Shown one piece after another: positions 1 through 64,000 of a DNA stretch of 64,000 nt. A model generated the notes under the pieces. It was not told where the DNA came from and made no database searches. It saw only the letters and a program-made list of their open reading frames with translations. The translations under genes were made by a program, and so were the position numbers. Within the stretch, counting starts at the first letter, position 1, and every line of letters starts with the position of its first letter. Source of the stretch: Gracilaria domingensis (taxonomy: Eukaryota > Rhodophyta > Florideophyceae > Gracilariales > Gracilariaceae). The stretch lies in assembly GCA_022539475.1 (NCBI GenBank), contig VCMS01000219.1, positions 1 to 64,000 of the forward strand. The letters are read 5' to 3'.

Positions 1-1335
1 AAAACTAAGGGATTTGTTAAAAGAGTTCCTGTCCGATTTGAACAAGGTTGTCTTAAACGGATTTCTGTACAAAATGTCCGCTACTACCAAGTGGGAACTG
101 CTGGAAAGCTTTCGAAGGAAACTTCGGACACGGTTTCCATCTCGTTTTGATGCTTTCTCCGATGAGTATTTGGCTACTCTTCGTACCGCTGTGGTCCAGC
201 TGAACCTAAGACCTTCCCAGCAGCTATCCCGGGCTACTCTGTCATGGCGTCAGGAAGGAAGCAACACGGTCACGTTGAAGATTGAGGATACAGTTACGGC
301 ACAGAGAACTATTTCCTCCAGGCCAAGGGCTAGGGCGGTGGGTAAAACATCCGGTAAAATATCCGCTGCAGACCCAGGTCCGGTGGATGTCACTGGCATA
401 AACGACAGGGATGATGAAGACGATGGAGCGCACCCCCTTTCTAATGTTCTTGGTGGTATTCTTCCACCTCACGACTTTGGCGATGTAAGGACGACGAAGG
501 CTCTCGGTGTGGTCAAAAAGAACATGGAGCAACAGTTCTCTATGCATTTCGTTGGTGATGAAGAGTTAGTGGAGGCTCATGGTACACTGCTCCCTTCCGA
601 TAATTTCCTAGAGGGCAATGTTCAACTCGTACTCACGGACCCACCTTATGGTATACATGACAGTGAGCATGATGAGCTTCTCGACGAAGATATGGTTAAT
701 AATACAAAATGATGGCCTCAATGCTTCGCCCTGGCGGTCATTTTATAATTTTCTGTACTATCGAACAGTTCGCGGACTGGGAGGAGATTCTACGTTAGCA
801 CAAATCGGAGAATGCAGTGGGGAGGCAAAGTGCTTCGTTCTTAGTCGACCCCACACCGAAGCAATTCATTCGCTCTCGTACGCACAATTTGAAGAACCCC
901 GGAAGGAACACAACACGGTTGTTCTCTGCAACCGAGTATGCCGTGCACGCAGTCCGGAATGGAAACGCGTACGAGGAGCAGAAGGTGATGGTGAAGTACA
1001 AAAATCTCAACTACGTTCTCACGCAGTACCCCGGGCATTACTCTGTTATCGATCAGGTTCCGCATCTGGAGGCTGGTGAAGGACTCCGTTGGAAGGTAAA
1101 GAAGCGTTCCAAAATACACTCGGTTCAGGTTCGCCCCGAACAGAAACCGAGGGCACTGCTAAAGGAACTCATTGCCAGGTTCTCAAATCCCGGGGACGTT
1201 GTGGTTGATCCCTATAGTGGAACATTTTCCGGTGCCTTGGCTTGCATGGACATGGAAGAGCCCCGACGCTGTATTGGATGTGAGAGTGATGATCAGTGCT
1301 TCGCTCATGCTGAACACAATGCTGTAGTGATGTAG
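1..1335 (+). pseudogene. Decayed beta-class DNA amino-methyltransferase (5' end outside window)
   Basis: Reading is open from the first bases of the window, so the gene begins further left. The first ~200 residues are a non-conserved, partly acidic leader. A DPPYG motif follows at about 640-655 (motif IV of DNA N6-adenine/N4-cytosine methyltransferases). Next is an MTase-like core strand (LRPGGHFIIFC, about 720-755), a middle region, and VVDPYSGTFSGALAC at about 1200-1245, the AdoMet-binding motif I. Motif IV before motif I is the permuted beta-class order, common in bacterial restriction-modification and phage enzymes. The family transfers a methyl group from AdoMet to the exocyclic amino group of A or C. 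The reading is broken in a few places, so I call a pseudogene. It runs in the same frame into the SET-like region after 1335. Base specificity cannot be read from the sequence. Confidence 0.62.
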
Positions 1336-2172
1336 GCGAGGAAGGTTTGGGGTAACGAGTTCAACGCAAGAATAATTGTCAGTAATGAGGTCGTTCAAGC
1401 CTCGTATTTAGTACAGACAAAGTTCCCGGAAGGGAAGCAAATAATCTCGCGTATATGGATCGCTCCGAAAGGATTCCCGCCATACGCAACGTTTTGCAGA
1501 GAACCGAATCTCATCCGGCAGCACAAGGAGAAACCAGTGCACGAGTGGCCTCTGAATCTCCAATGCACATTGGAGACGATGGATGTACAGACTTTGCTCG
1601 CAGCTGAAGCAGCAGATTTATGGTTGTACAGGAAGAAATCAAACATCAAACACCCCTTAAGTGGAGATGAAGTGTTCAGTAGTAGATCGTTCTCGGAAGA
1701 AGAGGTTGTCGGGTACTTCTATGGGACATTGGTATATCATGACATAAGCCGATGCAATGCAAAACAGATGAAATACGGAAGCGGAGTGCTCGGTGCCACC
1801 GTTTCTCGTTTCAGGAGGTGTTGCATGGAAGTGAAGCTGAAAGGGCAGATGTACAGCACGCTTCCTCACTATGACTCCGAAATCAATACTGCGATTGCGT
1901 GGGTAGTACCCGCTCCTTTCTTTATAGCGGGCTAAATCAATGATGCTTCGTACCGGGATGGGGACGAAGAGAAGGATTTGGCCGAGATAGAACCCTACCA
2001 AGGCCGCTTACCAAACGCTATTATTGGACAGCCCTCCAAGTATCAAGCTACCACATTGTGTACACTGGCAAGCTATAGCCTACTGTTGGTGACGGCTACA
2101 AGGGGTATTCATGAACACGACGAACTGTACGTAGACTATGGACCCAGCTATTTATGGAAGAGGTATTTGTAA
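1336..2172 (+). pseudogene. Decayed SET-domain region fused downstream of the methyltransferase
   Basis: This stretch continues the frame of the preceding methyltransferase, with little spacing. The conserved end is at about 2100-2160: GIHEHDELYVDYG, matching the C-terminal ELxxDYG signature of SET domains, preceded by a segment (about 2000-2060) resembling the N-x-x-I strand before the pseudoknot. An earlier YFYGTLVYHD stretch (about 1710-1745) fits the first SET strands. SET enzymes methylate protein lysines, usually on histones. The reading is interrupted, so the product is probably not made. The likely ancestral product was one polypeptide with a DNA-methyltransferase half and a protein-methyltransferase half, or two adjacent ORFs. 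The SET call rests on the C-terminal motif and is moderate. Confidence 0.5.
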
Positions 2173-2721
2173 CTCTCCCATGCTTTATAGTTTGACGTAG
2201 TACAAACTGTTGTAGTGTATTTCATAACTACTGCGTCATTTATTGAATGCATTCATCATTCCAGTAAACCTATTGTTGCAGGAATCGACAACGTGGCACA
2301 AGGACACATTGTCGTGCTAAGCAAAGAGCTACCAAGAATACTCCACAGCGGTCAGAGCTACCACCTTAAAAGCAACACCTCAGAATTAACACCTCACACC
2401 CGGGAGGTTGGACCAAGGAAAAAAGGACCTTCATCATGAAGGGACCCGACAGACGGAACTGGCACATAGAACATAGCCAATGAAAAATACGGCCATGGGA
2501 AATGTGGAAAATTGGTATGAATGTCTGCCACAGGAATGGACCAGCTCACTCAGGGCTCAAGAACCACTGAAGGTCTCCATCACCTGCTGCAAAGGGTTTA
2601 CAAGCTTCCCCCCTTCCGCTTTTTCACCCCACAAAACGAGCAGAACTCCAGAAGCTTCCGTTTCCCCACTCAATAATCAGAACATAATCACTTCCTTTTC
2701 ACGCGATTTTGAAGCGCAATC
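2173..2721. other. Spacer between the methyltransferase-SET fossil and the Plavaka-like element
   Basis: No coding potential was recognised. It should contain the left end of the Plavaka-like element and the promoter of its plus-strand ORF. I compared this stretch by eye with 8600-8900 and found no convincing terminal inverted repeat, so the element boundary stays open. Confidence 0.4.
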
Positions 2722-5213
2722 ATGGCTCCACAAAAGTCCAGCAACGCGGACGACCGGGGGACGAAGGGATCCCAAACAATCCCGCGATATGGTATTGGCG
2801 TCGCTAAGCGGAAGACACCTCCGCCTGCCGCGACCCGAAGAAGTACTCGACGACGAGCTCCCCGTGTCGGGCTTACTGGAAAAAGTCTGGTTCGAAGTCA
2901 GCACTCCGGGCTTTGAAGGCAAAACCGAAACCGAAGCTGGGTGTTACTACGACCACAACGGAAGTGACGGAGAACGAAGTAGTATTACCACATCACAGCT
3001 CAGTGGGGGGGCGAGTTACACGACACATGGCTGCAGAGGAAGTGCCAAGAATAATCTATGATGTGAATGTGGAAGAGAATATTGCCGAGAGACGTACGAG
3101 AGCGAAAGAAAGACGGACAAGAAATTTGAGAAACAATGTCATCGAAGAAGAGTTTCACAGAAATGAAAGAGCCATCTCACCTGGTAGGACGAGGCGCATT
3201 ACAAACGATTCAATTCAACCCCTACGTAGTGGGGACGAAGAAGGAGCCGATGATATACAGCCCACTGTACGTGCGCTTGCAACATCGCGAAGGGAGATCA
3301 AAAGTCGGAACGATCCCCTTCATGCCGATCGTGCTAGTGACGAGGTAGAAGTCGATAATATAAAGTCCTCTGTACCTGCGCCCGCACCGTCGAGAAAGAG
3401 TTTCAGCAATGGAAACGATTCCATTCATCCCGAACGTCGTACAAACGAGGAAGAAATCGACGAGATACAGCCTGCTTCTCGTACGGTCGTACCATCGCAG
3501 AATAGGTTAAACCAAATGAGAAGGAAGGGTTCGACCTCGATTTCCTTTGGCGAGATGCGTAGGGAACGGACAGAGGTGGGGTCAGAATTACCAAGAGAGA
3601 CATGGAACGAAACGGGTCGTAATGCGGCAGGTCGCCGGAAAATTAACCGTACGTTTCCATCTCGTGCTCTTGCTGTTGTAGACGAAGAAGGTAAAGAAGA
3701 TGAAAACCTAACGCCAGGGTACGAGCTGTTGGACAAGATTGGAGACTTGAAAGCGGATCTCTTTCGAGTAACCGAGGATAATCAAAGTCTGAATATGAGC
3801 GTAAGAATAGCACAGAAAAGCGTGACGGAAGTAGGGCAAAAGGAGAAGGAGCAAGATGTTCTAGTACAATCACTTCGAGAGGCACTGAAGCGAGGAGCAA
3901 CACGGAGGGAGAGTGAATCGCACAGGGGAAGAAAAAGATACGAGATTGATGTGAACGACGCGTATGTAGGGGTAGCGAAGACAGTATACGTGTCCATACT
4001 GCGCTACGCGAAAGACGAGACAAGGGAATTGTGCTTCGAGATGAGTTCACCGGCGAGAAACTGGGGGAATCGAAGTGAGACACTCGGATCTGAGACTGAG
4101 TACAGTGTGCTGGTCGTTGATGGGAAAGAGATTGTTCCACGCTGTCCAATGGAGGTCGCGATGGAGATTAGAGCGTATACTCCATCGATTCGTGGTACGG
4201 GTCAAAACTTGCGGATGCAAATCGTGGAGACGGAGGTAATGAAACCTCGTTGGGAATCCATCCGGGAGATGAAGATGGAAGAAGACTGCATTAGACAGCT
4301 GACCAACAACATGTGCTTACGGAAGAGGTTGAAGCAGGCCTTGAGCGATGCGGTGGGGGTTCGAAAACGCCATGCGAAGGAGAAGTTTTTGATGGGGCTA
4401 GGGTATGAAATGTTGGTGAAGACACCATCTCATGAGAGGGAGAGGAGCATATACCTAAAACAAGCGGAGGAACTACGGGAGAAGCTTCTGCCGCTAGATG
4501 CAAAAGGGTGTGAGATTCTCTCCACATGGAGAACATCCAAAAGAGAGGACATATCATTTTCCGGGTTCAAAATGCGTAGCGAAGAGAACAAGCCGCAAGA
4601 CTTGCTGTTTAGAAACGTTCTAAGCCTACAGGTCTTACGGGAGTTTATGGGTTACGATGTGAACCAAAAGGATTCGAGAAATGCGGGTGACAAGGACCCA
4701 GTGGATGGAAAAATAGTGCAGTTGGCGCGTCTAGATGCTTGGATCGCGTCAGTTGTTCGAGCTACAGAGTTTGAAGGAGGGCGGGGGGTAAAAGGCAGGT
4801 GTTTTTCTCCAACCTTTTCGGAAAGTATACTGATGGCTGTATGAATGAAAATGGAGCAGAAGTTTGGAACGTAGTTCAGGAACGACTCAATGGCTCAAGA
4901 TCCACGCCATGGAAATGATGACCGTCTGAGAACTGTGGCATACTGGATACCGTCTAAGAAGAAGCTATATCTAGCTGTTCGAGAAGATGTATTTATGGAA
5001 GAGATTACGGAACATCTTGGAGCCGTAATGGATTGCTATATTGGGTATTGTGACCCACGGGATCGCGTATACTCCCCTATAAGAGCAATCGATGAAATCC
5101 GAGATAATAATGTGATCGATTGTAATCCGAATGTCTGGGGACAAGGTAGGGAACGAGACGGGGGAGGTGTGGACGATGAGCACGAGATGGAAGACGAGGA
5201 AGAGAATATCTAA
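2722..5213 (+). CDS. Basic coiled-coil-prone accessory ORF of the Plavaka-like element
   Basis: An ATG at 2722 opens a Ser/Pro/Arg-rich basic leader that ends at 2916. The main frame is open from about 2913 to 4844 (about 640 codons), and the same frame reopens from 4890 to 5213. The three pieces probably belong to one gene split by a frame change near 2913 and either a stop or a short intron near 4787-4880; a GTAAAA and a CAG lie there, but no joining restored a clean frame. The main part is rich in Arg and Glu (MRREKx-like runs), with a predicted coiled coil roughly at residues 270-330 and a more globular C-terminal half. The 4890-5213 piece ends in an acidic tail. I recognise no family. 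By position it could be the DNA-binding partner (TnpA-like) of the transposase, but nothing in the sequence proves it. Confidence 0.45.
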
Positions 5214-5316
5214 AGTACATGAACAGTTTATGTTAAGAATGTTACGTAGTAGGAGTATGATGAATGTGCGCTCGAGGGTTACGATAGAATCTGTTAATGT
5301 AGAAACGATGGAATTG

Positions 5317-8300
5317 CTAGTGAAAGGGAGGGGAAAATGGTCGGGCAGGGTAGTTTTGGCGAATGACGTGTATGGAGCCTTTGATTGAGGAGAACGGGAT
5401 AAGCCCGAACCAAGGAGAGACCGTAGCAGAACGAGGTTTCATCGTTGACGTTCTTGGATGCACGGTGTGATCATGCTCGTCGTCGGTGGCCCAACGGAGT
5501 GATATACAGTTCAGAGTTTCATCAACGTTATTCAAGGGCTCTGTCACTTCGAAGAAACGAACGAGAGCGAGCTCCGATTCAGAGTTGTCTAAGGTCTTGT
5601 CCCTGACGCGAAGCAATGCAAATACTTTGCATACGCACGCTGTGGAAAACATACAGTTGGGAGGGAGTGTTCCGTGCACGAGAACCGTGGAGAACGTAGG
5701 CAACTTGGAAGGCCCGAAGGAGTTCGTAGCGAAGATGCGTTCACATAGTTGTAAATCGGGCCTTCTCAGTCTTATGCACCGAAGATCCCGATCGCAATCA
5801 TCGAGAGAGGGGCAGAAGCCGCTAAGAACGTATGCAGAATTAACGACAGTGAGTTTGATCTCGTGAGGGTTCTTCAGCTGTTGAATAGTTTCTACACAAA
5901 GGTTGCGAAAGGAGGTGAGAGCGTCGCGAGATATTTGGTTGATGAACTGCAGTGTGGTTGTCGAGAAACGTTCTTCCAGAGCCGAAGAAGATACATGTGG
6001 ATGCGATCGTAGGTACTTGTCAGCTGTGATGATGTCAAAGAGTGAGAAGGAGTTACCCTGGCGAACCATGGCTGGAAAGCGGTTGATGGAAGGGCTTTGA
6101 GAGTTGGAGGAGACAGAGAAGTGACTTCTGACCGAAAGGGATTGCAAATAGTCCTGCGACTATTGAATGGCGTTCACCGTTTCCTTATGAGCTGTAGTTC
6201 GCCTTCGAGAAGTTCGACGATAGTGGTTCTTGAAGAGAAGATGAGCATGTTCGTACACGCCTGCATCGCCAAAGTGCAGGCCTGCGTATCGCCGTATGTC
6301 TGGAATGATGTGGTCAAGGAAGTGAAACTTAAGAGTACGAAAGTTGGAGGCTTGGTGCCGGCCGAGAATGGAGACTGTGTGAAACTTGAAGTTCTTTATC
6401 ATAGTTTCCAATGCATCTATGCGATGCTCCGTCCATTCTGGAGTGGTATTGTAGCGAAGAACGTTGTTGACGAGGTCAACGTAGGATGTGAACACGGTGG
6501 TAATACGGGCGCAGGATTCCTCACCACAACAGCGGTTAAAGAAAGAGCCAATGAAAGGGAAGACCATATCAAGGGAACGGTAGTCCTTGGCTTCCAACAT
6601 ACCCGTGATGCCGTCTGTCGTGAAGAAACCGTTGAGAGAATTTCCTTTTTCGGATGTGGAGAAGTCGATGTGAAGTCCGGATGCCGGATAGGAGCTCTCA
6701 ATATCGGCGAAAATGGCGTTGGCGTGGCTTAGAATAGAAGTTCGAACGGTCTGGAAAGACCTCGGGTTTCCCTGAGAACCCACAGAAGTGTGAAGCGAAT
6801 CGGACTTGAGGCGTTCAATCGAGGCGAGTTTGATGAGTTTGGAGATTCCGAGATGAAAGTTATGAAAGGGCTCGAAGGAGAAGATTGAGTAAGGAGTGAG
6901 CAGCTCGGAGACATTGAGCATAGGGAATGATTCGAGAAAGGACTTGTAAGTGGATAAGGAGGTAGTTTGGAGTAGTTCAACAGCTTCATTTTTCAGGGTC
7001 TTTGCCACTCGAGGTCTGCGGGTGAGCAAAGCCTGTTCAGCGCCGGAAAGTAGATCTTGGTGTTTCTTTCTCGTTGCAGAGGTGTGGGATACAGTTCGCT
7101 CATTGAGTATGGGTTTATAGATGTTGAGTTGCGAACGAAGGATGAGGCATCTATGGCAGGGCTTGTTTGGCTTTGTGCCATGGAGGACAGCGAGAATGTC
7201 CTTTGCTTCGAGAATGTCAGCGCTATAGTTAGCGATGATGGGATGGCACTGACGAAGGACTCCCTTGGCGTCTCTAAAGAAGAAGCCTTTTTTGCATATG
7301 TCGTACAGAGGTTTGAGGATAGTTTCCAAGGACTTCTGGACGAGCTCCATGCGCACAACGCGAGTTATGTTCGACGACAAAGGGCCAATTTCCAAATACT
7401 CGGTGTCGGTGAACGAAGAATCGGGAGAGAAGGATGTGAAGGAAGTGGGAATGTAGCCGACGAGAGTGTGGTGGTGTGTGATACATTTTCTGCGGAAAGA
7501 GTCCTTGAAGTTGAGAAACGTAATATGGAGGGGATATGGTATGACAGAGGAGCTTTTTAGCGTGGTGGAGGACATATCGGAATAGAGTTGAAGCAGGCCG
7601 ATGAAGGAGTCTGTACCAGTAGTGGTGGGATCATGCCAGATGACTCTTGGGTTTGGAGAACGTGCGATGTGCTTTTTCGGAGCGGGAACGACGTCATGTC
7701 CGAGTTTGGAGGCCATGGGATGCGCAAACTGCGTCGGTTCCTGTGCAGGAGGCGTGGTGAATTGGGTGAAAGAAGTCTTTCTCATGGGATATTAGCCGAA
7801 GTTGTTGTTGAAGGACTTGAATGGGGTCCTTAACATAGAGAGTGGCAGAGAACTGACGGTCGTTATCGTGAATGGTGGTGGAGGTGAAGCCGATGGAGCT
7901 CACTGTCTCTTCAAAGATTTTGGAGTGTAGTTTGAGACACTCAGAAGCGGAGGTGATGGAGGTTTGGAAAATAGAGGGGGGAAAGTTGGACTGCCTGAGA
8001 ATGTTGATAAGCTCGTCTGCGGAGCGCTTTCCGAGTTTCGTGGCAATGGAGGAAATGTATGTGATGAGATTATGAATGTTGTCTCTTGAAGCGGGCGGGG
8101 AGAGGGCATGAACGGAACCTACGGAGAGGGACTGAGAATTGAATGGCGGTTGTGGTGTATCTAGATGTGCTGCGTCGAAAGAACGTATGGAGAGAGCGAG
8201 CTGCTGTTCTTCATACGGTTCGTCAGTGGCGAGTGCTACATTATCGGAGGGTCGGTTGGAGGGAGAAGAGAGAGGGGGTTTGGTACTGCTGAGTCAGCGA

Positions 8301-8541
8301 CGTTTTCTTCGGGGGGGGAAGAGGGAATCGCGGGGGCAGGAGGAGTGAGAAAAGGGTTTGGGTCATGCCGGTGTCTGCATCGTTTCTGATGTTGCGCGAG
8401 GGAGGCGATAGAGTCTGTGTGAAAGGCGCAGCGGGGAAAAAACATATGTACATGATGCAGTAGGGCGGGGAGGGGGGAGGGGGAGGCGGTTGCTTGGAAC
8501 GTTGGAGGTGAGGAGCGGAGGTCTAAGGTGCAGTGTTGCAA
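5317..8541 (-). pseudogene. Plavaka-type transposase with an in-frame amber codon
   Basis: Read on the minus strand. A C2H2-like finger (C-x..LAQHQKRCRHR) lies near 8450-8400. A conserved N-terminal block follows, reaching VKDPIQVLQQQLRLIS near 7830-7790 in a different frame from the core. The long core is 7785-6160 (541 codons). Within it, GYIPTSF and then KGVLRQCHPIIANY...CHRC are the hallmark block of fungal Plavaka transposases (CMC superfamily DDE enzymes). The core ends at a TAG at 6158-6160 and the same frame continues to 5317 with the family's C-terminal region (VCKVFALLRV..LVRFFEV, SSIKGSIHVIR). One amber codon and at least one frame change or intron near 7790 therefore separate it from a whole gene. 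The enzyme would cut and join transposon ends in the nucleus. The Plavaka call is from motif memory and is fairly firm. Confidence 0.72.
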
Positions 8542-8599
8542 CTTGTGGGAAATTGTTGCCGTACCGTGTGGGGGAGAATATAGGGAGAGTCAATCGGCG

Positions 8600-8836
8600 C
8601 CATGCACGTGATGGTTTACGTACATCACGATATGATATGGGTACGTCGAGGAGGGAAGAAATTGTGAAAAACTGAAAACATTCCTAAGTTTTGAGCCCAT
8701 ACTTTGCGGCCGGCGGGAACTATACACTAGACGTAGATAGTGCTGCACTGGAGAAGTCAGAAAAGTGCCATGGCACGGGCCTGACCACTGCGATGCGAAC
8801 TCTGATCATGGCACTTCTCTGGGACACATTATCTTC
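8600..8836. other. Non-coding; short inverted repeat AAGTGCCATG
   Basis: AAGTGCCATG at about 8763 is followed by its reverse complement CATGGCACTT at about 8807, and the first copy overlaps the 12-bp palindrome GTGCCATGGCAC. No ORF of note. This could be the subterminal region of the Plavaka-like element. Confidence 0.35.
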
Positions 8837-9113
8837 CAGATCATGCAAGTTCCATACAGGTACGTGAAATACGTAACGGTTTCGACTCTTACTGCTACCT
8901 TATTTGTTGCCGACCTAGTTCGATGCGAGCGATGTAGGAATAACGAGCGAAAGACTAGTATGCAGATCATGCGAGTGACGTACTGGTACGGTTGACACTC
9001 TATCTACGGTTGTCATGGGATCTAGTTCTTGCTGACCCCGTTTGACGCGAGCGATGTACGGAGAGCTCTAGTTCTTGATGACCCCGTTTGACGCTAGCGA
9101 TGTACGGAGAGCG
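8837..9113. repeat. Degenerate 126-bp direct repeat with an internal 46-bp tandem duplication
   Basis: CAGATCATGC followed by a similar tail starts at 8837 and again at 8963, a period of 126. In the second unit a 46-bp block beginning CTAGTTCTTG at 9022 is duplicated at 9068 with few changes (GACCCCGTTTGACGC then AGCGATGTACGGAGAGC). Divergence between the 126-bp units is clear; the 46-bp copies are nearly identical, so the second duplication is younger. Confidence 0.6.
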
Positions 9114-9155
9114 AGCAAAGGTTCTAGGAACGCATGTGCACGCTCGTGAGGTGCG

Positions 9156-9239
9156 TCGCTAATTACGCTCTAAGAAGCGATTCGAGTGAGAAATGTACTA
9201 CAATTCTCACTGGAGACGCTTGTAGAACTTAATTAGCGA
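9156..9239. other. 84-nt imperfect hairpin, pre-miRNA-like
   Basis: TCGCTAATTA at 9156 pairs with TAATTAGCGA at 9230-9239. Further paired blocks lie inside: AAGCG with CGCTT, and GTGAGAA with TTCTCAC. The stem is about 36-40 bp with a few mismatches and a loop of about 9 nt near 9196. No coding frame overlaps it convincingly. It could be a small-RNA precursor, a foldback transposon remnant or a transposon end. Only the inverted repeat itself is directly seen. Confidence 0.5.
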
Positions 9240-9376
9240 GGTTCTAATGACTAACAGTTGGGTTTGGTTTTAGTTCTGGCTTAGTGAACTTTGGGTCGTT
9301 TATTGAATTGGATTGGAAACTGTGGCACAGGGGGGGCGTTGAGGGTAGATGGTGGAGCAGTAGACCATGAAGCTGT

Positions 9377-9990
9377 CGCATTATCAGGACTGGAAGACAT
9401 GGAGAGGTATGTAACAATATCTTGACGAGGAGAGTTTTACCTCTGTTGTATATGTACCAACTGTGTGTTCAATTACTGCTTGCAGATTTTCGATCCATGT
9501 TGAATAGGAACGGGAACGTTCACTTTCCTATTCAACATGGGTCAAAAGTCTAGAAAACATGGATCGTGGAGCAATGGAGGGTGAATGTGTCGCATTAGCG
9601 GACTGGAAGACATGGAGAGGTATGTAACACGAATGAATCGAGAAGAAGTTCGTGTTTGTTATCTGATTGCTAACTGTGTGTCTCCTTGCTGCTTCTTGCG
9701 GGGTCTTGATTCTTGAATGGGAACGTGAAGGTGTGTTTGGCGACGAGAACTGGAGGATTTGAAAAGGTAGGGAGATATCGCAATGAAAGGGTTGTGTGTA
9801 CGCTATGGATACTAACTGTGTTTCAGATTGTGTTTCTGTGCGGTGCCGCGATGAAAGTGTGTGGACGGTGATTGGGACTGAAAGAGATAGAGAGGTAAGA
9901 GGTTCAGGTATCAAAGAGACGTTTCATGGTTGTTCAGAGTATGGCTACTAACTTCGTGTCCATTTTCGGCTTTCTGTGATTATGCAATTG
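9377..9990 (+). repeat. Array of four diverged intron-like modules
   Basis: A module with an exon-like end GGAGAG, then GTATGTAAC, then about 50 nt, then CTAACTGTG and a pyrimidine tract recurs at about 9388-9484 and 9600-9700. More diverged versions lie at 9750-9826 (GTAGGG..ACTAACTGTGTTTCAG) and 9872-9990 (GTAAGA..ACTAACTTC). The first two share 38 of about 40 bases around the 5' end. Modules one and three have a complete 3' AG (9484, 9826); in modules two and four the AG at the expected place is missing. The layout matches spliceosomal introns with yeast-like branch points. The intervening exon-like pieces encode no clear protein. This may be a duplicated, decaying non-coding host gene or simply a tandem repeat that contains an intron. 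Confidence 0.5.
9495..9540. repeat. 46-nt hairpin with 16-bp perfect stem
   Basis: CCATGTTGAATAGGAA (9495-9510) and its exact reverse complement (9525-9540) enclose a 14-nt loop. The outer bases GATCCATGTT are answered again by AACATGGATC near 9557, giving an alternative pairing. It sits in the exon-like piece between the first two intron-like modules. Confidence 0.6.
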
Positions 9991-10907
9991 AGGTATGTGG
10001 ACTGTGCGAAGGAAGATGTTACATGCAACAGCCGATGAAGAAGTTTTGAAGATGAGTTCTGGTTTTGATCATTGTGTTTTGAGGATATGTGGTCGCGGTG
10101 GTGTGCTCAGGGGGTACTGCAGCATATGAATGTTCCAGCCGTAGTATTCTCGGAGGCTGACTGCGTTCGGTCCAGACTGGTCCTTTCTCTGGGCTTCCTA
10201 TGTGGTCCGTTAGTGGACCACCCGAATGGGCCCACTCACCTAGAGCACTAGCAAAAGTGGAGGACTGGAAGTACAGTTCTGCCATCTTTCATACTTGCTA
10301 GTTTTAGATGTCTAGTATCAAGAACATAGCATACTTTAGCATACCTCAGAATCATTCATTAGTCGTAGTTTTCTCTAGTTTTTCCTCCGAATGGAAACTA
10401 CAGAAAGGGCAATTTAACATATGAAAAACTAGCATTTCGAAACTAGCATTTTTGGACTGCTAACTAGCAAAACGAGAACACAGACGGACCCAGAAGCTTT
10501 CACAAGGGGAACGCATCCCCTCTACCCTTGCGGATGGAAGTTAAGATACCGGGATTCAAATCGCCCTTGTTCTCTTGAACATCTTTTTCCCTCTTTTTAC
10601 TACCCATTCGAAACCAATTGAAAGAACTGAAACGTTCATGGAGTTAACCAACAACCGGAAAGGGTGTGCCACTCCCACGAACTACATAGAAGCACTGAAA
10701 CATCGAAATCACGATACTCGGAAGTGAAAATCTTTTAATTAGATTGCCTTTGTAGAAACATTATGGTATTCGGGAGCGCGTTTGGTCCATAAGTAGAACA
10801 AATCGTGATGATCGTCTTTCCGAATATAGCTCTACCAAGCATATGCCTTCTTATCCTGGCAAGTCTCAGGGTCCTTTAATTTTAGTTGAACAACCTCTAG
10901 TTCCGCA
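9991..10907. other. Non-coding stretch
   Basis: No supported gene. Short repeats of AACTAGCATTT lie near 10430-10455, and a 7-bp stem GTGGTCC/GGACCAC near 10200. Otherwise nothing recognised. Confidence 0.4.
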
Positions 10908-11249
10908 ATGGAACGTCATGGATACGTCCCAGGCCTTCAAGGTGGTGAAACGAGAGTGGGATTCAATCCACTTCGTCAAATCTGGGGCTACGACCCTCAT
11001 GTTTTTTCTAAACTGAGATATCATATTCTCGCATCCTTTGACAAATTGGATGTAGTGCAACGCTCATCTATGAGGATTTTTGCTGGACTTAGTCATAATT
11101 CCCGTTCACGGGATTGCCTGGTACACCAGTATAAGACTAGTAATAACTATTGGTTGCCATCGAGATGGTTCGGACACGTGGGACACGGTGGAACTGATGG
11201 GAGGTTGACCAGTACATTTGGGCGTTTGCAACAAAAGTGGGTGTTATAG
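10908..11249 (+). CDS. Unidentified ORF, 113 codons
   Basis: ATG-started ORF ending at 11249. Composition is protein-like (Trp and His spread along it, GYDPHVFSKLRYHILASF near the middle), but I recognise no domain. It lies alone among repeats. It may be a piece of an older mobile element or a chance ORF; the minus strand holds a shorter competing frame. Confidence 0.2.
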   Translation: MERHGYVPGLQGGETRVGFNPLRQIWGYDPHVFSKLRYHILASFDKLDVVQRSSMRIFAGLSHNSRSRDCLVHQYKTSNNYWLPSRWFGHVGHGGTDGRLTSTFGRLQQKWVL

Positions 11250-12655
11250 TTAAATATTATTTATTAATTGTAGGGAGCGCACTACTTGGCGCGCAGTCGT
11301 CTCCGACGTCGCGCCCAGTAAAGTTCCCCAACCAGAGTGATCCTACTTCAGTGTCTCGGCTCTAGCCTTTCTCGCCTTCGGCGCTGTATAACTCCGTATA
11401 GGAGTTACTCCCGGTTGCAACGGTTCTGCTATCCACCCTGCGTCACCCAACGAACCCAATCGTGAGAGTGTTAAACGCTTTTGTTCCGTTTCGACCCTGT
11501 ACAGAGAACCCCCGGCTGTACGCCGTACATTTTTGCACCTTTTTCCTGAGACCACTTCACTCGCTTGGGTGCCTCTTGCCTTTCCACTTTCTACCATCTC
11601 CGTGGTACCGACCCCCTTAGGACGTGCACTCCACACACGTGGTTTGCTTTCTCTGCTCAACACTCTACGCTCCGTCGTGACAGTTTGGCCCAGGTCTTAC
11701 ACCCGGCTAGTCGTGCAATTCCGGAGAGGCTGTGTTCGATGGGTGCTCTTCGAAGAGGAAGATCCCGAACGTCTTCATGGTGTGGTTCCCGCTGGTAGGC
11801 ATTTCACTTCAGTAGAAAACTGTTATACAGAGCACAACGAAGGAATCCGGATGCTTGTATGGAAATGAGAGGCCGTGAATCGTATCAAAACGCTGGAGAA
11901 ACAAAAGAAGATGGTAGGTGGGGTGCGTTCTGGTGCACAAGGAATCAATGTGTTTGTTACACACGGGTTTGTCCACGCATCACATTTGACAGGCACTCAT
12001 CACGTTCGAAACGAGGTTGTGGATCGTCATGCGCGAACGCGCACTTCTGGTACTGTTTCTACTGTGCAAAACAATTCTGTCCATTAACAGGACATTTGTT
12101 CCGCAGATACGCCATCTACCAGCAGCACTATTGCAACTCTTAAGTTTATTCTAAGTTTGTCGCCCACACTGGAGGAGGTTGTGAGATTATGGCGATTTGG
12201 GGATGAGAAGATGGGTTTTAATCAAGTGCAGATTTTCTCAAGCTGTCTTTACGACAAACAATAGTGAAGAGCTACACAGATAAACATTAGAATGGCAGCG
12301 GTCGAATAGCAGCTTTCCATAGGTTCAAGGATATTGCAGAGTTTGTTTCTGAGCATGGACCGCTTTCCCTACAGATAAGTACGAGAGGAAAGGATGCGGA
12401 CTGAAAGTATGGCATATGCAACGTGGAAAGATTCATGTTATTCTCAAAGCTTAGATTAACGAGGAGTGCTTCGCTTCGAATTGTTCGCGTAGAACATAAG
12501 AAGCGAGAAACTTGAGGATTGCCTGACAATCCTTTCTGGGAAAACCGCTTCAATTTGAAGCTCTGTGCAAAACTCGTAAACGAGCGGGACACCCGTCCTA
12601 CAATAGACACCGGACGTTGTATTTTCGTACCGCTCTTGTCGTACACTGGTCAGAG
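11250..12655. other. Non-coding or decayed stretch before the satellite
   Basis: Several overlapping ORFs of about 100 codons on both strands (for example around 11343-11663 and 11533-11868) show no recognisable motif and compete with each other. I see no convincing gene. Confidence 0.35.
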
Positions 12656-13211
12656 CACAAGCTGGGCGAACTAGCTCCTACGAGCACGAGTGCTCTGAAC
12701 AAAGTGGCAGAGAAGCAAAAGTGCTATGCGAGCCACCAATTTGCCTCTCTTCCAAAAAACCCAGAGAGCCATTATCAGATTGCTGAACGGGCCAGGCAGT
12801 CTGGCATTGCGCACACCCATTCCAAAGCACAAGCTGGACGAGCTAGCGCGTGACCTGAACCAATTGGCAGAGAGGTAAAAGTGCTGGGCCAGCCAACTCC
12901 TTTGACTCTCTGCCGCAATCTCTGCCAGCCATCGTCAAATTTCCGGACGAGCCAGTCAGTCTGGCGATAGCTCACACGAATCTAAGAGCCGAGCTGGGCC
13001 AACCAGCTGTTGCCCTGAACCAAGTGGCACAGAAGCAAGAGTGCTGGGCGAGCCAGCACTATTGCGTCTCTCCAAAAAACACTGCGGGCCATGGTGAGGT
13101 TCCCAGACGAGCCCGGCAGTCTGACTACGGCACACACTAATCCCAGAACACGAGCTGGGCGAGCCAACCCGTGCCCGGAACCAAGTAGCAAATGCGCTAG
13201 ATGCTGGGTTA
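12656..13211. repeat. Satellite-like tandem repeat, 160-173 bp unit, about 3.4 copies
   Basis: A landmark CACAAGCTGGGCGA or close variant starts units at 12656, 12828, 12988 and 13149 (periods 172, 160, 161). Each unit carries CTGAACCAAGTGGCAGAG, then GTGCTGGGCGAGCCA, then a GCAGTCTG segment in the same order. Units differ by many substitutions and small indels, so the array is old. The last copy is truncated at about 13211. No ORF is shared between units, which argues against a repeat protein. Confidence 0.75.
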
Positions 13212-14705
13212 CCCTGTACTTTAAAACCTCCGTCACTACCTTCACATGCTATTCATAGACTGCCCATCTATGGACATGAGGGGATAACATTTTTACCATT
13301 TTGTCAATCACGCAGCTGTGGTTTGCCATATTGAATAGAATTGTTACCCACGCATAGTTGGACATCTGAGAGCTGAAGAGTTCAAGATAGTGACCTTGTG
13401 GGAAGCAGAACCTTTGAAAGAGCACTGCGCGCATCTGATTTCAGAAAGCAACCATTTGTCGCAATGAACGCTAGCGCTGGTTCTAGTACGCCGCGTTTGA
13501 GTCATCCAAGATGTTTTGCGATATGTATTGAGGATCTGGAAGGTTTCGTGGAGGTAACGAACTGTTCCCACGTGTTTCAGAGCTCCTGGTTCTCTGATTA
13601 CACCAGCGTTAACGAAGAAACATATCTCGTCTTCCAGATTATTCTCATTCCTCAGAAGAAAGTCAAATTCTTGAAATCGCTGAGCATCAGCGTTTGAACG
13701 CTAAAAAGCAAAGTGCCAAATGTCCGAGCTGTAGAAAGGCTTCAAAACGGAGGAGTTTACGTTTTACGTTGATCACGAAAACAACGACAAGAAAACGGAT
13801 ACCGATGGGAAATCAGAAGTGGAGAAAAAGAAAATTGTGAAGCAAGATAAGAAGCGTTTAGAGGCAAGGCAACGACAGAGAGCCAAACAGATTTCCCTGA
13901 GACGAGCTCCTACAGGTGAAGAATCGGCAACGGAATTTGGCGGTGATGGTCGATTATAAAACCACAAGGGCTTCACCAGCTAACTCCAGAAAACCAAACG
14001 CGAGAATCAACTCTGCGTGAGCGGATACATCACGATTGAGCAGCACGCGTCAGAATGAGCCATCTACTGCGAAATTCATTAGTGCGCGGAGTTTGCAGCA
14101 GGCGAGGCGTTGCGAATATCTCACTTTGTGTTGCATTTTCAAAGGTTCAAATCGAGTAAAAAATGTTTGCAGTAGAATCAAAAGAGAAATACGGGTCTCG
14201 AAAGGGTTTAGGCGCTGTTCACGCGCAGTCGGGAGAGTTAACAAGAGAAACAATTATTGATTTCTTTCCATAACAAAATTCATCAAAGGACCGTGTACCT
14301 GGCAGTAGCCGTCGTATCCGGTGCAGGCGTACATTGGCAATAGCCTCTAATGTTAGCGGAAATCCACGTTCACACATCGTTTTATCGCACGCGTGTATTA
14401 CAACTGCTTATCATGGCGCACTCGTTCTGGAAGCACCAATTCAGTATGCTCTTCACGTTCCACCTCAGTCTAGCGGCTCGCTCGCCTAGTGTTCGAGCAC
14501 ACCAGTTTTAAACTCTCCGTCGATACCTGTGTCGCATGCTGCAGGACAACATAATATACAAACCAAAAGAACCCAGCGTTCCGCTCACACGAAAGGGCCG
14601 CTCTCTATCCGATGTCGTTACAACTGTACAGAAATTATACACGTGCCCTGGCGCGTACTATGATTTGCGACTTCGAACGTCCAATATATCTCTCATCTTG
14701 TTACC
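13212..14705. other. Non-coding stretch left of the Harbinger-like element
   Basis: A 99-codon ORF at 13398-13697 and a few shorter ones show no recognisable features. The stretch probably holds the left end of the Harbinger-like element and the promoter of its accessory ORF; ends were not identified. Confidence 0.35.
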
Positions 14706-16032
14706 ATGAACAGCGAAGATGAGATGGAGGCTTCTGACTTCCGCGAACAAAACAATGTCTCTCAATACGACGAGTTAGCTAGAGAATCTACCGAAATTAC
14801 ATCCACACCTACTTCAGAGAAGCGCAAGAACTCCAAAACGTCCCGATTTCAAACACTGTGTTTCCCTACTGTAGAAGAAGAACTTGATTTCGTCTGGGAC
14901 TTGGTACTTTCTCGGAGTGGACAGAAAATGAGCACCCGACTGAAAAGGATAAGGAAACCAACCAGCGGAAACAAAGAGGTCTTGCGCTCACGACTAATGC
15001 TTCATGTCCTTAGCAAACTAGCGCAAAATAAAATGCCATACTCTCCCATGCAGAGTCTTGACAGCAATAATGTGAGGGCTCATTTCAAGGTTAAGAGGGG
15101 GTTGAAATGTATCCATCATCCAAAGACCGAGAAGCTTTTGGGCGCGTTAACGAAAGCAGAGCAAAGCCTTTTCAGGAAAGAGTTCGCATCTTCAGATGCT
15201 GATGAAGTGGTGCCGGTAAGTGTCGGAGAGACGATAACTCCAACACCAAGAAAAACGTCTACGCTTGAGAAGAAATCGAAGTATACTCCGGATTTCAATG
15301 AAAACGAATTTGCGAGACTCCTGCTATTGGTACGAGATGACGAGAAAACAAAAAGACATATATATTCACTGTATTCACAGTCTTTTACATTGACTAGGGC
15401 CCAGCAGAACTCTGGGATTTGTCAGGAGCATTTGTGGGAGCGTATCGCTTTTCGTTTCAACAGTGTAGATTTTTCGCCAATTGAGGACTTCCCTCCTCCA
15501 GTCGAAGATGTAATACCAAGTTTATTTTCTTTAAAAGATCGCAGTCACGAAAAATTTGCAGAGGTTTGGAGGCAGAATAAGGCTTGTTGGACCAGAACTA
15601 TTTCAAATTATGATGTTTCTGAAAACAATGGTGAAATTCCGTTCATTGATTTCTGTCACAAGAACCAACGACAAAGGCCCTTTCTGGAGTAGGAAGGCGG
15701 GTTTTTTCAAGTACTGTGTCTTTTGCTTGGATTATGAAGATATTGATAAAACTATTGGCCGGTTCTTTTCTCGGCAGCTCCCTGAAAATGCTAGTTGTAG
15801 TCTGGGGATCAACAAAGAATTGAATTCCTTTGGTGGAAAGCGACGCAGACACTCAAGTCGTGGAGAGCCTTCAAGTGCTTCAAAGCGAGCGAAATCTGCT
15901 CGCGGTAGCAGTAACGGAGTATTGGAGGATGCCATAACTGGATTGCAGACGTCAATGAATATGTTTGCATCGTGCCAAAGAGAGAAGGTAGACATGCAAA
16001 AGGAGGACCGTGAAGAGACTAGAAGATGCTGA
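14706..16032 (+). pseudogene. Transposon accessory ORF (SANT/trihelix-like), frame broken once
   Basis: ATG at 14706 opens 328 codons ending at 15692. The neighbouring frame takes over at about 15660 and runs to 16032, so one frame break near 15665-15690 splits one protein of about 440 residues. Order: acidic N-terminus, a basic stretch (KSKYTPDFN), then NENEFARLLLLVRDDEKTK and ICQEHLWERIAFRFN, FAEVWRQNKACWTR and, in the second frame, GPFWSRKAGFFKYCVFCL. The tail is Lys/Arg-rich (GKRRRHSSRG), like a nuclear signal. The W..IA..FN..F and S..W..SG...F..FC..K spacing resembles transposon-linked ORFs I remember from oomycetes and red algae. It probably binds DNA and escorts the transposase of the element whose other gene is at 20.3-19.2 kb. 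Partnership is inference. Confidence 0.5.
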
Positions 16033-18001
16033 GGTGAAGATCACTCTTCTAAGAACATGAATCAAACTGAGTCCTCTGAAACTGGGTTGCACCGTGTCCC
16101 GTCTTCAATGAATGTTTTATGAATTTAGAGCGAGCACACCAAAGTACCAAGACGCATTGAAAGGATCCTTCGATCCAGAAAATGTTGCAATTGCTAGAAG
16201 GCAGTAAGAAAGATTCAAAGCATATAACTTTACTATACAGGATGATAGAATGAAAGCTGCAGGCCACAGAGGGAATGAAACGCAGTAGCGTTTTGTAGAT
16301 AAAGATATGTCTGATTTTCTTGTTGTTCAAAAACCGTTTCTCGACTCCATCATTTCTTTCGTCAGATACATCCCGTTTCGTGCTCGATATCGTGACAGCT
16401 TTCCTGATTCTGCGAGGGCTACAGCTCACAGATGATGGTCGGAGCCTCCATGCCAGTCACGCTCAAACCCCATGGGCACGGGACATCATTGCGAGGCGGA
16501 GCAAACGCGCACACGGTACAAGAGAGCAAGCGAAAACACTTCACTGCTTTCGAAGATGCACAGCGAATATCCCACAGTCAGACAACCACATACGTTCCCC
16601 CGGAAGCAAACCTTCGCCGAATCGGATGCGACGCCAGAGTTGTCGTCTCCGTTTTGTGCCTCCACGCTGCTTTTCGTCTACGATGGGACCTGGAGGGCTG
16701 TGCGTACTTCACCTCATTAGACTAGATCTGCCTTCCATGGCCCCGCCAGTTCCGACACCCTTCGACAACGATGAAAAGGTACCATTGTTTGCCATAACTT
16801 ATTTACTACAGATGGCTTCTTTAGCTGATGACCTTTTTGTTGTTCAAATGTAGTAATCCCCGATGGAGCATGAACAAAACGAGTACCGCTGGTCACTGAG
16901 TACCTGTGGTTTGAGGACCATTAAGCAAAAGCGCATGTAGTGATACGTTCTCATGAGGACGACATCTTTATCTTAGGCTCCAAGACGCACGACGCTCCTC
17001 ATGATATCCACTGTGGCACTGGCATTGGAAACTACAACTGAAAGTGCCCTGCTGCCTGGCAAACAAACATGTCAAGCCCTCCAATTGCAACCCACCCAAT
17101 CTTCTTTGCGTCCATAATAGTTTCGTCTCTGAGGGATTATAGGCAGCGTCAATACCACACGGCTTGAAACAACCTCTGACAGATACCTGGGGTGTCATCT
17201 GTATTTGGATAGATCCCAACACTCAGAAATTTCAATATGAGTCACCCTATTGCGTAATCAGAAACACCATTATTGAACTTGAATAAGTATAAAGCTTCTG
17301 ATCGTTCACAATCGTCACGGAAAAGTTCACAATTTTTGCCCCTCGTTCTTTTCTCAACAATGACCTTCAAAGCTCTTTTTTCAAGCGCTCCATATGCCAA
17401 AGCATTTCCAGCATCTCCCGCTCAAATTTAGACAACACACCTATTCATGCCGTCTTCTAAACCGTCTTCGACAATGGATATTGTAGCCAGTCTGTACCGT
17501 AGCCCTTGAGAGTCGAATATTTCCGATTCCTCCAATAAGACTATTCATATCTCAAAGAGATCTGCCCTTACACCTTGCTTTCCGTTTCCGAACAAGATCA
17601 GCATCAAATCAAGAAGTTAGTAGGTAGAGGTAGTAAACATGTTTCCTCGCGTTGCCCAGAAAAAAATCACTAGTCAGATTTGAAGAACCCTCACGGTCAT
17701 TCAAACATCCTAAACGTTGCGTTCTACAAGCGTGCGGATCGTGTCTGCCAAATCTTCAGCGTACCACTCGCACAAAAAAGTGGGTTTTGCGCAGAAAAAT
17801 AGTACCGTGGAGATCGCACAAAACCAGAATGCAGTTCGAGAGTGGCGTATGCACATAACTAGAGTGGCTTTCTCACAAAACGGATGTGGCCTCACAAACA
17901 ACATTAGTGGCATTTGCACACTATCCGACTGGCGTTTTCCTATGACGAAAGTGTCACTCACAGGTTAGAGGCGTGGTTATCACTGACTGGGATCAAGACG
18001 C
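16033..18001. other. Interior of the Harbinger-like region, no gene seen
   Basis: A 177-codon ORF at 16320-16853 overlaps two others in different frames and lacks any motif. I see no supported gene. Confidence 0.35.
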
Positions 18002-18649
18002 GTGTCGTTCAGACAATCGGTGTTGTGGCTGCTAACTTCAGTGAAAACCTCGGGATTTGACTTCCATTCGATGGATAATACAAATTACCAGCCACCAGGC
18101 TCAATATCTTTGACACAAGCAAACCCTTCTAATGCAGAGATTCGCAGACGGAGGTTTTGCAGCAGCGCAAACAACAGACAAAAATTAGGACTGCAACCAA
18201 TACCACCAACACTGGAATACCAACAAACGATCCTCATTGAAAATCTGGAACGGCCTTACCTTCCATACGAAGATCATTATGATTACTATTGGCGTCTTCA
18301 TCTTAGGAGCGCAAACTCAAATGTTACAAATGTAGGGAGCAGAAATGAAGGAAGAAAAAGCAATAAAGTTAGTCAGCGAGACAGAGCTCCTCCTCAACGT
18401 ATGGTTAGTATTGTCAATGCCCCGACCATATCACATTGCTCTGATTCGGTAACCAGTGAAGAAAGGCAGAACTTCAACACCCCTCCTCTCAAAGATTCAA
18501 TGCCTATTTGTACTGGAAAGCTCCGCAGGAACCAAAAAGCTCACAAGAGAAGACGAAAAGCAGCCAAGAAACAGGAAAAAAAGAGTTATTTGCATCGCTG
18601 GAAGACCACAACGCTTCGGGCGGATGAGAGGTACAGATGCCGACCTTGA
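18002..18649 (+). CDS. Unidentified basic ORF, about 190-215 codons
   Basis: The ORF track start is not ATG; the first internal Met codon of good context is near 18071, giving about 190 residues. It is rich in Asn, Ser, Arg and Lys, with a strongly basic C-terminus (KAHKRRRKAAKKQEKK) like a nuclear or nucleolar localisation signal. No domain was recognised. It lies between the two Harbinger-like genes, so it may belong to that element or to another insertion. Confidence 0.25.
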   Translation: MSFRQSVLWLLTSVKTSGFDFHSMDNTNYQPPGSISLTQANPSNAEIRRRRFCSSANNRQKLGLQPIPPTLEYQQTILIENLERPYLPYEDHYDYYWRLHLRSANSNVTNVGSRNEGRKSNKVSQRDRAPPQRMVSIVNAPTISHCSDSVTSEERQNFNTPPLKDSMPICTGKLRRNQKAHKRRRKAAKKQEKKSYLHRWKTTTLRADERYRCRP

Positions 18650-19171
18650 AGGTACTCCATAGCAATGTGCCGGGCAACCTGCGTAAAACAAGAACAGAGA
18701 AAAAAAAACAACCTAGCAAAAGCAGACCTTCAAAGCCAGTCAAGAAATCCGTTTCATTGCATGCCCTTTATCTTTCATGAAAGCAAAATAGTTGGTTCGA
18801 AGCGTTCGGCGGAATGGGTGCAAAGATAATCATGACTGGCAGAAAGCGTTTTAACCACACTGATTTTCACGTATTCTGCAGGAGGCTCTCGTCAGCGTTC
18901 TATGAAACTGCAAGTCCTGCCACAGACACCTCGTACAGAGATGAGCAAGCCCGCACCACTCACTTGCCACACAAACTAATAAAAATAGAGACGTGCATGT
19001 CATCCTGCAATTGCAAAACGAAAAAGCGCATAGAGCTGCTTACAAATTGTGCGTAGGACGCAAAAGTCCTTTTTCCTTCGCCAACTTAAGAAGTAACTCA
19101 CGAATAAACCCATCATCCAATTCCACGTGATTGTGGTGTGATGGTCCTGCTGCCGTCCTTACCATGGCATG
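18650..19171. other. Spacer, no gene seen
   Basis: Only short overlapping ORFs; nothing recognisable. Confidence 0.35.
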
Positions 19172-20288
19172 TCATTCATTAGATTCTGTTCGAATCTTAT
19201 CGATTTCTTCCTCTTCATACATATACTCCGGTATTCCCTCGCAGTTGATACAAAAGTTGTGAAGAATCATACCTGACGCAATGATTGAGAGGCAATCTTC
19301 GACTCTATAATTTAGTTCAGCATTGTAGAAAACTCTCCACCTGCGCTTCAGAATGCCGAAGGCCTGCTCAACATGGATACGCATTAATGATAAAAAGAAA
19401 TTAGTTGCACTCCGGAACTCGGTCAGACTTTTCCCCGAGTATGGAGATACCAAAGAGTTAGACAGCAATCAAGCTTTATCCCGTACGAGGAAATATCCCA
19501 ACAGAAGTTTTCCAGCCCGTAGAAAGCGGCATGAGGCAGACATTTCGAGAGCCAAGGAATCATTTGTAGAACCGACTGCCAGAGCAAAAAGTCGAGAAAG
19601 CGATACTTGAAGTCTACAACAGCTTGAACCGGTATGAAAAAAATGCTTTCCTGCAGAAAAAGCTCGCTACGTTCTCAAATGCTCGCGGTTTCCGAATACG
19701 CATACATATTCCATCCAACGCCCCAACACATCCAGAGAATGGATTCGCGTATTTCCTCGAAGTCTTGAACCCTAGACTGAGTTTTTCCTACTCTGCCCGT
19801 TCTCTAGGAAGGCCGGAAAGTGTCATAGTTTCCTGGACTGCGGACTTGAAGTTCTTAAAACACTTGTGAAAACTACTTTTGGTAACTTTGTAGGCCAGCA
19901 TCAGATCATACACACTCGCTCCTGCCATGACCCGAAGACCAATCGATATTTTTACCTTTGCTTGTATAGATCGCGTATCTAGAGGTAATCGCTCGGAAGT
20001 ATACGAACTCTTTAGAAGCGTGTGATGTAGCTTATTGAAAGAGTTAACGTTCATTCGAAAGGCACCGTAAAAATCTTTCTCTGAATAGCATTCTGTTAGT
20101 TCTTCAAAGGTACGTTTTTGCACTGGGTAATTAGTGCGTGTTTTTCGTTGCTTGTTTTTCTTATGCCAGTATGCGACGAGGACGATAAGGAACACTACTT
20201 GGTGGAGAAAGTACACAATTTCTTCGTCCTCGTCTAATTCATTATGATGATCTTGAACAATGGCGTGAGAAACGTTGATATCATCCAT
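19172..20288 (-). pseudogene. PIF/Harbinger (HARBI1-like) transposase, decayed
   Basis: Read on the minus strand from an ATG at 20288. The N-terminal block (20288-19788) has FRMNVNSFNKLH and SIGLRVMAGASVYDLMLAYKVTKSSFHKCF, the helix-turn-helix-like start of HARBI1 nucleases. Around 19740-19690 a different frame holds GCVGALDGICMRIRKP, whose Asp is the first DDE acid, so a frame change lies near 19770. VVDFKYRFLDF..GLENFCWDI, carrying the WPGS/H-D-S region in worn form, follows in further shifted frames (19620-19480). The last block, 19468-19172, has RIHVEQAFGILKRRWRVF and GMILHNFCIN, the C-terminal signature containing the final Glu. At least two frame changes make it non-functional. In HARBI1 relatives the protein cuts at 3-bp target sites with a SANT-type partner. 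Confidence 0.78.
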
Positions 20289-23200
20289 AGTAAAGGGGAT
20301 CGTGATGGAAAAAAGTATGAAAGCCGGTGTTATGATTTCTGCAGTGTAGTATATGGCACCTCCTAACGGCTTCAATCTTGCCCGCCGATTATGCCAAGCA
20401 ATCCGTCTTGCCTTACTTACAGCGCGGAGTCATTTGCATGAGGGAAGTCTTCTCGAGTAGCCATGCGTATCTACGGAGGGGGGCTGCGTAGTAGCCCGAA
20501 GATGTGTAACACTTGTTCACCTCTTGTTGTAACGACAATAATTCACTTGGCATACGTTTTCTGCTGCACACACTCTTATCTAGGAAATTGGAGGTTCAAA
20601 ATTTCAATCTACCTTGTGTGCGCGTCCTGCGCACCGCGTGAATGAACACCAATTTTCTAAATTAACCCGTGCACACCCCGTACATACCCTCGGACAAAAC
20701 ATGATTTCCTTACGGCCCCTGAATCAACACCTCAGAGAAGGCGAGTATCGAATGTCATATGAAGAGTTGAAGAAGCTGAAGGAGCAACTCAATGAACGTT
20801 TGGAACAAGGTCTTATTCACTCTAGCTCAAGCCCTTGGGGTGCACTTGTTATATTCGCGGACAAGAAGCACGGAAGCCTAAGACTTTGCATCGATTACCA
20901 AGCCCTCAATAAGTTGAAGATCAAAGATAGTGACCATATTCCAAGCATTGATGATATTTTTGAAAAATTCCGTGGCACGAAGGGTATTTTCAAAAATTCG
21001 ATTTAGAACGGGTTTATCACTAAAATCGACTCTCTGATTACCTTTATTCCACTGACAGCTTTTAGACCTAGATACGATCATTTTGCGTTTGTCGCCTTAA
21101 CGTTCGGTGCCACCATCACACTAACAAGTTTCATGAGCTTAATGAACAAAATACTGTAAGAGAACTTTGGATACATTCGTCTTGGTGTATCTCGACGACA
21201 TTCTTATTCACAGCAAAACTGTAGAGGAGCATACGCAACTTATTCGAAAAATATTCGACAAACTTCATGCACAAAAGCTTATAGGGAGCTTTCAAAGTGT
21301 GAATTTCTAAAGAAGAAGGTTGAATACCTCGAGCATGTGGTTACTACCGAAGGAATATCAGTAGAAAAAAAAGTGAGATCCATCAAAAATTGGACAACAT
21401 CGACGAATAGAACCGATGTTCCAGCTTTCTTCAGACATGTAAATTACTACCGACGATTTATTGAGAACTACTCCAAAATATCAAAAACAATAACCGCTCT
21501 GTGTTGAAAAAACCCATTCAACTGGGGAGGGAACAAAGAAAAGGCCTGCCCAGAAGCTGAAAGAGAAGGCTTCTTTCGTTTCAGACTTTCTGGAAACGTC
21601 CGAAATGATATCGATTCGGAGATTATTCAACTTCCAATTAGTAAATCTCCGAAACAAACGGATATAGTTCGTATCAAATACAATCGCGAAGCTCGAGCCT
21701 TTGGAACGACTTCTTCCATGTTTTCGTGCCACTCGTGCACCTCGCGACTCTAGTGCAACATAGCCAGAGACGCGAGATCCGAGGCGTTGTTGCGACCTCT
21801 CGCATGTTTTCGTGCCAACAGCACAAGCTGTACGTCATTTCAGCGCTGCTTGCGCTCATTGCTTGGGGCTCGTCGAACCCAGAGAGGCCGCTCCTTCGGC
21901 GCCTTAAATTCAAATGCCAAAAACGTCTCTCTCTCCACGTTCCACCCCGCAGCAATCTGGCTCGTGTAGTGGACGGTGCGCTCGGTAGTATTTAGTGTGA
22001 AGAAGAGCGGCCACTGCAAGAGTAGTCTTAGATACCTAACGCTATAGAATACGAATGCGCAAGACTGCGGCTACGGTGGGGAATCATCAACGATAACAGT
22101 AGCGATCATGGCCATGTTGTTACACGCTCAATGGTTTTGCGAGGCGACGGCGGCGCTTGCCCTGAGAACGTACGTCCCAGAAAGTTATAATCACCACCGC
22201 GGGTGAGGGGAAGCTGGATTATCGTGGCACGAGAGCGGTTTGTTCGAATCAAGTGTGGGTCAGCACTGAGAGAGGGTCATAGGCACGAGCTGTGGAAATA
22301 ATGGTGTTTCAATTGGTAGTAGCAACAAACGGCGCTTGTTCGCCGTTGATTTGGAGCTCACCAACAATGTTGTTATTCTCATTTCGTTTTTAATTATGAA
22401 ACCAACGCATTTTCTTCAAGCATGAAAGTGATGTGACTATTGTGCCCTCTGCCAACTACCGCATTTGCCAAACTACCCGCCGCTCTCGTTCCGTTACAAA
22501 TTTGTCTTTCGTTAGCACACATTGCTTCGCTTACCTCCGTTTTGTCGCTTTTGAGCAGCTCCTGGCACTGACCAGCTACCAAGAAAACGTGCTGCCATCG
22601 ACGCGGTGGTGCACTAAGTTAACATGGCTCTGGGTACTTCTCTTTTCGCATCGCAATGCCACAAAAACCGCAAGCTGCTAGGCAACACTGACGATGGCTA
22701 CTTCGCCGCCAGAATTTGACCTACCCATGGCGTGTTTTTGTACCGGAACTATATGCTAAGCTTCAGGCACCGGGTATTTGCGCGAGACATCAACATGAGC
22801 TCTGAGAAATTTAGTGTTAATGGGAGACATTTTATATATGAGGAAAAGAAGTTGGCCAAGATGAGTTTATTACTGAGAGGCAAGATGGACCGAAACTCTC
22901 AATGCAAAAGACGCCGGAGAGGGTGCTGCTTCGCTTGCAAAATTCCTTCTAGCAAAATATCAGTCAGATTTTGACGATACTCGGCGTTTTTTCAGTTAGT
23001 TATCGAGAAATCGGACTCGGCACTGGAGGTCTTCAGGAAGACAGAGGCCTGAACTCCAGCAAAGCGATGAAGATTAGGGAAGTTCGAACGAAAATGTTTT
23101 CAGGATTTCTCAAATTGTGAAGGGCCCTGAGCGGAAGTAGGCAGAATAGAAATAATTTCCAAACTTGCACTATCGTAGTTGCGAACAGAACGCGGAAAAA

Positions 23201-23399
23201 GAACAAACTTTTGCTATATAAGTGCACATTGTACAGCACCGTTAGCGTTTGCGAGACGAGTACGCTGAGATTTCACGATGTCACTAAGGTACTTTGGTCG
23301 GAGTTCCGAGAGCTGGCATGGGAGAACAGGAGGCAATAACGCACAGAAAAGAGCATTGTGATCGTGTCTTCCTGCCTTCAAAGTCCTAAATCTAACGTA

Positions 23400-24843
23400 T
23401 ACATTCGCAAATACGGAAGGAAGAAACATGATAACGGATTTTCGTTAAAGCGCAGACAGAGACTCAAGATCTTCACATGTTTGTGAATCAAGATCCTCAA
23501 TACATTCTAAAATTGATTGAATGCCGAAGAAGTACTTGGAGCAGAATGGAAGGTAGTCTTTTTTTAATGCAATTGGAAGAAGCTCAATTCCTTCCACAGG
23601 ACCGACAATTCCACCAACCTCCTTAACCGTTGTGACCAATTCTTGTAGTTTATCGTTTTGTGTTTCCAACAAGAGATATCTTCTCTGCCAGAACTTGAAG
23701 CAAATATCTGTAGATCCCATGAAGTCTTTAATACCATCCAGAAGCACTCATAATTTCACAGACAGCATCTGAAACCCTTTTGGGGCATCATTATCGCAAA
23801 ACGTAGTCCGGTGCTTCAATAGCCATGACGTCGCAGACACCAAATACGGCCAACGAGTATAGCTCACTACAGAACATGTGGAAGGCATCTTGTCCCGTAA
23901 TAAAAAACTGTCGGTGCAGATATGAGATCGTACAAATCAACTCATTGTAGAATTCATCTCTTTCAATTACCCCTATTCCCTATTAAGTAACCAGATTCAA
24001 TTAATGCTCCACATACCAGATTCGAAAGAACCCTTGCCCACATATGCTTTGAAAGCGAGAGTAGGCTCCACGGAAACGACCAGTCATACTGCTTGCAACA
24101 TCTGTATCAACGCCAATTAAACGATGATGCCATTTGCCCCTTCCATTGCGTTCATAAACAAACTGATAATGTTGAAAAGAGTCTCTACTGGACTCATGAA
24201 ACGGAATAGCCAGTAAATATAGGTTTTGAATTTGATCCTTGCCAAACACTCTAACTCGTACATCCAAAAATGACTCTCCTCTGTTTCTGGCGATGTCGAA
24301 GGCGATGGAAAAGGCCCACACGTTCTCACCAAATAGTACTTGTTTTGACATCTCTAAGTTGATTGCCACCCCAATCTGGACATACTGAATGATCTTCTGT
24401 TCTGTTATGCCTGAAATATAAGAGAATCCTCCATTCTCTTTAACAATTTGTAACGATCTGCATCTTCGCATGAAAGACATACCAATAGCAGCACTTCCAA
24501 TCACCAATTCGAAATGCTTCTTCCTTTGAATTGTAACTGCGAAGTTGTAACCATCCTCATCTCCTGCGAAGCAAAATAAGACTCTTTTCTGAATACTCTG
24601 TTTGTCTGTAGATACCAATAACGGTAATAGAACTTCCACAATATCATGGGAAATGTTCTTTTTCTGTTCCTCGCAAGGTGAAAAATATGCCCTCTTTGTA
24701 TTGACGAAGGGAACTGCTGTATTAAAAACACCTTTCTCGTCTTCTAAAGTTGAATATTGATACACCCTCTCTTTCATGCTATGTTGATTGAGAGGTTGAT
24801 AAATATAGCTGTCCGTTCTAAAGGAGGCTTTCAAAAACTTCAT
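23400..24843 (-). pseudogene. hAT-like (KAT-type) transposase fossil
   Basis: Minus-strand ORF from 24843 to 24001 (280 codons), then a decayed continuation towards 23400. The recognisable block is near its end: SFLDVRVRVF, then LYLLAIPFHESSRD, then RLIGVDTDVASSMTGRFRG and FFRIWYVEH. This is the L-D-x-R..LA-P-xx-R-H-T-G..LIG-x-TD-G-A..MTGRxxG block of hAT-like transposases seen in oomycetes and algae. Continuing past the stop, ISYLHRQ near 23900 and a C-terminal fragment at 23747-23445 fit the same family. Reading stops and frame changes interrupt it and the N-terminal zinc finger was not found. Not functional. Confidence 0.6.
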
Positions 24844-25139
24844 ATTGCTTGTTTTACGTCCTGATATGCCTTTGGATGCAGAGTCTTTCCGTCCGAACGT
24901 TTGACCGAATAGGAACTAACGCTATCAACATTGCCACTCGCCAGATTGCGAGATCAGACAGCAAGATCCAGAGTTAGACAATGTGCTGATCGGAATATGA
25001 TTGGGCGCTTTTGTTTAGTCATTACTGGTTTAACAGTCATGATGGGATTGTTGGAATGTAATGATCTTTGCAGCGTAGTATCGCCCAGTCTTGAGACTCG
25101 TTGAATTAGAATGATTTGGGTTCTTTTTGAAGTTTTCTT

Positions 25140-25230
25140 TCGTCGAGCCGTGGTGGCGCAGTCAGTGAAGGGTTTCTGGTGGGAGGCAGTCTGCCTTTGA
25201 ATTTCTTGTCGAATGTTTGTGTCTGGTTTG
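25140..25230 (+). repeat. tRNA-like SINE head or tRNA pseudogene
   Basis: GCCGTGGTGGCGCAGTCAGT at about 25145 matches a pol III A box in the form typical of tRNA-derived SINEs. About 45 bases later, GCCTTTGAATTTC is a poor B-box match to GGTTCGAATCC. The segment cannot fold into a full tRNA by eye. No second copy was found in the window. Confidence 0.4.
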
Positions 25231-27315
25231 CCGGCCTATTGCCACTGTAAGGCTGGAATACACCCATAGAGCGATTTGAATTTACGGCTCTTATTTCGGA
25301 TCATCTTTGGGAATAATTTGGATTTGTTAGGAATTCCTGCGCCGTGTCTGAAATGAAAAACGCCTGTAAAAAAGGCTGTCTCAAGTATATCAGTTCTCCG
25401 TCATTTGAACCCAAAAAATGCCTATCATCGCAGCCACGAACGCAGTTCAGTATGCATTATGAGCAGTATTAGAACCAGTAGAGAATGGTATGGCTCGAGC
25501 CTTCGAGATGTTGCATTTCATTCCAGAACCTTGAATTCAGCCGAACAACGGTATGCCCTCTACGAGCGAGAACTTTTTGAGTATTGGACTCGTTGGGAGT
25601 TTGCAGAGTGTACTTACATGTCCAACGCTTCAAAGTGCGTAGAGATCATTTTCCATTGAAATATCTGGAAAAGAGGTCAAATCTTTGCCAGCGTCAAGTC
25701 CGATGTCTCGAAAGAATAGTTGAGTTTATTTTCACTTTAGAACACATTAAGGGAAAGCCCAACCTATGCAAACGTTTTTTCAAGGTGTCTTGAGCACTTT
25801 GAAGATCCTCTATCTAGCAAACTCTCCCTACTAGACGACGTAATCTCCAGGACCAGCCAGTTTAACTCTTCATCTCTTATTACTGAAATACCTGAAAAGG
25901 AGATGTGAGCATTCGATAAAGAATACAACGAGGGCGACGAAATTTCTGCTGTTTACAAGAATCCAGAATTTCGTTTTGAATGAAAAGGAAATTTTCTCTG
26001 CATCAAGAATAAGTTATGTGTATCGAGCAAAGAGATCATGACTAAGATTTTATTAGAGAATCATGATATTCTCTCGTCAGGGCATATGGCATTTAGGAAG
26101 ACACTACGCAGAACTTGGAACTCATACTTTGGAAGGATCGTCAGAATGGACGTGTACACGTCACGAAGACATGCTAGAAGTGTCAGGAAACGAAACTAAT
26201 TACTGAGGAGCCACAAGGATATCTCCAGCCATTAGAACTACCACTGAAGACGTGGTCTCGGATCACAATGGATTTCATTACTCCACTTCCACGCACCAAG
26301 TCTGGAAACAGTGCAATATACGTCGTAGTTTATCGCCTTTCGAAACTTAAACGTATCACTCCGACAACTAGGAACGTTACGGCTGTCGAAGCAGGTGAGC
26401 TATATCTAGAGAATATACATCGCTTTCATGGACTTGATCATGCCATAGTGTCCGATAGAGATTCTATATTTATGAGTAAGTTCTGGAAGGAAATATTCCG
26501 ATCACTTGGGGCGAAGTTGAAGCCATCATCAGCGTATCATCCAGAGACGGATGGAGAAACCAAAGTAATGAATAAGAAGATAGAAGAGATGATCAGATGT
26601 TATGTCAATTACAGACAGAACAATTTGGGTTAGCATCTCATCCAATTTGAAGCTGCTTACAACTCTTCAGTCAGTTCTTGCACACATTTACTCCATTCTT
26701 TCTCAGATATAGAGAGTATAGTGTTTTATGCATGGAAATAATCACTTCCCAGAATCTACCTTCTTTCAAATTTTTGAGAAGTATATCGGGTGCTGTTAAG
26801 CGTGCAAGAAAGCAAATCAGCAGAACGGAAAAGTGCTCTGAAAAGCACTACAATCAGAAACGAACACCTTGCGACTTAAAAGTTGGTGAAAAAGTAATGC
26901 TTTCGACGAAAAATCTCACGGTGAACGAAACAGTCCACGAAACAAACTGGCAATCAGGTACTCTGGCTCATGTATAATCACTGAACAGATGAGCGGAATT
27001 ACCTTTCGACTGAATATAGGACCTGTCATGAAGCAAAGAAAAATACATGACGTGTTTCACTGTCAATTACTCTGAGGATAGCACGAGGAAACTATCATGC
27101 AAAAATCCCAGCCAAAACCGACCGCCATCCAACTATCGGATGGAACAGAAGAAAATGAAGTACAATCAATTCTTAATCATCGGAAACGGAAAAAATGTCA
27201 GAATATCTGGTCAATTCGCTTGGATATCCAGATTACAATAACATCTGGCTGCCTGAGTCAGAACTCAAGAGGTGCACTTAATTACTAGACCAGTATAAAC
27301 GAACCCATGACATAT

Positions 27316-27688
27316 CCCTATAAGAAATTTTTTCAATTTTGTTATCGCAACATGAAGGAATTTGGATGTGCCGCACCCCCACATTACACTCGTCCAGCTT
27401 TCCGCGCAACCTCTTTTTTGACAGGGTGCATATTAAAATTTCAATTTTTTCAATTTTGTGGGTGTCATTGGAGGGTGCATCATGGTTGTTCTCGTTGCAC
27501 GTTATGCTATGGTGAGTGTCATGTACCATCAATACTATCCTTCAACACTCCTTCCATATTCTCTTATCGCTTTCCCTTTTCACACCCTAGATAGGGTCCC
27601 TTCTACTACCAAGCGCGCTCCAAGTTTTGAGAAAGCGCCCTGTTAATATCCGCGAGTGCTCCACAAACCGTAAATGTTTCTTATAGGG
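27316..27688. repeat. MITE family B, copy 1 (373 bp)
   Basis: It begins CCCTATAAGAAA and ends TTTCTTATAGGG, a perfect 12-bp terminal inverted repeat. The interior matches 35596-35987 along its whole length in the same orientation (shared blocks include AACATGAAGGAATTTGG and ATGGTTGTTCTCGTTGCA). No coding capacity. It lies just right of the gypsy fossil. The target duplication is unclear. Confidence 0.8.
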
Positions 27689-27729
27689 TACGGAAATACT
27701 CGAACCCAGTACCAGTCCCATCAACAAAA

Positions 27730-28212
27730 ATGGCGGACATCGGACAGAAGAATATTGCAGAAAACATGCAACTTGATAATGCAAGTCAGTTCTATAGCCG
27801 TATGGTCCCAGGAGGACGAAAACTTTTAACCTCATCTGATGAGATTAGTGCTGAACCTTTTGAGCGATTTCGCCTTGCGTGGGCCTCATGCCATATTTTA
27901 CATTGCCTTTCTGCAAGCTCGAGGACCATTGCTGACCCCGTAAAATGCATTCGTGCAAGAAACGCTATTCAAAGCTTATGAAGTTGGTATACTCGAAGAT
28001 TTTAGTGAAGAACTCATTCTGTTTCTATTCTGCTACCTCGTCTCTCAGTTTGGACTTCTCCCACCGGACCCCGGCGATGCTTTCCTGAATAAACTTGAAA
28101 GCGCTATTCTACACATTGAGGAATTTGGAGAGAATAATGATCTTTCCATAACGTTTGAACTTCCTTCCGATATGGTTCCCTTCCCTAACCTTTCAGGAAA
28201 TTTGAAAATCAT
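27730..28212 (+). pseudogene. Unidentified decayed coding fragment
   Basis: A frame from 27730 to 27981 (ending ..EPFERFRLAWASCHILHC) is followed by another from about 27953 to 28212 (..LFKAYEVGILEDFSEELILFLFCYLVSQFG). Both read like real protein and probably derive from one gene. No family recognised. Its right end abuts a family-A MITE. It may be an accessory ORF of an element. Confidence 0.35.
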
Positions 28213-28675
28213 CCCAGAGAGATGAATTGATGTCTGGATGATATCCTTCAGATATCTAATATTAGAAATAAGAAACCTGAAGCAGTATGTCCCTTTGACC
28301 TCCTTATGAAATCCAGATAATATACGTAAATGATGCTCAGATGATGCATGAAGTATAACCCAATGATAAACGCCGGATATACATATGATGTACGAAGAGA
28401 TGTCCCATCGATTTTGTGAGGTCGAAATGGCGCACCGTGGATTTCTGGACATCCATGAAACATATCTTAGTGCATCATACGAATATCTTTATAATAGTTT
28501 TACTCCATCCAAAGGAGGTGTCAAGTGCATCAATTAGGCGTATCCAACGCGGTAATCTGGCATATGATTGGGATATCATGGATGCGCAGAAGATATCCGA
28601 ATGATATTCCGTAGAAGTCGCAAATTTTCATCCGATGGACGTTCATTGCGCATCACTTTATCTTATCTCACAGGA
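28213..28675. repeat. MITE family A, copy 1 (about 463 bp)
   Basis: It begins CCCAGAGAGATGAATTGATG. The right end, read in reverse complement, begins TCCTGTGAGATAAAGTGATG and matches at 15 of 20 positions. The trinucleotide CAT stands directly outside both ends, a 3-bp target duplication. The interior is rich in GGATAT/ATATCC and GGACATCC. It is an inverted-orientation relative of 32670-33102. Confidence 0.72.
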
Positions 28676-29650
28676 CATCCTATTCCAAATGGTATGAGCG
28701 ATAACCCTCTGAAGTCTTGGGTAAGAGCCATAGTATATCAATAGCGACAAACTCTAGGAGACCCGCTGCCGGGAACAGCTTCAGGTACTTTCTGTGCTTC
28801 CTCACAACACCCCGGGTCTTAATGCACGAAATTCACTGAGCCAAATTGGTATATACATCATTGGCCTTATGAAGCCAATAGAACTCGCTCCGATGGGTAT
28901 GATAGAACCGCGTGACTCCGGGGTGCCCCGCAAGCCGCCTAGAAGAATTTTTTTCATTTTTGTGAGCGCATTTGGAGGGCAAATTTCGCTCTTCTAAACC
29001 TCCAAGTGCACTCTCTCTGTGCTTCATTCGCGTTCCATTTGGACACCCCTCCAAGGGCCAATCAATATTTCTAATAGTTTATTTCATTATTCGCAGTGCG
29101 CTTGGAGTGCAACCTGACAACGCGGGGTGCAACATGCGAGCAATGTGGGCGCAGACGGAGTGAAAGGAGTATCGCTTGCACTCATAATGCCCTACATCGG
29201 CATAGCCCATGTTCTCCATTTGGACACCTCGAAATTAAGCTGCAAACGGACATCGCGCGGGCGCCAAAAAAAGTTCATCCGGCATCCAAGTATCGTCCAT
29301 GGGTGCAAATCAACCTCAAATTGCAATCCCCTTTTTCCAAAAACTTTCTTGCAGGGGGCGCAGTTGTGTGTGAGATACGAGACCCTTTGTTGTAATGATT
29401 GGGGTACGAACATTTGAAGAGCCCACATCCAAGGGCGAGCGTCGAACAAAATACCTATTGTGGTGAATATCGAACTGTGAGTCTTTCTTCCGAAGTATGT
29501 CGGTTAACGTCTTGCAGACCTATCGGTAGACTGTTCTCGCACGAACTCCTCACAGAGAATTGGGGAGTGTTTCCCTTGCTTCACTGGGAGAAGAGTCTCC
29601 ACTACGACTTGGAAAGTACTTTCATCATCCCAGTGCCACTTTAGCAGATC
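28676..29650. other. Non-coding stretch between MITE A and the second gypsy fossil
   Basis: No gene. The segment from about 28926 (GTGCCCCGCAAG) to about 29370 (TTGCAGGGGGCGCA) has loosely complementary ends and a T-rich, GCGC-rich interior reminiscent of MITE family B, so it may be another worn DNA element. This is weak. Confidence 0.3.
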
Positions 29651-32600
29651 GTTCACGTCTTAGTTTATCGTTTCTATAGTGAAGCACATTATATCGTCTT
29701 ACACTTGATCTCTATGCAATCCATCGGTATTTAAGCGCAACATAGCATCTGCTACTCAGTGCTTGAACACTGGGCGCTACTTCACATCATGCTTAAATTC
29801 CGAGAGTCTCAGACGCCATCGGGCTAGTCGGCCTGATGCATGTGCCGGTTTATGGATCTAGCTTATGGAATCGACGTCCGCTTGGAGCGTGAACCGAGCC
29901 CCGTATAGGTACGAAGGTAGGATCATCATGCTTTCAACCACCGCCAGGAATTACTTCTCCGTTACGGTGTAGTTCTTCTCCGTTTGGTTCAGAGCCCTGC
30001 TCCTGGATCCAATTGGTGCGAGTGTTCCGTTCTCTTGCTCCTGCATGAGGCAACAACTTATTTGGGCATCCGATTCATTTGCGTCTAGAGTGTAAGGGAG
30101 ACGCGTCTTAGGCAGAGCCAGTACCGATATGGATAGAAGTGCAGCATTTAGCTTATAGCAAGCTTCGAATTCATCCTCTTCCAAGTGATCAAAGTCGGAG
30201 CGTTGTTCTTTCTGTAACCTTCGGTTCAGAGGCGCCGCTATCTTTACAAATTCCTTGATGAACCGCCAGTAGACATTACGTAGACCCATAAAGGATCATA
30301 TGTTCGTCTGTGAATTGGGGAGCGTCACTTCTTGTACCGCTCGGATATTCCGCTCGGTTAATTTAGGCTTTCCAGGGATTATCGTATGCCCTAGATCCAC
30401 TACTTCTCGGTTGAAGAACATGCGCTTCTATAGGCTGATTTACAGAGCGCCCGTCTTCAGTAGAAACCCTAACACCACTTGGACTTGTGAGAAGTGCTCC
30501 TCGACCGACTTCGAGTACATGACTACATCATCTATGTATAACAATGGGGCCGTTAACTTCACGTTAGACAATATAATTGTCCAGTGCCCTGTGGAAGGTG
30601 GCAGGCGCATTTCGTAAACCCAACGGCATGCTTAAGAAGGGGTACAGTTCTGCTTGGCATGTAAATGTTATCTTGTCGCGATCACCTTCCGCTTTTTCGA
30701 TCTGCCAGCATCTGCAGTTCGTGTCCAGTGCGGTGAGGATGTTCGCATTTCCTAACTAGTCGATGCACGCATCCATCCTGGGCATGGGATACCAGTCTTT
30801 CACCGTTACGGCGTTTAGCTTTTTGCAGTCGATCGACTTTAAAAAGCTGAACGCGAACAGAACCTCATACGGGTTTCTTCTCGCTTCTGCAGTATTACCG
30901 CTGTTCTAGCCCATTCTGAAGTAGGCGATTCTATTAATCCCTCACGGAGCATTCGTTCCACCTCCTTGGACTCTACCTCACGGGCTTTATGTCCCACGCG
31001 GTATGGCGGTTAGTGGGTAGGGCGAGAGTCTGGTTTTAGTTCAATTCTGTGCTAGTTGGCCTTAATGGGCCCCATTTTGCCAGACCACATGGTATTGAAT
31101 GCCTCTAAGAGTTGAAAGATGCGAGCTCTAAGCTCCTTCTGTTCCAGGCCTATGTTGATCTGTGTTTTCCAATCGGCAACTTGGTCTAGCCCTAACTTCT
31201 CGTCTTCTCGGTCGCTTGGCGGCTGTACCGCTAGGTGTATTGGAGGCAAACTGGTGCTGTCTATCTCTTCTTATAGTCTTCGCCTTCGTGTGGCCACGCT
31301 GGTGTGATCGTAAAGATCATACGGGGAGCACGTATGGCCAGACCAATTACAGTATGCTTTGGTAACGTAACCGGGTGGTTGATGAAGTTGTGGAGGTAGA
31401 CTTGAAACGGTTTGGTAGGGATCTTCTCAAAAATCTCATTTGCCCTTAAGGTCATATGGCGTTCAGCCAACCTTGAGTGGTTTTGAATAGATGACAAACC
31501 ATGTTGCGGGCATGTCAGCTTCACTACCAAGTGGGTCATAGGTGGCATGGTCACCGCTTTTGCAAGTCGACATTTGTTGGAGAGGGTGTTCTCTGGTAAC
31601 GGTGATGTCTAGGCTCTCCTCCACCCGAAAAGCACCCTCGTGGTTACTGAAGATGGTGATGATTTACGGAACGTTATGGAACAGGAACGTCTTGGAGCGA
31701 GGGAAGATTGCACGAACATGCTGATCTATGAAATTTGTCCTTCAGATACAGTCCTTTGCCAGTTGGTTCACCACAATAAATCAGACGCTTACCTTCATGG
31801 TGTGAACTAGTATCATTATGGTCATTGTGCCCATGACAGTTAGTGGTCTGCGGTTCGCGTCGACCAGTGGGTTTGTTAATGTGCATGGTTGCGGCCTGTT
31901 CAATTTTTAAATAGTTGATAATTTGGCATGAACCAGATTGGGTTCTGCCCCGGTATCCAGGACAGTGACACATGGTACCAAGTGGTTAGAAGTAAACCCG
32001 AGGTGACCTTAAAGTTACAATGCTTGAGAAGCATGTTGGTTCGGTGGCGCCCGTGAGGCTCTCCTCACCTGTAACCACTCGGTAATCATCCATAATTGCA
32101 CCACTTCGTTCTGGAAGACCCTTCGCATTGGGAAAGTTGGGGAAGGCTTCTATATTAATTGTTCGGCAATTTCTGCCTGCGGGGAGGGTTCCACGTGGTC
32201 TTACTATGTGATGATGTGTACCTGCTGAGGTGTGGAGGCATTTGCGTGCGCATTTGCGTACCCCTTTCTCCTGTTACGCGCCGTGGGCTCAAATAAATCC
32301 TGCTGGTTCTGCCGCAGAGCGTTCAGTAGTGTAGTTCCGTTCTGAGAAGCTTGGCCACCCCCGGGCACGCTGTATTCAAGTGGTGAGACGACAAACAGAA
32401 CCAACATAGGAAGCTAACGGCTGTGGGGTCTTTCACGGCGGGCAACGCCGCGCGCGATGAAAGTCGCACTACAGTAGGTGCTGCACTTTAGTGCTCTGGG
32501 GTGCGTCAATTACTTCCATATCAGTTGCATGGCACCCCTAAGACTGGGTTGACCGGCACGGATATCTGCGATGGTGAAGTAGACCTGCTCGGAGTGCTAC

Positions 32601-34800
32601 TCGATTGGCTCCCGAGGTGATGCGTCTGGCTGCGCTGGTGACTTGCATGAGCAAGTATGACTGTCCTAGTCCCGGTGAGATAAAGTGATGCGCAATGGAT
32701 TTCCATCGGATGAAGAATTGGGACATCCATAAGACATCACTTTGATAACTTCTGCGCATCCAGAATATCCGACTGATATGGCGTGGTACCCCGTTAGATG
32801 CGTCTAATTGATGCCCTTTACATGTCCTTTGGATGTACAGAAACTATTCCGAAGATATTCATATGATGCACGAAGATATGTCCCATGGATGTCCGGAAAT
32901 TCGCTGTGCATCATTTGGACATCAAAAAATCCAATGGATATCTCTTCGTACATCGTATGCGTGTCAGACGGTTATCATTTGGATGTACTTCATGCATCAT
33001 CTGAGCATAATTTACGTCTATCATATGGACATCTTTAGGTTTCGTGATTCTAATATGGGTTATCTGAGGGATATCATCCGAACATCAATTCACCTCTCTA
33101 GGAGTAGTTTAGTCGTCCTCCACATCAAGAACCGACTGACTGGTTTTCCCTCTCTCCCTTTTCTTTGCTGCCGTGCCAATTGGTGTGGGGTCCTTCTGAG
33201 ATCGTGACCGAACGGTGTCGCCTAGTTCTTGTGCGTGACGGTCTATAGCGTCATTTTCGACCGAACGGTTAGTAGCTAAGTAGTTACGGAGCGGCGATGT
33301 GATAAATTTGGCTACATTATCGGCATACACAGCTTTCAACCTCTTGGTAGTAACGAAACCCCCACAATGAGAGGCTAGTGCCCGTAAGAAGCGAGTAAAT
33401 TCCAATTCGGTTTGTCCAGCGCGTTGGCGATACGCAAGCACTTCTGCGTACTCCTCTTGGAGTACTTCATCGGTTGCATAGGCTTCCAGAAGAAAGTTGT
33501 CCACCTGTGTGTATGTCATCAACCTTTCCCTTTGGTCTTCGTCCATCGACATGGTATTTCCCTGGAGGCGGCTTTGGAGTATAGATCCTGCTTGACCTCC
33601 TAGGTAGAATTGAAACAACTACATGGCTGCTGCTTCTAAGAAAACATTTTGGTCACGTGCGATCTTGAATTTTTGAAGAAAATCAATGATCGAAATGGGG
33701 TCATCCCCGCTGAAGCGAGTTTCCCCCAGTTTAAAAGACGAAGCTTCATCTGATGCTTCGGTATCTTCTGAGCTATCTCTTTGATATACCCGGCCTGTCT
33801 GTTTTCTAACCTGTAGGTACGATAATCAACCGCTTTGGTCAACAGGACCTTGAGAGGCGTAGGTACATCTAGTTCAGTTTCTTCGTTGGAAGTTGAGTCC
33901 GAATCGTTATACCTTTTGGTCTTACCCTCACCGGAGTCCTTCCCTTTCTTCACGCGAGTGTCCTTCATCTTGCGTCTAGAACCTTTACGGTCGTCGTCTT
34001 CTGACGAATCCGAATCGGTCTCCGAGGACAAAGAGCCAGATCCGACCGGTGACTCTTTCTCTCTTCCCTTTTAGTCTTTTTTTTCTTAACATGTGATTTA
34101 CGGTGGCCCTCGTCTTCTGAGCGCGAAGAGTCTTCATCACGGTCTCCCCCATTTGGTCCGGACGGAGCTACACCAGTAGGTTGGCGGAGGTATACGTACC
34201 TTGGGCCCTTCATACCAGGATCCTCTGACGCCTTCCCTATGAGGTCGATAAGTCCTTCACCAATTGGTTGAGTAGGAAGCTCGGGATGGAGAATAACAAG
34301 TGGTTTTGCTGTCGGTGGCGCACATGGGGGAGCCTGTTTCATGAGCTCGACCTCGGCCACCATCTCAGGTGGAAGCTTAGCTCCTTGCTGCTGCAGATTC
34401 AGCATTACGAATCGGTCTATGTGCCATCTTACCTCGTTCTAGAGGTAATGTGACATCACCACTGGTACATTGTACAAGACCTCTTAGGAAACTCGATCAA
34501 TTACCACTCGGGTGATCTTGTCCAAATCGCGGGCCAACTAGCACCTCCATTTAGTCTACCACTGGAGTTTTGACAAAAGAGGGCTCCGCCACAACAAGGC
34601 CTACTCTTTCGTCCAATTGGTCGGCCCGGGGAAAGGTCGAGGGGCCCTCAGCCTCTTGGTCTTTTTTTTTGTCTTTGGGTGGGCGTTCCTTCCGAATGAG
34701 GTTCTCCGGGGTGTGTAACACCGGATTAGACACTGAACCCCTTATGGGGTGACCACTTGGTTGAGCGCTGGGTGCCCGTTTCGGGTATCGCGCGCCCCTT
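29650..34800 (-). mobile_element. Ty3/gypsy LTR retrotransposon fossil (minus strand)
   Basis: Read from right to left: a capsid-protein (Gag)-like region with a Lys/Asp/Glu-rich linker (about 34.5-33.1 kb), a stretch with protease and early Pol remnants (32.4-31.2 kb), reverse-transcriptase remnants (about 31.2-30.3 kb), and a clear connection/RNase H part (30289-29700; VYWRFIKEFVKIAAPLNR, then LPYTLDANESDAQISCCL). A family-A MITE (32670-33102) has inserted just after the Gag-like region. No integrase and no LTR pair were recognised, so the copy is incomplete at its left side. Many breaks; old. Confidence 0.75.
32670..33102. repeat. MITE family A, copy 2 (about 433 bp, inverted), inside the gypsy fossil
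   Basis: Left end CCCGGTGAGATAAAGTGATG, right end (reverse complement) starting CCTAGAGAGGTGAATTGATG. TAG flanks both sides within a base of the ends, consistent with a 3-bp target duplication. The interior is similar throughout to 28213-28675 read in reverse complement. Confidence 0.72.
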
Positions 34801-35595
34801 TTCTCCGTCTAGCTAACTGGTGTCGGAGCAATTTGCTTCGTTAAGGGGAACAAAACCACTACGGTATCTCGTGACTTCCAAATTCTACCTTTCCGAAACC
34901 ACTTGTTAATTCAAAACAAGGTCGTGTGACCAAATTAAGTGGTATAGCCGAATGGTGCGAGATGTCAGTGGGGAGCACCCTGATGGGCTTGACCCTGCGG
35001 AGGTTGAAACACGTGACACCTAATAGATTGGCAGCACCCACTGCAGCCTACATTGCACGGTGACCTAGTACTGAATACGGATGCACTGATGTTCGACTGG
35101 AACCTATAATCCTTGAGGTCAGCAAAACTAATAAAGGACTACTAGAATTACCAATTTGTGACTCTAGAGCTAAACTGGTGTCACTTTAGCCTAGTTGGTG
35201 TTTTATTTTACCATTTAGTGTACGACGTTGGCGCTTCGGGGGTCTAGTATCAGTAGTCGCCCAGACCTGGGACATTTACAAGAAAAATAAAATCGTTTAA
35301 GCTTCGAATCCCCCAAATTAGTTGAAACCTTGCCCAATTGAAGGCCTTTCATATGACAGGTCATTGGCAAAATATGAGTACTCAATATGAATGCAATAAC
35401 GCATACCGCTGTAATCATTGACTAACATGAGTAGCTTCGTAGGATCCTTTTTTTGACCACAACTTGTGACAATATCAAAAAAGAAATTATTTAATTTTGA
35501 CCTTCTAGAATAGTGTAATCTGGGTTTCCGCCATCTCTGGGCTGGACGAATAAGCTTTTTGCCATCGCCCTGGCCGTTCGCGATCGGTTAAGTAA
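34801..35595. other. Right flank of the gypsy fossil; no gene
   Basis: Short ORFs only. It may include the worn 5' LTR of the minus-strand gypsy element, but no matching copy was seen on the other side. Confidence 0.3.
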
Positions 35596-35987
35596 CCCTC
35601 CTTATGAGAAAATTTTCAATTCTGTGAACGTAACATGAAGGAATTTGGATGTGCCGGAACCTCAAATTATACTCGTTAACCCTTCCACGCGACCTCCTCT
35701 TTGACAAGTGGCATATTATTTCAATCTTTTCAATTTTTGAGTTTAATTGGAGGGTGTAATATGGTTGTTCTCGTTGCACGTTATGCTTTCGTAAGTGTCA
35801 TGTATCACCAACACTTTCCTTCGGCACTTCTTCCATATTCTTATCGCCTTTCCTTTTGAATCCCTAGATGAGGACGTATGGCGCGATTTTATTGATACAT
35901 TTCATTACCAGGCGCGCTCCAATTTTTGAGAAAGCGTCCAATTAATATCCGCGCGTGCACCACAAACCCCAAAACTCTCTTATAGGG
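35596..35987. repeat. MITE family B, copy 2 (about 392 bp)
   Basis: Same orientation as 27316-27688 and similar end to end, with worn termini (CCCTCCTTATGAGAAAA at left, CTCTCTTATAGGG at right). It has about 20 extra bases near 35870-35900 relative to copy 1. Confidence 0.75.
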
Positions 35988-36068
35988 ACTTTTCTTGCTG
36001 GGCTATGTCACGGCCATGCCTCTTGAAGTCGCACCTCCACTTTCTTCCTGGCAATCTCCGCCGCCTTT

Positions 36069-36924
36069 TCAGCCGCTCTTTCGGATTTCGCTCTCTATCT
36101 TTCTTCGGTTTCCCGCTTTATCCTGTGGTCTTTGCGCCGCCACTATTGCGCGCTCCTCTCTCTGCACTTGATGCCCCTCGTTCTCCTCAATTCGAGCTTG
36201 TCGCCGTACCTCGCTCTGTAATGCGTTCTGCGTACGTTGCTTTTCTCTGTGCACGGTCTCCTCAGCCGGAGGAATGCGGCGTTCTCCCGCCTCTGTTGCC
36301 CGTGGCCTCTGCTCTGCTTCCGATGCCGCAAGAGCGTCTTCAAGTTTCTCCAGGTCTTTCAGAATACCCTTCGATGCTAATAACGCCCCCGCTCTTGTGA
36401 TAAGTGTACCGTTCTCCAGGATACGGCCGTCGGTGTTTAACATGTGACTCGAAATGGTGAAATCTTCTACTAGTTGCAAGCAAGTTGTGAATGCTTTGTT
36501 TTGGTTCACGTCTTCATCTTTGTTTGTCAAATCACAACCAGTTATCACATTCGGGTTCGGCCGTTTCGTACGCTGATAACAAACTCCGCACCGCACGAAG
36601 CTATTGGTAATGTTAGAATATCGCACTGCATACACGTTGCCACTACTAAGTGTATCGCACAGGGTGTAGATGTCGTTTCGTGTTGCGCTCATTTAACATG
36701 TTTCGAAACTTGTTCTTGAACGGTCTGAACACAGTGTAGTCGAGAACCTGTGCTCGGTGGCTCGTGTGAGCAGGGAGTCCTATAGCCACAGCGTTGTTGT
36801 CTTTCATTAGTTCTAAAGCCCCGGAAGTACAATGTGCTCTATAGCCATCCATTGTTACCAAGATGTGTTTGTATTTCTGACGCAGTTCGTTTCTTTCTTG
36901 AACAAACCACTCGACGTATTGCAC
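36069..36924 (-). pseudogene. pogo/Tigger-like (Tc1/mariner superfamily) DDE transposase fragment
   Basis: On the minus strand, 36924-36646 encodes HILVTMDGYRAHCTSGALEL, then LPAHTSHRAQVLDYTVFRPFKN. This is the second catalytic Asp block and the P-x-H-x-x-H..Q-x-LD..F-x-x-x-K block of DDE_1 transposases (pogo, Jerky, Tigger). A shifted frame from 36692 to 36069 continues with a Cys pair region (RCGVCYQR) and a long Glu/Arg-rich coiled-coil-like tail (ERRIPPAEETVHREKQRTQN). The N-terminal helix-turn-helix domains are missing and a frame change lies near 36670. It abuts, and probably interrupts, the left end of the copia fossil. Confidence 0.68.
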
Positions 36925-37029
36925 GAGTATGCTTGGAGCACTGCATCGATCAAATCAGGTTGTGATACATGTGTCCCTTTATGCGCTTTGGTGATCGTCC
37001 AGATCAGGAATCGGTCGGTGTTCCGAGAC

Positions 37030-40000
37030 GTTTGATTTTATAGTTCGTCAAAAGTAGTTGATATAGACTTTCAATGAGAGTTCGCTGCGATGCGAGGGCA
37101 AGGAACTCATCTATTGTGGTGCTGGCGAGTGTGTATTCCTTCTGTACTGCGCGAATGTATCGGCATGGGTCGTGCTCTGATGTTTGGAAGCTGAGTGCTG
37201 TAAGGAATTTCTGGAGGCCTTAATTATAGAAGTAGGCCGCTGGTGAGGAGCCGCACAGGCTTCCTACAAGCTGCTCGTAGACGCTGTCCTGTGTATGCTC
37301 ACCGTTGAACTTGAGCATTTGTTTGACATATATGGGCTTGTCATGCATGTATTTTTCATGTCGGTACGCTGATTTCATATCAAAATGTTCGATTGGAAGG
37401 TTGTGGGTGGCAGGGAGGGCTGGCAGCATCCGTTCTTTGGTGCGTTCAGCCGTGTAGGTGGTGGTGTTGCGAGGGTCGAAATGGAGGCCGGGTTTCATGA
37501 GATCTTCTTTCAAATTACATGTTCCATTGCGTTGCGCGACGTGTCCTTCGGCGGAACGCTTGTAGCGGTACAACATCATAAGTGTAATGTTCTGTTGGTG
37601 GGGCGGTCGAAAAGATTTCGGGACCCATTTGATACTATTGTGCTCTTTCAGGTTGTGAAGTTTCGCATCGTGGGCTTGCTGCCATGGTGCTGCATCGGGA
37701 TACTTTCGTGCCTGCTTGAGGTTGGTGGGTGGTAGCTTGTTGATGGTGATTGTGGGAGGTATGGGCTGTGTATGGGAGGCTCTGGTAGTGAATGAATGTG
37801 ATGTTGTTGCTGCAGGGTCGGTATGCTTGTGGTAAGGGCGAACGTCTGCGGCCCATATTGGTTGATATGTGTGTGTGCGCAAATTTAGAACGACGATGTG
37901 CGTGAAGAAGGTGGTATACATGTAACGCGCTCGGTCGGCTTTGGACTGTAGTTTTTTCTTGGGAGCATAGATCGGTATTGTAACTAATTATCCTTAATGG
38001 TCATTTGGCTGGTATGTCTACTGTCTGTATCTGGTGGAGGGGATCAAGTGCTTCCTCCATGCCTGTTTTGCACGAAAATATGATATATTGCTGTATCTTT
38101 CTCGCATCTAAGCCGTGCGCAGGTTTGGTTTACGCATGGTATTCGCACACAACAGACACAGTTCCAATCTCAAGAAAGTAAGTTCTTTTATTCCGTTACA
38201 TTTGCCATCATCAGACATGCATTCGGCACTCATAGCTCGACATAGTTTTGACTTGTATATGACATTGTGTTAAACCAGACATATCGTGCCCCATAAACCT
38301 CTATATCAGACATAAGGCGAACATGAACCACCCACATGTTCACCTGTGTGTTCGAATGTGAAGATGTGGATAAGTTTGAGTGTACTGTTGTATCACAGCT
38401 GTATGGAGATGACTGTGTTGTGTAATGATGTAGAAGGTTGTAATTGAATTGTACTTGAATATTTTATCACGTGCGGCATCTTCCGAGAAGGAATTGTCAA
38501 GTTTTGCTGTGTGGAGTAGCGAGCGAACTGAATTCATGATTTTCCGGTGTAGTCGTTCAGCTATTCCGTTTTCTTGGGGCTGATGCGGGATGCAGATGTG
38601 ATGCCGGAAGTGATGTTCGGCGTAGATCTTGGTCATGGTTTTCGAGGTATACTCTTTGGCGTTCTCTGTCCTTATGTTCATGAGAGGATGGTGGAGTGTG
38701 CTCTTGATGTGTCTGATTGTGTCCTTGATGGGCTTGGGTATCTCCTTGCGATCTCTGACGAAGTGTGCAATGACGAACTTGCTTATAGCGCATAATGTGA
38801 GGAGCATGTGGTTCTTGCCATGTGTGGATGTTGGTTTGATAGGCCCACATGTGTCGGAGCTTATAAACGTCCCGACGTCGTAATCATGTGTTCTGCGGCG
38901 ATGCGGTGCAGGATGTGTCTTGCGGTTGGTGCCCGAGCTGCAAGTGAGTAGAAGATCATCAAGGATATTGATCGGCATCCCATGTACTACTCTGCGTTTA
39001 GCGGTGAGCACGAGTTTGCTTGGGTGCGCGTGGTTTAACCTTAAATGATATCTGTGGGCTTGAAGTTAGATATTGGATAGTTTCTGTTGTGAAGCACTAT
39101 TAGGAAGGTTGTGAAGGTTTGAAATGGTGATGGTTGTTGTTCAACGTCTAGGGACTAGAGGACGGTAGAATTGCGGTGTTAATCTTAATGTTTTGGATGA
39201 AGTTCGTATTGTTGGCCTTCGTGAAGGCTATAGATGGCTGGTTTTTGTCTGTTGGGGTGTGCTTATGTGTAATATTGGTATGGTGCGAGCTGTTTGGGCT
39301 GTACTGGATTGGCCTTCGTCGGTTTGTATGCTATAGCCGTTTTGGTGCCAAGGTGCGGTGGTAATGATCTTGGGAGGTTTTCGTTTGTTTTCAATGATTT
39401 AGCCTTTATTGGCAGTGAGAACTACAAGACCGTAACGTTTGGCGATGTCATTGTCTGACAATAGAATGTGCCGAATAGATCGATTCTCCAAAGCGTGCGT
39501 TTTGACCGTCTTACTGCTGTGGATCGGTATTCGAATTGTTCAACTGCGGGTGCACTGGGTCTTCTGTTATGTGGCCGAGTGAATGTCGAGGAAGGTGGTA
39601 ATGGGGGCCATTTTAGGTGTTGGATGCGTGATGTGGGTGGGGTGAGCGCCACTGTTAAATATGAACGTACCGTTTGCCTCCGACTCTGTCTCAGATACAA
39701 CTTTGACTGCATTGTAGTTCTGGTGTTTGAAGGGTAGTATGGCGTGGAAGGGTGAAAACCAACGCCGTATTTATGACTTCCTACTTTGTTAGATTATGGG
39801 CATTGACTGACTACTCCGGCAAAACGAGTAGTCATTATCTAATTTATTGACTACTTTTTCGGCGGTCTGACTAGTAGATTTGGAGCTTTTGTGACTATTT
39901 GGCTATTCATTCCGCTATTTTGGTAGTCACAAATACGCCCTTGGTGTAAACGCTGCTGGTGGGGGATCGGGGTAGGGTGCATAGAAAAATTACGCTGAAT

Positions 40001-41520
40001 TTGCTTGGTGGTAGTTGCTTTAAGGTTTGATATTGCGGAATTTGGGAATCTTTAGATCTCGGCATTAGGCATCGGTGTGATTGCATCCTACTTCTTACGC
40101 TTTGTGGTAGCTACATTGCTACTGATAAGAAATTTGGCGTTGCTTAGAATTTGGACAAAGGAAGGGCTAACGCGTTGCATATTGAAGTGATCCGTACTCT
40201 TCAGTGAATCCATGGGACAGAGTGAATGCCAAAGCCTTGCTATGTGTGGGTTCATAGATGCTATTGAGTTTTTTTGAATAGTGATGTGAAGTTGTTAATA
40301 ATTTTTGGTCTGATAGCTGCGATTGTCGAAACAAAAGGTCCCGGTGTATCGTGTGTCGGTAGTCCTGTGATGAGAAAGTAAATTGTGACGTCTTTCTCTT
40401 TAATGGTCGGGTTCCGAGCTGTTACCATCTTTTTTCTGATCGTCATGTAAGCTTTCATCTATTAGTCGATTTCTGTCATCTTCGAACTGCACTATATAGC
40501 TTTTTGTCTTCAAGACTTTGATTTTCTTTGGTAGAGATGTTTTTATGTGCCATGATGCTTCGCACGAGGTCATGCGCGCTAGGCCTTATTGTAGGTCTAG
40601 AAGTAGAACGGTTATTCTGATTGGGACACCCAGAGAAACACTTTGATATCCGCTTGATATTCCTTCGATATGCTTTGGATATCAGAGTGATTTCTCGGAT
40701 ATCCATCTGATTTTCGAAGTTGGATATACGGTCGATGTACCTAGGATGCAAGACATTGCTCAAAATATCCATACCAATGATATTCGTCTGATTCCTGGAT
40801 GTCCGAATGATGTCCGAGCATTTCCAAGAGAAGGAACTTTGGTTTTCGAAATCATTCGTCATATCTACTGTTATATCTTTCAAAGTAGTTGATGCATGTC
40901 TCAAGGGCGTCAAAAGAGTATCATTTCGTACATCATCTGTCATATCTATGGGATGTCACAGGGATATCATGGATATACGTAAGATATCCAGATGATATCC
41001 GAAAGACATCCGGATTTCAAATCTATGGGGTATCATTCGAGCATCTGTATACTTCTCTGGGACACTGATGAGTATGGCACAAAGAACTTTGTTCTGCTTC
41101 TTGTTGAAAAGTGGGAACACCTGCGGTTCTACTGGAGGGCTGAGGTTGCTGGTAAGTTTTGGAAGTACGTCCACGTTTGCAGCGTATGCAATGAGTGAAA
41201 GAAACCAAGAAGCGTAGTGTGCTCTGCGTAGCTCTAGAATGGAGTGGTGTTTGTCTGTGTCCATGGTTGTCGCGGATGGGATTATTTGTGCGATGTGTTG
41301 AGTTGTTGTCTCTTGGTTTGTGGCGATCTGTGCTTGAATTGATTGCGTTATTTGAGGTCTTGCAGGAACGGGTCCTAACAAATGCGCCCAAGGTGGCGGA
41401 CGTTCCTAGTGGTGTGAGCGATTTTAAAGTTTGAGGTGGTTCGGGGAGGATTGGTTCGGACACGATGGTTAACGTGTGTACCCCATAACCTATGAACTGA
41501 GTGCACTGACTCGTCATCTT
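37030..41520 (-). mobile_element. Ty1/copia LTR retrotransposon fossil (minus strand)
   Basis: Read from right to left: a Gag-like region (41.5-40.26 kb), interrupted by a family-A MITE at 40629-41061; a worn stretch; the integrase region (39011-38340; HGMPI, DTCGPI, HQPQENGIAERLHRK); then reverse transcriptase (37921-37030; the KQARKYPDAAPWQQAHDAK linker, then LPIEHFDMKSAY and LVGSLCG). The order integrase before reverse transcriptase is diagnostic of copia. The RNase H end is missing where the pogo-like fragment begins. No LTR pair was recognised. Many breaks; old. Confidence 0.82.
40629..41061. repeat. MITE family A, copy 3 (433 bp), inside the copia fossil
   Basis: CCCAGAGAA at the left end and TTCTCTGGG at the right form a perfect 9-bp inverted repeat. 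ACA stands directly outside both ends, a clean 3-bp target duplication. The interior is rich in ATATCC/GGATAT like copies 1 and 2, but more diverged. Confidence 0.72.
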
Positions 41521-41727
41521 AACTGATCATCGTCGTTGTGTTTCTTAAATACTTATGTCTACTGTAAGGTTGTTTGACAGATTCAAAGAAATGTCCGAAC
41601 CAAGAGACTATGCGGCAGTGTGACAGTCTTGCCCGTACTTTCCGCTGATGGCCAACCTTGGCAACCTCTGGTTGAACTCTGGGAAACAGGAGGGCATTAC
41701 CGTTTCGTGAACGATATATTTTAGACA

Positions 41728-42066
41728 TTGAATGAATTTCTACCGCTACGTCACCTCTGTCGGAGATCAAATTTACGCGTAGATCAAATCATTTTCTTCG
41801 ATTCGGCGGTACAAGTTTTCAAAAAAACAAAGCATCTTTGCCGCAACGGAAAGTGTTTGCTTCTTCTAGACGGCTATGCTGGTCATCCGCAGCATCAAAC
41901 AATAAAGCTGATGAAGGATAGCAGAATCACTGTCGTAGCTCTTCTGTCCACCAGGAGTCATTTTTTTCTCCCACTTGATATCCATTTGTTTCTCTCTTAT
42001 CAATGTAGTCTTTCAAAAAGAAATACATCGTTTATACAGGACGCAGTCCGTTGTAGATATTTTTGA
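41728..42066 (+). pseudogene. Second pogo-like DDE transposase fragment
   Basis: About 110 codons with KCLLLLDGYAGHPQHQTIKLMK, then a worn T-R-S-H-F-F-L-P-LD block. These are the same two blocks as in the fragment at 36924-36646, in the opposite orientation. The rest of the protein is absent or unrecognisable. The two fragments sit on either side of the copia fossil and are too diverged to be one split copy by eye. Confidence 0.55.
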
Positions 42067-42620
42067 GATTTCTGAAACGATCAACATTGCTCTCTCTGGG
42101 TAGTTTCTGAACTAAAACGATAATATAAAGAGTTGGTTTCGTCCGGGAGAGAATTGGCGAGATGCGAAAGGTTATTCATGTTCTTGAAGTCGACAAGTCG
42201 GTGTTTCATGAAAAGAAACAGAGAGAAGACGAGGCTTCTCTGCTTGTACAGTTTTCATATTAGAAAGCTCTTGTTCTTTAGTCTATTAGAGTAATAATGC
42301 TGAATGATGAAGAAGCGCTTGTCTCTCAACGTAGCATAATTACGTTCTGACGACCAATTATATTTTACAAGCGTTTTTGAGGAGGTCAAATGGATTGATG
42401 TGCATCGAGTCTGAGTCTGCGGGTGCTCGTCGTCGGTTGGTTGAACTAGTTCCGCGACGTCAAACGTTGGGTGAAGTACCATAAGGAAGCAAGAGATATG
42501 AAACTGTTTATTCGAAGGCTGAGAGAAGATGCGCATGGACCGCAGTGACTACGAGATTGTTATGCGTGCAACTTATCGTACTGAGAGTGACGAAACATCA
42601 CTCCCGCCGTTGCGTAACCG
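42067..42620. other. Non-coding stretch
   Basis: Short ORFs only; nothing recognised. Confidence 0.35.
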
Positions 42621-42984
42621 CGACTGCAGATTCAGAGGTAAGCACAGTCACCACTCTCAGCACGGTAAGCACTCTCAGCAATGGTAAGCAACGGTAGGCC
42701 TTCTCAGCAAGGGTAAGCAACATTGCAGATTCAACAGTGAGCACAGTCAGCACTCACAGCACAGGAAACACTCTCAGCAATGGTAAAAGACGGTAAACAC
42801 TCTCAGCTACGATACCCAAGCAAGCTTAAGCACTCTAAAGACGATAAGCACTCTCAGAAATTGCAAGAAAACGGTAACCATTTTCACCAACAGTAAGCAC
42901 GGTCAGCACTCTCAGCATGGTAAGCACTCTCAGCAACCGTAAGCAACAGTGAGCCTTCGTAGCAACAGTAAGCATGGTTAGCAG
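42621..42984. repeat. Minisatellite of GGTAAGCACTCTCAGCA-like units
   Basis: More than a dozen degenerate copies of a 16-20 bp unit, CACTCTCAGCAxxGGTAAG, with a looser higher-order period of about 100 bp (units opening GCAGATTCA at about 42626 and 42725). Every unit contains a perfect 5'-splice-like GGTAAG and a 3'-splice-like CTCTCAG. Confidence 0.75.
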
Positions 42985-44960
42985 AACGGGCAATTAAAAG
43001 CGTAATCACAAAGCACTGGAACACAAGAAAGACAGAGAAATAATACGATTGTTGCGTTGAAACGTCTAGCTGTTCGAAAAAAAGTTTCCAGCAAATCTTA
43101 ATTGACTGAGAAAATTTTGTTTTTCTTAGATTCTTTTAAGATCGACCTGATAAAGATATAGTTGGGCTCCCGTCGTAAATAAAGTTTCTCGATCCTTTCA
43201 AAGAGCTCTTCGAAAGGCTTGGAATGGCTTTATATGCCGAAAAAAAAAATCTCCTAAGAGGCTAGTAACACAAAAAGTGTAGAACCTATTTGTTCGAGAT
43301 GGGTAGCGATTGAGAAACGTAAAACAAGCTTCAACGGTATGATAAATGCGACCAAAAGTTAGAATGGAGAATATAGATCTTTTATATAAGCAAGGTGGCA
43401 TTAGAGGTGACTTTTTGTCTGTCCTTCCTAACCACATACTATTTATTACACCATTACATAAACAAAAACACTTGCTGGTCAATTATTCTTTTTTTTTATA
43501 TTTAGTGAGTTGGGTTTTTTTTTTTTGTCTTGCATCTTGGCAACTTGGTGGTTTTGGCGTTTTCCGTTTTTTTGTCTACTTCTAGCTATTGATTTCAGTT
43601 ATTTATTTTCATTATTTGGAGTTTGTGTGTGGAGTTTGACACAGACTTTTGCGGAGTGAAATCGAGTTTGTGTCTGAAGTTTTGCACAAGCTTTAGCCGT
43701 TTATTTTAAATCTGTGTCTTGAGTTCGACTCAGATTTTAGCCGAATTAGTTTTGAGTCTTTGTCTGGAGCTGGCGTAGGCCTTACTGGTTTTTTTATTTG
43801 TAGCTTATTTTATTGTCCACATCTGCATATTATCATTAATTTAACTAGTACTACGTAGCACTTTTGTTGGGTTTGTCACCACCCGCGTCATTCTGTTTAA
43901 AAATGACGTCCAGACGTTGTGTGCAAACTTGCGGGAAACTCGCTTGGAGCGCCGTCGTGCTGCTGCAGCACGTGCTGTTTGTGATAGCGCTTTAGACGCC
44001 ATGAGGAACATGCAAAGGCTCAATAACATCACGGTTCAGGACGACGATTGCGCTTTGCGCACCAAAGGGGATATTGTGTGGGACCAGTGAAACCCAGGCT
44101 TTGTGTGGTGCGATTTGTGTTTTTGCGTGTTTGTATGATACTTAGGGGTTTGATGTTTACGCGTTTTTGCGTCGGTTTGAGATGGTCATCTTTGGCTAAT
44201 CTTGAGCCATTTTGCGTGTTTCACGTTACACGAAAGTAGCCTCATTTGAAAGCCCTTTATTCCTGCTCCTAGCTGTTGTAAACAGAACTGATATTGCGTA
44301 CCAGATCGGGGAGCTTTGAAAGAATCAATGGGAATCTTTCCGAGTTTCGGTGCACTGCGAGGGGTTTGCAGTAGAACTGTTACGGCTTTCCCCATTTTGA
44401 TATGAATTTTTAGACTACAGTTCTGAACCAACCCCTATCTTCTTATCCCGGGTTTCAACTGTGAACCATAGCAAGTATTGATGACAAACCATAACTACGA
44501 TGGTACCAGAGGGCTCCCAGTCTTGAAAGAAATGACTGATTTCACTCTGTGACGGTCTTTCATCACTTAGATTTCTGACTCAGTGGCGAGCAACTCGAGT
44601 GGGAACTCAGGCTTGTTCCGTACGAGCAGCAGCTCATTCACAAGAAATAATGTTAGCAGTATTATCAGTCACAATGGCGTGTCCCAAGGTGTATCTACAT
44701 AAATACGAAGTGTGCTAGGGGAAGCGGGCGCTTCGCACGAAGGAGAACTTTGCCATCGAAATTTTTCAAATGAAACTTGGAAGCATACCATGTTACAAAT
44801 AATGTTAAGGGAGAACACGAAAGACGTCAAACGTTTCTCTCGATGCACAGTATTATTCTTGCACACTGTATCCGAAATGCTTCGAACGTACCAAAGGTAC
44901 TTGTCGACGAAGAGGATTGCAGTAGTCCATGTGTTTTGTTCATATTGACAAAGCGAATTC
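42985..44960. other. AT-rich non-coding border between transposon region and gene island
   Basis: Long T tracts near 43485-43520, then a worn repeat around 43620-43790 with GAGTTTGTGTCTGxAGTTT spaced about 60 bp. No gene supported. A GTACC-AAA-GGTAC dyad lies at 44888-44900, just downstream of the lipase gene's stop. Confidence 0.45.
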
Positions 44961-45899
44961 TTAGCTGAAGACAGATGCTAGAAACTCGGCAACACTCTCA
45001 AAGAATTTGTCACTTCCAACATCCGGCTTCTCATTAAATGTTTCGTGAAAGGCTCCATCGATTTTCACGAGTTTGGCCACCCCCTTCATATTAACTGTAC
45101 TCACAAGTTTCTCACTGCCTTCCATTCGAACAACTTTGTCATCACCGCCATGCAGTACTAGCACTGGCACTGTGTTCAGCACGCATTCAGGCTCGCTTTT
45201 CACAGCTTCCAGAACTGTATTACCATAGGAAAGAAGATCCGTACCAACGCCAACGCTTACTTTGTCATGTACAAGTGGGTCCTTTACATATGCGTCGACT
45301 GCTTCTTCGTTCTTACAAAGATCAGAGGGCCGAATTCCAACTCCCTTTGTGAGACCCCTTGAGCCAGGAATTCGACATAGATATGGAGCCACCGGTTGCA
45401 GTACCTTGTTCAACACACCTGAAACAATTACTTCAATCGCTGGAGCACTGAGAATAACTCCATTCAACTTTCCAAATGCATCAGCAAGCAAACAATCCTT
45501 TCTAGTCATAGCAGAAGCAACAATAACGCCACCCATAGAATGACCGCCCACGACAACACTTGAATTGGCACCATATCTGAGAGCAGCGTGTGGCAATATA
45601 TGATTGTATAAATCGTCGACAAATTCTGAGAGCTGCTTGGTTGCTCCTTTGGTGCCGTCGGACTTGCCATGATTCCTCATATCGTACGATATTATTGCAT
45701 CCAAAGACGGCACACGATTCAACAAGGTCTCTGCAAACTTTCTGTAGCGAGCGGAATGTTCGCAGATGCCATGGTTCCACAAAAACACTTTGGGGTTTTC
45801 GATTTGCGATGTTGACGCTCTTGACCAGTACACAACGTGAAGATTGGGTTGATTAGGATCCCGAAACTGAATGAGTTCGGTCTCTTCGTGCAGTGGCAT
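44961..45899 (-). CDS. Monoacylglycerol-lipase-like serine hydrolase
   Basis: 312 residues, ATG at 45899, intact and intronless. An alpha/beta hydrolase of the lysophospholipase/monoacylglycerol-lipase group: HGICEHSARY (oxyanion-hole loop, residues 43-52), YDMRNHGKSDG (72-82), the nucleophile elbow GHSMGG with Ser121, an acid at Asp253/254 in LHGGDDKVV, and the catalytic His285 in DGAFHETFNE. Length is that of the family. It probably hydrolyses monoacylglycerol or lysophospholipid to free fatty acid in the cytosol; there is no signal peptide and no clear membrane span. It is the first intact host gene to the right of the transposon region. Its 5' end faces the secreted-protein gene across an 800-bp divergent promoter region. 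Confidence 0.85.
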   Translation of the reverse strand: MPLHEETELIQFRDPNQPNLHVVYWSRASTSQIENPKVFLWNHGICEHSARYRKFAETLLNRVPSLDAIISYDMRNHGKSDGTKGATKQLSEFVDDLYNHILPHAALRYGANSSVVVGGHSMGGVIVASAMTRKDCLLADAFGKLNGVILSAPAIEVIVSGVLNKVLQPVAPYLCRIPGSRGLTKGVGIRPSDLCKNEEAVDAYVKDPLVHDKVSVGVGTDLLSYGNTVLEAVKSEPECVLNTVPVLVLHGGDDKVVRMEGSEKLVSTVNMKGVAKLVKIDGAFHETFNEKPDVGSDKFFESVAEFLASVFS

Positions 45900-46695
45900 T
45901 TTTGTCCAGGGATGCGTTCCTCAGGGACGCGTTCCTCAGGGATGGGTGTCGTGGGTTCAGATGAGACGTCAGCTTTAGGCGTGGAACAAGATCGGTACCG
46001 TTGGTACCTGCGCCGTTTTGCTTTTGTGTGCTCCACTTGCGCATCACGGCAAGAATCCGAGTCGAAGCTACGTGTGACATTGCTGGCAAACAAACGTGGA
46101 CCAACAAGGCACGCTTTTCCGAAAATATACGAATATCCGACAGATATGGCAAAAAGTGATCCATCGGATCACGAGCAAGACGTGTGTGCGTCTGAGGTGT
46201 GCGTATAATTGCGATGCGCCTCTCCCAGACCAAGCCACGGAAATCATGTGTCCAGCGGTATTGGCCTCAGCACGAGGAACTCCGCGAGGCTGTTCAATAC
46301 GGCCGTGCGCCTCACCATGATGGTGACGTATCTGTGTCGGGCAGCTCAAACCATGGCCCATGTGGGCCTCCTCCAACCGCTGCCAATGTCACTCAACACT
46401 GCCATAACCTCATCATGTTGCGGGTGACTCCTATACCAGCATCAATTGGCACGTTCATTCTACGTGACCATGTTTCGATTCCAAGCCTTGGTCTACTTAC
46501 TCCGGCCCCAACTTCTCGAATTTCCTTCCATGGTTATTAGCAATCACGTCACATCATGTAACACCTCGGCCGCACTCGAATTACCAACCAGCTGCGCATA
46601 TAAAAGATGCGCAACGAACTCCGTTGCCCCCAGGCTTCACCACCACGTTCTCAGCGCCAGCCTCCGCTAAGGTCTTTCGAAGTAATCATACAACC
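45900..46695. promoter_or_regulatory. Divergent promoter region with a GGTACC-GTT-GGTACC dyad and a TATA box
   Basis: GGTACC-N3-GGTACC, a 15-bp dyad, lies at 45994-46008, about 95 bp upstream of the lipase ATG. A short tandem GCGTTCCTCAGGGA lies at about 45910-45940. On the other side TATAAAAG at 46599-46606 stands about 90 bp before the ATG of the secreted-protein gene, a credible TATA box for it. ORFs in this interval overlap in many frames and are not supported. Confidence 0.55.
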
Positions 46696-47688
46696 ATGCA
46701 GACGCCCAAGATGAGCTTGTGTATCTTTCTTATCGTGTTCCCATTCAGTTTTCTTGTTCTCGTCAGTGCACAATCGACTGCATCATCCGATGCTGGGGCA
46801 TGTGTCATGACAGACACGTCTTGCCCATGTGCTCAGCAGAAAGTACCAGGCAAGTGCGTGAATCATGATGGCAGCAAAAAGTGTACGTTGGGGCCGTGTA
46901 AACCTTCGTATCGATGTGACTGTCTGGGCTATGAGATGTGCAAGCGCTCGAAGTGTGCTCTATACGAGAGCGACAACAATGTGATCCCAAGTAATAAGGA
47001 TTCGTTCCTATGCCATCTCGGCCCGTCCACAGCGGTATGCACCACTTTTGACTTCGTCATGGACACGCTCGTAGCTGTGGACAACATGCACACGGCAGTG
47101 GTCAACGCGAATGATGAAGCATCTGCGAGAATGATGGAAGCATATGCAATCGTTGCAGATATTGAATCCGACATTCTCACCGTTAATGATGCTCTAAAGA
47201 ATGTCGGACTCTCTTTGGATCAAATAACTGCGGAGGAGAGAGAATCTATTGAAGCGGACGCGGAATCTGTGATATCAATGGTGGCTGATTCCGGCGAGCT
47301 GGCACTGAAAGCGAGTCTAGAAGCAGAGGAGGTTTACCGAGCAAGCCGCCAAGTTGCAGAAAAACGACACACATTAATAACTGCTGAAAGCGATAAAAAG
47401 AGAGTCGAACAGGCACTTCGCGCGGCACAGCAGAGCGCGGAAGACAAGGATGAAAAATGCACAGAGTGTGCCGCACTGGAAGGGGAGCTTGAGAGCATCA
47501 GGAAGGCTCGCAAAGCGACGTTGCAAGAGACCGCAGATATCTCGAAGAGAAGCGGCGAGCATAACTGGAATGCAGGTAACCATCGGGACAAAGTTCTGGA
47601 ATACCGTTCCAAGGTCGCGCATGGAAAGCAGAAGCTGATTTCGAAGATTGATGAAATCAAGAGGCGTGTCATTAATGTTGATATCTAG
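46696..47688 (+). CDS. Secreted Cys-rich/coiled-coil protein, unknown function
   Basis: The open frame extends to 46624 without an ATG; the first ATG is 46696, 90 bp after a TATA box, giving 330 residues. A signal peptide is clear: hydrophobic LCIFLIVFPFSFLVLVSA, with likely cleavage before QST. Residues about 35-95 form a Cys-rich module (about 14 Cys, CxxxxxCPC..C..C..CxC..C..C). From about residue 110 to the end the chain is Glu/Lys/Ala-rich with heptad-like spacing, a long coiled coil (EEVYRASRQVAEKR, KKRVEQALRAAQQSAEDK) broken by a CTEC pair. It should be secreted or in the ER lumen. I recognise no named family. It could be a cell-wall or extracellular-matrix protein; that is a guess. 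Confidence 0.75.
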   Translation: MQTPKMSLCIFLIVFPFSFLVLVSAQSTASSDAGACVMTDTSCPCAQQKVPGKCVNHDGSKKCTLGPCKPSYRCDCLGYEMCKRSKCALYESDNNVIPSNKDSFLCHLGPSTAVCTTFDFVMDTLVAVDNMHTAVVNANDEASARMMEAYAIVADIESDILTVNDALKNVGLSLDQITAEERESIEADAESVISMVADSGELALKASLEAEEVYRASRQVAEKRHTLITAESDKKRVEQALRAAQQSAEDKDEKCTECAALEGELESIRKARKATLQETADISKRSGEHNWNAGNHRDKVLEYRSKVAHGKQKLISKIDEIKRRVINVDI

Positions 47689-48669
47689 ATTACATCTGCA
47701 GCGATATCATATGGGTGACCAATTTGCCTGACTTATGGATAAAGCGCAATCGAAGAGCAAACAAGATTTGTTCGAGCAAGAGATTTGTATCGACGAAAGT
47801 AAAGCTATGGTTCCTTTTTCTCATCTGTGCTGCGTTCTATCTTCCCCCGACGCCAGCTTGATTACCAAATTGGTGAGGCGACTGAGCAAATGCCCGACCG
47901 AAAAACTTCTCTGCTGTGCAACACAGAAATGTTGCTGCGGTGGCCCCAACATGTCAGCGTGCGTTTGTGTGAAACCTGTACGTTTGTTCCTCAGATGCGA
48001 GGGTCTGCTAAGGACCCCACAAGCTATACTTTCCTCACCTTCCTCCTATGCGCACTCATCACCGGTATCCTTATACCTTATGCCACCAAGTAGCCGTCCT
48101 ACACTTCATGCGCTACTAGAGTTCAAGAAGAAGGTATGAGGTCCTGAAGGCGTTTCGGAATAACGAACGGTGCACTACAGACGATTATCGCCAACATACA
48201 TTCATGACACAGAAACGTCCAGCGATTTGCTCTATAAGCCTTCCATCGAGTTCTGAGGCCTCGAACCGGTCGCTGGTCGGAAGCACTGCGATAGTCCTGA
48301 AAAGGTCAAGAATGCAATCCTCTTCTCCTCGTAAGCAGAATTCGTACGTTGGTAACTTACTCGCGAAAGAGTTTCATTTGCAATACAGTAATTATTGCAT
48401 ATTGAAGAGAGCAATCATGGGCGGCCATGGCCATGATTCATGGCAGATTTGTGAAGTGAGCAATGGTCATTTCACAGCGTGAAGTTCACACAGGCATAGG
48501 AGTGGCGCCGCCGCATTGGTGAGCACAAAGAGCGACCAGCGCCGCTTACAACCACTCAACGGTAAACCATCGTAGGTAACCTTCATAGCTCCACGGCCGC
48601 ATTGCTTCGGTTCGAGTCTCCTTCGCGGAAAGAAAGGCATTCACCAGTCCACAGACAAGGACTCCAACT
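47689..48669. other. Intergenic, no supported gene
   Basis: A 134-codon Cys-containing ORF at 47735-48139 overlaps an unrelated frame and has no motif; it may be 3' UTR. The rest has only short ORFs. The phosphatase promoter is presumably near 48600, but no TATA box was seen. Confidence 0.4.
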
Positions 48670-49833
48670 ATGCAAATGGAAAGGAAGTCAGTCGAAGGAG
48701 TTAATCTCCATCCGGCGGTGAACCCCTTGATGCGCATGTGTCGCACTTGGGTGCAGTCGCTTCTTTCGTCACAGGGCTTGTGTCAGGCGGCTAGTTGCTC
48801 AGACCGCGACGTAGCACTTGCAAGCTTGCTCAAACGTATTTTGCCTTCAGCTCACGCTCGTGCTCTCCCTCCAACCGAGTCGCTCCCTTCTCTACCGCCT
48901 GTTGCGGCGCGCTTTCCGGGTGCCAAGCGCATCGTAGCCATCGGGGATGTTCATGGTGATGTCAAGGCTTTTCGTACCGCCTTGCGCTCCGCCGACATAC
49001 TCGATAAAAATGATAACTGGGTCGGAGGCGAAACCGTGCTCGTACAAGTAGGAGATGTACTAGATCGTGGAAATCATGAGCGCGCTGTGTATCGTATCTT
49101 GTTCAAGTTACAGGACACTGCACCTCAGTCTGGTGGAGCTGTTCACATTCTTCTCGGGAATCATGAAGTAATGAATGCGCGGATGGATTTTCGATATGTT
49201 TCACGAGCAGGGTTTGATGATTTTCGCGGAGTCCGCGGTGGACTTCGGTGTCCACCGAATCTAGTGCAGGCCATTCGATCGTTGGAGCCTTTCAAGAGAG
49301 CTCGCGCCCTAGCACTTGCCCCTGGAGGATCCTTGGCTGTTGAATTGGCACATCGTGCCCGTGTAGCCGTTATCGTTGGTGAGAACGTGTTTGTTCATGC
49401 AGGTCTTAAAAAGGAGCATCTCATGGATAACATAACTCCTCGCAAAGGAACGGATAATGCTATCAACAGACTAAATGAACGCGCGAGCACGTTTTTGATG
49501 GGTATGGGCTCCCTTCCGCAGGCTCTACGCGGAAGTGGCAGTCCAATATGGATGCGAGATTACTCACGTCCTCCAAGACCGGATCCAAAAAGCGAGATGT
49601 GCTTGATGCTCGAGGATACGCTCAAGTTTTTGCGTGCGAAACGTATGATTGTTGGTCATACACCGCAACTACAGGGGATCAACTCGGCTTGTGATGGACG
49701 AGTTTGGAGAATTGACACTGGTATGAGTGCTATCTACGGTGGTGTTCCAGAGGCCTTTGAGATCAATGGCAACGGACAAGTTCGTGTATATACACCGAAC
49801 GGGGTAGTTGATGGTTCTGAGCGTCTCAGGTGA
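48670..49833 (+). CDS. Shewanella-like protein phosphatase (SLP family)
   Basis: 387 residues from ATG 48670, intact and intronless. The three metallophosphoesterase motifs are present: GDVHG (92-96), GDVLDRG (128-134) and GNHE (163-166). Downstream are VFVHAGL and MIVGHTPQ with the metal-binding His residues. The spacing, and RFPGAKRIVAIGDVHGD, are those of the bacterial-like SLP phosphatases of plants, algae and some protists rather than PP1/PP2A. It dephosphorylates Ser/Thr or Tyr using two bound metals. The first 80 residues are poorly conserved and Ser/Ala/Leu-rich with few acids near the start; this could be an organelle-targeting leader, as known for SLP1 (plastid), but the hydrophobic character is weak. 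The next gene converges on it with only 34 bp between stop codons. Confidence 0.88.
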   Translation: MQMERKSVEGVNLHPAVNPLMRMCRTWVQSLLSSQGLCQAASCSDRDVALASLLKRILPSAHARALPPTESLPSLPPVAARFPGAKRIVAIGDVHGDVKAFRTALRSADILDKNDNWVGGETVLVQVGDVLDRGNHERAVYRILFKLQDTAPQSGGAVHILLGNHEVMNARMDFRYVSRAGFDDFRGVRGGLRCPPNLVQAIRSLEPFKRARALALAPGGSLAVELAHRARVAVIVGENVFVHAGLKKEHLMDNITPRKGTDNAINRLNERASTFLMGMGSLPQALRGSGSPIWMRDYSRPPRPDPKSEMCLMLEDTLKFLRAKRMIVGHTPQLQGINSACDGRVWRIDTGMSAIYGGVPEAFEINGNGQVRVYTPNGVVDGSERLR

Positions 49834-49867
49834 TTCAAAAAGTTTTGTTTACACTGAAGAATCTTCG

Positions 49868-50437
49868 CTACTCTTGGAAGAAGAACTGCTCCGAATCTGC
49901 AGCATAATCCGCCTTGAGGGTCTTCCAGGCCTCAGTCCTTTCTTGTGAGATATCTGTGGGTGTCTTTTCCCATTGCAAGAAGAGAGAAAGTATCACGCTG
50001 GAACGATCTTTCCCGAGTAGTCGAATGATGTATGTAGTGGATTTTGTAGAGTCTCGACTTATGCCTGTTTGAAACTTGGCGCCGCTAAACCCTTCTAACA
50101 GAAGATGCATGTCAAGATTGATAGAACTATCTATCAAGTTTGCGTACTCTCCGGTGGGTATCGTAGCGTAGAATAAACCGTCGAAGGTAGCTATTGATTC
50201 CATTATAACAGCATCATTACGGCCGATTAGACGCAAGTTTCCAAGCGCTTTTAATCGATCAAGGAATTGTTTCTTCGGGGTGTCAGCCTCTGTTGTACGG
50301 ACAGGGGCAGCCATATTAATTCGAGCTGGACGAGTGCTTCGTACAGAAGCATTAACGAGTTTGTTACGACGAACATCAAGAGAAGGCGAGCGATAGGTGG
50401 CACTTCGAAGTGGCGAGATCGTAGATATGAAAGCCAT
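49868..50437 (-). CDS. Plastid-targeted ChuX/HutX-like heme-binding family protein
   Basis: 189 residues, ATG at 50437. The first 45-50 residues are Ser/Arg/Thr-rich with almost no acidic residues, a typical plastid transit peptide. The mature part (FLDRLKALGNLRLIGRNDAVIMES, FYATIPTGEYANL, YIIRLLGKDRSSVILSLFLQW) resembles the short cyanobacterial heme-utilisation carrier (ChuX/HutX) proteins, which I match from memory. Such proteins bind heme and may pass it on or sense it. No His ligand is obvious in the expected place, so heme binding is unproven. It shares the divergent region 50438-51225 with REV3. Its presence supports a photosynthetic host with a primary-plastid ancestry. Confidence 0.6.
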   Translation of the reverse strand: MAFISTISPLRSATYRSPSLDVRRNKLVNASVRSTRPARINMAAPVRTTEADTPKKQFLDRLKALGNLRLIGRNDAVIMESIATFDGLFYATIPTGEYANLIDSSINLDMHLLLEGFSGAKFQTGISRDSTKSTTYIIRLLGKDRSSVILSLFLQWEKTPTDISQERTEAWKTLKADYAADSEQFFFQE

Positions 50438-50656
50438 TTTTATGTGAAGAATTCCGGTTGCCGAACGCCTTTCCTCTTTCGAATGAGTGAGGTCTTCCGC
50501 GGACGTTGTTGAAGAAATAGTCGAAATGGGTTGGTTGTTATCGACAATAAAGACGTTCTCGCAAAGGGAGGAATCAGATATGACGAATATAGCGGAGCCT
50601 GAAGAAAAGCTGCGATGTCTGTGATGAGAGACGTCAAAACCGCTTTCCCTGGTAGC

Positions 50657-50701
50657 AACGGTATCATACGCGGATCCCTAGGGACCGCGTACGATACCGT
50701 T
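50657..50701. promoter_or_regulatory. 45-bp near-perfect palindrome
   Basis: AACGGTATCATACGCGG pairs with CCGCGTACGATACCGTT at 16 of 17 positions, and the centre TCCCTAGGGA is itself a perfect palindrome. It lies between the divergent ChuX-like gene and REV3, 220 bp from the former ATG. It could be a regulator-binding site, a cruciform, a terminator-like hairpin or a foldback repeat. Confidence 0.6.
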
Positions 50702-51225
50702 GGGATATCTTATCCGGTAGTGCGCGAGATACAAGCGATGTTGTGAGCACAGTGCCGCAGTCAGCACACGTTTAGCCCAAAGAGTTGGGCTGGTTAGATC
50801 CATTCCTTACAGTGCAAAGACCTGTACAGCAAGGAGCCACGTTGTAATTACAGAAGCATCTTTGCATCAGCGACATCGCGTGCATGTAGGGATGCTGCTC
50901 TCCGTCAACAATCGAGCAGTCGCTGATCAAGAGAGTCAGATCATCAGTTCAAGGTTCTACCCCTGGTAACTGCTAGTTGTGTCGAACCTGGAACGCTGTT
51001 AAAAAGCTCACTGCTTTGAGATTCACCCCCTTCGTTCTTTCGAGGCCCCTGGAGCCTCATTATGCCATCAGCGGAAGAGATGATCGTATTCCAAACTTGA
51101 GTTCTTCAACGTACGGTCAAGTGAAGCGTTCTGTGAAGATTTGGAGTTCACCAATTTGAGCATACATAACCATTGACTGGGGTTACATCGAGCAGCTAGG
51201 CTTGCTCGTTCCAGAACTCAAATAG

Positions 51226-54200
51226 ATGAACCCTCAAGAAGCCGGTTCGCATAACGTTAATGTTTCCGAAGCCTTAATCTCGGTGCGCATCGTCCACATC
51301 GACTACTATGAGCACCCTTTGCACAATTACTCATCTTCGACAGCTTTTCAAGCAGCAAGAATAACAACAAACACCGCTTCTGATAGGTTGCCCGTCATTC
51401 GAATATTTGGCAGTACCCCAGCGGGACAACGCACATGCCTTCATATACACGGACTTCGGCCATATCTTTATCTTCCCCTACCGAAAGTCGACCCATCGGC
51501 ATTACTGACCTACACTCGAGAACTACATGCAGCTTTGGAAGCAGCACTTCGCGCTGCGTACGCACCAGATGGGAACCCCAAGCCTTTTATCGCCGACATG
51601 AAACCTGTTTTGAAACATGATATATACGGTTATCAACCGGGTCCCATTCCGTTTGTACAAATATTTGTGTATCTTCCCACCACTGTTCAACGTATTGCGA
51701 CCATCATCTCACAGAAAGCACTACCCCAGCATCTAATCAAACACCACCCGCTCCCGTACGCCGCACATGTTCCGTTTGTGTTACAGTTTCTTTCCGACTT
51801 CTCTTTGGCTGGTATGGATTATATTTACTTGTCTCACGTCCGGTTTCGTGCACCATTACCTGTGGCACCACCGCATACCAATGCATTGGATCATTACAAG
51901 AGCCCTTTGGATAGCAGGTTATTCTACGAGGGTTTGCAGGAAAACGATGCTAAGGTACTCTGGCCTTTCAGCGTGCCGAAACGGTCTACATGTACCCTTG
52001 AAATAGATGCAATTCCCTCACAGGTTATGAACGCCGTGCCTAAGAGACAGGAGGCGTACAACTTCACGTCACGCACGCTAGCGGTTCTATGGGAGGAAGA
52101 GCGACTGCGAACTGGAAGCTATCCAGAAAGGAAAAGACCTCGGGAGAGAGCTGTGAAAGCTGGCGCGCATCTAACTGATGATTTTATGAAAGAGCGACTG
52201 AGCGAGATACTCAAGGCGCCAGCTGATGTTTCGCAACAGAAAATGCCTTCGAATTCTGACGGTTCGGAAATAATAGCTGCTACTGGGGACTGTCTTGAGG
52301 AACAATTCGATGATGTCTTAAAATATCTTGACGCCTCAGGCGCAGCCCAAACGGACGAAGATGATATCGTTCAGTTTAACGATGATCCTAACTACGATGA
52401 TTTTGGTATCAATGCTCAGGACGATCTTGTTTACGGAGATGATGAACATGACCTTATGGAAGAGCACCATTCTGTAGAGCGAACCTGGGCTGACATTGCT
52501 GCTTGTACTCAGACCGAATCTCTGGAGGTAAATATTCGTGATGCTCCACAAGAAGAGCAGCCCACATCAACTGAGCGAACGTTGACGGAAGATCTTCGGG
52601 GTTATGTGCCGAATGGGATCAGCATAATAGCAGATTCTCATCAAGCAGAATGCAAGGACAGTACGGTTGATGCACGGGAGGTTGAAATGGAAGAATCTGG
52701 GCATGATGCTGGGCTCGAAAAGTTGCCGCTAAAGAAACACGATGCGATTCGAAACCAACATATCGCGAAAGGATCTTTAAGCAACCCTGATATCGTAGAT
52801 GATGTTGAAATCGCTTCGTTTGGTGATGAATCAGAGGGAAACGAGCATCCCAAGTCTTTGGCACCGAAAGCTGCCGTGAAATCTGATGACTCGCGCCATG
52901 TATCTAATCCCAATGTCAACGAGATTTCACTACGGTATGACACAGAAACAAGTAAACTTTACTACAGTTCTGAGGTCCATCACGTTCTTCGACCTTCGGC
53001 AAGACCTCCGAAGGTCGTAGACGCCGATCAAGCTTGTTTCGCATCTGACGCGTTCCGCATCAAGTACAAAACCCCATTCTACGGACACCAAGACGATGAG
53101 CAAAATGCCGACTATGTGTTTGCCGGCAGAAGGATTCCAGTTCGAAAAGCTGGTTCTAGAGGACATTTGCCGTTTCCCTCAAGTATAGAAAAGGAAATGC
53201 CAACGCCAGTGGAAGTCCTTCCCCGTATTGTTTGTCCAGTTAAAAAGCCTCCTACGCTTTCAGAGCTGCAGATCGCTCTTGTCCGTGAAAACCACGACGC
53301 CAAACACTCCAGACATCGGGGCGGGATCGACATTGACTCCGCTGGTCGACAGGTCAGGAAAAACAGCGTCCGAACATCATTGCGGGAACTCACATACACT
53401 CAGAACAATTGCTACGTGGGTGGTACGGCTTTGGAGAAGGGAAACCTTGCCAAAATCTTGAATGAAAGCGAAGATTCTGCTGACGAACTTCCCTCTAGCA
53501 ATCGGGAGGACACCGTAATGTCAACCCCACTGGAGGAGCAAAGGAACTCTTTAGAATTCAACAGACCTCCATCTCCAAAATATGACGAGGCTTACCAATT
53601 CACGGTTCAACGTCAGTATCATAGCACGGAACGTAAGTCTCTTATGCACTCAATGAAACACGACGCGATTGCAGCCCATGATTGTACTAACCTGAGAACG
53701 TGCATCCTTTCATAGGAAGAGAATACCCAAACAGAACGAGCTCTGATATTGCGGGGCGATCCGATGACCCTAGACTAGATTCTGAAAAGAGAAATCGCAC
53801 TGCCTCTGCATCTCAGTCTCCGCACATGCATCAGAACTTGACCGTCATGGCTATTGAGGTACGCAGTAAGTCCAAAGTTTCAATGTGCGAGCCAACCGCG
53901 ATTGAAGCGAGATTTTCAGGCAGACAACATTCTGCCCACGATTTCGATGCACTAACCCTGAAACAATCCTCAAACTTTTGCTGACCATTTACCGCAACGA
54001 TTAGGTTCTCGCTTCAAGTTATGGAGATAAACTTCCCGACCCGGCTCGAAATAACATCCTGGCCGTCTGTACTGTCACGAAAACAGATGTTGTATCCAGA
54101 GCACGAGGGCATGAAGCAGTGACGTTTGTTCTCAATCGTTCAAAAGCACTTGATCCTTTTCATCCCATACATTCTTGTGACTCAGAGGTTTCACTATTTG

Positions 54201-56512
54201 ATGAGTTAGCACGTCATATAAGGACATGCGATCCTGACGTTCTTGTTGGGTTTGAAACTCAGAATTCTTCGATAGGATACATTCTTGAACGAGCACAAGC
54301 GATAGGCCATGCGTTTCCAAATCTGGCGTCGCGTTGGCTAAAGGAATCGCTTTATAGCAGAAATCCAGAACAAAAGGTTGACAACCCTGCAGCTGCGTAC
54401 TATCGACGGAAGGGGGCAGATATCAAGATTACGGGAAGACACGTCATCAGTCTTTGGAGAGTTGTTCGCAAACAGGTAAAACTGCCAGCTTATTCCAAAG
54501 AGGTTGTAGCGGCAGAGTTATTTAACACAACCTTCCCTCGGCATGACAACAAATACTTGGAGGAATGGTTTAGCAGCGATAGCCAATTCTGCCGCGCAGT
54601 ATCACATCTCTCAAGACTGGTTTACATTGATGTTGCCATAGTCGATAAGCTTAACGTGTTGAGTCGCACTGGAGAGCTTGCTCGCGTGTTTGGAATCGAC
54701 TTTATGAGTGTCTTGACAAGGGGTAGCCAGTATCGCGTGGAAAGCATGATGAGACGAGTTGCAATTGCCCGGGACTTCGTACTACTTGCGGCCCCAAAGG
54801 AAGAAGTCTTTAAACAACCTGCTGTGGAAGCTTTGCCGCTAGTTATGGAACCACAGTCTGCTCTCTACGTCGATCCTGTGATTGTTCTTGATTTCCAGAG
54901 CCTTTATCCATCAGTCATAATTGCACATAATCTTTGCTTCAGCACAATGCTGGGGAACATAAATAGAATTTCGACGTGGGTAGAACGACGAAGAATCGGT
55001 GTTCAGCCAAATTATGAACCTCCAGCGGAATCTGACCTTCCTACTCCACCTAGTCAAGGCGTATTCATCGCTTCGAATGGAGAGATGTTCGTACAGTCTT
55101 CAACAAGAAGGGGAATTCTCCCCCAACTTCTCGAAGAGATTCTTGAAACCAGAGTAATGGTCAAGACAGCAATGAAAGGAACCAAAGACGAAGCGATCAT
55201 TAATTTGCTCAATGCCCGACAGTTTGGTCTAAAGATGATTGCAAATGTGACATATGGGTACACATCAGCAAGTTTCTCCGGGAGAATGCCATGCGCTGGA
55301 CTTGCTGATGCAATAGTTCAGTGTGGTCGTGATTGCCTTGAAGATGTCACTCGATATGTGGAAGAAGAGCTCCGTGAGCAAACTGGCGCTACGGTTGTGT
55401 ACGGAGATACGGACTCCGTTTTTGTGCAAGTCCCGGGCGCTACCAGGGATGAAGCATTTCAGATTGGCAGAAAGATCGTTGACTACGTTGAAAACAAGTA
55501 CCCTAATCCAATAACTTTGAAGCTAGAAAAGGTATATCAACCATGCGTCCTTCAAACGAAGAAAAGATATGTGGGGTATAGTTATGAGTCTCCAGAGCAG
55601 GCAGTACCAGTATTTGATGCGAAAGGTATAGAGACAGTTCGAAGGGACTCCTGTCCTCTCGTTCAAAAAGCTTTGGAGAAGAGCATTCGAATGCTCTTTG
55701 AAACGAAGAATGTATCACTTGTGAAAAAATATGTTCAGCGTCTGTGTCGGCGATTACACCAAGGCCGCATCCCTCTGGCTGACTATATTTTTCGCAAAGA
55801 AGTTCGTCTGGGCTCGTATAAAGAAGGCCATCTTCCTCCGGCAGCAATTGTAGCCACAAAGGCTATCGAGCGCGACCCCAGAGCGGTGCCCAGACATGGA
55901 GAGCGCGTCCCATTTATCGTCATTTACGAGAGACCTGGAGCGCCATTGAAAGACTGTGTTATATCGCCTGTGGATTATGTGTCGTCCTTTCGTCAGGGTA
56001 GCGTTCGCATCAACACTACCTACTACATCACCAAGCAGCTGCTTCCTGTTTTGAATAGAGTGTTCAGCCTCATCGGAGTTCGAGTTGCCATGTGGTACGC
56101 TGATATGCCAAGACCGTCCTTCGAATGGGCACTTCCTGTTGACCAAGAGGACAAGAAGAAGCTCAGAGAAAATCAGAGCAACCTGGCCATGTTTTATGGC
56201 ACAGAAAAGTGCGCAATTTGTCACGGAAAGGGCAACGGGAAAAAACTTTGCGATGCATGTAGTGCAAATGAGAGCGGACTTCAGGCATCACGGTTTGTAA
56301 TCGAGAACAGGATTCGACAAAGCGAGTTGGAGCACTCGAATCTGGTTCGCATGTGTCTTCAATGTATAGGGTTTCAACCGCTCGGAAGGCGAGAGATTAT
56401 GTGCGCAAATCTCACATGCAATGTGCATAATGAAATATCTGTTACAGAGAGAAAACTGAGAAGTCTCAGAGCACTCGCAAACCATCGCCAATCATGGAAA
56501 GCGGAGCGTTAA
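51226..56512 (+). CDS. REV3: DNA polymerase zeta catalytic subunit (REV3), three exons
   Basis: A TAG stands directly before the ATG at 51226, fixing the start. Exons by sequence: 51226-53632, 53716-53858, 54005-56512; joined length 5058 nt, 1685 residues, with no stop. Intron 1 is phase 1 and intron 2 is phase 0. Order: B-family N-terminal domain (residues ~15-260), a long acidic spacer (~270-800), an exonuclease-like domain that is inactive in this family, then motif A DFQSLYPS, KTAMKG/NVTYGYTS (motif B) and YGDTDSVF (motif C, near residue 1317), KKRYVGY thumb, and two C-terminal Cys clusters (CAIC..CDAC and CLQC..CANLTCNVH) for zinc and an iron-sulfur cluster. It extends primers past DNA lesions with REV7 and Pol delta small subunits in the nucleus. 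Short intermediate ORFs read through the introns. Confidence 0.95.
53633..53715 (+). other. REV3 intron 1 (83 nt)
   Basis: GTAAGT at the 5' end, a perfect TACTAAC branch point at about 53684, and AG at 53714-53715. The reading phase on both sides is the same (one base before, two after), restoring a continuous REV3 frame. Confidence 0.88.
53859..54004 (+). other. REV3 intron 2 (146 nt)
   Basis: GTACGC at the 5' end, CACTAACCC as branch-like sequence near 53950 (TGCTGAC near 53980 is an alternative), and AG at 54003-54004. The join is phase 0 and links the TVMAIEV strand to the YGDKLPDPARNN strand, as in other REV3 exonuclease domains. Confidence 0.8.
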
Positions 56513-56684
56513 TAGGAATCCGAGTTCCAGAGAAGCACGATGAGAATGGTTTTACCCTCATGACAAGGCGTGGCAACCGTGACATCAATACTTCAGCTAC
56601 TTCCCCACTTTCTACGGCCCCAGCAAAAAGCTACAGGCATTGTGGCGCAGTCTGGACGAGAGTTCTTTGCAACCATGGGTCTAT

Positions 56685-57251
56685 TCATGAGGCATTGCTG
56701 CGAGCCTCTTTGCGTCGTTTCAACTTCGCCTTTCGTAGATTACCTTTCGATAACATATGAGTGTACGAGATTTTCCGCTTCCACGACTTTTTCTTCGGAT
56801 TCACCACTCCAAGCTTGAAAACGGACCTCCTCGGAGGCGATCTTGAATCTTTACTTGGTTGCGACGGCTGTTGATCCCCAGTTTGACCTTGAGATTTCAA
56901 TATCTCTTGAGATGTCTGTGGGAGAATGCCAGGTTTCCCAAAATCAAGAGGTTGAACAACGGCCGTAACAACGCCGTCTGGACCTTGAAATTGAGTAGAT
57001 TGACGTACAGATTTTGTGTCTTCCTGTTCATCTTCAGAGTCAGCTTGAATCTGTTCTCTATTCGCTCGAAAAACATCGCGACGTTGTTTTCTCTCTTCAC
57101 GCTTTTCCTTTTTCTGTTGTTCTGCTGCACGTTTTTGGGCTTCTTGTCGACGCTGCTGTTTCCGTTGCCGAAAGCCTGTTACAAACTCGCGATGGGCCTC
57201 AGCAGAATACACCACAGGCGCACCCTGCCGACCACGGGATGCTGAGGGCAT
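56685..57251 (-). CDS. NOL12/Rrp17-like nucleolar protein
   Basis: 188 residues from ATG 57251; the open frame extends further up to 57455, but that part has no conserved residues and the family motif begins right after MPSAS. The N-terminal VVYSAEAHREFVTGFRQRKQQRR is the F-D-x-x-x-R-x-E-F-L-x-G-F-x-x-R-K signature of the Nop25/NOL12/Rrp17 family. A long Lys/Arg/Glu coiled-coil helix follows, then an acidic patch (SEDEQED), a Gln/Pro-rich stretch and a basic C-terminus (LRKAKLKRRKEARS). Known members act in 5' end processing of 25S/28S and 5.8S rRNA in the nucleolus. It converges with REV3 (172 bp between stops). Confidence 0.8.
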   Translation of the reverse strand: MPSASRGRQGAPVVYSAEAHREFVTGFRQRKQQRRQEAQKRAAEQQKKEKREERKQRRDVFRANREQIQADSEDEQEDTKSVRQSTQFQGPDGVVTAVVQPLDFGKPGILPQTSQEILKSQGQTGDQQPSQPSKDSRSPPRRSVFKLGVVNPKKKSWKRKISYTHMLSKGNLRKAKLKRRKEARSNAS

Positions 57252-57594
57252 GGTTAAACTAAACTGTCTAATCTGAAACAAGAGTTTTGCTCTTCCTTCG
57301 AAAACCTTGGAAGAGATGTCTAGAGGATTTCGCATGTGGTCGACGCCGGATTGCTGGGCTACTGTAAATTTGTTAGCAATAAAGTTGTCACGTTGCCACT
57401 TGGTTGCTTGCAATTGCACCAGATTCTGGAAACCAGGCACTTTCACAAAAATCACCTTTGCCGAGATTCTGGATCAAAGGCAGAAGATCAACGCATCGCA
57501 TAACGTCGTTTTCGACCTATGATAGGTAACCTTACCCTTGGTGGTTTCGCTGCCCGATAGATACGTGATGTGAAAAGTTCTTTATCTCGTAGCG

Positions 57595-58318
57595 ATGGCA
57601 AGCGAGTTCCAACCTTTGCGAATGCGAGCACATCATGGTCATCATGATGATATCTACCACACCGCCACTGGATACTTGCATTTGAATCTACTACACCACG
57701 GCCGCAACGCTACTATAATCAGCGGCACTGCCGGACGAAAACGCCATCCTAGAGCTACACCAAAGCATTCCGCCATAGGACCCCAACACCAGCCCCAACT
57801 CGTATTGCAAGTATAATAATTGCAAGGCCTGTTACGAGCACGACGACGCCTCGCGAGACCGCCGTCTTAAGCCGTGTTCCTGCTGCACGCTGGTCTACTA
57901 ATGTAGCGTCTCCTGTCAACGACGAGACGTCCTGAGCACAAGACCGAGTGCAAGCACCTCGGGCAACTACAGAAGGAAGGTGACGCACACACGCCCCAAT
58001 TACCGGCTGGGTCATGTTCGATAAAATCATTGATCCGCCGCGTGACCTCTTTGAGCAGCATGTCGATGAATTCTGGGGCATCTGAGATGGAGTGGGCGTC
58101 GCATTGATTATGGCGCTGTGCATCGTCAAGATGCGTATTATCGCGAAATATGATGCTGGTCGCAGACAAATCGAGAAGTTTCTGGCGACGCTCGCAGTCC
58201 GGCAGCTGGACGATGATAACGCGCAGATTGTCGCCCAATCCATCGCGGGCAGTAAGGGACAGCGGAGCGTGTTACAGAGCAAGAAAAGCTCGTGGATTGA
58301 TACGTTGAGATAATCCAC
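57595..58318. CDS. Possible small gene, strand uncertain
   Basis: Open frames exist on both strands and compete. Plus strand: 57595-57816 (His-rich, MASEFQPLRM start) and 58092-58313 (hydrophobic segment GVALIMALCIV, then RRQIEKFLATLAVRQLDDDNAQIVAQS, natural stop). Minus strand: 58238-57867 (VIIVQLPDCERRQKLLDLSATSIIF..EFIDMLLKEVTRRINDF) and, in another frame, a tail with hydrophobic VVVLVTGLAIIILAIRVGAGVGVL ending at 57755, like a tail anchor. The minus pair could be joined by a 37-nt GTAATT..TAG intron near 58000, which would be extremely short. GC-rich third positions suggest real coding on one strand. No family recognised; the orientation is not decided. Confidence 0.3.
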
Positions 58319-58846
58319 CTTTTAACCCGACATGGCCACCTGCGGTCGTCAACAAGAGGCCGTTTGAGATCTGTGATGCTCCGGCACTGTTCGCCGGGAA
58401 TGCCTTCTGGGGCATACTACATGTTCATGCACGTCCCGCGTGCGCTGGGGCGCCTGAAGGGATGATCTGGTTCGCAGCGGCAATATGATTGCGATATGGA
58501 CAAGTGAGTTTTATAGTTTGCTCTTGCACGTGACCGTTCGCGGAGTTTTTGAGTCTATCAAGTTTGCAGAAGATGCTTCAAATATCTATGACCTTGTCGC
58601 AAAAGCCTATATACTCTGTTTACCTACATACATAACTTGGATGGCAGATACCGTGTCAAACATATGACTCCCGCCAATACCTCGGGCTCCAATACACCTC
58701 AGGTTAGGACGAGATACAAAGCTGATTCATCGTGACTGGTCTAGGATTCTGATGCGGACGAACTCAAGAGTCGAGTCGAATACAACCCAAAAGCATTGCC
58801 CTCTGTCGATGTTCGATTGGTTAGTTGAAATTCCCAGCGAGTAACA
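58319..58846. other. Intergenic, no gene seen
   Basis: Short ORFs only. It probably contains 3' UTR of the aquaporin gene, which ends at 58847 on the minus strand. Confidence 0.4.
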
Positions 58847-59653
58847 CTACTCATCCTTTTCATGGCCTGAAGTCGAAGTGGGAGACGTATTTGATCTGGC
58901 TCTGTTTGAACGTCGCTGTATCAGACGTCGAACACGATGTTTATCATCAAGGGACCATCGATGCAATCCTGCGGCCAGCAGAGCTCCAGAAATGGGACCA
59001 ATCCAGTATATTTCTTGGTTCTTCCACAGATTGTGGAGTAACGACAACGCAAGAGACATAGCGGGATTCATGCATGCACCGGTCCACTCCCCAGCACCGG
59101 CGACCATGGCAATAGTTATGGAAGTCATCACACTCCACTTCTTAATGACAGCTCTCTTTCCAAAGATCGAATCCAGAGACAGCGCAAGTACGCACATTGA
59201 AAATGTTATTCCCATCTCAATTGCCACAGCCCCCACGTATGAGAGACCTTCATGTGGTTGTGGAGGCGCAAATCTCGCAAGTGCTTCGCCTTCAAACATC
59301 ATTTCAGCTCCTCGACGTACAAGCAACGTGGCAAATATGTGTCCCAGGAATTGTGCGACGGTCATCACGAACGCGTCGTCAGCTGCGAGCTTACCGGACA
59401 TAAAGAGGGAAAGCGTGATGGCTGGGTTGACTGGACTGCCAAATGAAAGTCCGAATAGCTCCCAGACTCCCATAACGCATGCAAGCGCAGATAAAAACAA
59501 CTGCGAAGGAGGGAATCGCTTCAAATTCGGGTTGATAGATCGTAAGAATTCCGTGTCAGATAAAAAGAATAGCCACAAGACACTAAACGTCCAAAGCACG
59601 ACTGCTACATACTCGCGAAGAAACAGCTTGACGGATTTGCGCTGAGCGGACAT
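58847..59653 (-). CDS. Unorthodox aquaporin (MIP family, superaquaporin-like)
   Basis: 268 residues, ATG at 59653, intact and intronless. Six hydrophobic segments and both pore motifs are present: NPA at residues 76-78 (GSPVNPAITLS) and 196-198 (GACMNPAMSLA). In classical aquaporins an Arg follows the second NPA and forms the selectivity filter; here Met199 stands there. Loss of that Arg is known from plant SIPs and animal AQP11/12, to which the second motif is close. The C-terminus is basic and Ser-rich (RRLIQRRSNRARS), consistent with a cytosolic tail. It should pass water or small neutral solutes; a wider or less polar pore is inferred. An internal-membrane location, as for SIP/AQP11, is possible. 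Confidence 0.88.
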   Translation of the reverse strand: MSAQRKSVKLFLREYVAVVLWTFSVLWLFFLSDTEFLRSINPNLKRFPPSQLFLSALACVMGVWELFGLSFGSPVNPAITLSLFMSGKLAADDAFVMTVAQFLGHIFATLLVRRGAEMMFEGEALARFAPPQPHEGLSYVGAVAIEMGITFSMCVLALSLDSIFGKRAVIKKWSVMTSITIAMVAGAGEWTGACMNPAMSLALSLLHNLWKNQEIYWIGPISGALLAAGLHRWSLDDKHRVRRLIQRRSNRARSNTSPTSTSGHEKDE

Positions 59654-60043
59654 TGGAAACAGTCGTTGTTAAGAAAGGCAGAACGAATTGATGAAGTCGA
59701 AACTTGAAGTGATTATGTCATCTGCACAATTGTGACGCGAAATGAAGAATCTCTGAATGCTTGTCGAGTTTTCTTCGTTCGAGGAAGCGAGGCCGCCTTG
59801 TGCCACGCGACGTTGTCTTTCCAACGTCCTCTAAGTACGACGATGAAGATAGCCGAACGTGCTGCAGGATCCCTCGCGCATATCGGTCCGTCTGTGAAGG
59901 GGAATGGGAACAACAATGTTCCCCGCACCGAGTGCTCTTACACTCTCTAGATGACAAGCTTTAATTCATTTTGAAGTTTAAAAGCAGCACCAATCAAGAC
60001 CGGGGGGGTAGCCGTTAATTAGCGTTTTTAAAACACGTCAAAG

Positions 60044-60056
60044 TTACCGAAGGTAA
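60044..60056. promoter_or_regulatory. TTACC-GAA-GGTAA dyad
   Basis: A 13-bp inverted repeat with a 3-nt spacer, a variant of the GTACC-N3-GGTAC dyad seen elsewhere in the gene-island spacers. Confidence 0.35.
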
Positions 60057-60084
60057 GTGTCTTCAAGGCTTCAAAGATACTACC

Positions 60085-60175
60085 CTTTGTACATGTACAA
60101 AGATACGGGTTCAGTACATACATGATAAGACTCTACATTGTAGAGTCTACAAAAGCACTGCACGCCGTGCAGTGC
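60085..60175. promoter_or_regulatory. Cluster of three perfect palindromes
   Basis: CTTTGTACATGTACAAAG (60085-60102, 18 bp), AGACTCTACA-t-TGTAGAGTCT (60128-60148) and GCACTGCACG-c-CGTGCAGTGC (60155-60175) follow each other with gaps of 25 and 6 bp. All arms are exact. Each could bind a dimeric factor or extrude as a hairpin; the sequence alone does not decide. Confidence 0.6.
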
Positions 60176-60206
60176 ACGGTAATCCAAAAGAAAAGCCTTG
60201 TTCGTT

Positions 60207-60229
60207 GTACCCTTGGTACCATCGGTATC
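60207..60229. promoter_or_regulatory. Tandem dyads GTACC-CTT-GGTACC-ATC-GGTATC
   Basis: Two overlapping N3-spaced dyads in 23 bp, sharing the middle GGTACC. It lies 32 bp right of the palindrome cluster. Confidence 0.4.
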
Positions 60230-62014
60230 GGAAGATAATGTTACCGCTGACCAGGCTACAACGCTTGTATTACAAGGGTACGACGGCATGTATTGGGGTC
60301 CTTTCTCAGATTGGTCTCAGAAGTCCACGGATTAAGCTCAACTCCGGCTCTGATTATCAAATAAGGGAGCGATAAGGATGTCTACATCGTCGATGCCCGA
60401 AAATAGTGTATTTCGCAGGTGCTATAAGGATACCATTGAGACCAACCTGTGGCAATAGCGCATTAAAGAGCCTCGAAGTTGCACTGAGCTCGAGATTCTT
60501 CCCGTCGAAAATGCCCGATACAACGGCTTTTGTCGTTTCCATTTAGTGCGAGCGCGGAAGTATATTCCTCGTAACGATGGGGTTTGCTTTGGACTTGCAT
60601 TAGCTGCAATGATTTGTCTACAGTCCAAACCATTTTCCACAGATATATAGTAATGCTACGTTCACTGAGCTACTTTGTCATGACGCTGAAGAAAACAATA
60701 GATCTCTGCTAAGATTTTCCCGACTTCCTGAGCGTTTCGCTACGGAAGGCGTCCCCTTCAGTATTTAGTGGCGGCGCTACAGAGGTGTTATTGGCCGTCG
60801 GTGTTTTTGGCAAACCCACGCACACGAGCAATTAGCGAACGCGTCTCAGAGAAAGAGAGAACTTTCGGAGCACTTCTCACTTTAACCATTTAATCATTCT
60901 AGATGCTGCATCACAGCAAGGGGTCAAGCACCAATCGCTTCACGCCAGAACACTCGAGAAGGAGTAATGGCAACAGTCAGAACCAGCAAAGGTTTCTAGT
61001 CTCTGGATAGTCCGCAACAAACAGTTCTTTATTGGCTAGTTTCACAGAGCTGTACTTCATACTATGCCTCATAACCACATCTCTAGATCGGACCCAAGCA
61101 CATGCAGTACATGAGGCAACCGGGCATGTATTTCGAGCTCTCTTCAGCAACTTACCAGGTACTCAAAAGTCGTCAACTTGAAGTACACACGGTGCACGCA
61201 ATACATCCGTGGCATCATCAGGGCAGATAATCTTTTGCTTCTGCGTAGAGTAAACATCCTTAGAGAGCTCGTGTACATCATTCTTCGGCGACGCTAAAGA
61301 GGATCAAATGCAATGATGAGATTCCAAATGCAACATCTTATCCCATGTAGCGATAAAATGAATCACTTGAGAACAACAACAAACATTCAACTCCTTGCAT
61401 GTCCTGATTATCGTAGAGCAGCTACTACCGTCAGGTAGACTTTAGAGAATAATGCAGTGAAAGACTTGTTAACTAACGGAATATGATATGTCATGCTTAC
61501 TTGGTTTCACAAACGACAGATTCGTGTTTCACCTGAAAAGATTACCTGTTGTACGCAAGGCATAATTACACCTTCGACTCGAACCGGTTCAATGAGTCGG
61601 GGAGATTGAGCAGACTGCATTTGGTTGAGACTCAAAGAGAGGTTGCAGTACAAAGGTAGCCTTCCTCTACACCCTTGCGTACCGAGACTTGGTACCGAGT
61701 CGATACTCTCGACGGTATGCCCCGCGCCAGCGTATCTATCCCGCTGGGCAGTTCCTACTAGGAACATGCCGGATGAAAAGAGTTGGCGGCGTCGCCGACG
61801 ACGGGTGGATCACGGCAAGTCGCTCGTCGCAAATTGAGATCTGTGATCTAATGTTGAATAAAGGCAAGAACAGTTCTTTCAAAATTATTTAGCAATTAAT
61901 TAATGCATAACAACGATGCAACCGGGGCACCCGTCCGTCGTCGGAATTCGCGTCTTTCTTGCCAGCTGATGACAAACAAGCATCCCATAGAAAGTTAAGA
62001 GCAGTACATCAAAG

Positions 62015-62027
62015 GTACCGACGGTAC
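62015..62027. promoter_or_regulatory. GTACC-GAC-GGTAC dyad upstream of RRP6
   Basis: A perfect 13-bp inverted repeat with 3-nt spacer, 259 bp upstream of the RRP6 ATG. Same form as at 44888 and 45994. Confidence 0.4.
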
Positions 62028-62285
62028 ATCGACCAGGAGCGTTGAAAGCCAGGGCGATGCTCCACTTCGAGAATTTGTTTGTTATCCAAACGAAGCTTAT
62101 GAAACAAAAAGATAGACTCATATCTTTCTACACTCTCAAAAGAGCTTCATTACCTACAACCTTTTCGTTATTAGCGCGGGACAGGAGGAGCGGCTAGAAA
62201 ACTTATCTCACAGCGGTTTCTCCATCTCTATTGAACGAAGGAAAGGGCAGAAAGAGGCTGTCAACAGACTGAAGTACTTATCTTC

Positions 62286-64000
62286 ATGGAAGGAAGCAAT
62301 TCCAAACAAGTGTGCGTCGAGGTCTTAAAGGCTCTTGAGAGAGCAATTCGATGTTCTCAGTATTTTCCCAGAAGAGATGAGTTGCAGTTGATTCGAGTGA
62401 CGTCTCCTGGTTTGAAGGAGAAAGGAAACGAGCTTACGAAGCAAGTTCTTTCTGAAATCAAATCTGTTGCATCTCGATATTCTGTCTCTGTTCCTTCTTC
62501 GGATTCGGATTCATGTTCGTCCCTATCATCAGGCTCTCTGTCTCTTCGGGACTCTATGTTTGATCAAACCGCCGAGACTACAGATGAAGCTCTTCAGCAT
62601 TTTAACATTGCTCTTGACAGGGCAAGAAAAATAAGCAATGCCGTAGTCCCACCTCAAGGAGCTCTTGGCCCAATGAAGTCCGCGCCAAGAGTAGGAATTG
62701 GTTATCTTGGTCGTACTCATGGCAACTCCTTGGACATTGAAAAACCACAGGTTCATTTCCCGGACTATCCCATCGACAATTCAGATGCTCCTTTTGTTGC
62801 ACCACATGCGAGAGATCATTGTAGCGACCCAAGCACTCCTTATGGGAACATGCCGAAGAAGTCCACTCAAAATGTTGAAACTTACTTGCAAGAGCTGTAC
62901 AAGAAGAACTCAAACCCCGATTTTGATCAGATACACCCGTACGATAATGAAATAGCCAGTGCGTTGCAAGAAATGTCAGCAAGGGAGTTCAAACTTGAAC
63001 AAGTAACAATGTACAAATCCATGCAGGCGACGCCATGTGCTTTCGTCTCTACGGAAGAGGAGCTTTTCAATATTGTTGAAAGGCTGAGGACTGCAAGTTG
63101 TATTGCCGTTGATCTTGAGAATCACAGTGCGAGGTCGTTCCAAGGATTCACATGTCTTATTCAAGTATCAACAAGAAATGAGGACTTCGTGATTGATGCG
63201 CTGCAGCTGAGAGGAAGCATACATAGAGCACTGGCTCCCATCTTCACCGACGACACAATAATCAAGGTTTTGCATGGCGCAGACAGAGATGTTCAATGGC
63301 TTGAGCGAGATTTTGGTATCTATATCGTGAATATGTTTGACACAGGACAGGCCGCCCGTCTTCTCAAGCTTCCTTCTGCCTCACTTGCGTTTCTGCTCTC
63401 TCATTTTTGCGATATCTCTGGGGCCAACAAGAAGAAGTTTCAGCTTGCAGACTGGCGCCAGCGGCCTCTTCCGAAGGAAATGTTTAAGTATGCCCGATCA
63501 GATACGCATTATCTCCTGTACGTTTTCGATCGTCTGCGCTGCGAGCTCTCAGAGAAGGGCTTATTGGAAAAGGCGTGGGAGCGATCGGCCGCTGTGTCGA
63601 GAAAACGACATAGAAAAGTTCGCTTTCAGCCAGGAATTGCGAAACATCTGGCTGCACGTCACTCTTTAGGACTTGACAAGCATCAGATTCGACTACTCGA
63701 AGAACTCTGTAAATGGAGGGATATGACAGCACGAGAAGAAGATGAGAGCTTACCGTACGTGGCTACGCTCAAAGTGATTTTCGGAATTGTTCGTGCCAGA
63801 GACAAGGCGAGAACTGTAGAAGGGCTCCTGAAGCATGGATTCCCTGGTGGAATTATCCCCCCTCTAGTTTATCAGAATGCTAAGAAGCTCACTGAACTCA
63901 TAGGAGATGCACTTGATGCTAGGCTTGAAGTTGCTGCTGAGGAAAAAGGCAATGCTGAGGATCATACAGAGGAGCATCCTGTTCGGGGGGAACATGATAA
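62286..64000 (+). CDS. RRP6: Nuclear exosome 3'-5' exoribonuclease RRP6/EXOSC10 (3' end outside window)
   Basis: Open from ATG 62286 to the window end without a stop (571 residues seen; full-length relatives are about 700-900). Order: a helical N-terminal PMC2NT-like region (residues ~10-115) that pairs with Rrp47/C1D in the family, a linker with KPQVHFPDYPIDNSDAPF (~155-175) typical of Rrp6, then the DEDD-Y exonuclease: Asp276 and Glu278 (VDLENH), Asp335 (HGADRDVQWLERDF), Tyr402 and Asp406 (YARSDTHYLLY). An HRDC domain begins about residue 465 (KHQIRLLEELCKWRDM). The enzyme trims 5.8S rRNA, sn/snoRNAs and surveillance targets in the nucleus. The start was chosen because it is the first ATG and gives the expected N-terminus. 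Confidence 0.94.
   Translation, partial: MEGSNSKQVCVEVLKALERAIRCSQYFPRRDELQLIRVTSPGLKEKGNELTKQVLSEIKSVASRYSVSVPSSDSDSCSSLSSGSLSLRDSMFDQTAETTDEALQHFNIALDRARKISNAVVPPQGALGPMKSAPRVGIGYLGRTHGNSLDIEKPQVHFPDYPIDNSDAPFVAPHARDHCSDPSTPYGNMPKKSTQNVETYLQELYKKNSNPDFDQIHPYDNEIASALQEMSAREFKLEQVTMYKSMQATPCAFVSTEEELFNIVERLRTASCIAVDLENHSARSFQGFTCLIQVSTRNEDFVIDALQLRGSIHRALAPIFTDDTIIKVLHGADRDVQWLERDFGIYIVNMFDTGQAARLLKLPSASLAFLLSHFCDISGANKKKFQLADWRQRPLPKEMFKYARSDTHYLLYVFDRLRCELSEKGLLEKAWERSAAVSRKRHRKVRFQPGIAKHLAARHSLGLDKHQIRLLEELCKWRDMTAREEDESLPYVATLKVIFGIVRARDKARTVEGLLKHGFPGGIIPPLVYQNAKKLTELIGDALDARLEVAAEEKGNAEDHTEEHPVRGEHD

What the first reader, a model, noticed from the sequence alone, without database searches (positions are those of the whole stretch)
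1..2172. DNA amino-methyltransferase joined to a SET domain in one reading frame
A beta-class bacterial-type DNA methyltransferase (DPPYG, then DPYSGTFSGALAC) runs in the same frame straight into a SET-like domain (ELYVDYG). A protein able to write both a DNA mark and a histone mark would be a new kind of chromatin writer. A bacterial-type amino-methyltransferase recruited into transposon control is known in bdelloid rotifers (N4CMT, with a chromodomain), so capture by a eukaryote is plausible. Here it lies among transposons and is decayed, which also fits carriage by a mobile element. Intact relatives may exist elsewhere in the genome.
Basis: partly seen in the sequence, partly recalled or inferred. 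Interest (0 to 1): 0.75.

Follow-up and report, generated by a model that had tools for sequence, protein, structure and literature searches.

The report
Transposon gene fusing two methyl-writing enzymes
The broken gene in this window is a dead copy of a gene that is intact elsewhere in the same genome, where a jumping DNA element carries a bacterial-type DNA-methylating enzyme joined to a histone-methylating (SET) type of domain in one protein; whether both halves work is untested.

Summary
The fusion is real, but the window copy is dead. Window 2-2169 aligns at 83-85% identity with an intact 1121-aa relative, with one frame change near 706 and three in-frame stops. DPPYG and DPYSGTFSGALAC are therefore in different frames here, and this copy's last piece is below Pfam's SET cut-off (12.6 vs 22.4 bits). 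In intact relatives both domains share one ORF and pass both cut-offs: N6_N4_Mtase 53.7-60.8 bits, SET 23.1-32.3 bits, in four lineages, the most distant 27% identical. Nine of 44 scored lineage-C copies span 1-1055 without a stop. The gene sits in a Plavaka-type DNA transposon of about 20 kb with terminal inverted repeats. Between lineages A and B both domains look constrained. No C5 DNA methyltransferase was detected in the genome. Best reading: an element-encoded chromatin writer that marks its own DNA and nucleosomes, perhaps against silencing. Activity is inferred: methylase motif I and the SET NHS motif are atypical. SET genes and DNA-base enzymes are each known in transposons; my searches found no report of this fusion.

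The parts
2..709 (+). Decayed MTase-SET gene, part 1 (frame 2): conserved N-terminal region and catalytic motif IV (DPPYG, 638-652). The gene's start lies left of the window.
   Evidence: tblastn of intact P0002 residues 390-625, 83% identity; ORF 2-712
706..1332 (+). Decayed MTase-SET gene, part 2 (frame 1): rest of the methylase domain with SAM-binding motif I (DPYSGTFSGALAC, 1207-1245); stop at 796-798
   Evidence: Pfam N6_N4_Mtase 52.2 bits on 799-1332; PF01555 54.2 bits over 712-1311; tblastn with P0002
1333..1611 (+). Linker region after the methylase, with a stop at 1333-1335 and an 11-residue gap against P0002
   Evidence: tblastn with P0002
1612..2160 (+). Decayed SET domain (stop at 1933-1935; ELYVDYG at 2122-2142). 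Bounds carried over from P0002 residues 936-1118.
   Evidence: tblastn with P0002; SET bounds in the alignment; SET above cut-off in intact relatives; 12.6 bits for 1936-2169 alone
2722..5177 (+). Gene B, function unknown (basic N-terminus, coiled-coil-like by eye), disrupted here
   Evidence: ORFs 2713-2916 and 2808-4844; tblastn of P0005 to 3723-5177, 32% identity; no Pfam family above its cut-off
5317..8176 (-). Plavaka transposase gene, convergent with gene B, disrupted (several frames)
   Evidence: Pfam Plavaka 67.7 bits on 6160-7788; tblastn of P0004 to 7767-6163 and 8176-7742; the 5317-6156 piece joined by comparison with the L043 ORF by eye, no Pfam hit of its own
10471..10486 (+). Right terminal inverted repeat AACGAGAACACAGACG; right end of the element at about 10486
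   Evidence: 29 aligned rows stop at 10486 or 10487; flanks differ beyond it; 99 genome matches vs 5 for the reversed control; oriented repeats around related copies

Best explanation
The window holds the right half of a dead copy of a large Plavaka-type DNA transposon. SHOWN (by sequence): intact copies encode one protein with an N-terminal region, a beta-class amino-methyltransferase domain, a linker and a C-terminal SET domain; the element also carries a convergent Plavaka transposase, gene B of unknown function and a divergent gene A. INFERRED: the protein acts on the element's own chromatin. The methylase half puts a methyl group on adenine (or N4 of cytosine) in the element's DNA, and the SET half methylates a lysine on histones of the same nucleosomes, so that the element keeps itself in a permissive state or hides from host silencing. 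Gene A (weakly ParB-like) could help target the protein to DNA; that is a guess.
For: Both domains above Pfam cut-offs in one ORF in four lineages. Nine of 44 scored copies run 1-1055 with no stop. Foldseek of the full model: M1.HpyAVI, CcrM, MboIIA and, lower, rotifer N4CMT; of the SET part: all 50 listed hits are SET lysine methyltransferases. SET-part profile matches EZH2 and SETD8 chains at E 1.5e-4 to 2e-4. Lineage A vs B: dN 0.158 (methylase) and 0.177 (SET) with dS saturated and 1.47. Transposase, ends and repeats. No PF00145 hit in the genome, control positive in 10 of 14 genomes. Precedent for transposon-encoded SET and TET/JBP genes read as anti-silencing (PMC12730594, passages).
Against: No activity, expression or methylation data. 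Methylase motif I departs from the solved enzymes, and lineage D has EPPY for DPPY. NHS reads NDA/NDAG in lineages A-C. Structure models are poor (mean pLDDT 47.6 and 49.6), with TM-scores of the SET hits by target only 0.28-0.52. Within lineages dN/dS is often near or above 1, as expected of decaying copies. Anti-silencing versus self-silencing cannot be told from sequence.
Confidence: 0.5

Rival explanations
1. Self-restraint or timing: the methylase marks the element's ends to regulate when it moves, and with SET it silences its own copies, limiting damage to the host.
For: The same domain anatomy fits. Bacterial Dam methylation controls IS10/Tn10 movement (recalled). Rotifer N4CMT works on the silencing side (PMC8885841, passages).
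Against: Copies are numerous, and lineage C copies are young: L047 is 97.7-99.96% identical to eight other loci over long stretches. That gives no sign of restraint, but it does not exclude it.
Confidence: 0.2
2. One or both enzyme domains are inactive and serve as binding or scaffold modules, for example reading methylated DNA or histones.
For: Motif I reads G-T-F-S instead of G-S-G-T/S in all four lineages, EPPY in lineage D, NHS reads NDA in A-C. Mutating the equivalent His inactivates EZH2 (recalled).
Against: DPP[YF] is kept in A-C and the tyrosine of the final SET motif in all lineages that reach it; both domains are conserved between lineages. PRDM9 is active without the His (recalled).
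Confidence: 0.22
3. At least part of the family is a host gene family, or domesticated, rather than a transposon gene.
For: Lineage D has 1169-1170 aa ORFs at three places on contig C382; no transposase was sought or seen next to them.
Against: For lineages A-C: many copies, linked Plavaka transposase, gene B and A, decay after insertion; oriented terminal repeats for A.
Confidence: 0.05
4. Artefact: chance motif matches, misassembly or bacterial contamination.
For: The window piece alone is below the SET cut-off and out of frame. Some copies are identical across contigs (C219 and C489), so some counts may be doubled by redundant contigs.
Against: Four lineages with both domains in one ORF; eukaryotic genes in the same window (REV3, MIP channel); Plavaka absent from all 14 prokaryote controls.
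Confidence: 0.01

Closest known systems
Plavaka DNA transposons, some with a TET/JBP dioxygenase gene (fungi; PMC12730594, passages read)
   Same: Plavaka transposase above the Pfam cut-off; an extra gene for a chromatin or DNA-base enzyme; terminal inverted repeats
   Different: Here the extra gene is an amino-methyltransferase joined to SET, not TET/JBP; ends are CGTCTGTG..CACAGACG, whereas that paper gives TGT..ACA (PlavakaA) and CATCA..TGATG (PlavakaB); target-site duplications unsettled here
SET-bearing transposons HarbingerS and MuDR of Phytophthora (named in PMC12730594, passage; primary reports not held)
   Same: A SET lysine methyltransferase gene carried by a DNA transposon
   Different: Other transposase superfamilies; no DNA methylase fused to SET is mentioned in the passage that I saw
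Bdelloid rotifer N4CMT (PMC8885841, passages read)
   Same: PF01555 amino-methyltransferase of bacterial origin joined to a chromatin domain in a eukaryote; found among the Foldseek hits of the model (8s9m, E 1.1e-6)
   Different: N4CMT is a host gene with a chromodomain (histone reader) that acts on transposons; here it is a transposon gene with SET (histone writer)
Amoebidium 'Plavaka giant repeats' (PMC11244446, passages read)
   Same: Large multi-gene units flanked by a Plavaka transposase; their recombinases hit dinoflagellates and red algae, the paper says
   Different: Tyrosine recombinases are named there, no methylase-SET gene in the passages seen; the left 10 kb of our element was not read, so a recombinase is not excluded
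SETMAR (primates; search listing only)
   Same: SET domain tied to transposon sequence
   Different: SET fused to a mariner transposase in a host gene; no DNA methylase
Beta-class bacterial and phage methylases M1.HpyAVI, CcrM, MboIIA, phrog_67
   Same: Domain order (motif IV before motif I), fold and family profile
   Different: About 20% identity to the solved enzymes in Foldseek alignments, atypical motif I, fused to a long N-terminal region and SET

Membership tests
N6_N4_Mtase (PF01555), beta-class amino-methyltransferase | Profile score above the curated cut-off | tested here: met
   53.7-60.8 bits in P0001, P0002, P0003, L064; cut-off 26.7
N6_N4_Mtase (PF01555), beta-class amino-methyltransferase | Motif IV (DPPY/F) before motif I | tested here: met
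   DPPF/DPPY at P0001 521-524 and equivalents, motif I about 200 residues later; lineage D has EPPY
N6_N4_Mtase (PF01555), beta-class amino-methyltransferase | Canonical glycine-rich motif I (G-S-G-T/S) | tested here: not met
   G-T-F-S in the four lineages; solved M1.HpyAVI and MboIIA have G-S-G-S/T-like motifs in the same columns
SET domain (PF00856) | Profile score above the curated cut-off | tested here: met
   23.1-32.3 bits in four full-length relatives; not met by the window piece alone (12.6) or by P0009 (17.4); cut-off 22.4
SET domain (PF00856) | NHxxxPN and ELxxDYG motifs | tested here: inconclusive
   Final tyrosine motif kept (D/N-Y); NH reads ND in lineages A-C and NH in D
SET domain (PF00856) | SET fold | tested here: inconclusive
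   All 50 listed Foldseek hits are SET enzymes at E 3.8e-5 to 3.2e-4, but the model has mean pLDDT 49.6 and TM-scores by target 0.28-0.52
Plavaka DNA transposon | Plavaka transposase | tested here: met
   Window 67.7 bits, P0004 66.6, L046 69.6; cut-off 26.3
Plavaka DNA transposon | Terminal inverted repeats | tested here: met
   Oriented repeats: 9 left and 13 right among 48 chosen copies; flipped control 1 and 0
Plavaka DNA transposon | 2- or 3-bp target-site duplications | tested here: inconclusive
   Of 6 pairs of ends, 2 agree at 2 bp (C184, C21), 1 at 3 bp (C36), 3 do not; not all pairs are known to be one element
ParB-like protein (gene A) | ParB_N (PF02195) match | tested here: not met
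   No Pfam ParB hit; no PF02195 match in the genome, control positive in 11 of 14. Weak PHROG ParB-like hits for L055 only, best E 2.7e-4
Dual DNA and histone methyl writer | Methyl transfer to DNA and to histone lysine | not testable with these tools
   Needs enzyme assays and base-modification and ChIP data

The most novel reading that the evidence does not exclude
A single transposon-encoded polypeptide writes both a DNA amino-methyl mark and a histone lysine mark on the same chromatin, in a eukaryote with no detected cytosine-5 DNA methyltransferase: a self-contained mobile epigenetic writer that may be a main source of DNA methylation in this genome.
Probability: 0.3. Interest if true: 0.92.

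Novelty: new variant of a known kind. Interest (0 to 1): 0.76.

Why it matters
Transposons with a SET gene or with an enzyme that alters methylated bases are known, and rotifers joined a bacterial DNA methylase to a histone reader. A DNA methylase and a histone writer in one transposon protein, present in four lineages and conserved between the two that could be compared, would be a natural experiment in coupling DNA and histone marks. It makes directly testable how far a mobile element can set its own chromatin state, and whether bacterial-type 6mA or 4mC occurs in a eukaryote that appears to lack 5mC enzymes.

Tried and rejected
Chance or contamination: rejected. Viral origin of the whole protein: no relative in viral contigs for the whole-protein or the SET alignment; phage matches cover only the methylase, at 23.5-26.3% identity in the 15 of 98 records listed. 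Prokaryote collection: no relative by the same kind of scan. These three scans start from two short peptides each and would miss distant relatives. NCBIfam: three adenine/DNA-methylase models hit each of P0001, P0003 and L064, all far below their cut-offs; no hit for genes A and B. ParB identity of gene A: not established. Target-site duplications: inconclusive. MT-A70: no hit, but the control rang nowhere, so no conclusion. AlphaFold models: low confidence, used only for fold-level hits. YN00 failed for most comparisons, so NG86 was used. Not done: comparison of the element's SET with the genome's eight higher-scoring SET genes; other red algae (no collection here); the left 10 kb of the element.

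Literature: searches bear on the fusion and on the genome; their listings show no paper on a DNA-methylase-SET fusion in a transposon, but several listings were capped and subscription journals and Repbase reports are not held. PMC12695648 (6mA across eukaryotes): passages for my terms only, no mention of red algae or SET. A BioEssays review of eukaryotic adenine methylation (recalled) is not held.

Full report
OBSERVATION. The window is contig C219, 1-64000, of an unnamed 77.9-Mb, 680-contig assembly. At its left edge lie DPPYG (638-652, frame 2), DPYSGTFSGALAC (1207-1245, frame 1) and ELYVDYG (2122-2142, frame 1). 'In one reading frame' is only half right for this copy. Against an intact relative it shows one frame change near 706, stops at 796-798, 1333-1335 and 1933-1935, and an 11-residue gap, at 83-85% amino-acid identity. 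The second methylase piece passes Pfam (52.2 bits); the final piece is below the SET cut-off (12.6 vs 22.4 bits).

INTACT RELATIVES. Searching the same genome gave 150 matches with the methylase piece (150 of 476 candidates scored) and 152 with the next piece (150 of 442 scored), many inside long open frames. ORFs from three lineages, 1055, 1121 and 1118 residues (P0001 of lineage C, P0002 of A, P0003 of B), pass both N6_N4_Mtase (56.8, 53.7, 55.0 bits) and SET (32.3, 23.1, 28.2 bits). A partial 769-residue A copy, P0009, passes the methylase only. Lineage D (L064), 27% identical to P0001, passes both (60.8 and 30.7 bits). With P0001 as query, 44 of 1091 candidates were scored, and nine matches span 1-1055 with no stop. 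Genome-wide, 150 of 311 SET candidates were scored and all 150 exceed the cut-off: eight at 50-98 bits, which I take to be ordinary SET genes, and the rest at 30.7-38.0 bits, many at the places of this family; I did not check each one. For PF01555, 150 of 328 candidates were scored and all 150 exceed the cut-off. Some copies occur as identical pairs on different contigs (C219 and C489), so counts may be inflated by redundant contigs; scored counts are otherwise lower bounds.

FOLD. The models are weak (mean pLDDT 47.6 for the whole protein, 49.6 for the SET part). Foldseek still places the methylase with M1.HpyAVI (E 2.5e-9, TM by target 0.68-0.73 for its chains), CcrM and MboIIA, and lower with N4-cytosine enzymes PvuII and rotifer N4CMT. 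All 50 listed hits of the SET part are SET lysine methyltransferases, E 3.8e-5 to 3.2e-4, TM by target 0.28-0.52. A profile of the SET part gives 53 PDB sequences up to E 1, led by EZH2 (1.5e-4), SETD8 and KMT2A; for EZH2 the match is in two pieces on either side of an insert, and two weak hits near E 0.08 are not SET proteins. Motif IV is DPPY or DPPF in A-C and the closest solved relatives by sequence are mostly adenine enzymes, so 6mA is the likelier mark; but PMC8885841 says that this domain repeatedly evolved 6mA or 4mC specificity (passage).

SELECTION. Between lineages A and B, NG86 dN is 0.158 for the methylase (dS saturated), 0.177 for SET (dS 1.47, ratio 0.12) and 0.294 for the linker (dS saturated); the N-terminal part has ratio 0.15. 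Both halves were therefore kept while A and B parted. Within lineages the ratios run from about 0.5 to 1.7 in A and B by NG86, the pattern of copies decaying after insertion. In lineage C, methylase ratios are 0, 0.06 and 0.16 for three pairs with P0001 and 0.24 for L048-L053, on few changes. Comparisons with C and D are mostly saturated and say little.

ELEMENT. Downstream on the same strand lies gene B; convergent to it is a Plavaka transposase (window 67.7 bits, cut-off 26.3). All 123 scored of 672 Plavaka candidates exceed the cut-off. Upstream and divergent, outside the window, is gene A, with a faint ParB-like pattern: PHROG E 2.7e-4 at best for L055, nothing for P0006, Pfam ParB_N absent. 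In the search with window 7800-12500, 29 of 95 matched rows end at window 10486 or 10487, a few within six bases of it, others earlier (40 of 436 candidates scored); beyond it flanks differ. The terminal 16-mer occurs 99 times with up to one mismatch, against 5 for its reversed control. For 48 copies that I picked as lineage A from the 152 rows (the other rows dropped as other lineages, weaker matches or second pieces), 9 have a left repeat in the right orientation (8.8-12.7 kb away) and 13 a right repeat (12 at 8.1-9.4 kb, one at 15.0 kb); with orientation flipped the counts are 1 and 0. With that pattern no single copy shows both ends; C36 does if its right end (two mismatches) is counted, giving 22.5 kb. 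Target-site duplications are not settled: of six pairs, two agree at 2 bp and one at 3 bp.

SETTING. No cytosine-5 methyltransferase (PF00145) was detected, while the same search rang in 10 of 14 control genomes. The controls are prokaryotes and the search ignores introns, so this is suggestive, not proof. Its size is close to that given for Gracilaria domingensis (78 Mb; PMC10388701, passage); identity was not tested.

MECHANISM. Shown by sequence: the fusion, its carriage by a Plavaka element, its conservation between lineages A and B. Inferred: it marks DNA and histones of the element. Anti-silencing is favoured because transposon-encoded TET/JBP enzymes are read that way in fungi (PMC12730594, passages) and because lineage C looks recently active: L047 is 97.7-99.96% identical to eight other loci. 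Doubts: motif I reads G-T-F-S instead of G-S-G-T/S, lineage D has EPPY, and NHS reads ND in A-C. Mutation of the equivalent histidine inactivates EZH2, but PRDM9 is active without it (both recalled). I put about 0.95 on the architecture and its carriage, and 0.5 on the statement as a whole with its mechanism.

NOVELTY. SET genes in transposons and TET/JBP in Plavaka are known, and so is a bacterial methylase joined to a chromodomain in rotifers. The searches named in Tried and rejected found no DNA-methylase-SET fusion; the library is incomplete. I file it as a new variant of a known kind, with an unusual domain pairing.

Noticed in passing
G000 whole genome: No cytosine-5 DNA methyltransferase (PF00145) match in 77.9 Mb at E 0.01, with the control positive in 10 of 14 prokaryote genomes.
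   Followed up: partly
L064 2-3223 (C382:8701-12200) and two more places on C382: A divergent fourth lineage with 1169-1170 aa ORFs at three places on one 115-kb contig; methylase with EPPY and an acidic insert; no transposase sought next to it.
   Followed up: partly
L055 8976-9998; L054 114-2270: Divergent gene A with a conserved DG-HR pattern and weak ParB-like PHROG hits, next to a methylase gene.
   Followed up: partly
L051 1400-2330, L046 7700-8650, L053 680-1420: In lineage C, the stretch between gene A and the methylase gene is full of direct and inverted internal repeats.
   Followed up: no
window 9348-9904 and 8837-9112: Repeats and a near-perfect 34-base inverted repeat (9484-9551) between the transposase and the right end of the element.
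   Followed up: no
window 12651-13201: Three or more direct repeats spaced 160 bases, about 66-75% alike.
   Followed up: no
window 51226-56512: DNA polymerase zeta catalytic subunit (REV3_N, DNA_pol_B), split into two ORFs in different frames, by an intron or a frame change.
   Followed up: no
window 37220-39065 (-): Decayed retrotransposon pieces, Copia-like by eye; integrase core 25.9 bits, below the 32.6 cut-off.
   Followed up: no
window 14664-15692 (+) and 19788-20429 (-): ORFs that look Harbinger-like by eye; no Pfam hit at E 0.001.
   Followed up: no
C219 and C489, and other contig pairs: Identical copies on different contigs (both pieces 100% identical), which suggests redundant contigs in the assembly.
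   Followed up: no
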